A stretch of 64,000 bases of DNA from Thalassotalea marina (GTDB lineage Bacteria; Pseudomonadota; Gammaproteobacteria; Enterobacterales; Alteromonadaceae). The notes below the pieces were generated by a model. The model made no database searches. It was not told the DNA's origin and saw nothing but the letters and a program-made list of their open reading frames with translations. The first letter of the stretch is position 1; each line of letters starts with the position of its first letter. Positions 1 through 64,000 of this stretch are shown in pieces. The translations under genes were made by a program, and so were the position numbers. Location: the NCBI RefSeq assembly GCF_014656435.1, contig NZ_BNCK01000013.1, positions 17,067-81,066 on the forward strand, written 5' to 3'.

Positions 1-483
1 CTCTGCTTGTGCGTAACTTTCTAAAATTTCCTTTGCAATTGCATTGCCCTTTTTAAATGCAACTGATAAACGATCTGTGTCAGCTTCGTATAAAAATACT
101 TGAGTCTTCAACACGTCAGCGGCAGGTCGTGAAACGCTTTCATCGTCGCCTAGCGCTAAATCAAGTAATACTTCAATAGAAGGACCACCTTTCATATGAG
201 AAAGTAACTCAAATGCAAATTCAGACGAAATTTCAGCAACAGTTTGTTGACCTAAAATGATTTCTTTTAGGAACTTTGCTTTAACGCCAGCTGCACTTGT
301 AGTACCAGGAAGGGTGTTGTAGATAAAGAATTTTAGAGAATCTTCGCGATGCTCGTTAGTTGTGTCTTTGATTTGCTCAATAATTTCAGATAGCAAATCA
401 GCGCTATCGATTGGCTTTGGATTTAAACCTAACTCCGCTTTGCGGGTTGCGATTTCTGCCATGTAATCTGAATACAAACTCAT
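1..483 (-). CDS. acnB: Aconitate hydratase B, N-terminal part (cut by window edge)
   Basis: The reading frame opens at the ATG at 483 and runs off the left edge after 161 codons without a stop. The visible residues (MSLYSDYMAEIATRKAELGL..., then ...SHMKGGPSIEVLLDLAL) resemble the N-terminal HEAT-like domain of the AcnB class of aconitase, including the MQGG/MKGG-type turn. AcnB interconverts citrate and isocitrate in the TCA cycle, and in many proteobacteria also hydrates 2-methylaconitate. The 4Fe-4S catalytic domains would lie outside the window, so no active-site residue can be checked. The call rests on N-terminal similarity recalled from the E. coli protein. Nothing suggests truncation other than the window boundary. 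Confidence 0.82.
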   Translation of the reverse strand, partial: MSLYSDYMAEIATRKAELGLNPKPIDSADLLSEIIEQIKDTTNEHREDSLKFFIYNTLPGTTSAAGVKAKFLKEIILGQQTVAEISSEFAFELLSHMKGGPSIEVLLDLALGDDESVSRPAADVLKTQVFLYEADTDRLSVAFKKGNAIAKEILESYAQAE

Positions 484-582
484 TCAATCCTCTCGGCTCT
501 GTGATACGAATTATAGTTATCCCGCTATTCTACATAATTTTAAGGCGACTGGTAATAGTTCGCTGAAAAACAACGTGAATGG

Positions 583-607
583 TCACTATTTCCAAAAGAA
601 ATAGTGA
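583..607. repeat. Perfect 9-bp inverted repeat upstream of acnB
   Basis: TCACTATTT at 583-591 is repeated inverted as AAATAGTGA at 599-607 with a 7-base spacer. It lies in the 190-base gap between acnB and the response-regulator gene, roughly 100 bases upstream of the acnB start. No run of T follows on either strand, so a terminator is unlikely. A regulator binding site for acnB is possible but unproven. Confidence 0.35.
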
Positions 608-673
608 ATATCAAATCCATAAGGTTATTGATATAAAGGATCCGCAATCTATTGGTTAGATTGTAAGCATAGC

Positions 674-1330
674 CTAAATAAGGCCTAAGTCTAATGCCTT
701 AAGAACAGCTCGAGTTCGGTCTCTGGCATCAAGTTTGGTGAGTATAGATGATACTTGGTTTCGTACTGTCCCAACTGATTTATACAGTGCGTCGGCTATT
801 TCATGATTTGAATAGCCTGCAGCTACCAATTTGAGGACTTGTACCTCAATTTTAGTTAGGCTTGGTAAGTAATCATGTTGCCAAGTATCATTAACCAATT
901 CTGAAGAAAGGTCTTTACTAAGTTTGCTAACGCGCTCTGACATGGCAGGTTGTAACCACGTTTCTCCTTGAGCCAATTTTTCAATGGCGCAGGTTAAATC
1001 ATCAAAATTTACATCTTTTCTCAAATAACCTCGCGCCCCCAGTTTAATACAATTTAATACGAGATCATGATCATCAAACGTGGTCAACACTAGGACAGGT
1101 AATTCAATTTGATGTTTAGTTAAATATTCGAGCACGTCGACACCTGACATCACTGGCATGCGTATATCTAAAAGTAAAACATCAGGTAATTGTTGTTCTA
1201 ACAATGATATCAGCGCTTTGCCATCGGCGGCTTCGCCGATAACATTTAGGTTAGCATTAAGCTGTAATAAACTTCGGATCCCTTCGCGGACCAAGGTTTG
1301 GTCGTCAGCTAACATGATTGAGATGCTCAT
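674..1330 (-). CDS. NarL/LuxR-family response regulator
   Basis: This 218-residue protein has an N-terminal receiver domain (about 1-120) with the acidic pair DD at 9-10, the phospho-acceptor Asp55 in LLLDIRMP, and the conserved Lys near 105 (YLRKD). A C-terminal LuxR-type helix-turn-helix spans about 155-218 (AAGYSNHEIADALYKSVGTV). Its ATG overlaps the stop of the upstream histidine-kinase gene by four bases (ATGA), so the two are translationally coupled. It should bind DNA when phosphorylated by that kinase. The divergent mipA-like gene, with repeated TGACA elements upstream, is a plausible target (inference). Confidence 0.93.
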   Translation of the reverse strand: MSISIMLADDQTLVREGIRSLLQLNANLNVIGEAADGKALISLLEQQLPDVLLLDIRMPVMSGVDVLEYLTKHQIELPVLVLTTFDDHDLVLNCIKLGARGYLRKDVNFDDLTCAIEKLAQGETWLQPAMSERVSKLSKDLSSELVNDTWQHDYLPSLTKIEVQVLKLVAAGYSNHEIADALYKSVGTVRNQVSSILTKLDARDRTRAVLKALDLGLI

Positions 1331-2460
1331 ATATACTCCTGAGAATCGGGTAAGTTGATCAATAACCGGCAGCCATCTTTGTTGATGGTGATATCAAAGT
1401 TTCCATCTAACTTTTCAATGCGCTCTTTCATGCCTGTTAAACCATGGCCTGGTTGAATACCATGGTTATTTATTCCATTGTCTTTAATGCTAAGTTGTAC
1501 TTGATCTTCTGTTCTGTGCAGGTTGATTTCGCATGAGTCAGCGTTACTGTGTTTTAATATGTTGGTAATGCCTTCTTGCACAGATCTAAAAGTAGCTTCC
1601 GCTACACGAGCATCGTGAGTGGTAAATTTTTCTGCAATAGTAAGCTTAATGTCAATCGCTTCTATGTCTGAAACTAGTTGCTCAATTGCATCGACAACTT
1701 CTAAAGGTTTTTCATGCCTAAGTTCACTTACCGCCTCTCGTACATCACTAAGTAACATGCGAGTAATATTTTGTGCTCTGCTAATATTTTCTTGCCCTTG
1801 CTGGCTAACGACTTGTTTTGCTACTTCAAGTTGTAAACTTAAGGCGGTAAGGTGATGCCCCATGGCGTCATGTAAATCGCGAGCTATTTTCATACGCTCA
1901 TCACGTTTGGCAGTTGCTGTTAACAGTTGTTGAGTGGCCTTAAGCTCTCGGACTAAATGAGACGCTTTTTCTCTGGCTTTTTTTTCATTTTTTAATCGAT
2001 GAATGATGTAAATCGCAAATAAATTGAACGCGGAGAATAAACAAGCGTTGATCAAAGCACCTTCATCCAAAATGAGTGGAAAGTAACTAAAAGGAATTGC
2101 TACACCTAACATGATAGCGCGCCTAAGCGGTACATGTTCGGCAAGATCTGAAACAAAAATAATGGCAAGGATCAAAATTAAACCATTATTAAATTGCACC
2201 ATCAAAACGATTAACGAAATACCACTACAAATAAAACCAACAAGGATATTACGTTTGGTGTGAATCAATAAAAAGCCAACTACATAAATTGCAAAACACG
2301 CTATCGCTATTACTAAACCTGTGTAAGAAAAAGCAAAAATAGGCTCTAGAATCGTGGTGCCTTTATACCATTGATACAAGCTAATACCTGCAACAATTGC
2401 CCAAGTACAAAAGCCAATAAGAATTTCAGGGTCGAGTTGTTTTATTTTACGTATGTTCAT
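1327..2460 (-). CDS. Sensor histidine kinase (HisKA_3/DesK type), polytopic membrane sensor
   Basis: This 377-residue protein has five or six hydrophobic segments between residues about 13 and 155 and no large periplasmic loop. That suggests it senses a signal in or at the membrane, as DesK- and LiaS-type kinases do. A short coiled-coil region (about 157-190) leads into the HisKA_3 dimerisation helix with the H-box ARDLHDAMGHHLT, His197 being the phosphorylated residue. The HATPase domain follows, with the N-box-like NILKHS and the G-box GHGLTGM. The partner is the response regulator immediately downstream. The divergent neighbours encode an outer-membrane MipA protein and a lipoprotein, so an envelope-stress role is a reasonable inference. 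Confidence 0.92.
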   Translation of the reverse strand: MNIRKIKQLDPEILIGFCTWAIVAGISLYQWYKGTTILEPIFAFSYTGLVIAIACFAIYVVGFLLIHTKRNILVGFICSGISLIVLMVQFNNGLILILAIIFVSDLAEHVPLRRAIMLGVAIPFSYFPLILDEGALINACLFSAFNLFAIYIIHRLKNEKKAREKASHLVRELKATQQLLTATAKRDERMKIARDLHDAMGHHLTALSLQLEVAKQVVSQQGQENISRAQNITRMLLSDVREAVSELRHEKPLEVVDAIEQLVSDIEAIDIKLTIAEKFTTHDARVAEATFRSVQEGITNILKHSNADSCEINLHRTEDQVQLSIKDNGINNHGIQPGHGLTGMKERIEKLDGNFDITINKDGCRLLINLPDSQEYI

Positions 2461-2483
2461 GTGGGCATTTTCTCACGTGATTT

Positions 2484-2548
2484 TGACATGTCCAATAGAA
2501 CAAATGTCATGATTTGTGACAGGTTTTAGAAAACCGTGACATTTGACA
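2484..2548. promoter_or_regulatory. Cluster of TGACA/TGTCA half-sites between the two-component genes and mipA
   Basis: In the divergent intergenic region TGACA or its complement occurs at 2484-2488, 2505-2509, 2517-2521, 2537-2541 and 2544-2548. A perfect palindrome GGTTTTAGAAAACC (2522-2535) sits between two of the copies, and ACAAAT...ATTTGT frames another. The density of repeated half-sites is what a NarL-type regulator binding its own promoter and the divergent gene would need. No biochemical support is available from sequence alone. Confidence 0.45.
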
Positions 2549-2610
2549 CATGCAGAGCAAAGCTCAAGTCTTTAGCCTATGCATCACTAAAGCAAGGAGT
2601 GATGTTAACT

Positions 2611-3384
2611 ATGTTATTTGACAAGAAGATTATCGCATGCATTGGTTTAATGCTGTCAAACAATGTCATTGCACAGCAGTGGCAATTAGAAGTTGGTGGC
2701 GGTGGATTTTATCAATCTAGTTTATTTACAGGTGTTGATGGCACATTACTTGGATTGCCGTATATCAATGCAGAATACGGCCGTTGGTCACTTGGAATGA
2801 AACATGGATTGTTTCGTTATCGTTTGTTTGACAAAGATTCATCCTTTCAAACCTGGGTAGGGTTAGGTATAAGAGATGAAACTTACGGTGGCATTTTTAT
2901 GCGTGATTCCGATTTATCAGACGATAGAGTTTTTAACGGATACAAAGCCGGTGATACTGATTTCACCTATACCGTGAGTATGCAATGGCATGACCTTGCG
3001 CTAAATTTTGAGCAAGATTTTTCCAACCATTCAGAAGGGTATGTTGCAGATATTAGTTATCAATTTCTTGATATCCCGGTTACTCAACAATTCTTTATCA
3101 AAGCAAAAGCAGGCGCACGTTATTACGATGAAAATTACGTTGATTATATCTATGGCGTTTCGCAAGAAAATAGCAATTTAAGGGTAGGGCGTTATTTCTA
3201 TCAAGGTGAAGCTGCAACTAATGGTTATGCAAGCATCGACTTGATTTATGCCTTCAACAAAAACTGGACATTAATTAGTTCAACGAAAGCAGAACATATT
3301 GCCGATGAAATCGCAAACAGTCCGCTGGTTGATGAAGATGTCAGTTATTCAATGATGTTATTACTTACATATAAGGGACTATGA
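2611..3384 (+). CDS. MipA/OmpV-family outer-membrane protein
   Basis: Starting at the ATG at 2611, which AGGAG at 2595-2599 precedes by 11 bases, the protein is 257 residues. It begins with a signal peptide (KKIIACIGLMLSNNVIA, probable cut before QQW). A longer in-frame reading from a GTG at 2536 would bury this signal, and the ATG at 2602 has its Shine-Dalgarno too close. The body is a beta-barrel with the family pattern YIYGVS near the middle and NSPLVDEDVSYS near the end, closing on an aromatic/aliphatic strand. MipA links MltA and PBP1B in E. coli, but most homologues are simply porin-like. The next gene overlaps its stop by four bases (ATGA). Confidence 0.85.
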   Translation: MLFDKKIIACIGLMLSNNVIAQQWQLEVGGGGFYQSSLFTGVDGTLLGLPYINAEYGRWSLGMKHGLFRYRLFDKDSSFQTWVGLGIRDETYGGIFMRDSDLSDDRVFNGYKAGDTDFTYTVSMQWHDLALNFEQDFSNHSEGYVADISYQFLDIPVTQQFFIKAKAGARYYDENYVDYIYGVSQENSNLRVGRYFYQGEAATNGYASIDLIYAFNKNWTLISSTKAEHIADEIANSPLVDEDVSYSMMLLLTYKGL

Positions 3385-4037
3385 TGAGAACTATGTTTTG
3401 GGTAGCCTGCTCGGTTTTATTATTGGGATGTGATTCTGATGATGTTGAAGAGTTTCTCGATTACGATGACGGATTTAATAAAAACTATTATCGGGTCAGT
3501 AATCTCACTGGTGAAGATATAGATGTTTATATAAGAAGCTCTGACTATGACGGTGATAAACGTAATCCGTTTAAATCAAAGTATCGCAAACTGAAACAAT
3601 TGTCAGATGGCCAACAAAAAGAGTTTAGCTATCGCCATAACTACACAACGCAGATCAACATTGGAGCGAGTTTTTCTTATGATGACGCAAATCAAACTTA
3701 TCAAGAATACTCTGTTGATTACAATCGAGATTATCACCTCATTGTTTGGCAACAAGGTGAAAATTTAAATCACCGTTTTTATAAACGAAGAGACAACCAC
3801 AAAGACGATAAAATCACGTTAAGAGTAATAAGCGTTGTTGAAAACGGATTGTTGGAAACACCAGAGGGTAATTTTAACATGGTTAGGGGAGACATTAGTG
3901 AGCAATTTCGTATTGAAAATTGTGCAACTAGTGTATTTTTTAATGGTGTTGAAGTGGATTTATGTGATGGTGATTACGGAAAAAGTTACTTAGTCATTCT
4001 TGATGACAATCGCACGTTAATAGTACCTGAAAAATAA
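3381..4037 (+). CDS. Predicted lipoprotein of unknown function
   Basis: This 218-residue protein starts with MMRTMFWVACSVLLLGCDSDD. The LLLGC lipobox predicts lipidation at Cys17, and the Asp residues straight after it suggest inner-membrane retention if the Lol +2 rule holds here. The mature part is hydrophilic, rich in Tyr, Asp and Asn, with no motif I recognise. A Cys pair near the C-terminus (ENCATSV...VDLCDG) could form a disulfide. It overlaps the mipA-like gene by ATGA and is almost certainly co-transcribed with it, so it probably shares control by the adjacent two-component system. Confidence 0.72.
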   Translation: MMRTMFWVACSVLLLGCDSDDVEEFLDYDDGFNKNYYRVSNLTGEDIDVYIRSSDYDGDKRNPFKSKYRKLKQLSDGQQKEFSYRHNYTTQINIGASFSYDDANQTYQEYSVDYNRDYHLIVWQQGENLNHRFYKRRDNHKDDKITLRVISVVENGLLETPEGNFNMVRGDISEQFRIENCATSVFFNGVEVDLCDGDYGKSYLVILDDNRTLIVPEK

Positions 4038-4120
4038 TGCGAATTATTTTCAAATAAAACGTAAGAAAATAATGAATGCGCAGACTAGATGTTGCGATTA
4101 GCGAAAATTAGGGATGAATG

Positions 4121-4291
4121 ATGGATAAATTCGAGAAAAAGATATCAGAAAACCCGTGGTTGGTAGGATTTGCAACTGAATTTGCCTTTTTACAAGCGCT
4201 GGCAAAATCAAGAACACTTCAGGTCATGGTTGCTATAGCGATAGTTTTCGCTGCGATATTTTTTACGTTTTTAGTTTATTACCCAAAATAA
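4121..4291 (+). CDS. Small membrane protein (56 residues), unknown
   Basis: An ATG at 4121 opens a 56-codon frame ending at the TAA at 4289-4291. An AGGG about seven bases upstream serves as ribosome site. The product begins with a charged amphipathic stretch (MDKFEKKISENPW), then a middle part ending in SRTLQ, and ends with one clear transmembrane helix (VAIAIVFAAIFFTFLVYY). It lies 14 bases before the next small membrane protein gene, and the pair looks like a mini-operon. I do not recognise the family. Confidence 0.6.
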   Translation: MDKFEKKISENPWLVGFATEFAFLQALAKSRTLQVMVAIAIVFAAIFFTFLVYYPK

Positions 4292-4305
4292 AGGGAATTG
4301 GAATC

Positions 4306-4533
4306 GTGTTAGATAGAATATTTGGTACATCATTGCTTATGTTGGCTTTGAGTATTTTTCTGCACCTTTGGGCCGGAACTACTGCCAATATTGTATTGTT
4401 GATAGTAGAACTAGTTCCATATAGTGAAATCGATCAATATGGAGTGCTCAGCAAATTGTTATCGATGAGTTTGGTGCTGATTTTAGTGCCGCTAGGTTTT
4501 ACTGCACTGAGGCAACAACCCGAAGACTTTTAA
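4306..4533 (+). CDS. Small membrane protein (75 residues), unknown
   Basis: The frame starts at a GTG (4306) preceded by AAGGGAATTGG and encodes 75 residues. There are two transmembrane segments (GTSLLMLALSIFLHLWAG with the following stretch, and MSLVLILVPLGFTAL) and a short polar tail (RQQPEDF). It follows the 56-residue protein closely and is followed at once by a strong bidirectional terminator. Function is unknown. Size and hydrophobicity suggest an accessory subunit or membrane-stress peptide, but that is guesswork. Confidence 0.62.
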   Translation: MLDRIFGTSLLMLALSIFLHLWAGTTANIVLLIVELVPYSEIDQYGVLSKLLSMSLVLILVPLGFTALRQQPEDF

Positions 4534-4535
4534 AA

Positions 4536-4560
4536 AAACGCAAACTTTAAGTTTGCGTTT
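4536..4560. terminator. Bidirectional intrinsic terminator between small membrane gene and trpA
   Basis: AAACGCAAACT (4536-4546) pairs perfectly with AGTTTGCGTTT (4550-4560) around a three-base loop. A-runs on the left and T-runs on the right mean it can end both the rightward small-gene transcript and the leftward trp operon. Confidence 0.88.
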
Positions 4561-4579
4561 ATTTCGTTCGAATACTGCG

Positions 4580-5407
4580 TTATTTTGTTGCCGCTTTCAT
4601 CGAAGCAACAAAATGATGCAAGGCATCTAACATGGCATTTTCATCATCTAGATGATTTTCAATAATCTTTACGGTGGCTGAACCACTAATTGCACCTTTA
4701 GCTCCAGCAGCAATTGCATCTTTTACTTGGCTTGGCTCTGATATACCAAAACCTATTACCGTAGGCGGTGCTTGATGCTTTTCAAGGGCTGAAATTAAGT
4801 GCTCCGCTGGTGTACTAGCGCGTGTTTCAGTACCTGTGACACCTGCACGACTTAATACATAAGTATATCCTTTGCTAGCTTGTGCTATGTTTGCTAAACG
4901 CTCTTCTGATGCATTTGGCGGCGCAATAAAAATAGGTGCAACGTTAGCTGCTAGTGCCGCATCAATAAATGGCTGGCTTTCACGAATAGGTAGATCAGCA
5001 ATCAACACTGAATCAACACCAACGTCAGCCACATCTTGGTAAAACTTTTTGATACCCCGAGCAAACACTAAGTTACCGTATAGTAACAACCCGATAGGGA
5101 TCGCTGGTGCATATTGGCGAATTTCAGCCAAAATTTCTAAGCAAACATCGGTATTAATATTGGCAGCTAGTGCTCGTTTGCCAGCTTCTTGAATGGTAAT
5201 GCCATCAGCGCTTGGATCTGAAAATGGAATGCCTAATTCCAGAGCATCAGCACCGGCGTCAATCAAGGTTTTAATGATTTTTATTGATTGTGTTTTATTT
5301 GGATCGCCTATGGTTACAAACGGGATAAAAGCCCCTTCATTTTTCTCAGCAAGTTGAGCAAAACATTGATCGTATCGTTGGCCTGCTTTCGTTACAGTCA
5401 TGTTCAT
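4580..5407 (-). CDS. trpA: Tryptophan synthase alpha subunit
   Basis: This 275-residue TIM-barrel protein cleaves indole-3-glycerol phosphate to indole and glyceraldehyde 3-phosphate, passing indole to TrpB. The catalytic Glu57 is in [11 protein letters not shown] and the catalytic Asp68 in SADG, matching E49 and D60 of the Salmonella enzyme. The phosphate-binding glycines are in GFGIS and GAISGSA near the C-terminus. AGGAG precedes the ATG at 5407 by six bases. It is the last gene of the minus-strand trp operon, three bases after trpB, and is followed by a terminator. Confidence 0.97.
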
Positions 5408-5410
5408 GAA

Positions 5411-6613
5411 TTACTCCTTATCGCCGTTTAAAATGGTGTGAACGTGAGCCAAATCTTTATCGCCTCGGCCCGATAGGTTAACCAAAAATATGGTTTCTTC
5501 GGTAACTTCTTCAGCCATTTTTAAGGCTTGTGCTAACGCATGTGATGACTCTAATGCTGGAATAATTCCCTCATTGCGCGCTAGTGCTTGGAAAGCTGAC
5601 AATGCTTCATCGTCGTTAATCGCGACATAATCAGCACGTCCTGTTTCTTTTAAAAATGCGTGTTGTGGGCCAACGCCTGGATAATCTAAACCAGCTGACA
5701 CAGAATACGACTCTTCAATTTGACCAAATTTATCTTGCATGATGTAAGTGTAGGCGCCGTGTAACATACCCTTGCTACCTGCACAGATAGTTGCACCATG
5801 TTCGTGAGTTTCAATACCCTTACCACCTGGCTCCACGCCAATGAGTTTTACGTCTTGCTCTTTAATAAAATCATTAAACATACCGATGGCATTTGAACCT
5901 CCACCAACACAAGCCAGTACATAATCAGGTAGTCGACCTTCTTGCTCTAGCAATTGTGCTTTGGCTTCTTCGCCGATCATTTTTTGAAATTCACGTACTA
6001 TCGTTGGGAACGGATGAGGACCTGCTGCAGTGCCTAATAAATAATGCGCTGAGTCATAATTTGCTGACCAATCGCGTAATGCTTCGTTTACCGCATCTTT
6101 TAATGTGCCAGCTCCTGCTGTTACAGGGATAACTTCAGCACCCATTAATCGCATACGAAATACGTTAGGTTGTTGACGTGCACAATCAACTGCGCCCATA
6201 TAAACGCGACATTTAAGCCCTAACAGTGAACACGCAATTGCGGTTGCTACGCCGTGCTGTCCAGCACCCGTTTCCGCGATAATTTCAGTTTTTCCCATGC
6301 GTTTGGCGAGCAGTGCTTGGCCTAACACTTGGTTGGTTTTATGCGCGCCACCGTGTAACAAGTCTTCACGCTTTAGGTAAATTTTAGCTAACGGGTTGTT
6401 AGATAAATTTCTAGTTAAGGTCAGTGGTGTAGGACGACCAGCGTAATTGACCAATAAATCATTAAACTCGGCTAAAAAAGCTTCGTCTTGCTGAGAGTCG
6501 ACAAATGCTTGTTCAAGTTGTTCCAATGCTGGCACCAAAAGCTCGCCAACAAACATTCCACCAAATTCACCAAAATAGGCAGAAATTTGCTTATTATTTT
6601 GTTCTGTAGTCAT
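5411..6613 (-). CDS. trpB: Tryptophan synthase beta subunit
   Basis: The PLP enzyme condenses indole with serine to give tryptophan. I take the ATG at 6613 ([20 protein letters not shown]), giving 400 residues, the family length. An in-frame extension of 32 codons upstream overlaps the end of trpCF and does not look like TrpB. The PLP lysine is Lys92 in HGGAHKTNQ, and the phosphate-binding loop GGGSNAIG and the GVEPGG segment are intact. The start lies one base after the trpCF stop, so the two are translationally coupled. This is the standard TrpB1 type that pairs with TrpA. Confidence 0.97.
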
Positions 6614-6614
6614 G

Positions 6615-8006
6615 TTAATAATTCCGTATTTGCGTGAAAATTTCTTGTAGTTTTTCACGGCTTTTAACGCCTGGACTTGTTTCGGCACCCGAATTAATAT
6701 CCAAACCAAATAATTCTTGTGTGGTTAATTGTTCAATCGCTTGATCGATATTTTCTGTATTTAAACCGCCAGCAAGGAAACTTGTTGATAACGCTTGTTC
6801 AGTGTCATTTAACAGTTGCCATGAAAATGCCTGACCACTGCCAGGGTTTTTACCGTCTAATACATAGCGGTCAACCTGTAAGTTGTTAAGTGGCGGAACA
6901 TCAAGTTCTACTTTTACCGCTCGCCAAATTTGGCATTGTGCCGGTAAAGCTTGTCGTAACTTTTCAATGTATTCGATGTTTTCATTACCATGTAATTGCA
7001 CAGCAAACAGGTTTAAGTTGTTTGCCATGGCGACAACAAACTCGATGTCACTATCAACAAATACACCAACATAATTTAGCGATGGTGCTGTTTCTACGAT
7101 ATTGGCAGCGTCCACAGGTGTAACGTAACGAGGTGATTTTTCTGCAAAGATCAAACCACCATATTGCGCACCAACCTCAATAGCTGCTTGTGCATATTCT
7201 GGGGCAGTTAAACCACAAACTTTGTTTTCACCAAAGATGAGTTTACGGCAAGCTAAGTCAATATCATCTTGCGCCATGATCGAACTGCCCACTAAAAAGC
7301 CATGTACCGCTGGGGCAAGCTCTCGAACTTGATCGTTAGTGTAAATGCCTGACTCAGAAATAATAATTCTATCGTCTGGAATTTTTGGCGCAAAATCAAA
7401 AGTACGTGAAATATCAGTTGAAAGATCGCGTAGGTTACGATTATTAATACCGATGAGTTTTGCATCGAGTGTTATCGCTCGCTCTAACTCTTCGTCGTTT
7501 GATACTTCGGTTAAAATGGCCAAATTGTATTGCTTGGCCACTTCAGCCAATTCGTTGTATTCGTCATCATTAAGCACACTTAACATCAATAAAATAGCGT
7601 CAGCACCATAATAGCGCGCTAAGTGCACTTGATACGTGTCGACAAAAAAGTCTTTGTTAAGCACTGGACAATCTACAGATGCCGTGACAGTTTGCAAATA
7701 TTCAAACTTGCCTTGGAAATACTTTTCATCAGTAAGCACCGAAATGGCAGCAGCATATTTATCGTAAATTTGCGCAATTGCTTTAACGTCGAAGTCTGGG
7801 CGAATTAAACCTTTAGATGGTGAGGCCTTTTTACATTCTAAAATGAAACCTGCATGGTTATTACCTTGGCGTCTATCAAGAGCCGCATACATGTTTTTTT
7901 CAGTAGGCTTTAACAAATCAACGAAGGTTGCTAGTGGTTTATCAATTTTTAGCTGCGCAATTTCTTCACGTTTATCGGCAACAATTTTTGCTAATACATT
8001 GGCCAT
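6615..8006 (-). CDS. trpC: Fused indole-3-glycerol-phosphate synthase / phosphoribosylanthranilate isomerase
   Basis: The 463-residue bifunctional enzyme catalyses the two steps between TrpD and TrpA. The N-terminal half (about 1-255) is the TrpC synthase, with the [10 protein letters not shown] substrate loop, the [10 protein letters not shown] strand and the [10 protein letters not shown] and SESGI motifs. The C-terminal half (about 258-463) is the TrpF isomerase, with [20 protein letters not shown] and GLDINSGAE(T)SPG at the active site. The fusion order is that of enteric bacteria. It overlaps the trpD stop by one base (TAATG), with GAGG seven bases ahead as ribosome site. Confidence 0.96.
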
Positions 8007-9022
8007 TAGGCATCCTCTTGATTTGAAATTGCAACTAGTTGTTCAAGGCTTTGTAACGCTTTGCCTGACGCTAACACTTCGCGTGCAATCGCGGCTGCTT
8101 CATTTAAGCTTGATGCTTTATTGTGTAGGTACAACAAAGCAGCGCAATTAATGATGACTGCACTATTGTGAGCAGGTTTACCCTTACCAGATAAAATGGC
8201 CTTAATGATATCGGCATTTTCCTGTGGTGTACCACCTTTAATATCTTCTAAGGTATAACGTGATAAACCAAAATCTTCCGGAGAAATCGTTTGATGATTA
8301 AGCACTCCGTCCTTTATCTCACATATTGTTGTCTCACCATGCAGGGCAATTTCATCTAGGCCACTGCCGTGTACCACCCACCCACGTTTAACACCAGTTA
8401 ACATTAAACTTTTTGCCATGGTTTCAATCAGCTCTGGCGTGTAAACACCCAATAACATAACTTCAGGTTTAGCAGGGTTAACCAAAGGGCCAAGAATGTT
8501 AAATAAAGTACGAATACCCATAGCTTTACGAACAGGACCCGCATATTTAAAGCCAGGGTGATACGCTGGTGCATAAAGAAAACATAAGTTTGCTTCCTCA
8601 ATACAACGACTTGCCCTCGCTGGTGACATCATTAAATTTACACCAAAGGCTTCTAATAAATCGGCAGAGCCCGACATACTCGATACACTGCGGTTGCCAT
8701 GTTTTGCCATTTTAATACCGCACGCTGCCGCTAAAATAGTAGCAGTGGTGGAGATATTTATGGTATTTGCACCATCACCGCCTGTACCTACGCAATCGCT
8801 AACACCGTATGACTGCAAAGGAAAAGGCGTTGCATATTCGCGTACCGCAACGGCAGCACCGGCAATCTCTTCTGGTGTTTCACCTTTAATTTTTAACGCA
8901 GTTAAAACCGATGCTAATAGCTCAGGTGCAACCTGTCCTTGCATCACTTGAGCAAAAAACTGCTCAGCACTTGATTGTTCTAAGTGTTTACCTTCAACTA
9001 ATTGTTGTAATACTTGATTCAT
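8006..9022 (-). CDS. trpD: Anthranilate phosphoribosyltransferase
   Basis: The 338-residue protein transfers phosphoribosyl from PRPP to anthranilate. The glycine-rich PRPP loop GTGGDGANTINIST begins at residue 79, and the anthranilate-binding stretch KHGNRSVSSMSGSADLLE follows. Both mark the family. Here TrpD is a separate protein, not fused to TrpG as in E. coli. It starts at the ATG at 9022 behind AAGGG, nine bases downstream of trpG, and its stop overlaps the trpCF start. Confidence 0.97.
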   Translation of the reverse strand: MNQVLQQLVEGKHLEQSSAEQFFAQVMQGQVAPELLASVLTALKIKGETPEEIAGAAVAVREYATPFPLQSYGVSDCVGTGGDGANTINISTTATILAAACGIKMAKHGNRSVSSMSGSADLLEAFGVNLMMSPARASRCIEEANLCFLYAPAYHPGFKYAGPVRKAMGIRTLFNILGPLVNPAKPEVMLLGVYTPELIETMAKSLMLTGVKRGWVVHGSGLDEIALHGETTICEIKDGVLNHQTISPEDFGLSRYTLEDIKGGTPQENADIIKAILSGKGKPAHNSAVIINCAALLYLHNKASSLNEAAAIAREVLASGKALQSLEQLVAISNQEDA

Positions 9023-9031
9023 GATCTGCCC

Positions 9032-9640
9032 TTAATCTTGGGTTAAACAATTGATGCTTTGTGCAAGCAAAGTGCTGCCAAATGTTGTTAAGATAGATTC
9101 AGGGTGAAATTGAAAGCCAATCACTTTATCGCGCTGATGGCTTATCGCCATAGGGATTTTTTCACCTTGGTCAGTTTGATAAAATGCGGTAGTTTCAAGT
9201 TCTACAGGCAAATTGCTGCCAATTAATGAATGATAACGAGCCACAGGTAATGGCTGAATAATATCGACAAAGGCACCCTGATTATTGTGGGTTACGCTAG
9301 ACGCCTTACCATGTACAATTTCAGGAGCTCGAACAACGTCACCGCCGTAATGCTCAATAAGTGCTTGATGCCCCAAACAAATACCAAGAATAGGGTAATG
9401 TCCAATCGCTTTGTTAATTAACTCCATTAAACAACCGGCATTTTTCGGTTCACCAGGCCCTGGTGATAACACTAACAACACGGGTTCTTCACAGGCTGCC
9501 ATTTGTGCCAAAATATAGTCCGCGCTGATAGTGTTGCGATAAATGATCGGCTCAAAACCTAATACTTGAAATTCATCTACTAGGTTGTAGGTAAAAGAGT
9601 CTAGGTTATCGAGCATAAATATTTTTGCTTTAGCTGTCAT
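9032..9640 (-). CDS. trpG: Anthranilate synthase glutamine amidotransferase subunit
   Basis: This class-I glutamine amidotransferase supplies ammonia to TrpE. The triad is visible: the nucleophile Cys in LGICLGHQA (about residue 88) and the His/Glu pair in FQFHPES near the end. The SPGPGEP oxyanion motif is also present. I place the start at the ATG at 9640, which has GGAG seven bases ahead. A TTG two codons earlier would overlap the trpE stop but leaves almost no spacing. The protein is 202 residues and free-standing. Confidence 0.95.
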   Translation of the reverse strand: MTAKAKIFMLDNLDSFTYNLVDEFQVLGFEPIIYRNTISADYILAQMAACEEPVLLVLSPGPGEPKNAGCLMELINKAIGHYPILGICLGHQALIEHYGGDVVRAPEIVHGKASSVTHNNQGAFVDIIQPLPVARYHSLIGSNLPVELETTAFYQTDQGEKIPMAISHQRDKVIGFQFHPESILTTFGSTLLAQSINCLTQD

Positions 9641-9642
9641 GA

Positions 9643-11262
9643 TCAAGCTCCTACCTTAGTGTTTGACGATACATTGACTAATCGAGCCGATTTTTTAATA
9701 GCATTGATCACCGCTTGGGCTTTTTGACGTGTTTCGTCAGCTTCCGCTTGAGGCTTTGAGTCGTAGACTACACCAGCGCCGGCTTGCACATGCGCGACAT
9801 TATCTTTGACAAAGGCGCTACGAATAACGATGCAAGAATCCATATCACCTTCGCCAGTAATATAACCAACGGCACCACCATAGCTGCCACGACGTTTGCC
9901 TTCATATTGACGAATTAATTCAGTGGCGCGTACTTTTGGTGCTCCTGATAATGTACCCATGTTCATACAAGCTTGATAGGCGTGTAGGGCGTCTAAATCA
10001 TCGGATAATTCGCCACATACGCGAGAAACTAAATGCATGACATGTGAATAACGATCAGTCTTAAGTAAATCAGCCACATGACGTGTACCCGGTTTGCTAA
10101 CGCGAGCGACGTCATTGCGGGCTAAATCGACCAACATGATATGTTCTGCTAATTCTTTTTGATCTTGTCTAAGTTCAAGTTCGATTCTGCAATCTAAATC
10201 CGCGGAAAACTGACCATTGGCAGTAAAACCTCGTGGCCTTGTTCCTGCAATGGGGTATATTTCCACTTGCCTTGTTGATTGTTGATATTTTATGGCTGAT
10301 TCAGGTGATGCACCAAACATGCAAAAGTCTTCATCTTGCAGATAAAACATGTAAGGGCTAGGGTTGCTTTCTCGCAAACAAAGATATGCATTGAAAGTAT
10401 CTTGGCACAATAAACTAAACGTTCTTGATGGCACTACTTGGAAAATATCACCGGCGCGAATATGTTCCTTTAAATGTTCAACTTTTTGGCAAAATGCTTC
10501 ATCGCTAATATCAGTGGCTACCACAATATCACGAGCGTGTGCTTCTTCTACTTGTGGTGGTGCAATGTCTGATTCAACAAGGTTTTTGATGTCAGATAAC
10601 CGTCTAGCAATTTCAAAGTGACACTTTTGCTGATGTTCGCCAGAAAACACATTGCCGATGACTTCACTTGAGCGTTTTTCATGGTCGATCACCACTAAGG
10701 TTTCAGCCAAATAAAACACAAAGTCAGGGCAGGTGTTTGGTCCATTATCAACCTCAGGTAAAACTTCAGCGTTAGCGATCATATCAAAAGCAAACGCGCC
10801 ACCTAAAAACACGGCAAATGGATGATGGCTGTCGTTGTCGATTCGGGTAAATTGTCTTAGACCTTCAAAAGCATTAGTGGCCATTAAGCGGCTTTTTTCG
10901 TCCAAATTAATATCTACAGCAGGGAATGTTGCCGTTAATATTTTATCTTTAACTTGAATATCTGCTTTATCTTTAAGTTGTTGCTCGGCAAAAAGTAATG
11001 CTGATTCACCATTAACGGTTAATGGCGTGAAGGTAACCGTATTGCCATGACAAATTACTTTAGCGGCTGCATCAACCAATAATAAGCTTTTAAGTTGATG
11101 TTTTTTATCAATTTCAGCTGATTCCAGTAATAAATTGTTGTGTTTGTTACCACATAGCTTTTTATATAGCGTTAGTGGATCAGGCTGATACTTTGCTTTA
11201 CTGGTTAAGGTGGTCACCTTACCAATTTTTTGTAAATGTGCTGGATTTAACATAGCTTTCAT
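9643..11262 (-). CDS. trpE: Anthranilate synthase component I
   Basis: The 539-residue chorismate-utilising enzyme makes anthranilate from chorismate, with TrpG providing ammonia. Near the N-terminus LLLES matches the LLES element that binds tryptophan for feedback inhibition in TrpE proteins, so the enzyme is probably end-product inhibited. The catalytic half contains IFQVVPSRTF, PIAGTRPRG, HIMLVDLARND and GGAVGYITG, in family order. The ATG at 11262 overlaps the stop of the DAHP synthase gene by ATGA, tying first-pathway and first-branch enzymes together. Confidence 0.97.
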   Translation of the reverse strand: MKAMLNPAHLQKIGKVTTLTSKAKYQPDPLTLYKKLCGNKHNNLLLESAEIDKKHQLKSLLLVDAAAKVICHGNTVTFTPLTVNGESALLFAEQQLKDKADIQVKDKILTATFPAVDINLDEKSRLMATNAFEGLRQFTRIDNDSHHPFAVFLGGAFAFDMIANAEVLPEVDNGPNTCPDFVFYLAETLVVIDHEKRSSEVIGNVFSGEHQQKCHFEIARRLSDIKNLVESDIAPPQVEEAHARDIVVATDISDEAFCQKVEHLKEHIRAGDIFQVVPSRTFSLLCQDTFNAYLCLRESNPSPYMFYLQDEDFCMFGASPESAIKYQQSTRQVEIYPIAGTRPRGFTANGQFSADLDCRIELELRQDQKELAEHIMLVDLARNDVARVSKPGTRHVADLLKTDRYSHVMHLVSRVCGELSDDLDALHAYQACMNMGTLSGAPKVRATELIRQYEGKRRGSYGGAVGYITGEGDMDSCIVIRSAFVKDNVAHVQAGAGVVYDSKPQAEADETRQKAQAVINAIKKSARLVNVSSNTKVGA

Positions 11263-12275
11263 AATGATTTACCTGTTGCAGCAACAAAAGGTTTAATGTC
11301 AGCCATCAAAGTCGCAAAGTCATCGGCGGTTAAGGCTTGGTGGCCATCAGATAATGCTTCTTTAGGATTGAGGTGGGTCTCAACAATAATACCGTCAGCA
11401 CCTACTGCAACCGATGCTCTTGAAAGAGGGTTAATTAACGATTTAACACCGGTGCCGTGTGACGGGTCAACAAGCACAGGCAAATGCGTTTTTTGTTTTA
11501 AATAGGCAACGGCATTTAAATCTAATGTATTGCGGGTTGCTGTTTCAAACGTGCGAATGCCGCGTTCACACAAAATAACATTAGGATTACCGGCATTAAT
11601 AATATATTCCGCCGCCAACAATAATTCTTCTATGGTAGCGCTCATGCCTCGTTTTAGTAATACGGCTTTGTCTGATTGCTCTCCAACGGCTTCAAGTAAA
11701 CGAAAGTTTTGCATATTACGGGCGCCAATTTGATAACAGTCGATGTAATCATGCATTAATTTAGCGTCATTAGGATCGATAATTTCGGAAACGATTTTAA
11801 GGCCAAATTCCTCTCTTGCCGCTTTTAGTAGCTCTAACCCCTCAACACCTAACCCCTGAAATGAATAGGGACTAGTGCGTGGTTTAAAGGCGCCGCCTCG
11901 CAGCATAGTAATGCCTTGTTGTTTGAGCATTTGACTAATACCAAAGAGCTGCTCTTCACTTTCTACAGAACAAGGGCCTGCAATAACGGAAAAAGTATTG
12001 CCACCAACTTTAACTCCACCTACTGATATTACAGAGTCGTGAGCCTGTAGCTCTCGGCTAACAAGTTTGTATGGGCTTAGAATAGGTTTGATTTCATCAA
12101 CCATAGGGTAGGCGTCTAAGTGAAGTTGACGAAGCACTCGTTCGTCACCTAATGCGCCTAATACGGTGCGTTCAACACCTGGCATATAGAGAGGCTTTAA
12201 GCCAAGACTGGCAATTTTATCTAATATTTCGTTAGCATCCTGTTCAGATGCTTCTGCTTTTAACACAATTATCAT
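11259..12275 (-). CDS. aroF: DAHP synthase, type I-beta, first structural gene of the trp operon
   Basis: The 338-residue enzyme condenses phosphoenolpyruvate and erythrose 4-phosphate, the first step of the shikimate route. The first 70 or so residues (MIIVLKAEASEQDANEILDK...) form a ferredoxin-like regulatory domain of the Thermotoga/Bacillus I-beta class. The TIM-barrel follows, with IAGPCSVES, RGGAFKPRTSP, the KRGMSAT loop and VDPSHGTG. It lacks the N-terminal arm of the E. coli AroF/G/H class. It sits directly behind the trp attenuator and overlaps trpE, so its expression follows tryptophan supply. The gene symbol is only by function. Confidence 0.93.
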   Translation of the reverse strand: MIIVLKAEASEQDANEILDKIASLGLKPLYMPGVERTVLGALGDERVLRQLHLDAYPMVDEIKPILSPYKLVSRELQAHDSVISVGGVKVGGNTFSVIAGPCSVESEEQLFGISQMLKQQGITMLRGGAFKPRTSPYSFQGLGVEGLELLKAAREEFGLKIVSEIIDPNDAKLMHDYIDCYQIGARNMQNFRLLEAVGEQSDKAVLLKRGMSATIEELLLAAEYIINAGNPNVILCERGIRTFETATRNTLDLNAVAYLKQKTHLPVLVDPSHGTGVKSLINPLSRASVAVGADGIIVETHLNPKEALSDGHQALTADDFATLMADIKPFVAATGKSL

Positions 12276-12402
12276 TTTTAAATTCCTAATTTATATAATA
12301 CAAGGGTCAACCGGCGTAAATTGGCTGAAGCCACCAGATAAACCAACTTTTTACTTTCGTTGTTAACATGAATGTTCTCTTAAGTTTTTGAGCCATAAAA
12401 TG

Positions 12403-12431
12403 AAAAACCCGCTTAGCGTAACTATGCGGGT
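12403..12431 (-). terminator. trp operon attenuator terminator
   Basis: On the minus strand CCCGC at 12430-12426 pairs with GCGGG at 12412-12408. TAG and CTA extend the stem past one mismatch, around a TTACG loop, and five T follow at 12407-12403. It lies about 46 bases past the leader-peptide stop. GTGGGT just after that stop (near 12478-12473) can pair with ACCCGC of the 5' arm and would act as antiterminator when ribosomes stall on the Trp codons. Confidence 0.88.
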
Positions 12432-12476
12432 CTTTCGAAAAATTTTTTGCAAATAATAGCAAACGATCACAACCCA

Positions 12477-12533
12477 CTATGTTGAGTTATGCCACCACCA
12501 AATGTTTGTTAATGTAGTTTTCATTGTTTTCAT
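12477..12533 (-). CDS. trpL: trp leader peptide with three consecutive Trp codons
   Basis: A frame of 18 codons (MKTMKTTLTNIWWWHNST) opens at the ATG at 12533, or at a second in-frame ATG at 12524, and stops at TAG 12479-12477. The three TGG codons at 12500-12492 lie shortly before the attenuator, the arrangement seen in enteric trp leaders. Scarce Trp-tRNA would stall the ribosome here and favour the antiterminator. The reading is direct. The regulatory mechanism is inferred from the known enteric case. Confidence 0.9.
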   Translation of the reverse strand: MKTMKTTLTNIWWWHNST

Positions 12534-12605
12534 GATTTTGATTGGCTAATTGCCGTTTCCCATTTACAATGCGTTTGCTAAAAATCCCCTATAGAAGAAC
12601 CCATT

Positions 12606-13478
12606 ATGCCATTAAAGTCAACCGATAATTTTACCGAAATGTTTAATGGGCGAGTTGACTTACACAGCCACACTAACTGTTCCGACGGTGGCTTAACTCC
12701 TCAAGAGTTGATTGAACGGGCGGTTAACTTTCAAATTGATGTTTTAGCCATCACAGATCACGACACAACCGCTGGCTTGGATATCGCAGAAAGTTATATT
12801 AAAGACAAAAATTATCCGATTACTTTAGTGGACGGCATCGAAATTTCTACCCGTTGGCACAATTTTGAAATCCACATTGTTGGTTTAAATATCAACAAAG
12901 ATAGTGATGAATTAAAACGCTTGGTTGCCTCGCAACAAGCATCACGAGAACAAAGAGCGATTGATATCGGTAATAAGTTAACAAAATGTGGTTTTGATTG
13001 GGCATACGAAAAAGCAAAAGGCTTAGCGGGTGAAGGCTCTATAACCAGAGCACATTTTGCTAAAGCTCTATATCAACATGGAGTGGTAAATAATCTACAA
13101 GCGGCGTTTGACAAATATATTGGTAAGGGTAAAAGAGCTTACGTAAAACCTAATTGGTGTGATATTCAAACGGCGATAGCCGTTATCCATCAATCAGGTG
13201 GGACAGCTGTGATGGCGCACCCCATTCGATATGACATGACCACGAAATGGTTACGTAAACTGGTAATAGAATTTAAACAAGCGGGCGGTGATGGTTTAGA
13301 AATTGTTTTACCACAAATGAATAACCAACAGCGGGATTTAATGCTAAGCTTTTGTTTAGAATATGAATTACATGCGTCCTTAGGATCTGATTTTCATTAT
13401 CCAAGTAAATGGTCAGATTTGGGGCGTAATCTCGTCTTACCCGAAAAATCAACGCCCATCTGGACGTTGTGGCAATAA
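12606..13478 (+). CDS. rnm: PHP-domain 5'-3' exoribonuclease / nucleoside 3',5'-bisphosphate phosphatase (RNase AM type)
   Basis: The 290-residue protein has the PHP metal-binding signature: VDLHSHTNCSDG with His20 and His22, then ITDHDTTAG, the Glu in GIEIS, and LGSDFH near the end. The E. coli homologue (YciV/TrpH, now Rnm) trims 5' ends of ribosomal RNAs and removes the 3' phosphate of pAp. It is divergent from the trp operon and followed by yciO, as in E. coli. The intervening 330 bases hold the trp leader region. Confidence 0.9.
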   Translation: MPLKSTDNFTEMFNGRVDLHSHTNCSDGGLTPQELIERAVNFQIDVLAITDHDTTAGLDIAESYIKDKNYPITLVDGIEISTRWHNFEIHIVGLNINKDSDELKRLVASQQASREQRAIDIGNKLTKCGFDWAYEKAKGLAGEGSITRAHFAKALYQHGVVNNLQAAFDKYIGKGKRAYVKPNWCDIQTAIAVIHQSGGTAVMAHPIRYDMTTKWLRKLVIEFKQAGGDGLEIVLPQMNNQQRDLMLSFCLEYELHASLGSDFHYPSKWSDLGRNLVLPEKSTPIWTLWQ

Positions 13479-13517
13479 AACTACGTTTATTGTCATTTTT
13501 AATGTGAAGGAATTGCT

Positions 13518-14138
13518 ATGAGTCAATTTTTCTACGTGCATCCTGATAACCCGCAGGGGCGTTTGATGAAGCAAGCTGCTGATATTGTTAAAAATGGCGG
13601 CGTAATTGTTTATCCGACCGATTCTGGATATGCCCTTGGTTGCCATATTGGCGATAAAAAGGCTCTTGATCGTATTTGTCGCATTCGTAACATTGATAAA
13701 GATCACAACTTTACCTTAGTGTGTCGTGACTTATCCGAATTGTCAGAATACGCCAGAGTAGATAATACAGCCTTTCGTTTGTTGAAAAACAACACTCCTG
13801 GTGCCTACACCTTTATTTTTAAAGCAAGTAAAGAAGTGCCAAAACGTTTAATGAACCCTAAAAAGCGCACCATTGGTATTCGCGTGCCTAATAATAATAT
13901 CGCGCAAGCTTTACTAGCAGCATTAGAAGAGCCCCTTATGTCGACGACGCTCATTATGCCGGGTAAAGAGTTTGCAGAATATGATCCAGAAATAATACGT
14001 GATGATCTTGAACACCAAGTTGATTTAATCATTCATGGCGGACACTTAGGTGAAAAGCCTACCACTGTGGTTGATTTCTCTGAAGGTGATGGAGAAGTTA
14101 TTCGTGTTGGTGAAGGCGACCCTACGCCGTTTGAATAG
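13518..14138 (+). CDS. yciO: YciO family protein (Sua5/YrdC/YwlC domain)
   Basis: The 206-residue single-domain protein has the YrdC-type RNA/nucleotide-binding fold: GGVIVYPTDSGYALGCHIGD near the N-terminus, the KDHNFTLVCRDLSELS stretch, and PGAYTFIFKA, RTIGIRVPN and STTLI further on. It belongs to the YciO branch, related to but distinct from TsaC/Sua5, which form threonylcarbamoyl-AMP for tRNA t6A. The cellular role of YciO is less settled. AAGGA precedes the ATG at 13518. It follows rnm, keeping the enteric order. Confidence 0.9.
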   Translation: MSQFFYVHPDNPQGRLMKQAADIVKNGGVIVYPTDSGYALGCHIGDKKALDRICRIRNIDKDHNFTLVCRDLSELSEYARVDNTAFRLLKNNTPGAYTFIFKASKEVPKRLMNPKKRTIGIRVPNNNIAQALLAALEEPLMSTTLIMPGKEFAEYDPEIIRDDLEHQVDLIIHGGHLGEKPTTVVDFSEGDGEVIRVGEGDPTPFE

Positions 14139-14155
14139 CAGCAGAGCATTGCATC

Positions 14156-14995
14156 ATGGCAGACTTTCAAAATCCTAGTTTAGGAGAGATGCAACAACAG
14201 TCGTTGCCACTAGCCTTTATTCGTGGCGAAGCCATGGTAGAGAAACCACAAGATCTCTTTATTCCACCTGATGCGCTTAAAGTGATCCTTGAAGCATTTG
14301 AAGGGCCACTTGATTTATTACTGTATTTGATTAAAAAACAAAAGTTCGACATTTTAGACTTACCAATTGCCCCCATTACTGAGCAGTACATGCAATATGT
14401 TGAGTTGATGAAAGACCTCAATATGGAGTTGGCGGCTGAATACCTAGTCATGGCCTCAATTCTTGCTGAAATTAAATCACGCCTTTTGTTACCAAAACAA
14501 CAAGTTGAAGAAGTAGAAGACGATCCTCGCGCTGAACTAATTCGTCGTTTGCAAGAATATGAAATGTACAAACAAGCGGCTGAAGATCTTGACCAATTAC
14601 CAAGACTTGATAGAGATGTATTTGTTGTCGAGTTGCCGTTAGCAGATGTTGATAACTTGGTTGAAAATCATCCTGATGTTGAATTAAAAGAATTAGTGTT
14701 GGCATTTCAAGATGTACTTAAACGCAGTCAAGCCTTTGAACATCATCATATTACACGAGAGTCTTTATCAACCCGCGAACGCATGTCACAAATTTTAACT
14801 CAATTAGGGCAACTTGAAGAAAAAAGCTTTCTGCCATTTAGTCAATTGTTTGAGGTTAGCGAGGGTAAACACGGCGTTGTAGTTACGTTTTTAGCTATGT
14901 TAGAGTTAATCAAGGAACTGTTGATTGAGTGTCAACAAGCGTCAGTATTTGGTGAAATTCATCTGAGATTAAAACAAAATTTACAAGCGGTTTAA
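14156..14995 (+). CDS. scpA: Segregation and condensation protein A
   Basis: ScpA is the kleisin of the SMC-ScpAB condensin-like complex, which compacts and segregates the chromosome. The 279-residue protein has the conserved N-terminal FEGPLDLLLYLIKKQKFDILD motif, which binds the SMC neck, the helical stretch EYLVMASILAEIKSRLLLP, and a C-terminal winged-helix part that binds the SMC head. The start lies 18 bases after yciO and the stop six bases before scpB. An SMC or MukB partner gene is not in this window. Confidence 0.94.
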   Translation: MADFQNPSLGEMQQQSLPLAFIRGEAMVEKPQDLFIPPDALKVILEAFEGPLDLLLYLIKKQKFDILDLPIAPITEQYMQYVELMKDLNMELAAEYLVMASILAEIKSRLLLPKQQVEEVEDDPRAELIRRLQEYEMYKQAAEDLDQLPRLDRDVFVVELPLADVDNLVENHPDVELKELVLAFQDVLKRSQAFEHHHITRESLSTRERMSQILTQLGQLEEKSFLPFSQLFEVSEGKHGVVVTFLAMLELIKELLIECQQASVFGEIHLRLKQNLQAV

Positions 14996-15001
14996 GCGGG
15001 T

Positions 15002-15598
15002 ATGAACAGTTCAGAGATCAAAAACTTAATTGAAGCAGCTATTTTTACAGCCGACAAACCATTGTCAATTAGCCGAATCAAATCGCAATCACTGGCGGGC
15101 ATAAAAGTCACCACATCAACTATTTTGAGTATTATTGACGAGCTTAAAAATGACTATGCTAAGCGCGGTGTCAATTTAGTTGAGGTCAATACTGGCTTTC
15201 GTTTTCAGGCAAATGAAAAAGTCAGTGAACATCTAGCCGAAGTGACCAAAGAAAAACCAGCAAAGTATTCTCGCGCTATTTTAGAAACCTTGTCGCTTAT
15301 CGCTTATAAACAGCCGATTACTCGTAGCGAAATTGAAGATCTTCGAGGTGTCGCAGTCAGCAGTCATATCATGAAAACCTTACAAGAAAGAGACTGGATT
15401 AAAACTGTAGGGCACAAAGAGGTGCCTGGTAGGCCTGCGCTATACGCAACAACAGGGCAATTTCTTGATTACTTTTCACTCAAATCGTTGAAACAGTTAC
15501 CACAATTAATGCCAGTTGCAGATTCTACTATCATGGATGATGCGATGCAGGATATAATAGCCGACCAAATAACCTTGAAAAATGAGGCAGAGACTTAG
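15002..15598 (+). CDS. scpB: Segregation and condensation protein B
   Basis: The 198-residue partner of ScpA consists of two winged-helix domains. Typical segments are IKNLIEAAIFTADKPLS at the N-terminus, the central RAILETLSLIAYKQPITRSEIE, and GRPALYATTGQFLDYFSL, with an acidic tail. ScpB dimers bridge ScpA in the condensin complex. It begins six bases after scpA and is followed by rluB after 47 bases, the common scpA-scpB-rluB arrangement in gammaproteobacteria. Confidence 0.95.
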   Translation: MNSSEIKNLIEAAIFTADKPLSISRIKSQSLAGIKVTTSTILSIIDELKNDYAKRGVNLVEVNTGFRFQANEKVSEHLAEVTKEKPAKYSRAILETLSLIAYKQPITRSEIEDLRGVAVSSHIMKTLQERDWIKTVGHKEVPGRPALYATTGQFLDYFSLKSLKQLPQLMPVADSTIMDDAMQDIIADQITLKNEAET

Positions 15599-15645
15599 CC
15601 ATTTTGAACTAAAATGGGAATGTTACTGCCGACGAGAAATAACCT

Positions 15646-16509
15646 ATGTCTGAGAAATTACAAAAAGTCTTAGCGAGAGCGGGCAAAGGGTCACGCCGCG
15701 AAATGGAAGCCATGATAAGCGCTGGCCGAGTAAGTGTAGATGGCAAGGTAGCCAAATTGGGCGATCGAGTTGAAGGCTCAGAACAAATCCGACTAGACGG
15801 TCATTCAGTTAATGTTCAAGCTGCCGAGCAGGAAGTTTGTCGTATTTTAATGTACAACAAGCCTGAAGGCGAAATGTGTACAAGAAAAGATCCAGAAGGC
15901 AGGCCTACAGTATTTGATCGTTTACCTCCACTGGAATCAGGTCGTTGGATAGCGGTTGGTCGTTTAGATATCAATACGCAAGGCATGTTATTATTCACCA
16001 CAGATGGTGAACTTGCCAATCGTCTAATGCACCCGTCACGTAAAGTTGAACGTGAATATGCGGTGCGTGTATTTGGCGAAGTTGACGATGCTATGTTAAA
16101 ACGCTTAAAAGATGGTGTTAAGCTTGAGGATGGTCCAGCGAAATTCCAACAGATCTTTTATCGTGGTGGTGAAGGTCGCAATCATTGGTTTCATGTGGTC
16201 ATTTCTGAAGGTCGTAACCGTGAAGTAAGACGACTTTGGGAAAGCCAAGATGTGCAAGTAAGTCGACTTATCCGCGTAAGGTATGGCGATTTAGAATTAA
16301 GACGTCAGTTGCCACTGGGGGGTTGGATTGAGTTACCGCTCAACGAGGTCAACTACTACAGAAAGTTAGTTGATTTAAAATTTGAAGATAAAACCAAAGT
16401 TAAGGTTGATGATAAAGCAATTGATAATGCTAAAGCACGTCGCATTCGTCGCAGTGTTAAAAAACATCACCAACGAACAATAAAACAAACAAGACGACGC
16501 AGAAGTTAA
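15646..16509 (+). CDS. rluB: 23S rRNA pseudouridine-2605 synthase
   Basis: The 287-residue protein has an S4 RNA-binding domain at about 2-60 ([18 protein letters not shown]) and the RsuA/RluB/E/F catalytic domain, with the catalytic Asp108 in [10 protein letters not shown]. The R-rich motif [13 protein letters not shown] is present. A strongly basic C-terminal tail ([17 protein letters not shown] and on) extends past the catalytic domain, as in other RluB proteins. Context next to scpAB supports RluB rather than RluE or RluF. Confidence 0.93.
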
Positions 16510-16518
16510 TCTGCGTTT
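16497..16518 (+). terminator. Possible weak terminator at end of rluB
   Basis: ACGCAGA (16497-16503) pairs with TCTGCGT (16510-16516) across a six-base loop that contains the rluB stop codon. TTCTCCC follows, a poor T-run. It may only partly stop transcription into rnd. Confidence 0.45.
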
Positions 16519-16550
16519 CTCCCTTAGAGCAAACAATAATGAGTGGTTGA

Positions 16551-17690
16551 GTGAAAGAACATTTCATATCAGATGAACAAGCATTAATAGATATTTGCCA
16601 ATATTTTTCCAAGCAAAAAGTGTTAGCAGTGGATACTGAATTTGTACGCACTCGCACTTTTTATCCAAAACTTGGCTTAATTCAAGTGAGTGATGGTGAG
16701 CAAGTCGTGCTCATTGATCCTTTAACTATTGACGACCTCACACCATTTTGGGATCTCATCAATAATCCTGATATCACTAAAGTGCTTCATGCATGTTCAG
16801 AAGATATTGAGATATTTATTCAACAAGGGAAGTGCAACCCCAAAGGTGTTATTGATAGCCAAATCGTGATGAGCTTTCTAGGTCATGGATTATCCCTTGG
16901 TTATGCCAATATGGTAGAACACTACCTTGGTTTATCATTGGATAAATCTGACTCTCGTACCGACTGGACCAAGCGTCCTCTAAGTGAGAGCCAAATGGAA
17001 TACGCCAAAGCAGATGTTATTCATTTGGTGCAGTTATTCCCACGATTAATGGCCGACCTTGAAAAAACGCAATGGCAACATGCTGTGATGGAAGAAACAC
17101 AGTTGCTAATTAACAAAAAGATGCAAACGGTGGATATAGAAACGCTTTATACGCAAGTGAAAATGGCGTGGAAGCTTCAACCTTCACAACTTAACAACTT
17201 AAAGTTTTTAGCAAAATGGCGCTTTGAACAAGCAACGTCGCGCGATTTACCACTAAGTTTTGTTGCCAAAGATGCAACATTAACCGCTTGCGCACAATAT
17301 GCGCCTATTAGTATTGGTGCTATGGCTAGGTTGAATGGCGTTGATACACTCGATGTGCGCCATCGTGGTAAAAATATTTTGTCGGTGTTAAGACAAGCAG
17401 CAAAAGTAACTGAAAGCGACTTCCCTCAGCGAATTAAACGCATTGATGCATATCCCGGCTATAAACAAAACTACAAAAAAATTAAAGAGTTTGTTGGCGC
17501 TACTTCGAGCAAGCTAGATCTGCCAGCCGAAAACTTAGCATCTAAAAAACAGATCAACCAATTTATGTCTTGGTATTATAAACAAAACACCATAGAGAAA
17601 GATGTTGAGTTGTTATCTGGTTGGCGTTTTGCCATTGTAGGTGAAGCTTTAATTGCGTCAGCCAAACTGCAATTTGCAAACTTATCTTAG
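16551..17690 (+). CDS. rnd: Ribonuclease D
   Basis: This 379-residue 3'-5' exoribonuclease matures tRNA 3' ends. The DEDDy residues are visible: Asp28 and Glu30 in AVDTEFVRTRTF, an Asp in HACSEDIEIF, and the final Tyr and Asp in YAKADVIHL. An HRDC domain follows at about 205-290. The start is a GTG at 16551. The only nearby ATG, at 16539, reads into a stop after three codons. The ribosome site is weak. The ycgL-mltB-ycgN block follows. Confidence 0.93.
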   Translation: MKEHFISDEQALIDICQYFSKQKVLAVDTEFVRTRTFYPKLGLIQVSDGEQVVLIDPLTIDDLTPFWDLINNPDITKVLHACSEDIEIFIQQGKCNPKGVIDSQIVMSFLGHGLSLGYANMVEHYLGLSLDKSDSRTDWTKRPLSESQMEYAKADVIHLVQLFPRLMADLEKTQWQHAVMEETQLLINKKMQTVDIETLYTQVKMAWKLQPSQLNNLKFLAKWRFEQATSRDLPLSFVAKDATLTACAQYAPISIGAMARLNGVDTLDVRHRGKNILSVLRQAAKVTESDFPQRIKRIDAYPGYKQNYKKIKEFVGATSSKLDLPAENLASKKQINQFMSWYYKQNTIEKDVELLSGWRFAIVGEALIASAKLQFANLS

Positions 17691-17734
17691 TTACAATTGA
17701 ATTAACCGTTAATGAAAAGCTAAAGAGATTAACT

Positions 17735-18040
17735 ATGTTATGTGCTGTATATAAGAGTGCCAAAAAAGAGAGCACTTTTCTTTATGTTAAACAACGCGAC
17801 AACTTTTCTGACGTACCTGAGACATTGATGTCTATGTTTGGTACACCAACCTTAGTTACAGTGATTAATCTTGCTTCGCGTAATAAATTAGCCATCGCCA
17901 ACATTGATAAAGTTAAACAAGAATTAACTGATAATGGCTTTTATCTGCAACTTCCGCCACCTAAAGAAGATTTACTTGCTGAGCACAAAGCAGCGATGAA
18001 GCAGGAAGGAAAACAAGATAAAGGAGATGACTCAGTTTAA
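17735..18040 (+). CDS. ycgL: YcgL-domain protein
   Basis: The 101-residue protein matches the YcgL family of small gammaproteobacterial proteins: MLCAVYKSAKKESTFLYV at the start, the PETLMSMFGTP segment and a NGFYLQLPPP end. The biochemical role is not settled. The sequence ends in a charged tail. Its stop overlaps the start of the transglycosylase gene by one base (TAATG), and together with ycgN it forms the common rnd-ycgL-mltB-ycgN gene order. Confidence 0.92.
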   Translation: MLCAVYKSAKKESTFLYVKQRDNFSDVPETLMSMFGTPTLVTVINLASRNKLAIANIDKVKQELTDNGFYLQLPPPKEDLLAEHKAAMKQEGKQDKGDDSV

Positions 18041-19068
18041 TGAAAAAGATACTACTGTCGTTGGGCTTTATTGCTTTTACTAGCCCACTATTTTCTATTG
18101 AAGCCAAAGAGCTCACAGACGAAGGCTTTAAGAACTATGTTCAAGCGTTAAAAAAAGAAGCGCTGGCAAAAGGTTTTTCACAAGCAACTGTAAACCAAGC
18201 ATTTAGCCAACCAAAGTTATATAGACGTGCGGTAAAAGCAGATCGAAACCAACCCGAACGTGTAGAAACACTTGATACCTATTTACCAAAACGTTTGCCG
18301 CAATGGAAAGTTGATAGGGCACGTGCTCGCTATAAAGAACATGAAGCTTTGTTAAAACAAATAGAAGCTAAATATGGAGTTCAACCAAGATTTATTATTG
18401 CGCTTTGGGGCGTAGAAACTAATTTTGGCAAGATAACTGGCAATTTTAATGTTGTATCAGCTTTGAGCACATTAGCCTACGAAGGGCGTCGCGAAGCATT
18501 TTTCAAGAAAGAACTGTGGGCTGCATTGCAAATTCTAGAAGAAGGACATATTGACGCAGACAATATGAAAGGTTCATGGGCAGGTGCAATGGGACAAAAC
18601 CAATTTATGCCAACCTCTTTTTTAACCTTTGCCGTTGATGGTGACGGTGATGGCAAAAAAGACATTTGGACAAATACGGCTGACGTGTTTGCTTCTATTG
18701 CCAATTATCTATCTAAAGAGGGATGGAATGGCGGCTTCACATGGGGTCGGCAAGTAAAGCTACCTGAAAACTTTGATCACCAACTCGCGATGAATTTATC
18801 GGGTGGAAAGCGCAAGTGGCAAGCAGACTGGAAAACGAAGCGTAAAACTTTGGCTCAGTGGCAAGCTTTGGGTATTCGACGAGCTGATGGCACAGATTTA
18901 CCTGCTGTTGATATTAAAGCTGCGCTAGTTTACCCTGATGATGAAAATGGTCGTGTATATTTGGCCTACAATAACTATAAAAGTTTGATGCACTGGAATT
19001 GGTCTCTGTATTTTGTAAGTTCAGTAGGACACTTGTCGGATCGCATTAAGTTTCCTCCTATTAAATAG
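18040..19068 (+). CDS. Periplasmic lytic murein transglycosylase, MltB family
   Basis: The 342-residue protein cleaves peptidoglycan strands between N-acetylmuramic acid and N-acetylglucosamine, forming 1,6-anhydro ends. A signal peptide (KKILLSLGFIAFTSPLFS) lacks a lipobox Cys, so unlike E. coli MltB it should be soluble in the periplasm. The catalytic Glu126 is in ALWGVETNFGK, followed by SWAGAMGQNQFMPTSFL. DGDGDGKKDIW matches the EF-hand-like calcium loop of Slt35. A C-terminal YNNYKSLMHWN motif closes the SLT_2 domain. Confidence 0.92.
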   Translation: MKKILLSLGFIAFTSPLFSIEAKELTDEGFKNYVQALKKEALAKGFSQATVNQAFSQPKLYRRAVKADRNQPERVETLDTYLPKRLPQWKVDRARARYKEHEALLKQIEAKYGVQPRFIIALWGVETNFGKITGNFNVVSALSTLAYEGRREAFFKKELWAALQILEEGHIDADNMKGSWAGAMGQNQFMPTSFLTFAVDGDGDGKKDIWTNTADVFASIANYLSKEGWNGGFTWGRQVKLPENFDHQLAMNLSGGKRKWQADWKTKRKTLAQWQALGIRRADGTDLPAVDIKAALVYPDDENGRVYLAYNNYKSLMHWNWSLYFVSSVGHLSDRIKFPPIK

Positions 19069-19093
19069 ACAAGGTAAATGGTAGGGAGAAATT

Positions 19094-19597
19094 ATGACTG
19101 ATCCATTTTGGCAAACTAAATCGCTCGCAGAAATGACTCGACAAGAATGGGAGTCTTTATGTGATGGTTGCGCTAAATGTTGTTTACATAAATTTATCGA
19201 TGATGAAGATATCGATGAAGGCAATGATTTGCAACCGACCGATTTTATGGCTGATAACGAACAAATGGTATATTCGAATATTGTTTGTCATTTACTAAAT
19301 GATAAAACATGTCAGTGTACTAAATATAATCAACGCACTAAATTGGTTCCAGACTGTGTTCAATTAACACAGGAAAATCTGGATGATGTTTTTTTTATGC
19401 CGCCAAGTTGCACGTATAGACGGCTTAAAGAAGGAAAGGGTTTACCCTCGTGGCATCCTTTATTACATAAAGGGAAAAAATCAGCCATGCATAAGGCTGG
19501 TATGTCGGTAAGAGGGAAGGTGATTTCAGATGCTGAAGTTGACCTCGATTTCTTTGAAGACTATATTGTTCGTTGGCCACTGAACAGTGTTGATTAA
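19094..19597 (+). CDS. ycgN: YcgN family cysteine-cluster protein
   Basis: The 167-residue protein belongs to the UPF0260/YcgN group within the zinc- or iron-chelating CxxCxxCC superfamily. The signature CDGCAKCC lies near residue 24-31, with further Cys residues in NIVCHLL, CQCTKY, DCV and PPSCTYRRL. The opening FWQTKSLAEMTRQEWESLC is typical. GGGAG precedes the ATG. Function is unknown. The Cys arrangement suggests a metal or Fe-S site. Confidence 0.92.
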   Translation: MTDPFWQTKSLAEMTRQEWESLCDGCAKCCLHKFIDDEDIDEGNDLQPTDFMADNEQMVYSNIVCHLLNDKTCQCTKYNQRTKLVPDCVQLTQENLDDVFFMPPSCTYRRLKEGKGLPSWHPLLHKGKKSAMHKAGMSVRGKVISDAEVDLDFFEDYIVRWPLNSVD

Positions 19598-19606
19598 GGA
19601 TTAACT

Positions 19607-21073
19607 ATGACATGCAAAAGCAAAGTTTATAGAGGTTATTCTAGGTTTGCTTTTGTATGTACTAGCTTACGTGTAGTATCTTCAAGTCTTTTAGCAAGTT
19701 TTTGCTGTTTTAAATCTTTATCTTTTATCTATCTGTTCTGCTTTAATTCACGTTCTCAAAACAAGAGTATAATACTCGCTCAATTTGCTAAAAACAAAAA
19801 TAGCTACTCTAAAAAACACTTCTTATTTCAAGTATGTTTGTCGGTTGCACTGATTGTTAATGTCAACATTTCAAAGGCACATGCTGAAGAGGAGGTGATC
19901 AATTTTGCCATGTTGGCCCACTCAGATGAGCAAGAGTTGGCGATACGTAATTTACTGAATAAATTTGAAGCAAAAAACAAACAGATTAAAGTGCGTTTGC
20001 GTATTCTAAATGCTAGAAATTACCCTGAGCTGTACCAAAAGTTCTTAAAAATAGCGCCAAATGTTGATGTGTTAAATTGGTATGCTGGCAAACGTTTGTT
20101 TATGTTAGCTAAGGAAGGCGAATTATCGCCAATTTCAACGTTGTGGACCACACAAAATCTTGATGTGCTTTTACCAGAATCAACTAAGCAGCAAGTATTG
20201 TTTGATCGTGAAATTTATGGTTTACCTATAAGTTTGTACACTTGGAAGATATTCTATAAAAAAACACTATTTGAAAAATTGGATATCGATGTCCCAGAAA
20301 ACTGGCAACAGTTTAACTTGGTGTTAGAAACCTTACAGAAAAATGGCATTGTACCAATAGGCTTGGGCAGTAATCCTCCATGGCAAGTGGCGGGTTGGTT
20401 TGATTATTTAATGCTACGCATTAATGGGCCCGATGCCTATGAGCTGCTTGTAAAGGAAAATCTTCCTTTTACTTCACCACAAGTAAAAAGTGTTTTTGAA
20501 CACTGGAAAAATATGCTTAATAAAGGCTATTTTTACCAAGAACACGCTAAGTATGCTGGTGATAATTTGATGCCATTACTATATAGGGATGTTATTGGCA
20601 TGAATTTAATAGGAACCATCTCTTTAAGTGATTTAAAAGCATTCCAAGAAGACAAAATAGGCTTTTTTACTTTTCCCGAAATGAATATCACCGGTGAGAA
20701 TAGTATTCTGGCGCCCATGTCTGTACTCGCTTTAACCAAAGCTGGAAAGCAAAAGAAATACTGCGCTAAATTAATTGAATTTTTTGCTGAACCAGCACAT
20801 CAAAAAGTTCTTAATCAAGCGATGTCTACTATCTCTCCTTTGTCTTATTTTGAACAAACGACAAGTGTTCATGTAAAAAAATCTGCCCAATCCCTATCTC
20901 AAGCAACTCATGTTTTTCAATTCTTAGACAGGGAGTTAAGTTATGAAATGGCGGAGTTTACTAAAGCTGCGCTCGCTCGATTTTTAGAGCATCGCGATGT
21001 AGATAAAGTGACCAAAGAGTTGGAACTAAAAAGACTGGAAAGAATGCAAGGTAAAATTAGTAAGAAAGAATAA
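19607..21073 (+). CDS. Extracellular solute-binding protein (family 1), orphan, with odd N-terminus
   Basis: From about residue 96 the protein looks like a sugar-type ABC periplasmic binding protein: FAMLAHSDEQELAIRNLLNKFEAKN, LPISLYTWKIFYKKTLFEKL, WQQFNLVLETL and a C-terminal helical lobe. A normal signal peptide seems to lie at about 69-93 (KKHFLFQVCLSVALIVNV then KAHA before EEE). The only ATG (19607, with AAGGA ahead) therefore adds some 68 unexpected residues containing a hydrophobic, Cys-rich stretch. No ATG, GTG or TTG occurs between that ATG and the signal peptide in a suitable place. No permease or ATPase gene is nearby, so it may serve a sensor or a distant transporter. Confidence 0.78.
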   Translation: MTCKSKVYRGYSRFAFVCTSLRVVSSSLLASFCCFKSLSFIYLFCFNSRSQNKSIILAQFAKNKNSYSKKHFLFQVCLSVALIVNVNISKAHAEEEVINFAMLAHSDEQELAIRNLLNKFEAKNKQIKVRLRILNARNYPELYQKFLKIAPNVDVLNWYAGKRLFMLAKEGELSPISTLWTTQNLDVLLPESTKQQVLFDREIYGLPISLYTWKIFYKKTLFEKLDIDVPENWQQFNLVLETLQKNGIVPIGLGSNPPWQVAGWFDYLMLRINGPDAYELLVKENLPFTSPQVKSVFEHWKNMLNKGYFYQEHAKYAGDNLMPLLYRDVIGMNLIGTISLSDLKAFQEDKIGFFTFPEMNITGENSILAPMSVLALTKAGKQKKYCAKLIEFFAEPAHQKVLNQAMSTISPLSYFEQTTSVHVKKSAQSLSQATHVFQFLDRELSYEMAEFTKAALARFLEHRDVDKVTKELELKRLERMQGKISKKE

Positions 21074-21238
21074 AAAATGAACAAAGTGCTTGATATATAT
21101 CCAGAGTTTGGTTAACTGTTAGGAGGGTGTATATCTTTGTTATTGTCTTTAAATAGTCATAACATGCTATCTTGGCTGTGATGAAGACATAAAGATCATT
21201 TCCCTTATTCAATAACAAGAAAAACAGGGTGGTGTAAG

Positions 21239-22783
21239 ATGATCATTGGTGTTCCGAAAGAATCAACTCGTGGTGAAAATAGAGTAGCCGCATCTCCTAC
21301 AAGTGTTAAGGCTTTAATTAAACAAGGCTTTACGGTATGTATTCAAAAAACAGCAGGACAAAAGGCTGACTTTTCTGACGATGACTTTAAAGAAGCTGGT
21401 GCGACAATTGTAACTAAGGGCAAATGTTGGCAATCAGATATAATTTTTAAGGTCAATGCACCAACACTCGAAGAAGTCGATTTAATGAATGAAGGAGCGA
21501 CACTTGTTAGCTTTATTGCACCAGCGCAGTCACCACAGTTAATCGAGGCACTAAAAGCTAAATCTATCGATACATTGGCGATGGATATGGTGCCTAGAAT
21601 GACGCGTTCACAATCACTGGATGCGCTTAGTTCCATGGCTAATATTGCTGGCTATCGAGCGGTTATTGAAGCTACTCATCATTTTGGACGTTTTTTAACT
21701 GGCCAGATCACCGCTGCTGGAAATTTACCACCAGCAAAAGTTATGGTAATCGGTGCAGGGGTCGCAGGTTTAGCAGCCATTGGTACCGCTGGTAGTTTAG
21801 GGGCGGTAGTTCGAGCGTTTGATACTCGGCCAGAGGTGAAAGAACAAATAGAGAGTATGGGGGCGGAGTTTCTTGAGATGGACTATCAAGAGTCAGAGCA
21901 AACTGGCTCAGGTGATGGTTATGCAAAAGAAATGAGTAAAGCCTTTATTGACGCCGAAATGGCTTTGTTTGCACAGCAAGCAAAAGAAGTTGATATTATT
22001 ATCACTACCGCGATGATACCAGGAAAACCAGCGCCTAAGCTTATTACCGAAAAGATGGTTAAAACCATGAAAACTGGCAGCGTCATCATTGATTTGGCTG
22101 CTGCAGGAGGTGGTAATTGCGAGCTTACGGTAGCGGGTAAAGTGGTGACAGAAAATGGCGTAAAAATAATCGGTTATACCGATCTAGTTTCAAGATTACC
22201 AAATCAGTCTTCCCAGCTTTATGCCAATAACCTCGTTAACTTGATGAAGCTTTTAGTATCAGACCAACCAGGCAATGTTTTGATAGATACTGAAGATGTT
22301 GTCATAAGGAACATGGTGGTGGTTAAAGATGGAGAGATAATGTTTCCGCCTCCACCAATTCAAGTCAGTGCTGCGCCAGTTAAAAAAGTTGAACCTGCAA
22401 ACAATAACACGGCAAACGCAACAGCTGAGGTTGAAACTTCCAATTCAAAGGCAAAACCGATTGCCATGTTAATAGCTGCTTCAGCCTTTGCGTGGATAGC
22501 GAGCGTTGCACCTAGTGATTTTCTGTCACACTTTACCGTTTTTGTTTTGTCTTGTGTGATTGGTTATTACGTTGTGTGGAATGTTACTCATGCACTTCAC
22601 ACGCCTTTGATGAGTGTAACTAACGCCATATCAGGGATCATCGTTGTTGGGGCGTTGTTACAGATTGGCTCTGAAAGTCTTCTTGTCCAACTTCTTGCCT
22701 TTATCGCGATATTAATTGCGTCAATTAATATTTTTGGTGGCTTTTTAGTGACCAAACGTATGTTAAAAATGTTTAAGAAGTAG
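21239..22783 (+). CDS. pntA: NAD(P) transhydrogenase alpha subunit
   Basis: The 514-residue subunit carries the NAD(H)-binding domain I (about 1-380: [19 protein letters not shown], the [21 protein letters not shown] helix and [20 protein letters not shown]) and, after an Ala/Asn-rich linker, C-terminal transmembrane helices (about 405-510). With PntB it couples hydride transfer between NADH and NADP+ to proton movement across the inner membrane. The length matches the E. coli alpha subunit. pntB follows after nine bases. Confidence 0.97.
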
Positions 22784-22792
22784 GGGCTTGAT

Positions 22793-24196
22793 ATGACACT
22801 TTCACCAGGTTTAATTACAGCGGCATATATTGTTGCTGCGTTACTTTTTATTTTCAGTCTATCAGGCCTAAGTAAGCAAGAAACGGCTCAATCAGGCAAT
22901 ACCTATGGCATTATTGGCATGACTATCGCCTTGTTGGCCTCTATTGTTGATCCCAATGTTGAAAACACTGGACTAATTATTTTGGCTATTGTCATTGGTG
23001 GCGCAATTGGAATGCACTTGGCAAAAAAAGTCGAAATGACTCAAATGCCTGAGCTTGTCGCTATCTTACATAGCTTTGTTGGTTTAGCCGCCGTATTGGT
23101 CGGTTTTAACAGCTATTATGAGCATATGGAATCCGTCAGCCAATTGACTGCACATCAAAGCACTAGTGCTGCGATTCACTTAGGGGAAGTATTTATTGGA
23201 GTGTTTATCGGGGCAGTTACTTTTACGGGTTCAGTCGTTGCTTTTGGCAAACTTAGAGGGTTGATCAATTCAGCCGCTTTGATGTTACCACACCGCCATA
23301 AAGCTAACCTCCTAGCGGGTCTTGTCTGTTTGGCGCTAATGATAGTATTTATAGCGCAGCATGGCTCAGATAGCGCACTGTACCTGATGACAATCATTGC
23401 CTTGATATTTGGGTGGCATTTAGTAGCGTCCATTGGCGGAGCTGATATGCCAGTTGTCGTCTCTATGTTAAATTCCTATTCTGGCTGGGCAGCAGCAGCA
23501 GCGGGTTTTATGTTAAGCAATGACTTGCTTATTGTAACGGGGGCCTTGGTTGGCTCTTCAGGTGCTATTTTGTCATACATTATGTGCAAGGCTATGAATC
23601 GCTCTTTTATTAGTGTCATCGCTGGTGGCTTTGGCACAAATGTTGTGGTTGATGGAGATAAAGATTACGGGAAACATGTAGAAGCACAAGCCGAAGAGGT
23701 AGCTAGTATACTTTCGCACGCTAAAACTGTCATTATAACCCCAGGTTATGGTATGGCAGTTGCGCAAGCTCAGTACCCTGTTTATGAGCTTACACAAAAA
23801 TTAAAAGCTAAAGGCATAGAAGTTAGATTTGGCATTCATCCGGTTGCTGGCCGATTGCCAGGTCATATGAATGTATTGCTGGCAGAAGCGAAAGTGCCTT
23901 ACGATATTGTTCTTGGTTTAGAAGAGATTAATGAGGACTTTCAAAATACCGACGTTGTACTAGTGATAGGCGCTAATGATACGGTGAACCCTGCAGCTGC
24001 GGAAGATCCTGGTAGCCCAATTGCAGGTATGCCAGTATTGGAAGTATGGCATGCTAAAAACGTTGTAGTGTTTAAACGTTCAATGAGCACGGGTTATGCT
24101 GGTGTGCAAAATCCTTTATTTTTTAAGCAGAACAGCAAGATGCTTTTTGGTGATGCTAAAGCGTCAGTAGAAAAGATAATACAGTCGCTCGATTAG
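22793..24196 (+). CDS. pntB: NAD(P) transhydrogenase beta subunit
   Basis: The 467-residue protein starts with eight or nine transmembrane helices (about 1-265), including [20 protein letters not shown], the conserved proton-path region. It ends in the NADP(H)-binding domain III with [34 protein letters not shown] and [16 protein letters not shown] lies six bases ahead of the ATG. It is co-transcribed with pntA and followed by a 13-bp hairpin. Confidence 0.97.
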
Positions 24197-24220
24197 TGCT
24201 CAAAAGCTTTATTGTATAGC

Positions 24221-24254
24221 AAAATAAGTTAAGTATTTACGCTTAACTTATTTT
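24221..24254 (+). terminator. Terminator after pntB
   Basis: AAAATAAGTTAAG (24221-24233) pairs with CTTAACTTATTTT (24242-24254) around an eight-base loop, followed by GTTTGT. The stem is long but AT-rich. Confidence 0.7.
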
Positions 24255-24367
24255 GTTTGTCGTGTTTGGAAACTGATATAAAGTGAAGTGACCCGATGAG
24301 TGCTTTCAATCATGATTGTTAAGTGGAATTTTGTTAAGCTATAACAAACTTATTATAGAGAATAAAA

Positions 24368-25768
24368 GTGATTTTTGATTTTGTTAGCACCCTTAACGGT
24401 TATTTGTGGGGCAGCATTCTTATATATTTATTGACTGGTTGTGGTATTTGGTTCACTTTCCGTTTAAAAGCCATTCAATTTCGTCATTTCTTCCATATGT
24501 TTTCTTTGCTTAAATCAAGTCGTCAAAGCAATAACCATGGCATATCATCTTTTCAAGCGTTGTGTACATCATTAGCGGCTCGCATAGGCACGGGTAATCT
24601 TATGGGAGTTGCCGTTGCTATTTCACTAGGTGGCGCAGGCGCCGTATTTTGGATGTGGTTAATTGCACTAGTAGGTATGGCAACGGCTTTTTCTGAAAGT
24701 TTATTAGGGCAACTTTATAAAGAAAAAGATCGAAATGGTAATTTCAGAGGTGGTCCTGCGTATTACATGAGTAAGGGGCTTGGCAGTAAGCCACTAGCAA
24801 TCACTTTTTCATTGTGTTTGTTTTTTGGTTACGGCTTTGTTTTTAGTTCAGTGCAAGCAAACTCTATAACTGATGCATTTGCTGGTTCGTTTGGTATCGA
24901 ACCGTTAGTTACAGGCATTATAATTACCATTGCCACCGCCTGGATAATATTTGGCGGACTTAAAAATATTGCACGTTTTGCTGAATTAGCCGTGCCTTTT
25001 ATGGGGATCACATACTTTTGCATTTGTCTGATCGTTATTTTTATTAACTACGATAAAGTGCCTGGGATCTTAATCAACATCATAGAATCAGCATTTGGTT
25101 TACAAGAAGCTGGAGGTGGTTTAGTTGGTGCAGCGATAGTGCAAGGTGTTAAAAGGGGTCTGTACTCAAACGAAGCTGGTATGGGGAGTTCACCCAATGT
25201 AGCAGCGGCAGCAATTCCAAATCCGCCACACCCAGCATCACAGGGTTATGTACAAATGTTGGCGGTATTTTTTGATACCATTGTTATTTGTACTTGTACT
25301 GCATTGCTAATTTTATTGTTTGACGATGGTGGACAAGGGTTTGAAGGAATTCAACTTACCCAGCAAGCCTTAGCCGCTCAAGTAGGGGCGTGGGGCAGTG
25401 ACTTTATTTCTATAGCTATTTTGTTTTTTGGCTTTACCTCAATAGTTGCTAACTTTGCCTATGCCGACAACAACTTGAAGTATTTGAACATGGATAATAT
25501 GTTGGGGCACTGGTTTTTACGACTAGGTTTTCTAGCTATGCTAGTTTTTGGTTCAGTGGCTAGTTTACCGCAAGTGATAGCATTAGCAGATATGTCGACA
25601 GGTCTTATGACGATTGTCAATGTGACTGCACTATTTTTGCTGTCCAAAGTTATCGTCAGTGTTACCAAAGATTATCATCAGCAAATGAAAAACAACACCT
25701 TGCCTTTTTATCAGCCAAATAAAGAAGAACACAGTAAGTTGAGATTAACAAAAGGAATTTGGCAGTAA
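24368..25768 (+). CDS. Alanine/glycine:sodium symporter (AGCS family)
   Basis: The 466-residue inner-membrane protein has the AGCS signatures GTGNLMGVAVAISLGGAGAVFWMW near residue 77 and GAAIVQGVKRGLYSNEAGMGSSPN in the middle, within 10 or 11 hydrophobic helices. AGCS proteins import alanine or glycine with Na+. It starts at a GTG (24368) behind TATAGAGAATAAA. The gene stands alone, ending at a strong terminator, so it is probably regulated independently of pntAB. Confidence 0.93.
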   Translation: MIFDFVSTLNGYLWGSILIYLLTGCGIWFTFRLKAIQFRHFFHMFSLLKSSRQSNNHGISSFQALCTSLAARIGTGNLMGVAVAISLGGAGAVFWMWLIALVGMATAFSESLLGQLYKEKDRNGNFRGGPAYYMSKGLGSKPLAITFSLCLFFGYGFVFSSVQANSITDAFAGSFGIEPLVTGIIITIATAWIIFGGLKNIARFAELAVPFMGITYFCICLIVIFINYDKVPGILINIIESAFGLQEAGGGLVGAAIVQGVKRGLYSNEAGMGSSPNVAAAAIPNPPHPASQGYVQMLAVFFDTIVICTCTALLILLFDDGGQGFEGIQLTQQALAAQVGAWGSDFISIAILFFGFTSIVANFAYADNNLKYLNMDNMLGHWFLRLGFLAMLVFGSVASLPQVIALADMSTGLMTIVNVTALFLLSKVIVSVTKDYHQQMKNNTLPFYQPNKEEHSKLRLTKGIWQ

Positions 25769-25805
25769 TTATTTCAGTTCCTTTTCACTAATTTCGATAA
25801 TTATT

Positions 25806-25844
25806 AACTCAACAGGTAAATTAACTATGCCTGTTGAGTTTTTT
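25806..25844 (+). terminator. Terminator of the symporter gene
   Basis: AACTCAACAGG (25806-25816) pairs perfectly with CCTGTTGAGTT (25830-25840) across a 13-base loop, with a T-run after it on the plus strand. Confidence 0.8.
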
Positions 25845-25922
25845 AAAACCTCATTAAAAACATCATATCGTTTCAAGGTCGAATTACCGTTAACTCGCCA
25901 AGCTTTTATTTTCATTTGCGCC

Positions 25923-26210
25923 CTATAAATAAGGCGTTTTATTGATGACATGGTTGACCTTTTTGCGGTTGCAATTTTCTTCGTTATTGCTATCAAGATG
26001 TTGAAAGTGCCGCTCAACACGTTGTTCGTTTAAATGGTGTTTTTTAAATTCGTCTAGTGAAATTTTACTATCATCATTGATATCAATTTGTTTAAACAGC
26101 TCAATGGGGTTGGTCGTCAGTAACTTGCCTTCATGCGCTTGAGATGATGCACTGTTTGAAATCAACAATAAGGTCAATAAACTCAGCGGTAAGTAAATTT
26201 TCGTTTTCAA
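25923..26210 (-). CDS. Small secreted EF-hand protein, possibly frameshifted
   Basis: With a TTG start at 26210 the product begins with a clean signal peptide (MKTKIYLPLSLLTLLLISNS) cut near SQA-HEG, giving 95 residues. A TTG 13 codons upstream is also possible. One canonical EF-hand loop is visible, DINDDSKISLDEF, preceded by ELFKQI. A second loop begins normally (HLDSNNEE) but then loses the expected pattern. One base shifted, the DNA reads KKIATAKRS, which restores a hydrophobic at loop position 8. It may bind calcium through the first loop. Confidence 0.55.
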   Translation of the reverse strand: MKTKIYLPLSLLTLLLISNSASSQAHEGKLLTTNPIELFKQIDINDDSKISLDEFKKHHLNEQRVERHFQHLDSNNEENCNRKKVNHVINKTPYL

Positions 26211-26307
26211 TCTGGAGTCCAAATGGCGTTTTCTTGGTTTAAAACACAAGATAAGCCGTAAATGTTCAAGAATTTAGGCGTAAATGTGCAAACATTGAGA
26301 ATAATCT

Positions 26308-26316
26308 TGCTATAAT
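26308..26316 (+). promoter_or_regulatory. Extended -10 promoter for the DEAD-box helicase gene
   Basis: TGC directly precedes a perfect TATAAT (26311-26316), 36 bases upstream of the helicase GTG start. No good -35 hexamer is seen, as is usual for extended -10 promoters. Confidence 0.55.
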
Positions 26317-26351
26317 TCGCGCCAATTTGAATTGAAATAAATGGTGAACGT

Positions 26352-27647
26352 GTGAGTGTTGATGCAATAGGCTTATCAGCTGATTTATTAGAGGGTGTAA
26401 AGGCTTGTGGATATAAAACCTTAACACCAATTCAGCAAAGCGCTATTCCGGTGATTCGCTCTGGAAAAGATGTATTAGCGTGTGCACAAACGGGCACGGG
26501 AAAAACGGCAGCATTTACCTTGCCTTTACTAGATATTGTTAATAAATCAGAAAAGGCAGACGGACAGGTTCGTGCATTAATTTTAACGCCAACACGTGAA
26601 TTAGCGATGCAAGTTGCTGAAAACATAAGTAAGTACGCGCAGTTTATGCCGATTAAAACCGGTGTTATTTATGGTGGCGCTAAAATGGCGACACAAGCGA
26701 ATATGTTAAAAGATGGTGTTGATATCCTAGTTGCTACCACTGGCAGATTACTAGAACATGTTGCTTTGCGTAATGTACAGCTTGGACAAGTAAAGCATGT
26801 TGTATTAGACGAAGCTGACCGTATGCTTGATATGGGTTTTTTAACTGATATAGAGCGTATTTTTCAGCACATTAAGGTTCATCCGCAAACCTTAATGTTT
26901 TCGGCCACGTTTTCACATAAAGTCACGTCATTAGCAAAACAAATTCTTCATCATCCCAAAACGATTGAAGTTGCTAAGCAAAATACAACCTCAGGTAAAG
27001 TAAAACAGCATGTTTACTGGGTTAGCGAACAAAGAAAGCGAGAGTTACTAAGTGAATTAATAGGTGTTAATAATTGGCGCCAAGTCATGGTGTTTGCTGG
27101 GACAAGAGAAAGTGCCAATCAACTGGCAAAAGAATTAAAGCTTGATGGTATTAAAACGGCCTTGTGTCACGGTGAAAAGTCACAGGGTGCAAGAAACAAA
27201 GCGCTAGAGCAGTTTACTTCTGGTGAAGTAAGAGTATTGGTTGCAACTGATGTAGCGGCGAGAGGATTAGATATTCCCGATCTGCCATACGTGGTCAATT
27301 TTCATTTACCATTTTTAGCCGAAGATTACGTGCATCGTATTGGTCGCACGGGTAGAGCTGGCAAATCAGGTGTCGCTATTTCTTTAGTAAGCCCTAAAGA
27401 TGAAAAGTTTCTTGGTAATATCGAGTCATTGATCGGCCGCAAGTTTCAGCGAATTATCGTACCTGGTTATGAGTTTGATGCTACTAAAGAAAGTAGACAG
27501 CCGTTAAAAGCTAAACCTAATACTGATAAAAATCGCTATCAAAAAACGCGAGATAAAAATATTGCGATAGAAAAAAAGCGCAGTTCAAAAAGCGTTCCGT
27601 CGAAGGGAAAAGTAAAATCGCAGGTGAAAAAAACTCGTCGTAAATAA
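26352..27647 (+). CDS. DEAD-box ATP-dependent RNA helicase (RhlE-like)
   Basis: The 431-residue protein carries all helicase motifs in order: the Q motif (TPIQQSAIP), Walker A AQTGTGKTAA, PTRELAMQV, VLDEADRMLD, the SAT motif in MFSATF, ATDVAARGLDIPDL and HRIGRTGRAG. The C-terminal 60 residues are strongly basic (RSSKSVPSKGKVKSQVKKTRRK), likely for RNA contact. It starts at a GTG. Paralogues RhlE, SrmB and DbpA remove RNA structure in ribosome assembly or decay. The exact member cannot be fixed by eye, though RhlE is closest. The next gene overlaps by TAATG. Confidence 0.92.
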   Translation: MSVDAIGLSADLLEGVKACGYKTLTPIQQSAIPVIRSGKDVLACAQTGTGKTAAFTLPLLDIVNKSEKADGQVRALILTPTRELAMQVAENISKYAQFMPIKTGVIYGGAKMATQANMLKDGVDILVATTGRLLEHVALRNVQLGQVKHVVLDEADRMLDMGFLTDIERIFQHIKVHPQTLMFSATFSHKVTSLAKQILHHPKTIEVAKQNTTSGKVKQHVYWVSEQRKRELLSELIGVNNWRQVMVFAGTRESANQLAKELKLDGIKTALCHGEKSQGARNKALEQFTSGEVRVLVATDVAARGLDIPDLPYVVNFHLPFLAEDYVHRIGRTGRAGKSGVAISLVSPKDEKFLGNIESLIGRKFQRIIVPGYEFDATKESRQPLKAKPNTDKNRYQKTRDKNIAIEKKRSSKSVPSKGKVKSQVKKTRRK

Positions 27648-28300
27648 TGATGAATGTTTGCCAACCAATTGAAACTCCGTTTGAATATCGGCACGTATGT
27701 TGGTTCTGTGGTGAGCCAAGTTGCTGCAATTATTTATTTGCACCGTCAACTCGTTACATCATAGAGCCAGTCCATCCGGCTTTGTCGCTTAACACTTGCA
27801 AAGAATGCAAGGTCATCGCTAACCAATCAACGGCTGAAAACATTTGGCATATAAGGTTAGACGTCAAACAGGGGTTGATGAGAAAGTACCACGATCATTT
27901 AGCTATAGGCATTAATTGGACTGAACAAGAGTTAGAAGAAGCTGAATTTGAAGGTGGTAATTTCGAAAGTTTTAAGCGCTCCGCATGGATGATGTATGAA
28001 ATAGCGCGAGAGCGAGTAAATTTTATTGGTTGGCCAATTGAAATCGCTGGGGTCAATATTGATGACCTTCAATATTTAGTACCGGAGCCATTTATCTTTG
28101 ATGGTGTTGAGTTTCCTTGTCTAGACGATGCGATCAGTCACTATTCTAGAACCTTTGGTCTTCACAAAAAGTATTTAAGCCAGGTGCTGTCGTTTATGGG
28201 GAAAGAGCAATTTGCCAAAGCGGTGCGCTTTTGCCGTTTGCAAATTGGAGCGACGCCCAGTGAGCGAAAATTAGCGCTATTAGCCTTAAATCAAAAATAG
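27647..28300 (+). CDS. Unknown protein with paired CxxC zinc-site motifs
   Basis: The 217-residue protein opens with CWFCGEPSCC near residue 18 and continues to TCKECK near residue 50, two CxxC knuckles that could hold one zinc. The rest is helical and charged, with an FGLHKKYLSQVLSFMGKEQF stretch and a C-terminal GATPSERKLALLALN that looks like a helix pair. I do not recognise a named family. It overlaps the helicase stop by one base (TAATG), so the two are translationally coupled and may act on the same RNA substrate (inference). Confidence 0.65.
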   Translation: MMNVCQPIETPFEYRHVCWFCGEPSCCNYLFAPSTRYIIEPVHPALSLNTCKECKVIANQSTAENIWHIRLDVKQGLMRKYHDHLAIGINWTEQELEEAEFEGGNFESFKRSAWMMYEIARERVNFIGWPIEIAGVNIDDLQYLVPEPFIFDGVEFPCLDDAISHYSRTFGLHKKYLSQVLSFMGKEQFAKAVRFCRLQIGATPSERKLALLALNQK

Positions 28301-28313
28301 GGTTGTTACTCAT

Positions 28314-29207
28314 TTATTTGATTTGATAAACCGAATTTCCTTGCGCCATCTTATTAGCATAAAGTTGCTGATCTGCGCGTTCAAAAAATGAATCTTCAGT
28401 ATCAGATCGAGTCATTAAAGTTGCACCAAGAGAAGTTGACACTTGGTATTGTGCTAACAATGAATCTTGTGCGATGAGTGAATGAACTCTATGTGAAATG
28501 ATCGACATTGAATTAGTATCTGCATCTTCAATAAGAATAACGAACTCGTCACCACCAAATCTAAACACGCTATCTGAATCACGTACACTTTGACGCAATA
28601 CGCTAGCAAAACGTTTTAAAATATTGTCTCCAATATGGTGACCATGTGTATCATTGATTTGTTTAAATTTATTTAGATCGCCAATCATTAATGCCACTTT
28701 TGAACCTTGGCGATTTGCATGATGCATGGCACGTTTTAACTGCTCGTCAAAGTATCGGCGATTTCCCAATGACGTCAGCGCATCTTGCATGGACATTTTA
28801 AGCGCCTGTTGATATTTCACTGCATTGTTTATCGGATGGATCAATAATTGATGCAGCTCGGTTAAAATGTCGAAGTTTGTTAGGCTAATAGGGCTATTCA
28901 GGGCATAAGTTAATGTGCCAATGTAATCATTGTTTAGGCGTAACTCAAATCTACGCTCATTTTTACCTAAATGACTACCACGGGCTTCGGCACTAAGTTC
29001 ATCATTTTTAAAATATAACCCTGAAAAATCTGCATACTTAGCTACTTCCATTGAAAAAATATTGAGTAATCCATTTAATTCTAAGCTCGTTTGCAATTGC
29101 TCTGCTAAAGCAAGCTTGCGTGCCGTCGCAACTTTGTCTTGCTCTGTAAAAATTTTAAATGCATTAAAATCAATATTGCTGTTTTCAACTAGATTAAGCG
29201 TTTGCAT
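28314..29207 (-). CDS. Diguanylate cyclase with N-terminal GAF-like sensor domain
   Basis: The 297-residue soluble protein ends in a GGDEF domain (about 135-297) with an intact active site, FRFGGDEF at 216-222, and an allosteric I-site RDSD at 209-212 five residues before it. It should therefore make c-di-GMP and be product-inhibited. The N-terminal 130 residues look GAF-like, with no transmembrane segment. The gene is monocistronic and convergent with the preceding one. The DUF3718 gene about 4 kb away carries a c-di-GMP riboswitch, but no direct link is shown. Confidence 0.9.
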   Translation of the reverse strand: MQTLNLVENSNIDFNAFKIFTEQDKVATARKLALAEQLQTSLELNGLLNIFSMEVAKYADFSGLYFKNDELSAEARGSHLGKNERRFELRLNNDYIGTLTYALNSPISLTNFDILTELHQLLIHPINNAVKYQQALKMSMQDALTSLGNRRYFDEQLKRAMHHANRQGSKVALMIGDLNKFKQINDTHGHHIGDNILKRFASVLRQSVRDSDSVFRFGGDEFVILIEDADTNSMSIISHRVHSLIAQDSLLAQYQVSTSLGATLMTRSDTEDSFFERADQQLYANKMAQGNSVYQIK

Positions 29208-29458
29208 TTGAATACCTCAAAAAAACCATCGATTTTTTAATGCAAAAATTAAGCCTAATTTTAAATAACTAAAATTAACAAAGAATTAGGTTTTATGAAT
29301 ACATGACATTTACATTTTTAAAGGGCTGCAAGAGGAAAAAGGCAAATTTTTGGCGGTTAATATTTGCCGCACAATAAAACGTTAAAACTATCTTTGTAAG
29401 AGCAACTATTTGGCTATACTATAAATTATAGTTAGTTTTTATTTTTATTAGGTTTTTT

Positions 29459-31426
29459 GTGTCTACTCACCTTGAAATTGTTGCAATATTAACATCTGCT
29501 GTCTTCATCGTGTGGCTTTTTCGAAAACTGCATTTGCCGGCAATATTAGCCTATCTAGTTGCTGGTGTTTTAGTGGGTGAACATGGATTTGGCTTCACCC
29601 AAGAAAATGTCGACTATGAGCATTTTGCAGAACTTGGCATAGTATTTTTGCTTTTTACTTTAGGTTTAGAGTTTTCACTACCTAAATTGATGGCAATGCG
29701 CCATTTAGTTTTGTCGGTTGGTAGCTTACAAGTAGCAATTTCACTTTTGTTTTTTACGTTAGTTGCAATGCTTTTGGGTCAATCATTCAGTAGTGCACTT
29801 GTCATCGGCGGGATATTAGCATTGTCCTCTACTGCAATTGTCATTCGGCAACTTAGCGAATCTGGCGCGATGAAACGAAAGTCAGGGCAGATTTCGGTTG
29901 CTATCTTGCTGTTTCAAGATGTTGCTGTTGTTCCTTTATTAATAATTATTCCTATGTTAGCACCAGCAACAGAAGGCTCTATGGCGTCAGCGTTACTTGT
30001 TGCCTTAGTAAAAGGTGTTTTTGTAGTTGGTATATTGATGTCTGTAGGTAAATGGATCTTGCCAAGAATATTTAATCTAGTGGCACAGGTTCGTACGGAT
30101 GAATTGTTTGTGTTAACCACACTGCTGGTTACCTTAGTGGCGTCAGCGTTGACGCAATGGTTTGGGTTATCTATGGCTCTAGGTGCCTTTTTAGCGGGAA
30201 TGATGTTGGGCGAAAGTCAATATAAACATCAACTAGAAGCAGATATAAGACCATATCGTGATATTTTATTAGGCCTATTTTTTATCACAGTAGGGATGAA
30301 GCTTGATCTTAATGTAGTTTTTTCTTCTCCAATTGTAATGTTTACATTGCTAGCAGGCTTTATGTTAGTAAAAGTCTTGGTGATTAAAATGCTTGCCGTC
30401 AAAGCAGGTGAACTTGCCAAAGATGGTTGGGCTAGTGGCATTATGTTGGCGCAAATGGGGGAGTTTGGTTTTGTATTAATCGCTCTTGCAACACAATTGA
30501 ATGTTCTTCCAAGCGACATTGCATCTATTTTACTGGGAGCAGGTATATTAAGTATGGCGATTACACCCTATATGGTAGAACATGCCAGAGATTGGGGAAA
30601 ATGGCTGAGCAATGAAAAGCAGGTTGATATTCAAGGATTAGACGAGCTACCCACTAACGTCGAGCTTAATGAACATGTCATTATTTGTGGTTTTGGACGC
30701 ATTGGTCAAACGGTTAGTCGTTTCTTAAAACAAGAAAATATTGACTTCGTTGCAATTGACATAGATCCGCTAAGAACAACTAAAGCCAGAGAAGCAGGCG
30801 AAAATGTACTATTTGGCTCTTCAAGAAAAACAGAGTTATTGGAAGCTGCAAAGTTACATAAAGCCAAGTTAGTGGTTATTGCGTTTGGCGAAGATAAACA
30901 ATCTATTGAAGTGATTCAGAAGGTAAGAAGTTTATCACCTAACGTACCTATTTTAGTAAGAACACGTAATGACGATCAATTGGAAAGCTTACAAAATGCC
31001 GGTGCTGATCAGGTTGTTCCTGAAAGTCTAGAGGGCAGTTTGATGTTGGTTTCACAAGTCCTTTCCCTTACTGGTGTACCTTTTTCTCGCATTATGAGGC
31101 GCGTACAAAAAGAACGTAAGAGTCATTACAGTCATTTACATGGCTTTTTCCAAGGTGAACATACAGACATGAGCCCTGAGGGGATCGAGAGAATTGAGTT
31201 TGCCAATGCAATTAATTTAACTGACGACTCTTATGCCGTCGGAAGATCGCTTCGTTCGTTAAACCTTGTTGCTCGTAGAGTGGTTATAGTAGCGTTAAGA
31301 CGAAATGGTAATGAATCAGAAGAGCCAGATGAAAATACTATTTTGCAGGCACAAGACACTTTAGTCATTCGAGGCAAGCCAAGACGTGTAGAGCGAGTTG
31401 AGCGCTATATGCACGAAGGTGGTTAG
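29459..31426 (+). CDS. CPA2-family cation:proton antiporter with RCK domains (KefB/C-like)
   Basis: The 655-residue membrane protein has about 12 transmembrane helices in residues 1-385, with TLGLEFSLPKLMAMR and ALSSTAIVIRQLSE as CPA2 signatures. A cytosolic TrkA-N/RCK domain at about 400-520 follows, with the Rossmann loop VIICGFGRIGQTVSRF, and then a TrkA-C domain (about 565-650). Such proteins exchange K+ or Na+ for H+ and are gated by nucleotides or glutathione adducts. No KefG/KefF ancillary gene is adjacent. It starts at a GTG and converges with the patatin gene, overlapping it by four bases. Confidence 0.92.
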   Translation: MSTHLEIVAILTSAVFIVWLFRKLHLPAILAYLVAGVLVGEHGFGFTQENVDYEHFAELGIVFLLFTLGLEFSLPKLMAMRHLVLSVGSLQVAISLLFFTLVAMLLGQSFSSALVIGGILALSSTAIVIRQLSESGAMKRKSGQISVAILLFQDVAVVPLLIIIPMLAPATEGSMASALLVALVKGVFVVGILMSVGKWILPRIFNLVAQVRTDELFVLTTLLVTLVASALTQWFGLSMALGAFLAGMMLGESQYKHQLEADIRPYRDILLGLFFITVGMKLDLNVVFSSPIVMFTLLAGFMLVKVLVIKMLAVKAGELAKDGWASGIMLAQMGEFGFVLIALATQLNVLPSDIASILLGAGILSMAITPYMVEHARDWGKWLSNEKQVDIQGLDELPTNVELNEHVIICGFGRIGQTVSRFLKQENIDFVAIDIDPLRTTKAREAGENVLFGSSRKTELLEAAKLHKAKLVVIAFGEDKQSIEVIQKVRSLSPNVPILVRTRNDDQLESLQNAGADQVVPESLEGSLMLVSQVLSLTGVPFSRIMRRVQKERKSHYSHLHGFFQGEHTDMSPEGIERIEFANAINLTDDSYAVGRSLRSLNLVARRVVIVALRRNGNESEEPDENTILQAQDTLVIRGKPRRVERVERYMHEGG

Positions 31427-32526
31427 CTTGACAAAAACTCCCTAATTTTCTGCTCTTGATTCATTGCATCCATATAACCAACGTTAATCAATTCTTTACA
31501 ATAAGAGTGATCAAACAGCAGGTAACTAATAAAACTTGATTCCGCGTCATTTGTGATACCTATGCTGCGAAATAGCATTCTAATAGCTAGCGGTAAACGT
31601 GAATAATGTTCAACTGCTATGGTATTAAAATCTTGGCTAGGGTTAATCACAAAAGTTTCAATGGGCTTTAATCCTTCTTGACGCTTCTGATCTGCAGGGA
31701 TCATTGACAGCGTTTGGTTAACGCGGTTGAGTCGTTCCAGATCACTTTGCAATGAATCCGCGAAAATACCATCAAGCAAATGACCTGCAATGGTAGAGGT
31801 CGTTGGAGGATGAGGGTTATTTTCATGCAGATGCAATTTATCTTTTGGCTGGGTTACGCCAATAACAAACAGCTTTTCACCGCCTAAATGAATTGCTGGA
31901 CTTAAAGGCGATAATTGGTGAATTGATCCGTCACCTAAATGTTCGTTGCGTATCCTTACTGATGGGAAGATCATTGGAATGGCCGAAGAAGCCATCAAAT
32001 GTTCAAAGGTGATATGGCTTGGTACTCCACGCCTTTTAGCTCGAAACCATGGGGGAATAAGAGCATCAGACTGGTAATAACTGATAGAGTCACCCGTTGT
32101 ATAGCTCGACGTAGTGATAGATAAAGCGTTTAAATAACCGTTGATGATGTTGGTATCTATCCGTTTAAAGTCTAAAACCTCTCCTAATAGTTGTCTTAGC
32201 GGGGTATTGTTTAGCAAGCTCCTGGCAGTTTTACTGGCGTAATCGGCTTGAAAGCCTGCGAGAAAGCCTCTGAATATATGGCCAAATACTCGAATAGGAT
32301 CGCTATGGTAGATGCGTTCGGTTGTGAGGTTTTTCCACACCCATTCAAGCTTTTTAGTGCCCAATTGAAAACATGATGCATAACAAGCAAGCGCAGTTGA
32401 GTTTATAGCACCTGCTGACGTGCCACAAATAACAGGGAAGGGTAAAGGGTAATGCCTCGGATAAAATTTGGATATCGCACTCAGTACTCCAACCTGATAA
32501 GCAGCTCGAGCGCCACCTCCTGTCAA
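31423..32526 (-). CDS. Patatin-like phospholipase, start codon unclear
   Basis: The protein has the patatin hydrolase features: the oxyanion loop GGGARAAYQVGVL, nucleophile Ser in GTSAG (Ser37 in this numbering) and the catalytic Asp in GDGSIHQL. Coordinates use a TTG at 32526, but that start removes the first beta strand. The frame continues upstream as NNNKNALVL to an in-frame stop, and no ATG, GTG or TTG lies in that stretch. An ATT at 32565 or 32574 may be the true start. Such enzymes release fatty acids from phospholipids or triglycerides. A C-terminal helical region of about 130 residues follows the hydrolase fold. Confidence 0.85.
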   Translation of the reverse strand: MTGGGARAAYQVGVLSAISKFYPRHYPLPFPVICGTSAGAINSTALACYASCFQLGTKKLEWVWKNLTTERIYHSDPIRVFGHIFRGFLAGFQADYASKTARSLLNNTPLRQLLGEVLDFKRIDTNIINGYLNALSITTSSYTTGDSISYYQSDALIPPWFRAKRRGVPSHITFEHLMASSAIPMIFPSVRIRNEHLGDGSIHQLSPLSPAIHLGGEKLFVIGVTQPKDKLHLHENNPHPPTTSTIAGHLLDGIFADSLQSDLERLNRVNQTLSMIPADQKRQEGLKPIETFVINPSQDFNTIAVEHYSRLPLAIRMLFRSIGITNDAESSFISYLLFDHSYCKELINVGYMDAMNQEQKIREFLSS

Positions 32527-32693
32527 TACTAAGGCATTTTTATTGTTATTGTAACGTGATTTAATTGCTTCAATCTCTACATATAAGTATTTGTCAACCG
32601 TGTGAATTTAGAACAAAAACGCAAATTTAGCTCAACACACTTACCTTAATTTTAGAGTGAAAAGCGCTTAAAACCAAGCAATTAAATGGATAA

Positions 32694-32721
32694 AAAAAGC
32701 CAGCGTAAACGCTGGCTTTTT
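32694..32721 (-). terminator. Terminator after the DUF3718 gene
   Basis: AAAAAGCCAGCG (32694-32705) and CGCTGGCTTTTT (32710-32721) form a perfect 12-bp stem with a four-base loop. It works on the minus strand for the DUF3718 gene and is symmetrical enough to act both ways. Confidence 0.9.
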
Positions 32722-32793
32722 GGTTCGACAGAAGAATTATTAGCTAGTAAAACAAATTACTTGAAATCAAATAACGCCTACTAAAAAATAATT

Positions 32794-33153
32794 TTAGCTG
32801 CTAACGCGTTCGTTAGCTGCATCTATCAATGGTTGCGCTCCATTTTGGATATCTGCGAGATTGTCAGAAACAATCTTCTTCGGTAATTTACTTACAATCA
32901 AAGAACCTGTTTCAACAGAACCTCTTTCTGATGCAAATACCAGTAAGTTTTTACCATTACATTCAATACCATTAAAAACCGAACGGATTTTAATTTTATT
33001 TGTCTTTAAAAATGTACGCATACGCTTTTTGTCGTCAGCAGCCACGTATTCACATAGGCTTTGCGCTACATTGTTAGCTTGTGCTTTCGGCGCAGAAACA
33101 ATAGACGTCATTGTTAAAGCAGTAATAGTAGAAACTAGTAATAATTTTTTCAT
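32794..33153 (-). CDS. Secreted DUF3718-type small protein
   Basis: From the ATG at 33153 the product is 119 residues with a signal peptide (KKLLLVSTITALTMTSIVSA, cut near AQA-NNV). The mature part has the pattern SLCEYVAADDKKRMRTFLK then GIECNGKNLLVFA, with two Cys residues that could pair. I associate this with DUF3718 proteins of marine gammaproteobacteria, whose function is unknown. An upstream in-frame extension of 16 codons hides the signal and is rejected. The long 5' leader contains a c-di-GMP-I riboswitch, so expression should follow cellular c-di-GMP. Confidence 0.75.
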   Translation of the reverse strand: MKKLLLVSTITALTMTSIVSAPKAQANNVAQSLCEYVAADDKKRMRTFLKTNKIKIRSVFNGIECNGKNLLVFASERGSVETGSLIVSKLPKKIVSDNLADIQNGAQPLIDAANERVSS

Positions 33154-33221
33154 TTTAATAACCTTAAATGCATTAATGAGTTTATTAAAAGAAAAAACCA
33201 CAGGACGTACCTAATTGAACT

Positions 33222-33300
33222 CGGTAACTCCGCTGTCATAGGTAATAAATTACCCTTAGACCGGTGGTTTTGCGTAACACGTTTTCGCGTGTTTTGCCTT
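33222..33300 (-). ncRNA. c-di-GMP-I (GEMM-I) riboswitch aptamer
   Basis: Read on the minus strand from 33300 the sequence follows the GEMM-I consensus point by point against the Vc2 aptamer of Vibrio cholerae. It has AAGGCAAAACACG, a GAAA-type tetraloop hairpin (ACACG-CGAAAA-CGTGT), then TTACGCAAAACCACCGGTCT (Vc2: ACGCAAAGCCUCCGGCCU), a second stem (GGGTAA with TTACC) and finally GCGGAGTTACCG (Vc2: GCGGGGUUACCG). It lies about 70 bases upstream of the DUF3718 start on the same strand. Confidence 0.9.
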
Positions 33301-33476
33301 TTCTTTGTCTCTTTCAGTATCGCGAAATAGTGTGTCAAAATCAAGTATTGTGTAAGTTTGTCTGGTTATAAAAACAGTAGATATACATTAATGTGCTGAT
33401 ATAACAATTATTTAACAACATCTTGAACAGTGTAATCGGCGCCGAAAGTTTACATTTTTTAGGTTAATAAAGAAAA

Positions 33477-33495
33477 AAGGGGCAAGCTGCCCCTT
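33477..33495 (-). terminator. Terminator of the liu-sco operon
   Basis: AAGGGGCA (33477-33484) pairs with TGCCCCTT (33488-33495) around AGC. On the minus strand the stem is followed by a run of T (complement of 33473-33478), right after the last gene of the operon. Confidence 0.88.
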
Positions 33496-33518
33496 AGTTT
33501 ATTTCTATTTATTGTGGC

Positions 33519-34175
33519 TTAAAATGTCATCTCAGGGACATGTTCTGGCACAATCAACTCACCTGCAGTTAACTTTTGAATCTCTTCTACTGATACACCA
33601 GGTGCGCGTTCAAGCAAGTGGAATTTGCCGTCTTTAATTTCAATAAAAGCAAGATCAGTTAAAACTTTTTTAATACAGCCTTTACCTGTTAGCGGTAAAG
33701 TACAGTCTGTTAGAAGTTTAGACTCGCCATGTTTAGATGCATGGGTCATAGTAACGATAATATTATCGGCACCGGCGACCAAATCCATTGCACCACCCAT
33801 ACCCTTGATAAGCTTGCCAGGGATCATGTACGAAGCAATATTGCCGTTAACATCGACTTCAAAAGCACCTAATACGGTTAAATCTACGTGACCACCGCGG
33901 ATCATGGCAAAAGATTCTGCTGAATCAAAAATTGAAGCACCTTTAGCCATAGTAACGGTTTGTTTGCCAGCATTAATTAGATCTGCATCAATTTCTTCTT
34001 CAGTTGGAAATTGTCCCATACCTAGTAAGCCATTTTCAGATTGAAGCATCACTTCCATGCCTTCTGGCACGTAGTTAGCAACTAACGTTGGAATACCTAT
34101 GCCTAAATTAACGTAATAACCGTCTTGTAGTTCTTGAGCAACACGCTGCGCGATTTGTTCTCTTGATAATGCCAT
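33519..34175 (-). CDS. scoB: 3-oxoacid CoA-transferase subunit B
   Basis: The subunit transfers CoA from succinyl-CoA to acetoacetate. The ATG at 34175, with AGGAG close ahead, gives 218 residues. A longer frame of 17 codons reaches into scoA and is unlikely. The catalytic Glu is in QSENGLLGMG, and GLGIP-like VNLGIGIPTLV opens the fold. GGAMDLVAGA is also typical. It is the last gene of the liu operon, where it would activate acetoacetate released by LiuE. Confidence 0.95.
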   Translation of the reverse strand: MALSREQIAQRVAQELQDGYYVNLGIGIPTLVANYVPEGMEVMLQSENGLLGMGQFPTEEEIDADLINAGKQTVTMAKGASIFDSAESFAMIRGGHVDLTVLGAFEVDVNGNIASYMIPGKLIKGMGGAMDLVAGADNIIVTMTHASKHGESKLLTDCTLPLTGKGCIKKVLTDLAFIEIKDGKFHLLERAPGVSVEEIQKLTAGELIVPEHVPEMTF

Positions 34176-34185
34176 GAGTGTCTCC

Positions 34186-34887
34186 TTATGCGCTTCTTGT
34201 TGTGCGTTGTTCAATACGTTTTTCAAACGTGCCTTGAATCAAACGATTAACATAAATACCTGGTGTGTGAATTTGATCAGGATCTAACTCGCCAGGCTCG
34301 ACAATTTCTTCAACTTCTACCACGGTAATTTTGCCAGCTGTAGCAGCCATAGGGTTGAAGTTTCTTGCTGTCTTCCTAAATACTAAGTTGCCATAACGGT
34401 CAGCTTTCCAAGCTTTTACAATAGCAAAATCACCAGTAATTGATTCTTCTAAAATAAAGTGACGACCATTAAATTCACGCTCTTCTTTACCTTCTGCAAC
34501 TGGTGTACCGTAACCGGTAGCGGTAAAAAATGCAGGGATACCAGCACCACCAGCGCGCATTTTTTCTGCTAAAGTGCCTTGTGGTGTTAGTTCTACATCA
34601 AGCTCGCCATTCATCATTTGGCGCTCAAATTCGGCGTTTTCACCAACATATGATGCGATGATTTTTTTAATTTGTCTGTTGGGTAATAAAACACCTAAAC
34701 CAAAATCGTCAACACCACAGTTATTTGACACAACAGTTAGGCCTTTTGTGCCTTTGCGTTTAATTTCTGCTATCAGGTTTTCTGGAATGCCACAAAGGCC
34801 AAATCCGCCAGCGATAACAGTCATGTTATCTTCTAAACCTGCTAGTGCTTCTTCATAGCTAGAGACTACTTTGTCAAAACCCGCCAT
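34186..34887 (-). CDS. scoA: 3-oxoacid CoA-transferase subunit A
   Basis: The 233-residue alpha subunit starts with the family element [33 protein letters not shown]. It carries [26 protein letters not shown] and EYNGRHYVLE-like [17 protein letters not shown] precedes the ATG. It pairs with ScoB to form the heteromeric transferase. Its place after liuE fits conversion of acetoacetate to acetoacetyl-CoA, which the divergent thiolase can cleave. Confidence 0.95.
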
Positions 34888-34930
34888 GATTTACTCCTTG
34901 GTAAATAAATATTATCAAGCAAACGTGTAC

Positions 34931-35833
34931 TTACACTTTTGCTCGGTATGCATTGGAAACTTTTGATACAGGCGATTTGCCTAATTTATCACTAATAAAC
35001 CAACCGGCTGCTAATAATTTTTCGAAGTCTACGCCAGTTTTGATGTGTAAACCATTCAATAAATAAACAACATCTTCGGTTGCTACATTGCCTGAAGCGC
35101 CCTTAGCATAAGGGCATCCGCCTAATCCAGCAACGGCACTATCAACGACAGAAATACCGTGTTGTAATGCAGTGTAAATATTTGTTAACGCCTGACCATA
35201 GGTGTCGTGAAAGTGCACGGCTAAATGTTGCTTGGGAATACGGGCGCTAACTGCCTGTAACATCTTTTGTACACTGTCTACGGTGCCTACACCAATCGTA
35301 TCGCCAAGCGATATTTCATAGCAGCCCATTTGGTATAATTTTTCAGCAACATCAGCAACTTGCTCTGGTGCGATATCACCATCATACGGGCAACCAACGA
35401 CACAAGATACGTAACCTCTAACCTTAATGTTGTTGGCCTTTGCCGCTTCAATCACTGATTCAAATCGAGCTAGACTTTCAGCGATAGAGCAGTTGATATT
35501 TTTTTGGCTAAAAGCTTCAGAGGCTGCGCCAAAAATGGCCACTTCATCAGCTTTGGCATCAATGGCGGCTTCAAACCCTTTCATATTAGGTGTAAGTGCC
35601 GCATAGGTAATGCTGCTTTGCTTGTTAATACCCTTAAATACATCAGAAGATGTCGCCATTTGTGGCACCCATTTAGGTGAAACAAAACTGCCAGATTCAA
35701 TATAACTGAGACCTGCGTCAGCTAATTTGTTGATGAGTGCTATTTTATCATCGGCGCTGATCAAGGTTTTTTCGTTTTGTAGACCATCACGAGGGCCTAC
35801 TTCAACGATTTTAACGCTACTAGGTAATGACAT
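34931..35833 (-). CDS. liuE: Hydroxymethylglutaryl-CoA lyase
   Basis: The 300-residue TIM-barrel enzyme splits HMG-CoA into acetoacetate and acetyl-CoA. Landmarks are [12 protein letters not shown] at the start, the metal-binding DTIGVGTV and [12 protein letters not shown] segments, and the catalytic loop with Cys in [26 protein letters not shown] lies eight bases ahead of the ATG, three bases after liuD. It is the last intramitochondrial-type step of leucine breakdown, here in the cytosol. Confidence 0.97.
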
Positions 35834-35836
35834 GGT

Positions 35837-37882
35837 CTAATCCTCCATAGCCGTGAATTTAACCAGTTCACTGCCACCATCAACCATGTCTCCCGCTTGA
35901 TAAAATACATCGTCAATCTCGCCATCACTTGGCGCTTTAATGGTATGCTCCATTTTCATCGCTTCCATGATCATCAGTGGCTGATCTTTTGTTACTTTAT
36001 CGCCTTTTGAAACAAGTACACTGACCATAGTACCGTTCATTGGCGCAGTTAACCCACCGTGATTATCATCCAAATCGGTTAAGCCACAATCTGGACGCAC
36101 CAATGTAAAATTAAATACACCATTGGGGCGATACAAGCTAATGTTGTCGCCATTACGCGAAATAGTCGCTTGACTTTGGTAGCCGTCAATACTGATTTTT
36201 AAGGTGTTATTTTCGATACGTCCCTGGCAATCAGTCACTTTACCATTAAAAGCAGGGTGGTCGATCGAGATCAAATAATAACTACTTGTGCCACCGCGTT
36301 TTTGCTCAATGGTAATTGGATAATCAAGCTCATTGTGTGCGAGGGTGATTTTATGCAAATGTGCTTCATTTAATCGCCAAGCGCTGGTTTGATTCCATGG
36401 TGAATGTGGATCAGCGCTATCAACGGCTTGTTGTTTAGCTTGCTCTGCTTGTGATAATACAACATACAAAGCGGCCATTGGTAATTCGTCGTTTAGCGTC
36501 ACTTGGTCGTCATGAAAAATTTCGTCGTGATGTTTCTCAATAAAACCAGTGTCAATTTCTTGGTCAACAAATGATTGGCAAGTGGCTAGGTTATATAAAA
36601 AGTCGATGTTGGTGGTAACACCGTCTATTTGATATTCGGTTAACGCTTTGGTTAAACGTTGTAACGCTTTTTCACGGTTTTCGTCCCAAACGATAAGTTT
36701 GGCGATCATAGGATCGTAATAAACGCTAACGTCGTCACCTTGTCTTACACCAGTATCAACACGCACATGTTGAGATTCTTCAGGCGGTTGTAAAAAATTT
36801 AACGTACCGGTAGCTGGAAGAAAATCATTGTTAGGATCTTCAGCATAAATACGAGCTTCAAAAGCATGGCCGTGAATAGCAAGTTGATCTTGTGATTTAG
36901 GTAATTTTTCACCCGCAGCAACACGGAGTTGCCACTCTACCAAGTCTTGCCCTGTGATTAATTCAGTCACTGGGTGTTCAACTTGTAAACGGGTATTCAT
37001 TTCCATGAAATAAAATGAACCGTCCACGTCTAGAAGAAACTCTACTGTACCAGCGCCACGATAACCAATGGCCTTGGCCGATTTTATCGCCGACTCACCC
37101 ATTTGTGCACGCAACTGTTCACTCATCTTAAAGGCAGGTGCTTCTTCAATCACTTTTTGATGACGACGTTGAACTGAACAGTCACGCTCAAACAAATAGA
37201 CCGCATTATCGTGATTGTCACAAAATACTTGTATTTCGACATGGCGAGGCTGAGTTAAGTATTTTTCAACTAACATAGTGTCATCACCAAAAGACGACTT
37301 TGCTTCACGCTTGGCTGCGGCAAAACCATCCGCAAATTCAGCTTCACTCCAAATTTGGCGCATCCCTTTACCGCCGCCACCTGCGGTTGCTTTTAACAGT
37401 ACAGGGTAGCCCATGTCATCGGCCGCTTTTTTAATCACAGCTTCTGACTGATCATCACCATGATAGCCTGGTACCAGTGGTACTTGTGCTTTTTCCATGA
37501 TGGCTTTTGCAGCTGATTTGGAACCCATGGCTTCAATCGCGCCAACAGGTGGACCGATAAAGGTGATATTTTCTTGCTGACAAAGACGACAAAAATCGGC
37601 ATTTTCTGAAAGAAAACCATAGCCAGGGTGAATAGCTTGAGCGCCTGTTTTCTTGGCAGCAGCGATAACTTTTTCACTGAGTAAGTAACTTTCGCGTGAA
37701 GGAGAAGGGCCTAAATATACGGCTTCATCTGCCATGCTGACATGCAGTGCATTGGCATCGGCATCAGAATAAACCGCTACCGTTCTGATCCCCATTTTAC
37801 GAGCCGTTTTTATCACTCGACACGCTATTTCACCGCGATTAGCGATAAGAATTTTGCTGAACATTTTATTTGAAATTGTCAT
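35837..37882 (-). CDS. liuD: Methylcrotonyl-CoA carboxylase biotin-carrying alpha subunit
   Basis: The protein (681 residues from the ATG at 37882) combines a biotin carboxylase (about 8-450: KILIANRGEIACRVIKTARK, the ATP loop GGGGKGMR, and EMNTRLQVEHPVTE), a linker domain, and a C-terminal biotinyl domain with the biotin Lys in EAMKMEH. Another ATG at 37864 would trim six residues. With LiuB it carboxylates 3-methylcrotonyl-CoA. A frame extending to 37924 overlaps liuC and is rejected. Confidence 0.95.
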   Translation of the reverse strand: MTISNKMFSKILIANRGEIACRVIKTARKMGIRTVAVYSDADANALHVSMADEAVYLGPSPSRESYLLSEKVIAAAKKTGAQAIHPGYGFLSENADFCRLCQQENITFIGPPVGAIEAMGSKSAAKAIMEKAQVPLVPGYHGDDQSEAVIKKAADDMGYPVLLKATAGGGGKGMRQIWSEAEFADGFAAAKREAKSSFGDDTMLVEKYLTQPRHVEIQVFCDNHDNAVYLFERDCSVQRRHQKVIEEAPAFKMSEQLRAQMGESAIKSAKAIGYRGAGTVEFLLDVDGSFYFMEMNTRLQVEHPVTELITGQDLVEWQLRVAAGEKLPKSQDQLAIHGHAFEARIYAEDPNNDFLPATGTLNFLQPPEESQHVRVDTGVRQGDDVSVYYDPMIAKLIVWDENREKALQRLTKALTEYQIDGVTTNIDFLYNLATCQSFVDQEIDTGFIEKHHDEIFHDDQVTLNDELPMAALYVVLSQAEQAKQQAVDSADPHSPWNQTSAWRLNEAHLHKITLAHNELDYPITIEQKRGGTSSYYLISIDHPAFNGKVTDCQGRIENNTLKISIDGYQSQATISRNGDNISLYRPNGVFNFTLVRPDCGLTDLDDNHGGLTAPMNGTMVSVLVSKGDKVTKDQPLMIMEAMKMEHTIKAPSDGEIDDVFYQAGDMVDGGSELVKFTAMED

Positions 37883-37887
37883 GTGTA

Positions 37888-38706
37888 TTAGCTCTCGCGA
37901 TCCGGTGAGATTTCTGTGATCCATTGTGGAGAACGCTTTTCGAAGAAGGCAGTTAAACCTTCTTGTCCTTGCTCTGATACTCGAATGGCGGCAATTCGTT
38001 CACTGGTAATGCCAATGATCTCTTCATCGATTTCTCTGTTTGCTACATCTAAAGCGAGTTGTTTGGCTTGGTGTACAGCTTCTGGGCCATTAGCCAGTAA
38101 TGTACGTACCATAGCGTTGACAGCAGAGTCTAGTTCTTCTAGTGCAACGACTTCGTCAACTAAACCTAACGACATCGCTTTGTCTGCAAAAAAGCGCTCT
38201 GCCGTTTGAAAATAACGGCGACAGGCTTTTTGTCCCATAGCGGCGACAACATAAGGGCTAATGGTTGCTGGAATTAACCCAAGTTTTACTTCGCTTAAAC
38301 AAAAGCTGGCTTTGTCGCTGGCGATAACAATATCGCAACAGCTTGCTAATCCAACTGCGCCACCAAACGCAGCGCCTTGAACTTTAGCAATGGTAGTTTG
38401 CGGCATAAAGTTTAGCGCTTTTAACATTTGTGCAAGGGCATTGGCATCGTTTAAGTTTTCTTCATAACTGTAACCAGCCATACGCTTCATCCAAGCTAAA
38501 TCAGCACCTGCTGAAAAACTTTTTCCGGTTGAAGCAAGGATGACAATACGAATATCACGTCTGGCTGCAATATTGATAAAGAGTTGGCGTAGTTGTTCGA
38601 TGATGTTGTCATCAAAGGCATTGTGTTTGTCTGGATTATTAAGTGTCACGGTGGCAACACCATATCGGTCTACTTCAAATAACACAGAATCTGTCGTTAA
38701 ACTCAT
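37888..38706 (-). CDS. liuC: Methylglutaconyl-CoA hydratase (enoyl-CoA hydratase family)
   Basis: The 272-residue crotonase-fold enzyme hydrates 3-methylglutaconyl-CoA to HMG-CoA. Family marks are TLNNPDKHNAFDD, SFSAGADLAWMKRM, which helps shape the oxyanion hole, and GAAFGGAVGLASCCDIVIASD. Sequence alone cannot exclude another enoyl-CoA substrate. Position between liuB and liuD is the reason for the specific call. AGGAGG stands ahead of the ATG. Confidence 0.93.
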   Translation of the reverse strand: MSLTTDSVLFEVDRYGVATVTLNNPDKHNAFDDNIIEQLRQLFINIAARRDIRIVILASTGKSFSAGADLAWMKRMAGYSYEENLNDANALAQMLKALNFMPQTTIAKVQGAAFGGAVGLASCCDIVIASDKASFCLSEVKLGLIPATISPYVVAAMGQKACRRYFQTAERFFADKAMSLGLVDEVVALEELDSAVNAMVRTLLANGPEAVHQAKQLALDVANREIDEEIIGITSERIAAIRVSEQGQEGLTAFFEKRSPQWITEISPDRES

Positions 38707-38714
38707 GTTGCCTC

Positions 38715-40322
38715 CTACATTCTAAAGATACCAAACTTGGTATCTTCGATCGTTTTGTTTAAAGATGCAGATATGGCAAGCCCTAATACTTGGCGTGTAT
38801 CGGCAGGATCAATCACTCCGTCATCCCATAGCCTAGCAGACGCATAATATGGGTGACCTTGGTGTTCATAGGTATCGATGATCGGTTGCTTAAATTGGGC
38901 TTCCTCTTGTTCTGACCAAGATTCGCCGAGTTTTTCTTTTTGATCACGTTTTACCTGTGCTAACACACCAGCAGCCTGTTCGCCGCCCATTACTGAAATA
39001 CGCGCATTTGGCCACATAAATAAAAATCTTGGGTCATAGGCTCGGCCACACATGCCATAGTTACCAGCGCCAAAACTGCCGCCGATTAATACGGTAAATT
39101 TGGGCACATTGGCGGTGGCAACAGCTGTAACCATTTTGGCGCCATGTTTTGCGATGCCACCGGCTTCATATTGTTGTCCTACCATAAAGCCAGTGATGTT
39201 TTGTAAAAACACCAGTGGAATTTTACGCTGTGCGCAAAGCTCAATAAAATGCGCACCTTTTTGCGCAGATTCACCAAACAAAATACCGTTGTTAGCGACA
39301 ATACCTACCGGATAGCCAAATATTCTGGCAAAACCACACACTAAAGTGGTGCCATATAGCGCTTTAAATTCATCAAATTCACTGCCATCAACAATACGTG
39401 CGATGACTTCTCGAATATCAAAAGGCTGACGGCTGTCTTTAGGAATAACACCATAAATTTCTGAGGTTTCATAAGCGGGCTCTTGTACCGCTTCGATATT
39501 GACACTCACTGGCTTTACGCGATTTAAGTTTTTAACTGCGGTTCGAGCGAGTTCAAGGGCATGATGATCGTTTTGAGCGTAGTGATCGGCAACACCAGAG
39601 GTGCGACAGTGCACGTCAGCACCGCCTAAATCTTCTGCTGATACGACTTCGCCAGTGGCTGCTTTAACTAAAGGTGGGCCAGCTAAGAAGATAGTACCTT
39701 GTTCTTTGACTATGATAGATTCGTCAGCCATGGCGGGCACATAAGCACCACCTGCCGTACATGAGCCCATCACTACTGCAATTTGTGGAATAGCTTGCGC
39801 CGACATATTGGCTTGATTAAAGAAAATTCGACCAAAATGTTCACGATCAGGAAAAACATCGTCTTGATTAGGTAAGTTGGCACCGCCAGAGTCAACTAAA
39901 TAAATACAGGGTAGATTGTTCTCTTGTGCGATAGTTTGTGCGCGCAGGTGTTTTTTAACAGTAAGCGGGTAATAAGTACCGCCTTTAACGGTGGCATCAT
40001 TGGCAACAATAATGCATTCTTGTCCACCAACACGCCCAATGCCGGTAATAATACCTGCGGCTGGTACGTTGTCTTTGTAAACATCAAACGCCGCTAATTG
40101 CGACAACTCTAAAAACGGTGAGCCTGGATCAAGTAGCGCATTGACTCGATCACGAGGTAGTAACTTGCCGCGTGATAGATGTCGTTCTCTGCTTCGCTCG
40201 CCACCACCAAGTTTAATTTGTTCTAATTTTTCTTTTAAATCGTTAACTTGAAGCTGCATATGTTCAACATTATCAATGAACTCTTGGCTTCGGGTGTTAA
40301 TTTTTGAAATGATTTTAGCCAC
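38715..40322 (-). CDS. liuB: Methylcrotonyl-CoA carboxylase beta subunit (carboxyltransferase)
   Basis: The 535-residue carboxyltransferase moves the carboxyl group from biotin on LiuD to 3-methylcrotonyl-CoA. Typical segments are [46 protein letters not shown], the [13 protein letters not shown] oxyanion region, and [19 protein letters not shown]. The start is a GTG at 40322 with AAGGT well spaced ahead. A GC-rich hairpin sits between it and liuA. Confidence 0.97.
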
Positions 40323-40369
40323 AGTGTTACCTTTTTAGTTAACTTCGCTGTGAAAATAAGGTTGAAATA

Positions 40370-40392
40370 CAGGCCGCTATGTTAGCGGCCTG
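40370..40392 (-). other. GC-rich hairpin between liuA and liuB
   Basis: CAGGCCGCTA (40370-40379) pairs perfectly with TAGCGGCCTG (40383-40392). On the minus strand it is followed by TATTTCAACC, not a clean T-run. It may partially attenuate transcription or stabilise the upstream liuRA message. Confidence 0.6.
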
Positions 40393-40398
40393 TCACAG

Positions 40399-41568
40399 TT
40401 ATTTGCTTTCGTTGAATAATTCGCGGCCAATTAACATGCGACGAATTTCAGAGGTGCCCGCCCCAATTTCGTACAGTTTGGCATCACGAAGTAGACGACC
40501 TGCTGGAAACTCATTGATGTAACCGTTACCGCCAAGTAATTGGATCGCATCTAATGCCATTTTAGTTGCAAGTTCTGCGGTATATAAAATTACACCGGCA
40601 GCATCTTTACGTGTTGTTTCACCGCGGTCACACGCTTGTGCCACCATATAAACATAAGATTTTGCTGCATTCATTTGTGTATACATGTCAGCAATTTTGC
40701 CTTGGATCAACTGGAACTCACCAATAGATTGGCCAAATTGTTTACGGTCGTGAATATATGGCACAACTAAATCCATACAGGCATCCATAATACCTAACGG
40801 GCCGCCTGATAATACTAATCGCTCGTAGTCTAAACCTGACATTAATACACGAACGCCTTTACCTTCCTCACCTAAAATGTTTTCGGCTGGCACTTCACAG
40901 TCTTCAAATACAAGTTCACAGGTGTTAGAGCCACGCATGCCTAACTTATCGAGTTTTTGGTGGCGGCTAAAGCCCGGGTAATCGCGTTCAACAATAAACG
41001 CTGTAATACCTTTTGAACCAGCATTTACATCGGTTTTTGCATAAATAATATATACGTGGGCATCTGGACCATTGGTGATCCACATTTTATTGCCGTTTAA
41101 AACGTATTTATCGCCTTTCTTCTCTGCGCGTAATTTCATGCTAACTACGTCAGATCCCGCATTGGGTTCAGACATAGCTAAAGCACCAATGTGCTCACCA
41201 GAACATAATTTAGGTAAGTATTTTAGTTTTTGTTCGTGAGTACCGTTTTTACGCAGTTGGTTTAAACATAAGTTTGACATGGCGCCGTAACTTAAACCTA
41301 CAGAAGCAGAAGCGCGCGAGATTTCCTGCATAGCAACAACGTGCTCCAAATAACCTAAGCCAGAACCACCGTATTCCTCTTCAACCGTCATACCTAATAG
41401 ACCCATGTCGCCAAATTTGCGCCACAAGTCATTTGGAAATTCGTTGTCAATATCAATTTGAGCTGCACGTGGTGCAATTTCATCACGGGCAAAGGCATTG
41501 ACTTGGTCACGGATCATGTCAACCGTTTCGCCCAAGTTAAAGTTGATTGAAGAAAATGTAGAAATCAT
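40399..41568 (-). CDS. liuA: Isovaleryl-CoA dehydrogenase
   Basis: The 389-residue FAD acyl-CoA dehydrogenase oxidises isovaleryl-CoA to 3-methylcrotonyl-CoA, passing electrons to ETF. The signature [22 protein letters not shown] and the flavin/substrate segment [10 protein letters not shown] are clear. The C-terminal [22 protein letters not shown] is the ACAD signature. The catalytic Glu in this subfamily sits in the [15 protein letters not shown] region, as in isovaleryl-CoA dehydrogenase, not in the later position of other ACADs. AAGGA precedes the ATG. Confidence 0.95.
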
Positions 41569-41622
41569 GATGTTTCCTTTTATAAATATTTTACTAGTTG
41601 CAGGTACGTTATGCGTTGCTGA

Positions 41623-42021
41623 TTATTTGTTGTTTTCTATCTCAGTTAACGCATTGCGACAGTTGTTTTCTAAGCCTGTTAGTTCGACCAAAACCGCTTT
41701 AATATCTTCTAACTGCTGATTAAGTTCGTCTTTTTTTAGTGCAATTAAATCCATGATGGTATTTAACTGAGTAACGCTGGATTTATCAGCGTCATATAAT
41801 TCAAAAAGTCGACCCGTTTCAGCAAGTGAAAAACCGAGTCTTTTGCCACGTAAGATTAACTTTAGACGAACTTTATCTCTTTGGTTATAAATTCGTGTTT
41901 GCCCTTTACGTGTTGGGTGGATTAATCCCTGATCTTCATAAAATCGGATACTTCTGGTGGTAATATCAAACTCTTTTGCCAGTTCACCGATAGAGTAGGT
42001 TGCCGTATTTTTGTTGCTCAT
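41623..42021 (-). CDS. liuR: MerR-family regulator of leucine/fatty-acid degradation
   Basis: The 132-residue protein has the MerR winged helix at the N-terminus (YSIGELAKEFDITTRSIRFY, then EDQGLIHPTRKGQTRIY) and a coiled-coil dimer helix ending in Cys-containing NNCRNALTEI. It is the first gene of the liu operon. LiuR of proteobacteria is known to control liu genes through GTTTACG-type palindromes. Two such sites lie just upstream, between liuR and the divergent thiolase gene, so autoregulation and control of both units are likely. Confidence 0.92.
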   Translation of the reverse strand: MSNKNTATYSIGELAKEFDITTRSIRFYEDQGLIHPTRKGQTRIYNQRDKVRLKLILRGKRLGFSLAETGRLFELYDADKSSVTQLNTIMDLIALKKDELNQQLEDIKAVLVELTGLENNCRNALTEIENNK

Positions 42022-42062
42022 TGCACACCCATAATTAATAATAACTGGCTTACCATAACATG

Positions 42063-42084
42063 AAGTTTACGTTTACGTAAACTT
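42063..42084. promoter_or_regulatory. Probable LiuR operator 1
   Basis: AAGTTTACG (42063-42071) and CGTAAACTT (42076-42084) form a perfect nine-base inverted repeat with a four-base spacer, 42 bases upstream of liuR. It could sit between -35 and -10 elements (TTTACG and TATGGT with 18 bases between), the usual MerR-type layout. Confidence 0.82.
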
Positions 42085-42174
42085 CCTTTGTTGATATCGT
42101 TACCTAGTTAAAATTTTCGCAAGTGGAAATTATCTAATACAGTCAACGGGTCTACTGACTGAATGAACTATTTA

Positions 42175-42192
42175 GTTTACGTTGGCGTAAAC
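42175..42192. promoter_or_regulatory. Probable LiuR operator 2
   Basis: GTTTACG (42175-42181), spacer TTGG, and CGTAAAC (42186-42192) repeat the architecture of operator 1. It is about 105 bases ahead of the thiolase ATG, and a TATAAG follows shortly after. Control of the thiolase by LiuR is inferred. Confidence 0.8.
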
Positions 42193-42296
42193 GTAAATAT
42201 AAGTTAACCTAATTGACACTATTTTATAAATAACAGCATTGCTCTATTATTTACAAAGCTATAAATAAGAGCGCTAAGCGCTAATTGGAGAACATT

Positions 42297-43481
42297 ATGT
42301 CTAATCAAGATCCAGTGGTTATTGTTGCAGCTAAAAGAACGCCTATGGGGGGCTTTTTAGGCAGCTTATCACCTGTTGCTGCACCAAGTCTTGGAGCAAC
42401 TGCCATAAAAGCAGCAGTTGAAGCGGCAGGTTTAGCTAATGATCAAATTGATGAAGTTATTATGGGGTGTGTTTTACCAGCAGGGTTAAAACAGGCACCA
42501 GCACGCCAAGCGGCTTTAGAAGCCGGCCTTGAGTTATCTACCGTATGTACCACTATCAACAAAGTGTGTGGTTCGGGTATGAAAGCGGCGATGCAAGCGA
42601 ACGATGCTATTTTAGCAGGTTCTATTGATGTTGCCGTTGCTGGTGGCATGGAGAGCATGACTAATGCACCTCATTTACTGCCTTCAGGACGTTCAGGCAT
42701 CAAAATGGGCGCGGGACAAGTATTGGATCACATGATGGTCGATGGCCTTGAAAATGCTTACGATGGCGTATCTATGGGCTGTTTTGCACAAGCTACTGCT
42801 GACGATGTTGCGTTTACACGTGAACAAATGGATGAGTATGCTATTCGCTCATTATCGCGTGCAAATGAAGCGATTGAATCTGGTGCTTTTACCAACGAAG
42901 TTGCTCCAGTCACGGTTAAAACACGTAAAGGTGATGTTGTCGTTGATACTGACGAACAACCTGGCAATGCGCGTCCGGACAAAATTCCTTCTTTGCGTCC
43001 CGCATTTAAAAAAGACGGTACCATTACTGCGGCTAACTCAAGTTCTATTTCTGACGGTGCTGCAGCTTTAGTTTTAATGAGACAATCAGAAGCTGAAAAG
43101 CGTGGTTTAACACCATTGTGCAAAGTGGTCGCCCATGCAACACATGCTCAAAAACCTGAAGAATTTACAGTAGCACCTGTTGGTGCGATGAAAAAGGTGC
43201 TTGATAAAGCCAGCTGGTCTGCAAGCGATGTTGAATTATGGGAAATTAACGAAGCTTTTGCCATGGTGACTATGTTGGCCATCAAAGAACTTGAGCTTGA
43301 TGTTGAGAAAGTAAATGTCAATGGTGGAGCGTGTGCTTTAGGTCATCCACTTGGTGCAAGTGGTGCACGTATTATGGTAACGCTTATTAATGCACTAAAA
43401 AATCGTAATTTACACAAAGGTGTTGCTTCGCTATGTATTGGTGGTGGAGAGGCAACGGCAATCGCTGTAGAAATGCTATAA
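42297..43481 (+). CDS. atoB: Acetyl-CoA C-acetyltransferase (thiolase II)
   Basis: From the ATG at 42297 (GGAG six bases ahead) the protein is 394 residues. A TTG at 42285 would overlap the ribosome site. The active-site Cys91 is in VCGSGMKA, with the second triad NEAFA and GGACALGHPLGASG and the C-terminal Cys in SLCIGGGEA. It can split acetoacetyl-CoA into two acetyl-CoA, the step after ScoAB. It is divergent from liuR and shares the operator region. A role in polyhydroxybutyrate synthesis is not supported by neighbours. Confidence 0.93.
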   Translation: MSNQDPVVIVAAKRTPMGGFLGSLSPVAAPSLGATAIKAAVEAAGLANDQIDEVIMGCVLPAGLKQAPARQAALEAGLELSTVCTTINKVCGSGMKAAMQANDAILAGSIDVAVAGGMESMTNAPHLLPSGRSGIKMGAGQVLDHMMVDGLENAYDGVSMGCFAQATADDVAFTREQMDEYAIRSLSRANEAIESGAFTNEVAPVTVKTRKGDVVVDTDEQPGNARPDKIPSLRPAFKKDGTITAANSSSISDGAAALVLMRQSEAEKRGLTPLCKVVAHATHAQKPEEFTVAPVGAMKKVLDKASWSASDVELWEINEAFAMVTMLAIKELELDVEKVNVNGGACALGHPLGASGARIMVTLINALKNRNLHKGVASLCIGGGEATAIAVEML

Positions 43482-43535
43482 ACACATTGTTTATGTGTAT
43501 CAGAGGTTAAAAGGTTAACCGCTGAAACTCTTATG

Positions 43536-43567
43536 AGGGCCATTGTATTTGCAATGGCCCTTTTTTT
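43536..43567 (+). terminator. Terminator of the thiolase gene
   Basis: AGGGCCATTG (43536-43545) pairs perfectly with CAATGGCCCT (43552-43561), loop of six, followed by a run of T to 43567. Confidence 0.92.
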
Positions 43568-43767
43568 AGTCGGTTTTGTTACACTGAACGATAAAGACAG
43601 TTAGAGACAAACTCATAGCTTTTGTTAAGTTGTTTCAATGCGTTAGCTGTATTGATGTTTTATTAATCACTTAATTGGAATAGTTATTCACAATGTCAGT
43701 GTTTTTAGATATGCTGCTTGATAAATAAAAAAGCAACCTTTGCACTGATGTGCTGAACCAAAGGGAT

Positions 43768-46557
43768 ATGTTGTTAAACGATTTCACGTCTTTATTTCAA
43801 AAACTTTCAACGTATTGTGCACGGTGTTTGTGGTTCGCCTTACTATTTATTGCCTGTTTATTTCTCAAGCCTGCAAACGCTAATTCCGAAAAACCAATCA
43901 TCATGGGGTACTATTCTCAATGGGCTATTTATAGCCCTAATGTACTCATCCAAGATTTACCCGTTCATTTAATGACCCACTTGGTCTATAAAAATGCAGA
44001 TTTAACTCGGCATGGTGAGGTAGTGTTAGGTGACCGTTTTGCAGATATTGAACATTTGTATCTTGGAGCTGACAGAGATGACGAATACTTGGGCAGTTTT
44101 GGCCAGTTAAAAAAAACCAAACGTGACTACCCAGAGCTAAAAACGGTAATTAGTATTGGTGGTTGGAGCCGTTCTGAGCACTTTTCTACTTTGGCAAGTA
44201 CATCCGAGGGACGTGCTATTGTGGCTAAAAACGCTATTGCGTTTATGAAAAAGTATCAATTTGATGGCATTGAAATTGATTGGCAGTTTCCAATTTATCG
44301 AACATCAAGCCCCGACATTGTTAGTAGGCGCGACAATGATGGCAATAACCTTAATTTGTTATTACAAGAAATCAGACGTCAATGTCATGCACAAAATCTT
44401 AATTGTTGGCTGCAAACGATATTAGCGCCATATAGTTTAGAAACAAATTGGGATGCTACTACACTTAATCAGCAAGTTGACGCTGTGGTTATTGATGTAA
44501 CACGATTACCCGGAGACCAAGGAGAGTTAGCCGAGCCTCAGTCGCCGCTTTTTGCTAATAAAGGTGAACGCTCCGTTGATTCTGTCATCAATATATTGTC
44601 GTCATTTGGTGTGAACAAAGACAAAATGGTAATGACCGTTGGTTCATTTGCTGTTGGTTGGGAAGGTGTACCTGATATTAATAATGGCTTTAAACAGCAA
44701 CACAAAACCTTAAGCTGGGGGAGTTGGGACGGGCAACACAGCGGCGCAACGGGTGTGTATAACCAAAAAAATCTATCGTATTTTTTGTCAATTGAAGACT
44801 ATATCGAATACTGGGACGAACGAGGAAAAACCAGTTATTTGTTTAATCCTAAAAAATATGGCGGACACTTTATTGCGTTTGAAAACAAAAGCGCTATCGC
44901 CGCTAAAGTTCTCTACGCCAAGGATAATCAATTGGCTGGAATGGCCGTTAGACAGCTTCATAATGGTGATCGAGCGTTAATTGATGTATTTGATCAGTAT
45001 CATTTTTTTACCAGTAGATATTACAAAATGCTTGAGTTTTGGCTGCAAAACCGTGATGCGCTTATTGTACTGTTGCAAATGATGTCGATTATTTTGATAG
45101 GGATTATTGCTTTTACTGTATTGTTGAACAAAAGAAATAAGGAAGATTTTATACAGCACCAAACGTTTTACCGTTTACAGTACTGGTTACAAGGCATTGA
45201 GTGGCCGCTTTTAAGTGTGGTTACTGCTGCTAACCAAGCAAAAGACAAAGCGTTACTTTCTGCACAACAAGTGAAAGCCATTACCGAACTTTCTTCTCAG
45301 GTTTTACAGCCTTTAGCGTCAATTCTCTCTGAAACAAAACTTAACTCATCGGTTAATCAGATATTTAAAGAAGTTGTTCATTTGCAACAAATCTTGCAAA
45401 ACGTGGCGACTTTATCTGAACTTGAACATGGCCGACAGATATATTGGAACAAAGATGTTTCGTTGCAACTATTGATAAATCCAGATGGATTGCAGCAGTT
45501 TTTATACAATTTATGTGATTTTGCTAGCCAACACAGTAGCCAATTTGAACTTATTACTTTGCATGTTGCGTTTGATCAACAAGGGGGAACAATTGAGTTA
45601 GCATGGGCAGCGGGCGATCAGATAACGTCTTTAAACCATACTAGGCTCAATGCACTACATCATCAGGCGAAGCTACTTGGTGTTTCTCTTTACACCAACA
45701 ACGCAAAAGGCAACTTTACCATAGTATTTCCATCAGAGCTGGTTATGCAAAGTCACAGAGCACAAGAGGGGATTGCATTTAATTTTCAGCAAAAAAAACT
45801 GATCGTTGATAATGTCGAATTGGTCAATGAAAACAAGCCTCAGTTATTAGAAGATTCTGCCTCAAAAGAGTTAGCAATAAAACGAGCCCCGTCACTCAAT
45901 TCATTGTTTATGGCGATCACTTCGTTCAATTTGTCGACCGCGCCGAGTAAAGACATATACAAAGGTTTAGAGCAAGCTTGCCAATATTTTATCGACATTT
46001 TGCAGCAAGAGACAAAAATTACCATCAATCACCATGATCAATTGGTGTCTCGATTAGGAGAAGAAGCTCTTTTATCTAAGAATGAGGTATTGGTTAATGC
46101 TGATGATATTACTGTTGAAATTGTCACTAAAAATAAATTAAGTGAATCCGATCAACAATTAATACAAGTTTTAGTGTACCAAACGTTAATGGTGCAAAAA
46201 GCGATACAGTCTTTGCTAAAAGAGCCAACTGTTTTGTCAGAATTATATGAACTAACCCGTTTTAAGGAAAAAACAAAATATTTAAAAGCCGAGTCAGGTT
46301 ATACCGGAATATATGTTCAAGGTAAAAAAGAGCCCAGATATATTTCTATGCGATTAAGAACCGTGCGTTTGTATTTTGATGAAACTGCCTTGTTACAAAT
46401 ACATCGTTCTTATTTAGTGAATCCCAAAAAGGTTGAGCGGGTAAATCGTGTTTCAAAATTAAAATATGAAGCCATTATTGGTAAAGAATCGTTACCTATA
46501 AGCCGAACTTTTATTCCTGCAATTCAGCAAAGTCATCCTCATTGGTTTAATCATTAA
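43768..46557 (+). CDS. Membrane-bound regulator: inactive GH18 sensor, TM helix, kinase-like region, LytTR DNA-binding domain
   Basis: Residues counted from the GTG at 43750 (935 aa); I prefer the ATG at 43768 (929 aa), though a TTG at 43771 is better spaced from AAGGG. Order: signal/TM helix about 27-45; GH18 barrel about 48-415; TM helix about 437-459; a DHp/HATPase-like stretch about 480-665; a GAF-like stretch about 715-825; LytTR about 835-925 (IHRSYLVNPKKVERVNR). The GH18 keeps SIGGWS (135-140), but the catalytic DxxDxDxE reads DGIEIDWQ (172-179), so the acid Glu is Gln. The MxYD motif and the C-terminal active-site Trp are also lost. The kinase part lacks a G-box. It is probably a chitin-oligosaccharide receptor that directly regulates the receptor and enzyme genes downstream. 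Confidence 0.88.
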   Translation: MLLNDFTSLFQKLSTYCARCLWFALLFIACLFLKPANANSEKPIIMGYYSQWAIYSPNVLIQDLPVHLMTHLVYKNADLTRHGEVVLGDRFADIEHLYLGADRDDEYLGSFGQLKKTKRDYPELKTVISIGGWSRSEHFSTLASTSEGRAIVAKNAIAFMKKYQFDGIEIDWQFPIYRTSSPDIVSRRDNDGNNLNLLLQEIRRQCHAQNLNCWLQTILAPYSLETNWDATTLNQQVDAVVIDVTRLPGDQGELAEPQSPLFANKGERSVDSVINILSSFGVNKDKMVMTVGSFAVGWEGVPDINNGFKQQHKTLSWGSWDGQHSGATGVYNQKNLSYFLSIEDYIEYWDERGKTSYLFNPKKYGGHFIAFENKSAIAAKVLYAKDNQLAGMAVRQLHNGDRALIDVFDQYHFFTSRYYKMLEFWLQNRDALIVLLQMMSIILIGIIAFTVLLNKRNKEDFIQHQTFYRLQYWLQGIEWPLLSVVTAANQAKDKALLSAQQVKAITELSSQVLQPLASILSETKLNSSVNQIFKEVVHLQQILQNVATLSELEHGRQIYWNKDVSLQLLINPDGLQQFLYNLCDFASQHSSQFELITLHVAFDQQGGTIELAWAAGDQITSLNHTRLNALHHQAKLLGVSLYTNNAKGNFTIVFPSELVMQSHRAQEGIAFNFQQKKLIVDNVELVNENKPQLLEDSASKELAIKRAPSLNSLFMAITSFNLSTAPSKDIYKGLEQACQYFIDILQQETKITINHHDQLVSRLGEEALLSKNEVLVNADDITVEIVTKNKLSESDQQLIQVLVYQTLMVQKAIQSLLKEPTVLSELYELTRFKEKTKYLKAESGYTGIYVQGKKEPRYISMRLRTVRLYFDETALLQIHRSYLVNPKKVERVNRVSKLKYEAIIGKESLPISRTFIPAIQQSHPHWFNH

Positions 46558-46899
46558 CATGTTTTAGGGTTCAGTTTATGAATGTGATAACGGGTGTGTT
46601 TTTAATAAAAACCTTTAAAAACAGATTGATATGTGAGTTGTTGGTACGCTTCATGAATTGAGCATGCAAAGCTATATCACTGATCAGTCACGCTTGATAT
46701 GTTTAGGTGGTCACTAGGCTAACACGTGGTACATCGGATAAATTTTAAGTTTGCTCTTATAAGGTAAACTAGCATTCGATAATGACATGAGTATTAAACA
46801 CTTGGATTTATATAAGCTGTGTTTCGGGGTAAGCAAGCGCAAAATATTACGCCTAAGTGATAAGGGAATACCATTAGAAGAATAACTAGAGGTTCGCAT
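46558..46899 (+). promoter_or_regulatory. Intergenic region ahead of the TonB receptor
   Basis: This 342-base gap separates the GH18-LytTR gene from the receptor. It holds no convincing gene. GATAAT (near 46778) is the best -10 candidate, but no good -35 is seen. LytTR proteins bind pairs of short direct repeats. I could not fix such a pair by eye. It is the natural place for the regulator to act. Confidence 0.4.
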
Positions 46900-49800
46900 A
46901 TGTCGACGTCATTTAATAAAAGTTTGATCGCTTTAGCGATAATGGGAAGTGCAACTGTAGCTTATGCTCAGGAGCAAAATGCTGCGAGGACGGTAGCAAA
47001 AGATAAAAAAGCGAATGAATTGGAAGTCATTGAAGTATTGGGGATGCGCCAAAGTGTGCAAAGTGCCCAAGACCTGAAGCGCTACGCGGACACGGTAAAA
47101 GATGCCATTACAGCCACAGATATAGGCGCTTTGCCTGACGTATCAGTGACTGAAGCATTGCAACGTTTACCTGGGGTTACCATAGAGCGTTTTGCCGCAT
47201 CAGATGATCCAAAACATTTCGCTGATGAAGGAACCAGTGTATTGGTTCGCGGATTAGACCGAGTGCGAAGTGAAGTAAATGGCCGTGATTCTTTTAGTGC
47301 GAACCCTTATGGCGGTTTAAGTTATGAAGATTTTCCAGCCGAGCTTTTGGGCGCGGTAGAAGTATTTAAAAATCAAACCGCAGATTTAATCTCTGGGGGA
47401 ATTGCAGGTACCGTTAATCTGGTTACACGCAAACCGTTTGATTCTGACAAGCGTTTGATAGCCTTTGGTGCTAAAGCCAACTATGGTGATTACCGCGAAG
47501 AAACTACACCTTCGTTTAATGCTTTATTCTCAGATAGCTGGGATACCAATTCTGGTAAGTTTGGCTTATTAGTTGCCGCTTCTCGCTCTGAACTACAAAC
47601 TCGAGGTGATGGCTTTGGTTTAGGTAACTTTCATAGCCGTGGTCCTGTAGATACCTTCTCATACGACCAATGGGGAACGCCAAGTCCTGGTGTTATCGCA
47701 GGTCAATATTCTAATCCTTGTATTCCTGGAGCTTCTGACTGGCGTGCATGTGGGCCAGATTTTGCCGATACAGTCCAGTACTCGGACGAAGATGCTGCGG
47801 CATATACGCCTGAATTTGAAGGTCAAGCGTTAGAGGGGCAACCGGACGGGGTAACTTGGTATGCACCAGCGAGCTACACCATTACGTCAGCCGAGAACGA
47901 TCGCATTCGTCGTGGCTTTACTGCGTCACTTCAATGGCAAAGTAAAGATGAGCGCATAACTGCTACTTTAGAGCACATAAATTCAAAAGCATCTTTAGAG
48001 TGGCGCGAACATGTTATCGCTTCTGGTGATCGTGGCTTCTTGCCATATGCGCCAAATGCTATTCAATGGTTTGACGAAAGTGCTGATGGTAGGCCATTAA
48101 CCGTTGATAGTGATGGTTATGTTACTTCAGGAGTTGGTCGTTCAAATGAACCTGAACTACCATTGCAATTCCGTTCGCGTTACAACTTCAATGAAAGCAC
48201 TGTTGAAGATACCTCACTTAACATTAAATTCAAAGCAACAGACAGATTGACGGTTGACTTTGATTATCAGCACATTGATTCAGAGCAAATTGTACATAAT
48301 AACTCATTAACTTCTCGTATTAATGGCAACCAGACCTCAGAATTTGCGCCATTTTTCTTAGATTTGAGGGGATCATCTCCGACTATTGAGTTTTTAAATG
48401 AAAACACGTCAAATCCAGCAGATGTCGAAGCTGATACTAATCCAATATTGCGTTTAGCAAGTGGTATGCAACAAGAAGAGCATAACGAAGCTAATTCTCA
48501 AAGTATTAAATTAGATTTTGATTATGCGTTAGATGGTGCTTTTACCGCTATTAAAGCTGGCGTTTATTATTCAGATAAGGAACTTACGGTTCGAGATACT
48601 GACTACGAAGGTTGGCAAGCATTAGGTACGCCGTGGAATGCTCAAGCTTCATATAATGCGTCTCCGCAGGTAGTTCCTGAGTTATACCAAAGAGTAAACT
48701 TTGGTGATCATTATAATAATCGTACTTTAATAGGGGCATATAACAGCTTTTTGTTTCCACGAATGGACTTAGCTGAAAATTATGCTCAAACATTACGTAA
48801 TGGCTGCGGTACTTGGATAGCTCAAGGAACAGCGATGGACGGCAGCGGTGGCTGTGCTGTACCGTATGAAGACCTTAGCGACCGCGTTCATTCGCACTTT
48901 GCACCTCGTCATATTAGTGGTAGCAACACGGAGCGCACTGAAGTTTACCTACGAGGTGACTTTGATTTTGATATCGAAAAGTATGACATTATTGTCAAAG
49001 GTAACCTTGGATTAAGGTATGTAAATTACCAAGTAGAGTCCAGTGGTGGAATTAATTTACCGTCGACCTCTCGTCGCGGTGCTGATGAAACAGGCTCACT
49101 TTATCAAGTGATGAAAAATCAATATCCGAGTCTTTTTGCTTTAGCATCAGGTGAAAGCTATTTAAGCACTATCGATGGTACTGACTACAGCACAGTCTTA
49201 CCGAGCCTAAACTTAAACTTTGGTATTACTGACGATTTCATTATTCGATTTGGTGCTTCGAAGGGGCTTTATTACCCGAGCCTTGTTGATTCAGCTAACC
49301 GCATGAACATCAGCTTAGATTACCAAGAAGTGTTACAAAATCCTGCTGAGGGTAAAGATGAAGTAACAAACCCGACAGTGGACTTAACCAACATTGAAGT
49401 GAGTGCCAATGCGCGTAATGCTTTCTTAGAGCCTGAAGAATCGGTCAACTTTGACTTAACTACCGAATGGTATTTTGCGGAAGCTGGCTCGGTAACTGTC
49501 GGCTTATTCCACAAAAAACTGTCAAACATTATTCGCAACAAGCAGTTTTCTACCGAAGTTGAAGTAGGTGGCTCTGTGTATCCTGTTTCGGCATATGGCC
49601 CTGCCAATACAGGGTCAGGAACTATTCGTGGTATCGAATTTTCATACTCTCAGTTCTACGATATGTTACCTGGTTTGTGGAGTGGTTTAGGTCTTCAGTT
49701 TAACTATACCTATATTGATCAAGATGGCTTAGAAGATCCAAATACTGCTCCAACAGAAGCGTTAAAGTATGATGGACAAGGTGTACCAGTTGTTGATAAC

Positions 49801-50169
49801 CGCAATAGCTTCCGTCAGTTTACTGGCTTGCCGCTACAAGGTTACTCAGATCAAAACTTCAACATTGTTGGTATGTATGAGAAAAATGATATTTCTTTCC
49901 GTTTAGCTTATACCTGGCGTTCAGAGTACTTACTAACGTTAAGAGAGTCTGAAGAGTTTGTTCCTGCATATTCGAAAGATCAAGGGATGATGGATGCAAG
50001 CTTGTTTTATACCATCAATGAAAACTTCAAAGTTGGTCTACAAGTGAGCAATATATTGGGTGAAGAAACACAAACCCAGTATCAACAAAACCAGCAAGGT
50101 AAGTTAACCGATGCGTTTACCTTTACGACCGACCGTCGTTATGCGTTAACACTTCGCGCAACTTTTTAA
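46900..50169 (+). CDS. TonB-dependent receptor (TonB-Xanth-Caul type)
   Basis: The 1089-residue outer-membrane transporter begins with a signal peptide (KSLIALAIMGSATVAYA cut before QEQ) and a TonB box-like EVIEVLG. The plug domain follows, with the family hallmark DAITATDIGALPDVSVTEAL, then LQRLPGVTIER and GGIAGTVNLVTRKP. The 22-stranded barrel ends in RRYALTLRATF with a terminal Phe. AGAGG precedes the ATG by seven bases. Receptors of this type import oligosaccharides. The GH18 neighbours suggest chito-oligosaccharides, which is inference. Confidence 0.94.
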   Translation: MSTSFNKSLIALAIMGSATVAYAQEQNAARTVAKDKKANELEVIEVLGMRQSVQSAQDLKRYADTVKDAITATDIGALPDVSVTEALQRLPGVTIERFAASDDPKHFADEGTSVLVRGLDRVRSEVNGRDSFSANPYGGLSYEDFPAELLGAVEVFKNQTADLISGGIAGTVNLVTRKPFDSDKRLIAFGAKANYGDYREETTPSFNALFSDSWDTNSGKFGLLVAASRSELQTRGDGFGLGNFHSRGPVDTFSYDQWGTPSPGVIAGQYSNPCIPGASDWRACGPDFADTVQYSDEDAAAYTPEFEGQALEGQPDGVTWYAPASYTITSAENDRIRRGFTASLQWQSKDERITATLEHINSKASLEWREHVIASGDRGFLPYAPNAIQWFDESADGRPLTVDSDGYVTSGVGRSNEPELPLQFRSRYNFNESTVEDTSLNIKFKATDRLTVDFDYQHIDSEQIVHNNSLTSRINGNQTSEFAPFFLDLRGSSPTIEFLNENTSNPADVEADTNPILRLASGMQQEEHNEANSQSIKLDFDYALDGAFTAIKAGVYYSDKELTVRDTDYEGWQALGTPWNAQASYNASPQVVPELYQRVNFGDHYNNRTLIGAYNSFLFPRMDLAENYAQTLRNGCGTWIAQGTAMDGSGGCAVPYEDLSDRVHSHFAPRHISGSNTERTEVYLRGDFDFDIEKYDIIVKGNLGLRYVNYQVESSGGINLPSTSRRGADETGSLYQVMKNQYPSLFALASGESYLSTIDGTDYSTVLPSLNLNFGITDDFIIRFGASKGLYYPSLVDSANRMNISLDYQEVLQNPAEGKDEVTNPTVDLTNIEVSANARNAFLEPEESVNFDLTTEWYFAEAGSVTVGLFHKKLSNIIRNKQFSTEVEVGGSVYPVSAYGPANTGSGTIRGIEFSYSQFYDMLPGLWSGLGLQFNYTYIDQDGLEDPNTAPTEALKYDGQGVPVVDNRNSFRQFTGLPLQGYSDQNFNIVGMYEKNDISFRLAYTWRSEYLLTLRESEEFVPAYSKDQGMMDASLFYTINENFKVGLQVSNILGEETQTQYQQNQQGKLTDAFTFTTDRRYALTLRATF

Positions 50170-50279
50170 TCTCGCCGTAAAGTTGGTTAAAGATGTTACG
50201 CAGATTATTCTGTGTAACATCTTATTCAACCTCTATTTATTACTTCAACTCGTTCATTAATTACAAAAGCGGTTAGGGC

Positions 50280-51803
50280 ATGCAACAAGGGATCAAGTCA
50301 ATTTGTATAGTAGGTGGTGGTACCGCTGGTTGGATGGCGGCTTCTTTACTTTCCACTGTCCTCAAAGGCTGTAAAACCAAAATTGTGGTCGTTGAATCAC
50401 CTGATATTTCAACGATTGGTGTTGGTGAATCGACAGTACCATCGATTATGGACTTTTTGCACGCTTGTCAAATTGACGTAAAAAGCTTTATTCAAGCAAC
50501 TTCCGCAACTTTTAAGTTAGGAATTCGTTTTGATGACTGGTATGAAGTAAACGAACAGTATTTCCACCCATTTGGGCGTATTGGTAAAGACGTCAATGGT
50601 TTTGATTTTTATCAAGTTTGGCTCAAATCTTTAAGCTCAGGCAGTCAGGCGGCATTATTAGATTATTCTGTAAATGCTCAAATGGCTAAAAGCCAACGTT
50701 TTGTTTTTAGGCCTCAAAGTACCGATAATTGGGTGCTGGCAAATAGCGCTCACGCATTACATTTAGATGCCACGCAAGTGACACAGTTTTTAAGAAAGCT
50801 ATGTTTGCAACGTGGTGTTGAGCGGATTGAGGCAACTGTTTGTGACGTAGAACTTGAACAACAAGGTTTTATTAAGCAGTTAACGACTAAATGCCAACAA
50901 ACGATAAAGAGTGATTTTTATATTGATTGCACCGGTTTTAACGCATTGTTAATTGAAAAGTCTTTAGGCGTTTCGTTTGACAATTGGTCAGATTTTTTAC
51001 CGTGCGATCGCGCGGTAACCATTCAAACAAAAACTGAACATTCGCCATCACCTTATACTATCGCTAAAGCACAACCAGCAGGTTGGTCTTGGACAATACC
51101 ATTGCAACACAGAACGGGTAATGGTTATGTTTTTTGTAGCCGATTTTGTAGTGATGAACAGGCGATTAAAACGCTACAATATAACCTTGAAGGCGTTACG
51201 TTAAGTGAGCCAAAGATTATTCCATTTACAACGGGTAAACGAGAAAAAATCTGGCATAAAAACTGTCTTTCATTAGGATTGGCAAGTGGTTTTCTTGAGC
51301 CGCTTGAGTCTACTGCAATTCATTTGGTGTACAAAACCTTAGTGCATTTTATACAACACTTTCCAGATGCGGATTTTGACCTAAAAAATACCGAGTTGTT
51401 TAATCAAAAAATTGATCAGGACTACTTGGAAATCCGAGACTTCATTATTTTGCATTACGCCACCGCACAGCGTGATGATAGTGATTTTTGGCAGTGGTGT
51501 ACAAATATGCCAGTTCCTCAGAGCCTTAAACATAAATTATCTCTGTTTAAACAGCGTGGCCAATTAGAGCAAGTTCATGGTCAGTTTTTCACTCAGGATA
51601 GTTGGTGTGCAATTTTAGAGGGTATGCATATTCGACCTGAAAAGTATCACCCGCTTATAGATGGCTTTCATCAACAGAGCCTCGCTGACATGCTGTTAAA
51701 AAATGTCAAGGCGATTCAAGCGACTGTCGAAGCAATGCCATTACATGCAGATTTTATACGTCAGCATTGTCCTGCAAATGCATTTAATGTGTCAGAGGTT
51801 TGA
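50280..51803 (+). CDS. Flavin-dependent tryptophan-halogenase homologue 1
   Basis: The 507-residue flavoprotein has the GxGxxG FAD motif (VGGGTAGWMAAS, about 11-22), the lysine that forms the haloamine or holds HOCl in PrnA (Lys79 in ATFKLGIRF), the WxWxIP motif that blocks monooxygenase chemistry (WSWTIP, 269-274), and the active-site Glu in EPLEST (343). All halogenase hallmarks are intact. Such proteins recur beside TonB receptors in marine and plant-associated proteobacteria, where their substrate is mostly unknown. A one-base gap separates it from the cupin gene. Confidence 0.92.
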   Translation: MQQGIKSICIVGGGTAGWMAASLLSTVLKGCKTKIVVVESPDISTIGVGESTVPSIMDFLHACQIDVKSFIQATSATFKLGIRFDDWYEVNEQYFHPFGRIGKDVNGFDFYQVWLKSLSSGSQAALLDYSVNAQMAKSQRFVFRPQSTDNWVLANSAHALHLDATQVTQFLRKLCLQRGVERIEATVCDVELEQQGFIKQLTTKCQQTIKSDFYIDCTGFNALLIEKSLGVSFDNWSDFLPCDRAVTIQTKTEHSPSPYTIAKAQPAGWSWTIPLQHRTGNGYVFCSRFCSDEQAIKTLQYNLEGVTLSEPKIIPFTTGKREKIWHKNCLSLGLASGFLEPLESTAIHLVYKTLVHFIQHFPDADFDLKNTELFNQKIDQDYLEIRDFIILHYATAQRDDSDFWQWCTNMPVPQSLKHKLSLFKQRGQLEQVHGQFFTQDSWCAILEGMHIRPEKYHPLIDGFHQQSLADMLLKNVKAIQATVEAMPLHADFIRQHCPANAFNVSEV

Positions 51804-51804
51804 T

Positions 51805-52821
51805 ATGACATCATTTCTTTCAATCGACGAATATACAAATGTTTGCGCTGATAAATTTTATAATGAAGTGGTACCCGCACAAAAACCAATAGTCATTCGA
51901 GGTTTTGCAACGCATTGGCCGCTAGTTCAAACAGGAAAATCGTCACCAGAAGAGTGGGTACAATACATCAATCAGTTTTATAACGGCAATAAAACTAACA
52001 TGGTGGTGGCTCCACCATATGAAAACAAACGCTTTTATTACAATCATGATCTTACTGGTGTGAATTTTTTATCGGGTGAGGAAAGAGTTGATTTGTTTTT
52101 AGGTCGTTTACTTGAATTGATCGATCGAGACGTTTACCCCGCAATTTCGATGCAAGGCACACCAATCGAGTCAATTTTGCCTGAGCTAATGAAAGACAAT
52201 CCAACGGAATTTTTTACCGATGTTCAACCTAGGTTATGGATTGGCAATGAAGGTATCGTCAATACACATTATGATGGCTCTGATAATGTTGCTTGTGTGG
52301 TAGCTGGTCGCCGTCAATTTATTCTTTTCCCACCAGATCAAACTAAAAACCTATATCCCGGACCACTAAACTTTACACCAGCTGGCGCGCCAACCAGTCT
52401 GGTGGATATAAACAATCCAGATTTCGAACGATACCCTTTGTTTGAAGAAGCACTTGATCATGCTTACTTTGCTGAATTGGCGCCGGGTGATGCTATTTTC
52501 ATTCCTATGTTGTGGTGGCATCACGTTGAGTCGTTAGACAAAGTTAATGCATTAATTAACTATTGGTGGAATGGTGCATCAGCAGTCAATGCAGTAGCAC
52601 CAAGTGCTATCGACAGCTTAAATATCGCACTCTTGGCAATGCGAAATTTAAACCTTGAGCAGCGCAACTCGTGGCGTCACTTGTTTGATCATTACTTGTT
52701 TAAACAAGGAGTAGAACCAACGTCTTATATCCCAGAGCATCAACAGCATTTACTCGGCAACCTGTCTGATGATTATGTCGAAAAAGTCAGGCAATACTTT
52801 GCAAATAAGTTGAGCCAATAG
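51805..52821 (+). CDS. Cupin-like (JmjC/Cupin_8) Fe(II)/2-oxoglutarate oxygenase family protein
   Basis: From the ATG at 51805 (AGAGG seven bases ahead) the protein is 338 residues. A longer frame overlaps the halogenase and is rejected. The metal triad is seen as His155-x-Asp157 in NTHYDGSDN and His239 or His240 in MLWWHHVES. KPIVIRGFATHWPL near the N-terminus is typical for JmjC-type hydroxylases. It sits between two halogenase homologues with tight spacing, so it probably modifies the same substrate or protein. Confidence 0.9.
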   Translation: MTSFLSIDEYTNVCADKFYNEVVPAQKPIVIRGFATHWPLVQTGKSSPEEWVQYINQFYNGNKTNMVVAPPYENKRFYYNHDLTGVNFLSGEERVDLFLGRLLELIDRDVYPAISMQGTPIESILPELMKDNPTEFFTDVQPRLWIGNEGIVNTHYDGSDNVACVVAGRRQFILFPPDQTKNLYPGPLNFTPAGAPTSLVDINNPDFERYPLFEEALDHAYFAELAPGDAIFIPMLWWHHVESLDKVNALINYWWNGASAVNAVAPSAIDSLNIALLAMRNLNLEQRNSWRHLFDHYLFKQGVEPTSYIPEHQQHLLGNLSDDYVEKVRQYFANKLSQ

Positions 52822-52851
52822 CACTGTGTACACATTAGCGAGAGAAGAATC

Positions 52852-54354
52852 ATGTTAGAAAATACCAGCTTGCCTAAAAAAATTGTCATCGTTGGTGGAG
52901 GCACTGCAGGGTGGATGGCAGCTAATTTGTTAGCGACACGGTGGAAAAATAGTGAAATTCAAGTCGTTGAATCACAAGATGTTGGCATTATTGGTGTTGG
53001 GGAAGGTAGTACTCCACATTTAAAGTTGTTTTTTGATGCAATAGGTTTGCAAGATCAGCAATGGATGGCGCAATGCAACGCGACATACAAAACAGGGATC
53101 AGGTTTGAACATTGGTCTAAAGTTGCTGGATTTGAGTCTTATTTTCATCCCTTTGCTGCGCAGACCGATGATGTATTTACCCTGCCTCTGTTTTACAAGA
53201 ATATTCAGGCGCGAATGCAAGGTTTAGCGGTCAATGCTCATCCTGATCATTACTTTTTGGAGTCGTACTTGGCAAAACATAAATTAGGCCCAGTGCCTGA
53301 TGAATGTTTCCCGTTTGGTGTTGCCTATGGCTATCATTTTGATTCAGCGCTTTTAGGTCAGTTTTTAGCTACGCATGCACAAGGGTTAAAAGTTAAAAGA
53401 ATCATTGGGCATGTTGAAAATGTGTTGCAACATGAAAATGGCAATATAAAAGCCGTTTGTTTAACCGATGGCTGCCAGTTGGACGCTGATTTTTTCATTG
53501 ATTGTTCTGGCTTTCAAAGCTTACTGTTGCAAGGAGCATTACAAGCAAAGTTTGTTAGCTATCAGGATAATTTAGTGAACAACGCTGCGGTTGTAATGCC
53601 GAGCAATATTACATCTCCATTGCCTGTTGAAACTAAGTCTACTGCTTTAACGAGCGGTTGGGCATGGCAGATCCCGCTAAAAGAGCGTTTTGGTAATGGA
53701 TACGTTTATAGCAAGGAATATATCGACAGTGACCAAGCGGAAACCGAGTTAAGGCAACATTTAAATTTGCTAGATAGCGATGTTGAAGCTAGGCATTTAT
53801 CGATAAAAGTTGGTCGAGTTGAGCAACACTGGTACAAAAACTGTCTGGCTGTGGGTTTGTCACAAGGCTTTATTGAACCGTTAGAGGCAACCGCCATTGC
53901 GTTAGCATTTAATACTATTTCGCAATTTATTCAGTGTGTTGAACAAGGCAAGGGGACCAGTCAATTTCAAAAGGCTTTCAATGACGATATTAATCAGCGT
54001 TTTGATGGCATTCGAGATTACATTGTTTGCCACTATAAAATGAATCAACGTTTAGATAATGACTACTGGCTAGACAGAGCAGGTGAACAGCAATTATCAG
54101 ATAATTTAAACCGTATTTTGTACCTGTGGCATAACAGTAAAGATTTTGTCCAAGATATGTTTCAACACAATGTTTGGGGGGCATACCAGCCAAAATCCTG
54201 GGCATGTATGTTAGCTGGGTATGGTGTCTTTCCAAGTATAAATAAGGCGCATCAAATGAATACGGCGGCATATCAGCATGAAATGACTGGCCTAGATGAT
54301 TTTATTCGACGTTGCGGATTAAATTTTAAAATTCATGAACAGCAACTTAAGTAA
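52852..54354 (+). CDS. Flavin-dependent tryptophan-halogenase homologue 2
   Basis: The 500-residue paralogue of the first halogenase has VGGGTAGWMAANLL, Lys80 in ATYKTGIRF, WAWQIP at 270-275 and EPLEATAI. In the last motif the residue after the Glu is Ala instead of Ser. The two share layout but diverge in the central substrate region, so they likely act on different positions or substrates. GAGAGAAG lies ahead of the ATG. It is 30 bases after the cupin gene and 20 bases before the chitinase, so it is in the same operon. Confidence 0.92.
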   Translation: MLENTSLPKKIVIVGGGTAGWMAANLLATRWKNSEIQVVESQDVGIIGVGEGSTPHLKLFFDAIGLQDQQWMAQCNATYKTGIRFEHWSKVAGFESYFHPFAAQTDDVFTLPLFYKNIQARMQGLAVNAHPDHYFLESYLAKHKLGPVPDECFPFGVAYGYHFDSALLGQFLATHAQGLKVKRIIGHVENVLQHENGNIKAVCLTDGCQLDADFFIDCSGFQSLLLQGALQAKFVSYQDNLVNNAAVVMPSNITSPLPVETKSTALTSGWAWQIPLKERFGNGYVYSKEYIDSDQAETELRQHLNLLDSDVEARHLSIKVGRVEQHWYKNCLAVGLSQGFIEPLEATAIALAFNTISQFIQCVEQGKGTSQFQKAFNDDINQRFDGIRDYIVCHYKMNQRLDNDYWLDRAGEQQLSDNLNRILYLWHNSKDFVQDMFQHNVWGAYQPKSWACMLAGYGVFPSINKAHQMNTAAYQHEMTGLDDFIRRCGLNFKIHEQQLK

Positions 54355-54374
54355 TCAGTAGGGAAGCTAAAACC

Positions 54375-55406
54375 ATGTATAAACAAGTTATTAAACGATG
54401 TTTAGCGTTAGCTACAATTTTTATCTTACCGCTAAATGTGTTGGCACAAATAAAAGTGATCGGTTATTTACCCGGCTATCAAGGTATAAAAACTCAAGTG
54501 GATCAGATTGATTTAACTAAAATCAGTCATTTAACTCTGGCTTTTTTACACCCAGATAAAAAAGGAAACTTTAGAGCGAATGGTCAACCTGTTTGCATGG
54601 TGGGAAAACATGGCAAAACGTTAAGCTCAGCAGAAATAGACTATGTGATCAACAAGGTTCACCAAGCTGGAAAAAAGGTTTTAATTTCAATTGGTGGCGC
54701 CGCTTATCCAAGTTGTGCAGGCGATTGGGCGACATTGCTAAATAAAAACAACCGTCAGTCGACAATAGAGCATTTATTAGATTTTGTTGATAGTTACCAG
54801 TTTGACGGACTAGATATCGACATTGAAGGGAGATTACTGACCCAAATCGATCAAAATGGGCATTTTGTTCCTTTTATCGAACAATTGAAACTGCACTTTG
54901 CTAAACATAACAAGCTGCTAAGTGCTGCGACGGGATCTTATCAAGGTGGCATGATGCCACAAGCTTCCCTCAAATATTTTGATTTTGTGTCGATTATGTC
55001 TTACGACGCCATAGGGCCAACCTGGGGGCCTGCTGGTGTTGAACACTCGACCTTAAGTAAAGCAAAAGCAGATATCTCGTTATGGCGAAGTAAAGGATTA
55101 ACAAAAGAAAAAATCATCTTGGGCTTACCATTTTACGGTTATGGATTTGGCAAATATCAAGCCGAATATAGATTTAGAGAAATTCTAGAACAATTTGGTA
55201 AGGAGAAAAGCCAGACAGATCTTATCAATAACAATTGCGCTGATTGCGATTATATTACCTTTAATGGCTATCAGACGATAAAAGCGAAAACCCAACTTGC
55301 CATTGAACAAGCTGGCGGTGTGATGATTTGGGAGTTATCTCACGACAGGCACGATGAACTTGGCTTACTTCATTTAATTGATCAAACAATAAAGCAACAA
55401 AAATAA
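54375..55406 (+). CDS. Secreted GH18 chitinase (catalytically intact)
   Basis: The 343-residue protein has a signal peptide (VIKRCLALATIFILPLNVLA) and a single GH18 domain. The catalytic DxxDxDxE is complete as DGLDIDIE (144-151, acid Glu151). SxGG (LISIGGAA), MSYD and the C-terminal active-site Trp in VMIWELSHD are also present. There is no chitin-binding module, so soluble oligomers or periplasmic action fit better than attack on crystalline chitin. It closes the operon that begins at the TonB receptor and is followed by a terminator. Confidence 0.92.
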   Translation: MYKQVIKRCLALATIFILPLNVLAQIKVIGYLPGYQGIKTQVDQIDLTKISHLTLAFLHPDKKGNFRANGQPVCMVGKHGKTLSSAEIDYVINKVHQAGKKVLISIGGAAYPSCAGDWATLLNKNNRQSTIEHLLDFVDSYQFDGLDIDIEGRLLTQIDQNGHFVPFIEQLKLHFAKHNKLLSAATGSYQGGMMPQASLKYFDFVSIMSYDAIGPTWGPAGVEHSTLSKAKADISLWRSKGLTKEKIILGLPFYGYGFGKYQAEYRFREILEQFGKEKSQTDLINNNCADCDYITFNGYQTIKAKTQLAIEQAGGVMIWELSHDRHDELGLLHLIDQTIKQQK

Positions 55407-55452
55407 CGAGAACACATTTAGGCAAAAATTAGACTTTCCCTAATCAATGCCA

Positions 55453-55483
55453 CCGTAAATGTTTATGCATTTACGGTTTTTTT
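55453..55483 (+). terminator. Terminator of the chitin locus
   Basis: CCGTAAATG (55453-55461) pairs with CATTTACGG (55468-55476) around a six-base loop, followed by seven T. Confidence 0.92.
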
Positions 55484-55561
55484 ATGGTTAATATTGATGG
55501 TATTCGAAAGAGTGATAAATTTATATAATCCACTGTCTATCAAACGAATTAACTGAAAAAC

Positions 55562-55978
55562 ATGATGGTACACGATACTTTACCTATCACGATTAAAGCA
55601 GACAAAGAAGCTGGTCGCCGGTTTCCAACACTAGGGGCTGTGTGCAATAAACTCGAAGCGCAGTTAAATTTTATTGCCATGACAGCTGGATGGTTTGCTG
55701 ATGAAAATCATGAAGTCACATTGTCATTTGATATCTCAACAAACGCTTTAACGGCAACTGACTTAGTGCAACAAGGTGATGAAGTGATAGAAATCGCCGA
55801 TGATGCCATACTTATTTTTCATCAGGGCACATTTCACTATCATGGTATACTTTCTATCACTCAGCCTGAACAGCAAATCATTTTGCAGCAAAAAGCGGTA
55901 CTGCCTTTATTGCTCGATAAAAAATGCATATTGATGTTAAATGTGGTTGCTCAACGCGAGTCATTGAGCACACTTTAA
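55562..55978 (+). CDS. Hypothetical protein, 138 residues
   Basis: The soluble product has no signal or membrane segment. Its start MMVHDTLPITIKADKEAGRR and the segments VTLSFDISTNALTATDLV and HQGTFHYHGILSI show alternating hydrophobic residues, suggesting a beta-rich fold. I recognise no family. It stands alone after the chitin-locus terminator and converges with the LysE gene. Confidence 0.6.
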   Translation: MMVHDTLPITIKADKEAGRRFPTLGAVCNKLEAQLNFIAMTAGWFADENHEVTLSFDISTNALTATDLVQQGDEVIEIADDAILIFHQGTFHYHGILSITQPEQQIILQQKAVLPLLLDKKCILMLNVVAQRESLSTL

Positions 55979-55994
55979 ATAATTATGAGATAAC

Positions 55995-56609
55995 CTATTG
56001 TTTGGCCATAGCCAGTGAAATACCTGAACCGACTAACGCTGTGCCTGCACCGTGATTTAATGCTTTTACTAGTTTGGGACGATTAACTAGATATCCTTTT
56101 AATTGATAAGCAAAGACTCCCATCAACGCAAAACCTAAGCCAGTTAGGAATGCAAACCATGTACCTAAAACAGCCATTTCTAGCCCAACATTGGTGGTGT
56201 TATGACTAATAAACTGTGGAATAAATGCCAACATAAATACGCCAATTTTAGGGCTCAAGCTCGCGGTTAAAAATCCAGCTAGGGCTACTTGATTCATTGA
56301 CGCAGCTTGCTTCTTTTCAAATGAAACAAAAGATTGTGATCTAATCGCCTGAATACCCAAATAAACAAGATAAATAGCGCCAACTATTTTAACGACGGTG
56401 AAGGCATACGCTGAAGTGATTAAAATGGCAGATAAACCTAGTGTGGCAAAAAGCACGTGCATTAATACGCCTAACCCAGAAAAAATAGATGAAACGATTG
56501 CTGCTCTTTTACCTTGCGAAATGCCACGAGCTATTGCTAAAACATTTCCGGGCCCAGGAGTTAATACAAGCAGGATGCTGGTTAGTGTAAAAAGTAAAAA
56601 ATTGTCCAT
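55995..56609 (-). CDS. LysE/RhtB-family amino-acid exporter
   Basis: The 204-residue inner-membrane protein has about six transmembrane helices and the family start LTSILLVLTPGPGNVLAIARGISQGKRAA, where TPGPxN is diagnostic. GIQAIRSQ and ASLSPKIGVFMLAFIPQF follow. LysE proteins export amino acids or derivatives. Substrate is not predictable here. The AraC-type gene lies 90 bases upstream on the same strand and could control it. Confidence 0.92.
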   Translation of the reverse strand: MDNFLLFTLTSILLVLTPGPGNVLAIARGISQGKRAAIVSSIFSGLGVLMHVLFATLGLSAILITSAYAFTVVKIVGAIYLVYLGIQAIRSQSFVSFEKKQAASMNQVALAGFLTASLSPKIGVFMLAFIPQFISHNTTNVGLEMAVLGTWFAFLTGLGFALMGVFAYQLKGYLVNRPKLVKALNHGAGTALVGSGISLAMAKQ

Positions 56610-56698
56610 GTTGCCGTCCCTAATAAATGGTCGTTATGTTTTACTCTGTTTGTAGGTTAATCAATTAGGTTTATAACACATCAAATAGTCAAATAATA

Positions 56699-57559
56699 TT
56701 ACGACTGGCGATATTGTTTTGGGGATATGCCTACCATTTTTTTAAACAACCGAGAGAAATAATAGGGATCTGAATAACCCAGTGACTCAGCAATTTGTTT
56801 GATGGTATCTTCAGTATTATCGAGTTGAAAACAAGCATGTTGAATTTTCATGTTGATAAAATATTGAATGGGTGACGTGTCGGTTAATTCTTTAAATTTT
56901 TTAGCAAAATGAAATTTAGATAGCTGACTATAATGGGCTAAGGTGTCGAGGTTTAGCTCTTGATGTAGATTTTCCTGCATTAGCGATTCAATCATCTCTA
57001 AGCTAAAGGTCGAATGCACATTAAAACTTTCAAGGCGTAGTTGTAGAGCTAAAAAACTGAGCATTTGTTGAAGAACATGTACCGCATGAATCACGTTAGT
57101 GGCAGTATAACCTCGGCTCCCTAGTTGAATAAGGGTTTCAAAATCTTTAAAGGCTAACTCTTGCGCCCCGACAACACCAAAGCCATCTTCCATTTTCATC
57201 AATAAACGCTCGGCAAAATCATCGGCCAGCTTACCGCTAAAGTTAAGCCAATAGACTGTATTTTTACTATCTGATTTACTTTGATATTGAAACGCTAGGT
57301 TAGGGGAAATCAATATTAAATCGCCGCGCTTAACCGATCGCTGTTTATTTTTATACTGCAAAACGCCTTCGCCATACTGGCAGTAAATAAGCTGATATAT
57401 CTGGCTGCTTTGGGCTTGTGTTTCAATATGTACCTGTTGATTGGTTTTACCTAAAGATACGGGATATAAGCCCTGTGTTAATGGGTGCACTTTTAACTTA
57501 TTCAGTAAAAACATGGGAATAAGTAATCTTATATCGTTGAATGTTGATGTTTTTTTCAT
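56699..57559 (-). CDS. AraC-family transcriptional regulator
   Basis: The 286-residue protein has an N-terminal cupin-type ligand-binding domain (about 20-150: LTQGLYPVSLGKTNQQ, YCQYGEGVLQYKN, RGDLILISP) and a C-terminal double helix-turn-helix (about 190-286: LSKFHFAKKFKELTDTSPIQ, IAESLGYSDPYYFSRLFKK, GISPKQYR). The ligand-binding part suggests a sugar-type effector. It is divergent from icmF across a 261-base gap and upstream of lysE. Either may be a target. Confidence 0.9.
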   Translation of the reverse strand: MKKTSTFNDIRLLIPMFLLNKLKVHPLTQGLYPVSLGKTNQQVHIETQAQSSQIYQLIYCQYGEGVLQYKNKQRSVKRGDLILISPNLAFQYQSKSDSKNTVYWLNFSGKLADDFAERLLMKMEDGFGVVGAQELAFKDFETLIQLGSRGYTATNVIHAVHVLQQMLSFLALQLRLESFNVHSTFSLEMIESLMQENLHQELNLDTLAHYSQLSKFHFAKKFKELTDTSPIQYFINMKIQHACFQLDNTEDTIKQIAESLGYSDPYYFSRLFKKMVGISPKQYRQS

Positions 57560-57820
57560 CGAGGTGTGTCAGCAACTATATTTATGCGCATTAATAACAA
57601 TATAGTCCATCATTGAAGCAATAAAATCAATTTTAACCTTGTGGTATCTATGATGTAATCATTGCTAACTAATATTAGAGATAGCAATTAGGCACAAATA
57701 TTGATCTTGAAGGTAAGTAAAATGCCTTAGATTAAAATTAGCGACTAAACTAAAACACTGACTAGGCGTATTAGTTTTTGCCAATTGCGTAGATATTTCG
57801 TCATAAAGAAGAGAACGACA

Positions 57821-60800
57821 ATGACAACTGAAAGATACGAATTAAAAAACAAGGTGCGTGTAGTTACTGCAGCTTCGTTATTCGATGGTCATGATGCAGC
57901 TATCAACATTATGCGTCGTATATTGCAATCAAGCGGCGTCGAAGTTATTCACTTAGGCCATGACCGCAGTGTGGAAGAAGTTGTTAATACGGCAATTCAA
58001 GAAGATGCTAATGCTATTGCGATGACGTCTTACCAAGGTGGTCATAACGAATACTTCAAATATATGTACGACCTGCTTAAAGAACGCGGTTGTGAACATA
58101 TTCGAATCGTCGGTGGTGGCGGTGGCGTTATTTTGCCAGACGAAATAAAAATGCTGCATGACTATGGTATTACTCGTATTTACTCTCCAGATGATGGCAG
58201 AGCACTAGGTCTACAAGGCATGATCGATGATATGATCATGCGTTGTGATTTTAAAACCGGCGTAAATATCAAAAAAGACGATGTTGCAGCCCTTAAAAAG
58301 AATGATAAACAAGCTATTGCACGTCTGATTTCTGCTGCAGAAAATGCACCAGAAGAAAACAAAGCTGATTTAGACAAAATTCGAAAAATTGCCGCAGTGA
58401 GCAAAACGCCAGTATTAGGTATTACCGGTACAGGTGGCGCTGGTAAATCGTCATTGGTTGATGAATTAATCCGTCGATTTTTGATGGCAACAGAAGAAAG
58501 CAAAATTGCGATTGTTTCTGTTGATCCATCAAAACGCAAAACAGGAGGCGCATTATTAGGTGACCGTATTCGTATGAATGCGGTAAACAACGACCGTGTT
58601 TACATGCGATCACTGGCCACTCGTCAATCGAACTTAGCGCTTTCTGTTTATGTTAATGACACGCTCGATATTTTAAAAGCGGCAGACTTTGATTTAATCA
58701 TTTTAGAAACCTCAGGCATTGGTCAATCAGATACCGAAATAGAAGAGCACTCAGATGTATCTTTATATGTGATGACGCCTGAATACGGTGCGGCAACACA
58801 ATTAGAAAAAATCGACATGTTAGATTTCGCCGACATTATTGCGGTGAATAAATCTGATAAGCGTGGCGCAGAAGACGCATTACGTGATGTAAAGAAACAA
58901 TACAAACGTAACCGTGGCTTGTTTGAAGCCGGTGACGATGAAGTGCCAGTATTTGGTACTATCGCATCGCAGTTTAATGATCGCGGTATGACGGAGCTTT
59001 ACAATAAAATTATCACCGAATTGGCGAAAAAATCAGAAGCGTTAAACGTTGATTTGTTAGATTTAGCTGGCACACAGGCTGAAAAAGCCAGTGTTATTCC
59101 GGGTAAACGCACTCGTTATTTATCTGAAATTGCTGATAATAACCGTGGTTACGATGAATGGGTTAATCAACAAGCTACCGTTGCGCAAAAGCTATACGGT
59201 ATTCAACAGGCAATTGATGCAGCGTTGGAAAGTGGTGAAGAAAGTGGCAAAACACTGGCGGCTAACCTTCAAGAATTATTTGATAAAGTTGCACTAGATT
59301 TAGATCCAAAAAATAAACTGATCATTGATCAGTGGCATGAAAAAGTAGCTAAATACAAAGCGCCAGTGTTTAAGTTTCAAGTGCGTAACAAAGAGCTTGC
59401 TATTGAAACGCACTCAAAATCTCTGTCTCATCTTGATATTCCTAAAGTATGTTTGCCCAAATACCAAGGTTGGGGTGATATTTTAAAATGGAATTTGCAA
59501 GAAAACGTACCAGGTGAATTCCCGTATACGTCAGGTTTATTCCCATTCAAACGTGAAGGGGAAGATCCTACACGTATGTTTGCGGGTGAAGGTGGCCCAG
59601 AGCGTACTAACCGACGCTTTCACTATGTATCTAAAGGCATGCCTGCAAAACGTCTATCTACCGCGTTTGACTCAGTAACACTGTATGGTAACGACCCTCA
59701 TGTACGACCTGATATTTACGGTAAAATTGGTAATGCTGGTGTCTCTATTTGCTGTTTAGACGATGCGAAAAAGCTTTATTCAGGCTTTAACTTGGCGCAT
59801 CCAGCAACATCAGTATCCATGACCATTAACGGTCCAGCGCCAATTTTGCTAGGATTTTTCTTAAATGCTGCTATTGATCAGCAATGTGAAATCTACATTA
59901 AAGAGCAAGGCCTTGAAAAAGACGTCGAAGCAAAAATTAATGCCATCTACAAAGCTAAAGGTTGTGCTCGTCCACAATATCAAGGTGAATTACCAGAAGG
60001 TAATGACGGCTTAGGCTTAATGTTGTTAGGTGTTACTGGTGATCAAGTATTGCCAGCAGATGTTTATGCAGACATTAAAGCAAAAACATTGACTCAGGTA
60101 CGTGGTACTGTTCAAGCAGACATTTTAAAAGAAGATCAGGCGCAAAATACTTGTATTTTCTCAACAGAATTTGCCTTGCGTTTAATGGGCGACGTTCAAG
60201 AATACTTTATTGATAAAGGCGTACGTAACTTCTACTCAGTATCAATTTCTGGCTATCATATTGCAGAAGCTGGTGCTAACCCAATTACACAATTAGCGTT
60301 AACATTGGCCAACGGTTTTACGTTTGTTGAATATTACTTAAGCCGTGGTATGGATATCAACGAGTTTGGCCCTAACCTATCTTTCTTCTTCTCAAATGGT
60401 ATCGACCCAGAATATGCCGTTATTGGCCGTGTTGCCCGTCGTATTTGGTCAAAAGCGATGAAGATGAAATATAACGCCAACGCTCGCGCACAAATGCTGA
60501 AATACCATATTCAAACGTCAGGCCGCTCTCTACACGCGCAAGAAATTGATTTCAACGATATACGTACCACACTTCAAGCTCTGTACGCGATTTATGATAA
60601 CTGTAATTCGCTTCATACCAATGCGTATGATGAAGCAATCACAACGCCAACAGAAGAAAGTGTACGCCGTGCAATGGCAATTCAGTTAATTATTAACCGT
60701 GAATTAGGTTTAGCTAAAAACGAAAACCCTATTCAAGGCTCGTTCATCATTGAAGAATTAACTGATTTAGTTGAAGAAGCAGTTTTGACTGAATTTGACC

Positions 60801-61201
60801 GCATCACAGAGCGTGGTGGTGTACTTGGTGCAATGGAAACCATGTACCAACGCAGTAAAATTCAAGAAGAAAGCTTATACTACGAAAACTTAAAACATAC
60901 TGGTGAATACCCAATTATCGGTGTTAATACTTTCTTAAGTTCAAAAGGCTCTCCAACTGTTATTCCAGCAGAGGTTATTCGAGCGACAGAAGAAGAGAAA
61001 AATTACCAAATAGATATGTTAGCAAGTTTACATCAAGCGAACGAAGAACAAACTCGTATGAAACTTAGAGAGCTTCAGGCGGCGGCTATCAAACACGAAA
61101 ACATTTTTGAGCATATGATGGATGCTTGTAAAGTTTGTTCACTAGGACAAGTCGTTAGTGCATTGTTTGAAGTTGGCGGACAATATCGAAGAAACATGTA
61201 A
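57821..61201 (+). CDS. icmF: Fused isobutyryl-CoA mutase / G-protein chaperone
   Basis: The protein (1126 residues from the ATG at 57821) fuses three parts: a B12-binding domain (about 10-140, cobalamin His24 in DGHDAA), a MeaI-type GTPase (P-loop GTGGAGKS, 203-210; [16 protein letters not shown]), and a mutase substrate domain (about 560-1126). This order is that of IcmF, which interconverts isobutyryl-CoA and n-butyryl-CoA and, in some cases, isovaleryl-CoA and pivalyl-CoA. A 12-codon longer frame is not supported by a ribosome site. The built-in GTPase guards cofactor loading. Confidence 0.94.
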
Positions 61202-61219
61202 GGTGGCAAGTTGTTTGAG

Positions 61220-61245
61220 CGCAGGGCAATAAGCTCTGCGTTTTT
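61220..61245 (+). terminator. Terminator after icmF
   Basis: CGCAGGGC (61220-61227) pairs with GCTCTGCG (61233-61240), one G-T wobble, followed by five T. The next gene probably has its own promoter or depends on read-through. Confidence 0.78.
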
Positions 61246-61298
61246 GCAATTAACTAAGTGCTGCTTGGTAATAATCAAGTACAACAAGAGGGATTAAG

Positions 61299-62324
61299 AT
61301 GAGTTTACAAAGCATACCAGCAAAATTCACCGCATTTAGAGTACATCGTAATGAAGATAAGACCATTACCAGTGGCTTTGAGCAAATTTCTTTAAGCGAC
61401 TTAACTGAAGGCGAAGTAGTTATTAAAGTCGCTTATTCAGATATCAACTATAAAGATGCGCTGGCTGCAACAGGTAAAGGTCAGATATTACGCACATACC
61501 CTCTAGTCGCGGGCATTGATTTATCTGGTGTTGTTGTCGACTCTTCAGATGGCCGATTTTCTGCTGGTGACAAAGTACTTGTATGTGGTGCGCAACTTTC
61601 AGAAATTTATGATGGCGGTTATACCGAATACGCAAGAGTAAAATCTGACGCGGTGGTAGCACTTCCACAAGGTTTATCACTAAGGGATGCAATGGCAATA
61701 GGCACCGCTGGTTTTACCGCAGCAATTGCCGTACAACGTATGGAAGATAATGGCCAAATCCCTGAGCGCGGCACGATATTAGTCACAGGTGCAACTGGTG
61801 GTGTAGGCAGTTTTGCGATCAATATGTTGTCAAACATCGGCTATCGGGTCGCTGCACTCACTGGAAAGTCAGATCAACATGACTATTTAACCCAGTTAGG
61901 TGCTAGTGAAATTGTCGACCGCCATGCGCTAGATAATGGCACTCGTCCTCTTGAGAAAGCCATTTGGGGTGGGGCAGTTGATAACTTAGGTGATGAAACA
62001 CTCGCTTATTTAACACGAACTGTTGTGCCATGGGGCAATATCGCGTCTATTGGTTTAGCACAAGGCTTTAAACTTAACACTACCGTTATGCCATTTATTC
62101 TTAGAGGTGTTAGTTTATTAGGCATTAACTCCATTGAGATGCCGTTAACTGTTAGAGCTAAAGCATGGCAACGCATTGCAACTGACCTAAAACCTACACA
62201 ATTAAATTTAATCGCACCAAGAACTATCGCTTTTCAAGATATTGAACAAGCTTTTGGCGCGTATATTGATGGCAGCGTTACAGCACGTACTGTGGTTGAA
62301 ATTGACGCAAGTCTAGATAAATAA
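61299..62324 (+). CDS. YhdH/AcuI-type NADPH oxidoreductase
   Basis: The 341-residue medium-chain dehydrogenase/reductase is close to YhdH/AcuI, acryloyl-CoA reductases: VAYSDINYKDALAATGKG, PLVAGIDLSGVVVDSSD and AIGTAGFTAAIAV are family elements. The nucleotide loop is VTGATGGVGSFAI. It has no zinc-ligand cluster. Substrate may be acryloyl-CoA or another enoyl-CoA or quinone. It follows icmF across a terminator and precedes an SDR gene by 22 bases. Confidence 0.88.
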   Translation: MSLQSIPAKFTAFRVHRNEDKTITSGFEQISLSDLTEGEVVIKVAYSDINYKDALAATGKGQILRTYPLVAGIDLSGVVVDSSDGRFSAGDKVLVCGAQLSEIYDGGYTEYARVKSDAVVALPQGLSLRDAMAIGTAGFTAAIAVQRMEDNGQIPERGTILVTGATGGVGSFAINMLSNIGYRVAALTGKSDQHDYLTQLGASEIVDRHALDNGTRPLEKAIWGGAVDNLGDETLAYLTRTVVPWGNIASIGLAQGFKLNTTVMPFILRGVSLLGINSIEMPLTVRAKAWQRIATDLKPTQLNLIAPRTIAFQDIEQAFGAYIDGSVTARTVVEIDASLDK

Positions 62325-62346
62325 GAATTAAGCATTCGAGGAAATT

Positions 62347-63108
62347 ATGCAAATACAAGATAAAGTAATCGTAATCACAGGTGGTGGCCAAGGTTTGGGT
62401 CGCGCCATGGCAGTAAATTTAGCGTCACAAGGTGCTAAACTTGCGTTAATCGATTTAAACGAAGAACTATTAAAAGAAACGGTTGGCCTTATTGAACAAG
62501 CAGGTTCAAGTGCTAAGTATTATTTAGCCAATGTCACTAATGAAGCAGAAGTAGAACAAACTTTTAATCAAATCAATGATGACTTTAACGGTTTTGATGG
62601 ACTGATCAATAACGCAGGTATTTTGCGTGACGGTATGTTGTTAAAAGCAAAGGATGGTGAAATCGTTAAGAAAATGTCATTGGAACAATTTCAATCTGTT
62701 ATCGACGTTAATTTAACAGGTGTTTTCCTATGTGGTAGAGAAGCTGCTGCACACATGGTTAAAAATGAACGTAAAGGCGTAATCGTCAACATGTCATCAA
62801 TAGCACGCAACGGCAATATGGGACAAACTAATTACGCAGCGTCTAAAGCTGGCGTTGTCGCAATGACCGTATGTTGGGCAAGAGAACTAGGTCGCTATGG
62901 TATTAGAGTGGGGGCGATTGCTCCTGGTGTTATCCGTACGGCTATGACTGATGCAATGAAACCTGAAATGCGTGAACGCTTAGAAAAGATGAAGCCAGTA
63001 GGACGCTTAGGTGAAGCTGATGAAATTGCGCATACAGTAAAATATATTTTCGAAAATGAATTCTTCACTGGCAGAGTGGTAGAAATTGATGGCGGATTAT
63101 GCATGTAA
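62347..63108 (+). CDS. Short-chain dehydrogenase/reductase (FabG-like)
   Basis: The 253-residue SDR has the NAD(P) loop TGGGQGLGRAMA, the NNAG motif in LINNAGILRD, the catalytic Ser in NMSSIARNG, and Tyr and Lys in YAASKAG. The C-terminal GGLCM matches typical FabG and acyl-CoA reductases. IDLNEE after the second strand suggests NAD+ preference. It is likely co-transcribed with the oxidoreductase. An acyl-CoA substrate is inferred from context. Confidence 0.9.
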   Translation: MQIQDKVIVITGGGQGLGRAMAVNLASQGAKLALIDLNEELLKETVGLIEQAGSSAKYYLANVTNEAEVEQTFNQINDDFNGFDGLINNAGILRDGMLLKAKDGEIVKKMSLEQFQSVIDVNLTGVFLCGREAAAHMVKNERKGVIVNMSSIARNGNMGQTNYAASKAGVVAMTVCWARELGRYGIRVGAIAPGVIRTAMTDAMKPEMRERLEKMKPVGRLGEADEIAHTVKYIFENEFFTGRVVEIDGGLCM

Positions 63109-63123
63109 TTAAGCATAATATAT

Positions 63124-63150
63124 AAAAAAGCGAGTTTTACTCGCTTTTTT
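63124..63150 (+). terminator. Terminator after the SDR gene
   Basis: AAAAAAGCGAG (63124-63134) and CTCGCTTTTTT (63140-63150) form a perfect stem with a five-base loop. Confidence 0.9.
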
Positions 63151-63181
63151 CATTTAAGCTTTCAAAAAACACAATTATGTA

Positions 63182-63724
63182 ATGAAAATGAATAAAGCAT
63201 TATTTCTAGACCGCGACGGCATTATTAATATTGACCACGGTTATGTATATCGTCAAGAAGACTTCGAATTTGTCGAGGGTATTTTTGAGCTATGTAAAGC
63301 AGCACAGCGTCTTGGTTATATTATTATTGTAATAACAAACCAGTCAGGTATTGGCAGAGGGCGCTATACAGAAGAAGATTTTCATCAACTTACGCATTGG
63401 ATGAAACAACAATTTACTCACCAGGGCGTTCATATCACTGATGTTTATTTTTGTCCGCATCACCCGACAAAAGCAAAAGGCAATTATCTAACTTCATGTG
63501 AATGTCGAAAGCCTAATCCTGGCATGGTACTTTCAGCTGCCAAAGAGCATAAAATAGATGTCAAACAAAGTATATTTGTTGGTGATAAAATATCTGACAT
63601 GCAAGCGGCAGAAGCAGCGGGTATACACAATAGAGTATTAGTAGCGAGTCATTATGATGATCACAAGCAGGTTGAAGCTCAAAGAATAGCCAAATTAAGT
63701 GATGCAATAGCATTTGTTGACTAG
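63182..63724 (+). CDS. gmhB: D-glycero-D-manno-heptose 1,7-bisphosphate 7-phosphatase
   Basis: The 180-residue HAD phosphatase acts in ADP-heptose synthesis for lipopolysaccharide. The nucleophile motif is FLDRDGIINID, motif II is VITNQSGIGRG, the zinc loop has Cys and His ligands in FCPHH and TSCECRKP, and motif IV is VGDKISDMQAA. The short upstream gap holds the SDR terminator. In many gammaproteobacteria gmhB lies just before an rRNA operon, as the promoters at the right edge suggest here. Confidence 0.93.
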   Translation: MKMNKALFLDRDGIINIDHGYVYRQEDFEFVEGIFELCKAAQRLGYIIIVITNQSGIGRGRYTEEDFHQLTHWMKQQFTHQGVHITDVYFCPHHPTKAKGNYLTSCECRKPNPGMVLSAAKEHKIDVKQSIFVGDKISDMQAAEAAGIHNRVLVASHYDDHKQVEAQRIAKLSDAIAFVD

Positions 63725-63780
63725 TTTTGTGTATAAATTAACCAAATAAACCGTTAATTCCAATTAATTGAAAAAAGGTG

Positions 63781-63816
63781 TTGACGGCGAGATAAAAATC
63801 CCTAAAATGCGCATCC
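63781..63816 (+). promoter_or_regulatory. Tandem stable-RNA promoter 1
   Basis: TTGACG (63781-63786), a 16-base spacer and TAAAAT (63803-63808) are followed at once by the GC-rich discriminator GCGCATCC. Upstream is AT-rich. GC discriminators and 16-base spacers mark growth-rate and ppGpp controlled rRNA promoters. Confidence 0.75.
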
Positions 63817-63927
63817 ACTTCTCGGGGACAAGCCAAGAAGCAGTTTTGATAAGTTTAGTTAAGTAAATACCTGACAAAACAATCAACCAAACTTGAAAAA
63901 ATAAAATAAAGTTTTTTAAGAAAAGTG

Positions 63928-63963
63928 TTGACATCAAAACTGAGATGCGTAAAATGCGCATCC
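63928..63963 (+). promoter_or_regulatory. Tandem stable-RNA promoter 2
   Basis: TTGACA (63928-63933), 16 bases, and TAAAAT (63950-63955) precede the same GCGCATCC discriminator. AT-rich sequence at 63897-63927 resembles an UP element. The transcribed DNA after both copies shares ACAAGC and TTGATAAG, so the module seems duplicated. An rRNA operon probably begins beyond 64000. Confidence 0.8.
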
Positions 63964-64000
63964 TCGCTTGAGGCAACGGCCACAAGCAACATTGATAAGC

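Follow-up and report, generated by a model that had tools for sequence, protein, structure and literature searches.

The window (the whole stretch of DNA that we analysed, 64,000 nucleotides of the Thalassotalea marina genome) contains a gene for a putative membrane-bound regulator, followed by genes for a TonB-dependent receptor, a halogenase-family protein, a cupin, a second halogenase-family protein, and a GH18 enzyme, in that order (Table 1). The reading frame of the regulator is open throughout, with no stop within its 929 codons. The cupin gene probably starts further downstream than listed because its reading frame overlaps the preceding gene.

Table 1. Features of the regulator gene, the regulator–receptor spacer, and the predicted target operon
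Feature	Position	Strand	Basis
Regulator gene, GH18–TM–pseudokinase–GAF-like–LytTR, 929 aa	43768..46557	+	ORF, Pfam, fold calls
Signal-like N-terminal segment, about residues 1-39	43768..43884	+	Hydropathy; cleavage predicted by eye
GH18 domain, residues 45-394, predicted periplasmic	43900..44949	+	Pfam, fold
Gln173 codon (catalytic Glu position)	44284..44286	+	Sequence, alignment
TM helix, about residues 431-453	45058..45126	+	Hydropathy; model helix 429-493
Pseudokinase region (DHp-like helices and CA-like fold), about residues 475-660	45190..45747	+	Fold; lost residues
GAF-like region, residues 710-818	45895..46221	+	Model, conservation; fold name inferred from element order
LytTR DNA-binding domain, residues 837-921	46276..46530	+	Pfam, fold
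Promoter repeat copy a, predicted operator	46569..46582	+	Pattern scan
Promoter repeat copy b, predicted operator, 75 bp from copy a	46644..46657	+	Pattern scan
TTGATA, conserved TTGNTA hexamer, predicted -35 element	46694..46699	+	Alignment of promoters
TonB-dependent receptor (TIGR01782), first gene of predicted target operon	46900..50169	+	Domain search
Trp_halogenase family protein	50280..51803	+	Domain match
Cupin_8 protein	51703..52821	+	Domain match; start probably further downstream
Second Trp_halogenase family protein	52852..54354	+	Domain match
GH18 enzyme, catalytic residues intact (DGLDIDIE, MSYD, strand-8 Trp)	54375..55406	+	Domain match, alignment

Downstream of the operon is a gene for a 138-aa protein with no Pfam match (55562-55978). 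Proteins that are 34-39% identical to it are encoded directly upstream of the regulator in the loci of seven relatives (for example, at 9399-9821 of locus L002). Further along, at 57785-61201, lies a gene for an 1138-aa protein of the methylmalonyl-CoA mutase type, with B12-binding, MeaB-type GTPase, and mutase domains combined in one chain.

Two parts of the regulator match Pfam domains: GH18 (residues 45-394, E = 3.3e-54) and LytTR (residues 837-921, E = 5.5e-11). By sequence search, the best solved relatives of the regulator are GH18 chitinases, and in a Foldseek comparison of the sensor domain, every top-ranked match had a GH18 fold. The LytTR domain at the C-terminus was confirmed both by sequence and by predicted fold, and a fold comparison of the model gave a CA/DHp fold for the kinase-like region. 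As the protein has a hydrophobic N-terminus and one strong transmembrane segment near residues 431-453, which is followed by NKRNK, the barrel is predicted by the positive-inside rule to lie outside the membrane and the rest of the protein inside. With this predicted topology, the regulator has an extracytoplasmic sensor, a transmembrane segment, and a DNA-binding domain in a single chain. A sequence-only reading of this DNA had described just such a chain, with a GH18 barrel joined by one transmembrane helix to a degenerate kinase-like region and a LytTR domain, and Pfam, fold, and hydropathy all agree with it.

That reading had also described the GH18 domain as a dead chitinase, with Gln for the catalytic Glu and with the MxYD motif and the active-site Trp lost, and all of these replacements are borne out. 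The catalytic motif is DGIEIDWQ, with Gln173 where the acid/base Glu belongs; MxYD reads DVTR; and the strand-8 Trp is Arg395. Thus, the catalytic Glu, the Tyr-Asp of MxYD, and the strand-8 Trp that mark active GH18 chitinases are all replaced in the window regulator. Across 44 aligned rows of the family, which include a protein without LytTR (P0035) and close relatives (P0001 and P0002 are 98% identical), the catalytic position is Q in 23, R in 7, N in 4, L in 3, P in 3, I in 2, A in 1, and H in 1, and never Glu, whereas Glu is present in 15 of the 15 GH18 enzymes that are encoded beside family members. The strand-8 Trp is retained in 5 of the 44 rows. In a tree, the 15 partner enzymes fall on one side of a branch with support of 100/98, and the non-Glu residue types have switched several times (P0002 was left out of this tree, long branches were flagged, and the partners were the only outgroup). 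Given the tree and the absence of Glu from all 44 rows, the lost residue is not one strain's mutation.

The cleft tryptophans are largely kept: Trp52, Trp133, and Trp320 are retained in 42, 43, and 41 of the 44 rows, and the GH18 domain is among the better conserved parts of the protein (mean identity 0.51 over 28 members). Arginines occupy positions 135, 246, and 395 (P0001 numbering) in 33, 20, and 27 of the 44 rows, with all three together in 12. None of the 15 partner enzymes has Arg at any of these positions, and in all 15 position 246 is Asp and position 395 is Trp. As conserved arginines stand in place of active-site residues, the ligand may not be plain chitin.

The kinase-like region is degenerate, as had been noted from the sequence, even though its CA/DHp fold is recognizable. 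In the 30-row alignment of regulators, the position of the phosphorylated His is Q in 26 rows (Q475 in the window protein), R in 2, K in 1, and H in only 1; and the N-box Asn occurs in 0 of the 30 rows, one of which has a gap. (We assigned the kinase box positions by reading the alignment.) No kinase model matched any of the 30 members at E ≤ 1. Despite the lost kinase residues, the folded domains are under purifying selection: between the regulators of G066 and G128, dN/dS was 0.048 for GH18, 0.089 for the pseudokinase, 0.035 for the GAF-like region, and 0.022 for LytTR. We therefore rejected the idea of a decaying fusion, as these values are far below that of the linker (0.44).

GH18–LytTR regulators form a family across several marine bacterial families. 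Two protein searches returned 29 relatives with both domains, which together with the window protein make up the 30-row alignment; both domains are present in all 30 members, at 26-98% identity to the window protein. So the domain chain, for which a search had been suggested, does recur. A genome search at E ≤ 1e-30 hit 13 of 295 genomes within the family and 9 of 394 within the order. Class-wide, at E ≤ 1e-40, the matches came from 4 of 369 genomes, and the match was full-length in the window genome only (two candidates were scored per genome). Of the five other class-wide matches, three whose longer frames we checked have GH18 without LytTR; the remaining two are L108 and L110. A search of plasmids for the regulator gave no match. 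The named hosts of family members are Thalassotalea and Colwellia, which are labelled Colwelliaceae. The only free-standing close GH18 relative of the sensor, P0035, also lacks the Glu (it has Pro) and is probably a truncated regulator.

Four genomes of another bacterial family (f12) contain short regulators (704-742 aa, about 200 residues shorter). These short GH18–LytTR proteins (L070-L073) have Arg at the catalytic position and retain the strand-8 Trp. Another relative, L052 (G514:C190:36934-39684), has seven in-frame stops and is likely a decayed copy.

Among proteins with a different architecture, the nearest are hybrid kinases that have a receiver and LytTR (P0027, P0032, and P0033). They resemble the window regulator in their LytTR output end (P0032 is 31% identical to it over 143 residues there) but they differ in having HATPase and receiver matches (and, for P0032 and P0033, HisKA as well) and in having no GH18 domain. 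Also, L065, a distant regulator, shows a trace of HisKA just under the cut-off (E = 1.1e-5). We infer that the ancestor was a hybrid kinase with a LytTR end, which lost its receiver and its catalysis and gained a chitinase as its sensor.

Of the 11 Colwelliaceae genomes that have a close ortholog of the regulator, 10 have it immediately before the receptor operon and in the same orientation (the window and L002, L003, L004, L019, L020, L021, L022, L023, and L028); the contig of the eleventh, L027, stops after the regulator. The rest of the neighbourhood varies. Four other Thalassotalea-group loci (L002, L004, L019, and L020) have no cupin and no second halogenase. The leucine-degradation genes upstream are replaced in L021-L023, so the regulator and the operon stayed paired in a different place.

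More distant members have other neighbours. In G029 and G035, which belong to the same family, three distant members occur without the receptor operon. L024 has a divergent CBM5/12 deacetylase-like gene and L025 a ricin-B-lectin protein as its neighbour; for L026, neither of the two neighbours tested had a Pfam match. In all four f12 genomes, the full-length regulator is upstream of two GH18 genes with intact Glu and MxYD, the first of which contains CBM5/12, and the short form is upstream of a single chitin-deacetylase-like gene, whose protein has ChitinaseA_N, deacetylase, and weak CBM5/12 matches. L065 and L069 (f11) have no adjacent chitin gene among the neighbours tested.

The spacer between the regulator and the receptor contains two copies of KTWCRNTTYRTGAW, 73-76 bp apart, in all ten genomes (seen by eye and then with a script). 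In shuffled spacers, the pair appeared in 1.3 of 10 on average and in at most 5 (500 shuffles). As the consensus was derived from the same ten promoters, tests beyond them carry more weight. Upstream of receptor orthologs, a pair with at least 24 of 28 matching positions is found in 9 of 9 genomes with the regulator, whereas none of the 20 others exceeds 22, and 12 of these 20 regulator-less receptors are still 74-83% identical to the window receptor. (The receptor search gave 41 matches at 30 loci, of which 29 were used; L093 was left out because its contig has just 82 bp ahead of the match. In 7 of the 20 regulator-less orthologs, the match begins at residue 306, and the 585 bp before the assumed start were scanned.) In the 4.87-Mb window genome, the two-site pattern has one match, which is in the regulator–receptor spacer, and a reversed control pattern has 5. 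As the genomes are related, these counts are not independent events.

Downstream of copy b, at a distance of 36 or 37 bp, is the hexamer TTGNTA in all 9 promoters that remain when the near-identical G066 and G099 are counted once. G076 holds two overlapping pairs, and we used the second for this distance; with the first, the repeat scan of the ten spacers counts 9 of 10. A generic sigma-70 promoter scan did not call the TTGNTA promoter. Scanning the ten promoters with a LytTR consensus gave no shared repeat pair, and we saw no convincing repeat copies upstream of the regulator itself (six loci) or at two f12 loci. Described LytTR sites are 9-bp units that are 10-13 bp apart, and most LytTR regulators bind upstream of the -35 element and activate (PMC11347149). 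The conserved repeat, with 14-bp units that are 75 bp apart in the window, is unlike these in its spacing. Still, we infer that the LytTR domain may bind the tandem promoter repeats.

A second element, the palindrome TGACAGCGCTGTCA, occurs in 9 of the 10 receptor promoters compared and is absent from the window promoter (46558-46899). It is very probably the operator of NagR, a LacI-family protein that represses GlcNAc use in Shewanella (PMC2996990). Copies with one mismatch occur at four sites within a single stretch of the window genome; they precede a LacI-family gene; a receptor gene followed by two halogenase genes; a GH20 hexosaminidase gene; and nagK, nagB-II, and nagA. The only exact copy is in L075, close to a NagX-like gene whose match is below its cut-off, and the palindrome is also found at three further places in the genome (two on C2 and one on C6). 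Among the regulator-less receptor orthologs with full upstream sequence, 11 of 13 have the palindrome. Thus, the receptor operon appears to belong to the GlcNAc regulon in this family, and the membrane regulator looks like an added layer of control. With just two GH18 genes in the window genome (one for the regulator and one in the operon), there is no evident large set of chitin-degrading genes.

We propose that the regulator is probably a one-component receptor for chito-oligosaccharides and an activator of the TonB receptor–halogenase–chitinase operon, which would work much as ChiS does but with different parts. A periplasmic chitin oligosaccharide would dock, uncut, in the blunted GH18 cleft, and the resulting change would pass through the transmembrane helix and the pseudokinase, which may serve as a mechanical relay and dimer scaffold in place of a phosphotransfer enzyme. 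The LytTR domains would then engage the two sites 75 bp apart (about seven helical turns) and help RNA polymerase at the TTGNTA promoter, activating the operon. In relatives whose promoter also has the NagR-type operator, GlcNAc catabolism would provide a further signal from inside the cell; the window genome, where that operator is absent from the promoter, would rely on the membrane regulator there. The sequence-only reading had likewise taken the protein for a one-component glycan receptor that directly drives the adjacent operon. The loss of Glu (0 of 44 rows), the loss of the kinase residues, the linkage to the operon, and the distribution of the repeat (9 of 9 versus 0 of 20) all favour this; the distant members are found beside other genes. 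More tentatively, these marine proteins might be transcription factors derived from a dead chitinase, in which a dead kinase acts as the mechanical relay and which in Colwelliaceae form a two-signal gate with NagR, and the arginine-containing cleft may discern oxidised from plain chitin fragments. The two inputs to such a gate would be polymer fragments outside the cell and GlcNAc catabolism inside it.

The arginines could also be read differently, with the regulator sensing an acidic or otherwise modified glycan (oxidised chitin fragments, or a sulfated or muramic-acid sugar). Their frequency at positions 135, 246, and 395 and their absence from the 15 partners would fit, but all three occur together in only 12 of the 44 rows, and both the neighbouring genes and the NagR-type operator suggest GlcNAc polymers more generally. 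This reading seems unlikely. Another idea is that the GH18 domain binds no glycan and is instead a docking surface for a periplasmic sugar-binding protein, so that the signal arrives second-hand, as for ChiS. The replaced catalytic-site residues are compatible with this, but the cleft tryptophans are retained in 41-43 of 44 rows. Also, the GH18 domain is well conserved and a domain search found no binding-protein gene adjoining the regulator in the window. We consider this idea quite improbable.

It is unlikely, too, that the promoter repeats belong to another transcription factor with the same distribution and that the regulator acts elsewhere or as a repressor. The repeat unit has partial palindromic symmetry (some copies read TTCATGAA), and the spacing differs from that of described LytTR sites; however, the repeat adjoins the regulator gene and tracks it across the receptor orthologs, and the two-site pattern matches the genome just once. 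That the gene is simply an ordinary chitinase with a chance or decaying fusion is hardly credible. Database names for these proteins do include "chitinase" and "glycosyl hydrolase family 18 protein," and the relative in G514 has its seven stops, but both domains are present in every one of the 30 members despite identities as low as 26%, dN/dS is 0.02-0.09 in the folded parts, and Glu is missing from all 44 rows.

If the regulator is a one-component chito-oligosaccharide receptor, then its sensor has some precedent. In Clostridium thermocellum, the RsgI-type anti-sigma factors are membrane regulators with glycoside-hydrolase or CBM sensors of polysaccharide. Their output is the release of a sigma factor; the window regulator instead has a DNA-binding domain in the chain. 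A close analogy in function is ChiS of Vibrio cholerae, a hybrid sensor kinase that is activated through the chitin-binding protein CBP (PMC11856585, PMC10208484). As described in these sources, ChiS is membrane-anchored and linked to chitin, binds DNA directly, and activates a chitin-sugar operon, and we use it as an analogy by this described mechanism only. The architecture is different, as had been stated from the sequence: in the window regulator a dead GH18 domain forms the sensor part, the kinase has lost its signature residues, a receiver was not found, and the output is LytTR. Another comparison is CoxC (PMC11347149), a one-component regulator in which an MHYT membrane sensor is joined to LytTR in a single chain, with no partner kinase; it indicates that a membrane protein with LytTR can work by itself. 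According to the same source, CoxC is a gas sensor with several transmembrane helices and a repressor that binds three 8-bp repeats at short spacing, whereas the window regulator has a periplasmic enzyme-fold sensor, is a predicted activator, and has repeats 75 bp apart. Transmembrane transcription regulators (PMC10269533) are similar in their one-component action from the cytoplasmic membrane; that source has 0 occurrences of "glycos," and in the part consulted no glycoside-hydrolase sensor is named. For Andreprevotia ripae, a figure legend (Figure 1) lists LytTR among the domains of the GH18, GH19, GH20, and LPMO proteins drawn, and 4 of 25 secreted GH18s lack the Glu (PMC8802321). In the sections of that paper considered, these proteins are counted as putative chitinases, with no reading as sensors or regulators. 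Our literature search, which included few subscription papers, gave no GH18–LytTR protein described as a sensor.

How marine bacteria notice solid polymers such as chitin before digesting them is a central question in carbon cycling. If our proposal is true, then there is a second solution beside ChiS, in which a blunted version of the enzyme that attacks chitin is wired to DNA in one chain. It would also be a case of a pseudo-enzyme turned receptor, with a predicted operator and a possible use as a glycan biosensor. A warning for annotation is that some genes of this regulator family now carry the name chitinase.

As for the halogenase-family genes, PMC1790865 does not mention halogenase, cupin, SapC, or N-acetyl. 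Elsewhere in the window genome, a probable NagR cluster (L074, G000:C1:45001-65000, at 4446-12353) contains a second TonB receptor, three Trp_halogenase genes, GH20, and nagKBA. Thus, this genome has two places where halogenase-family genes lie alongside genes for the uptake of GlcNAc polymers.
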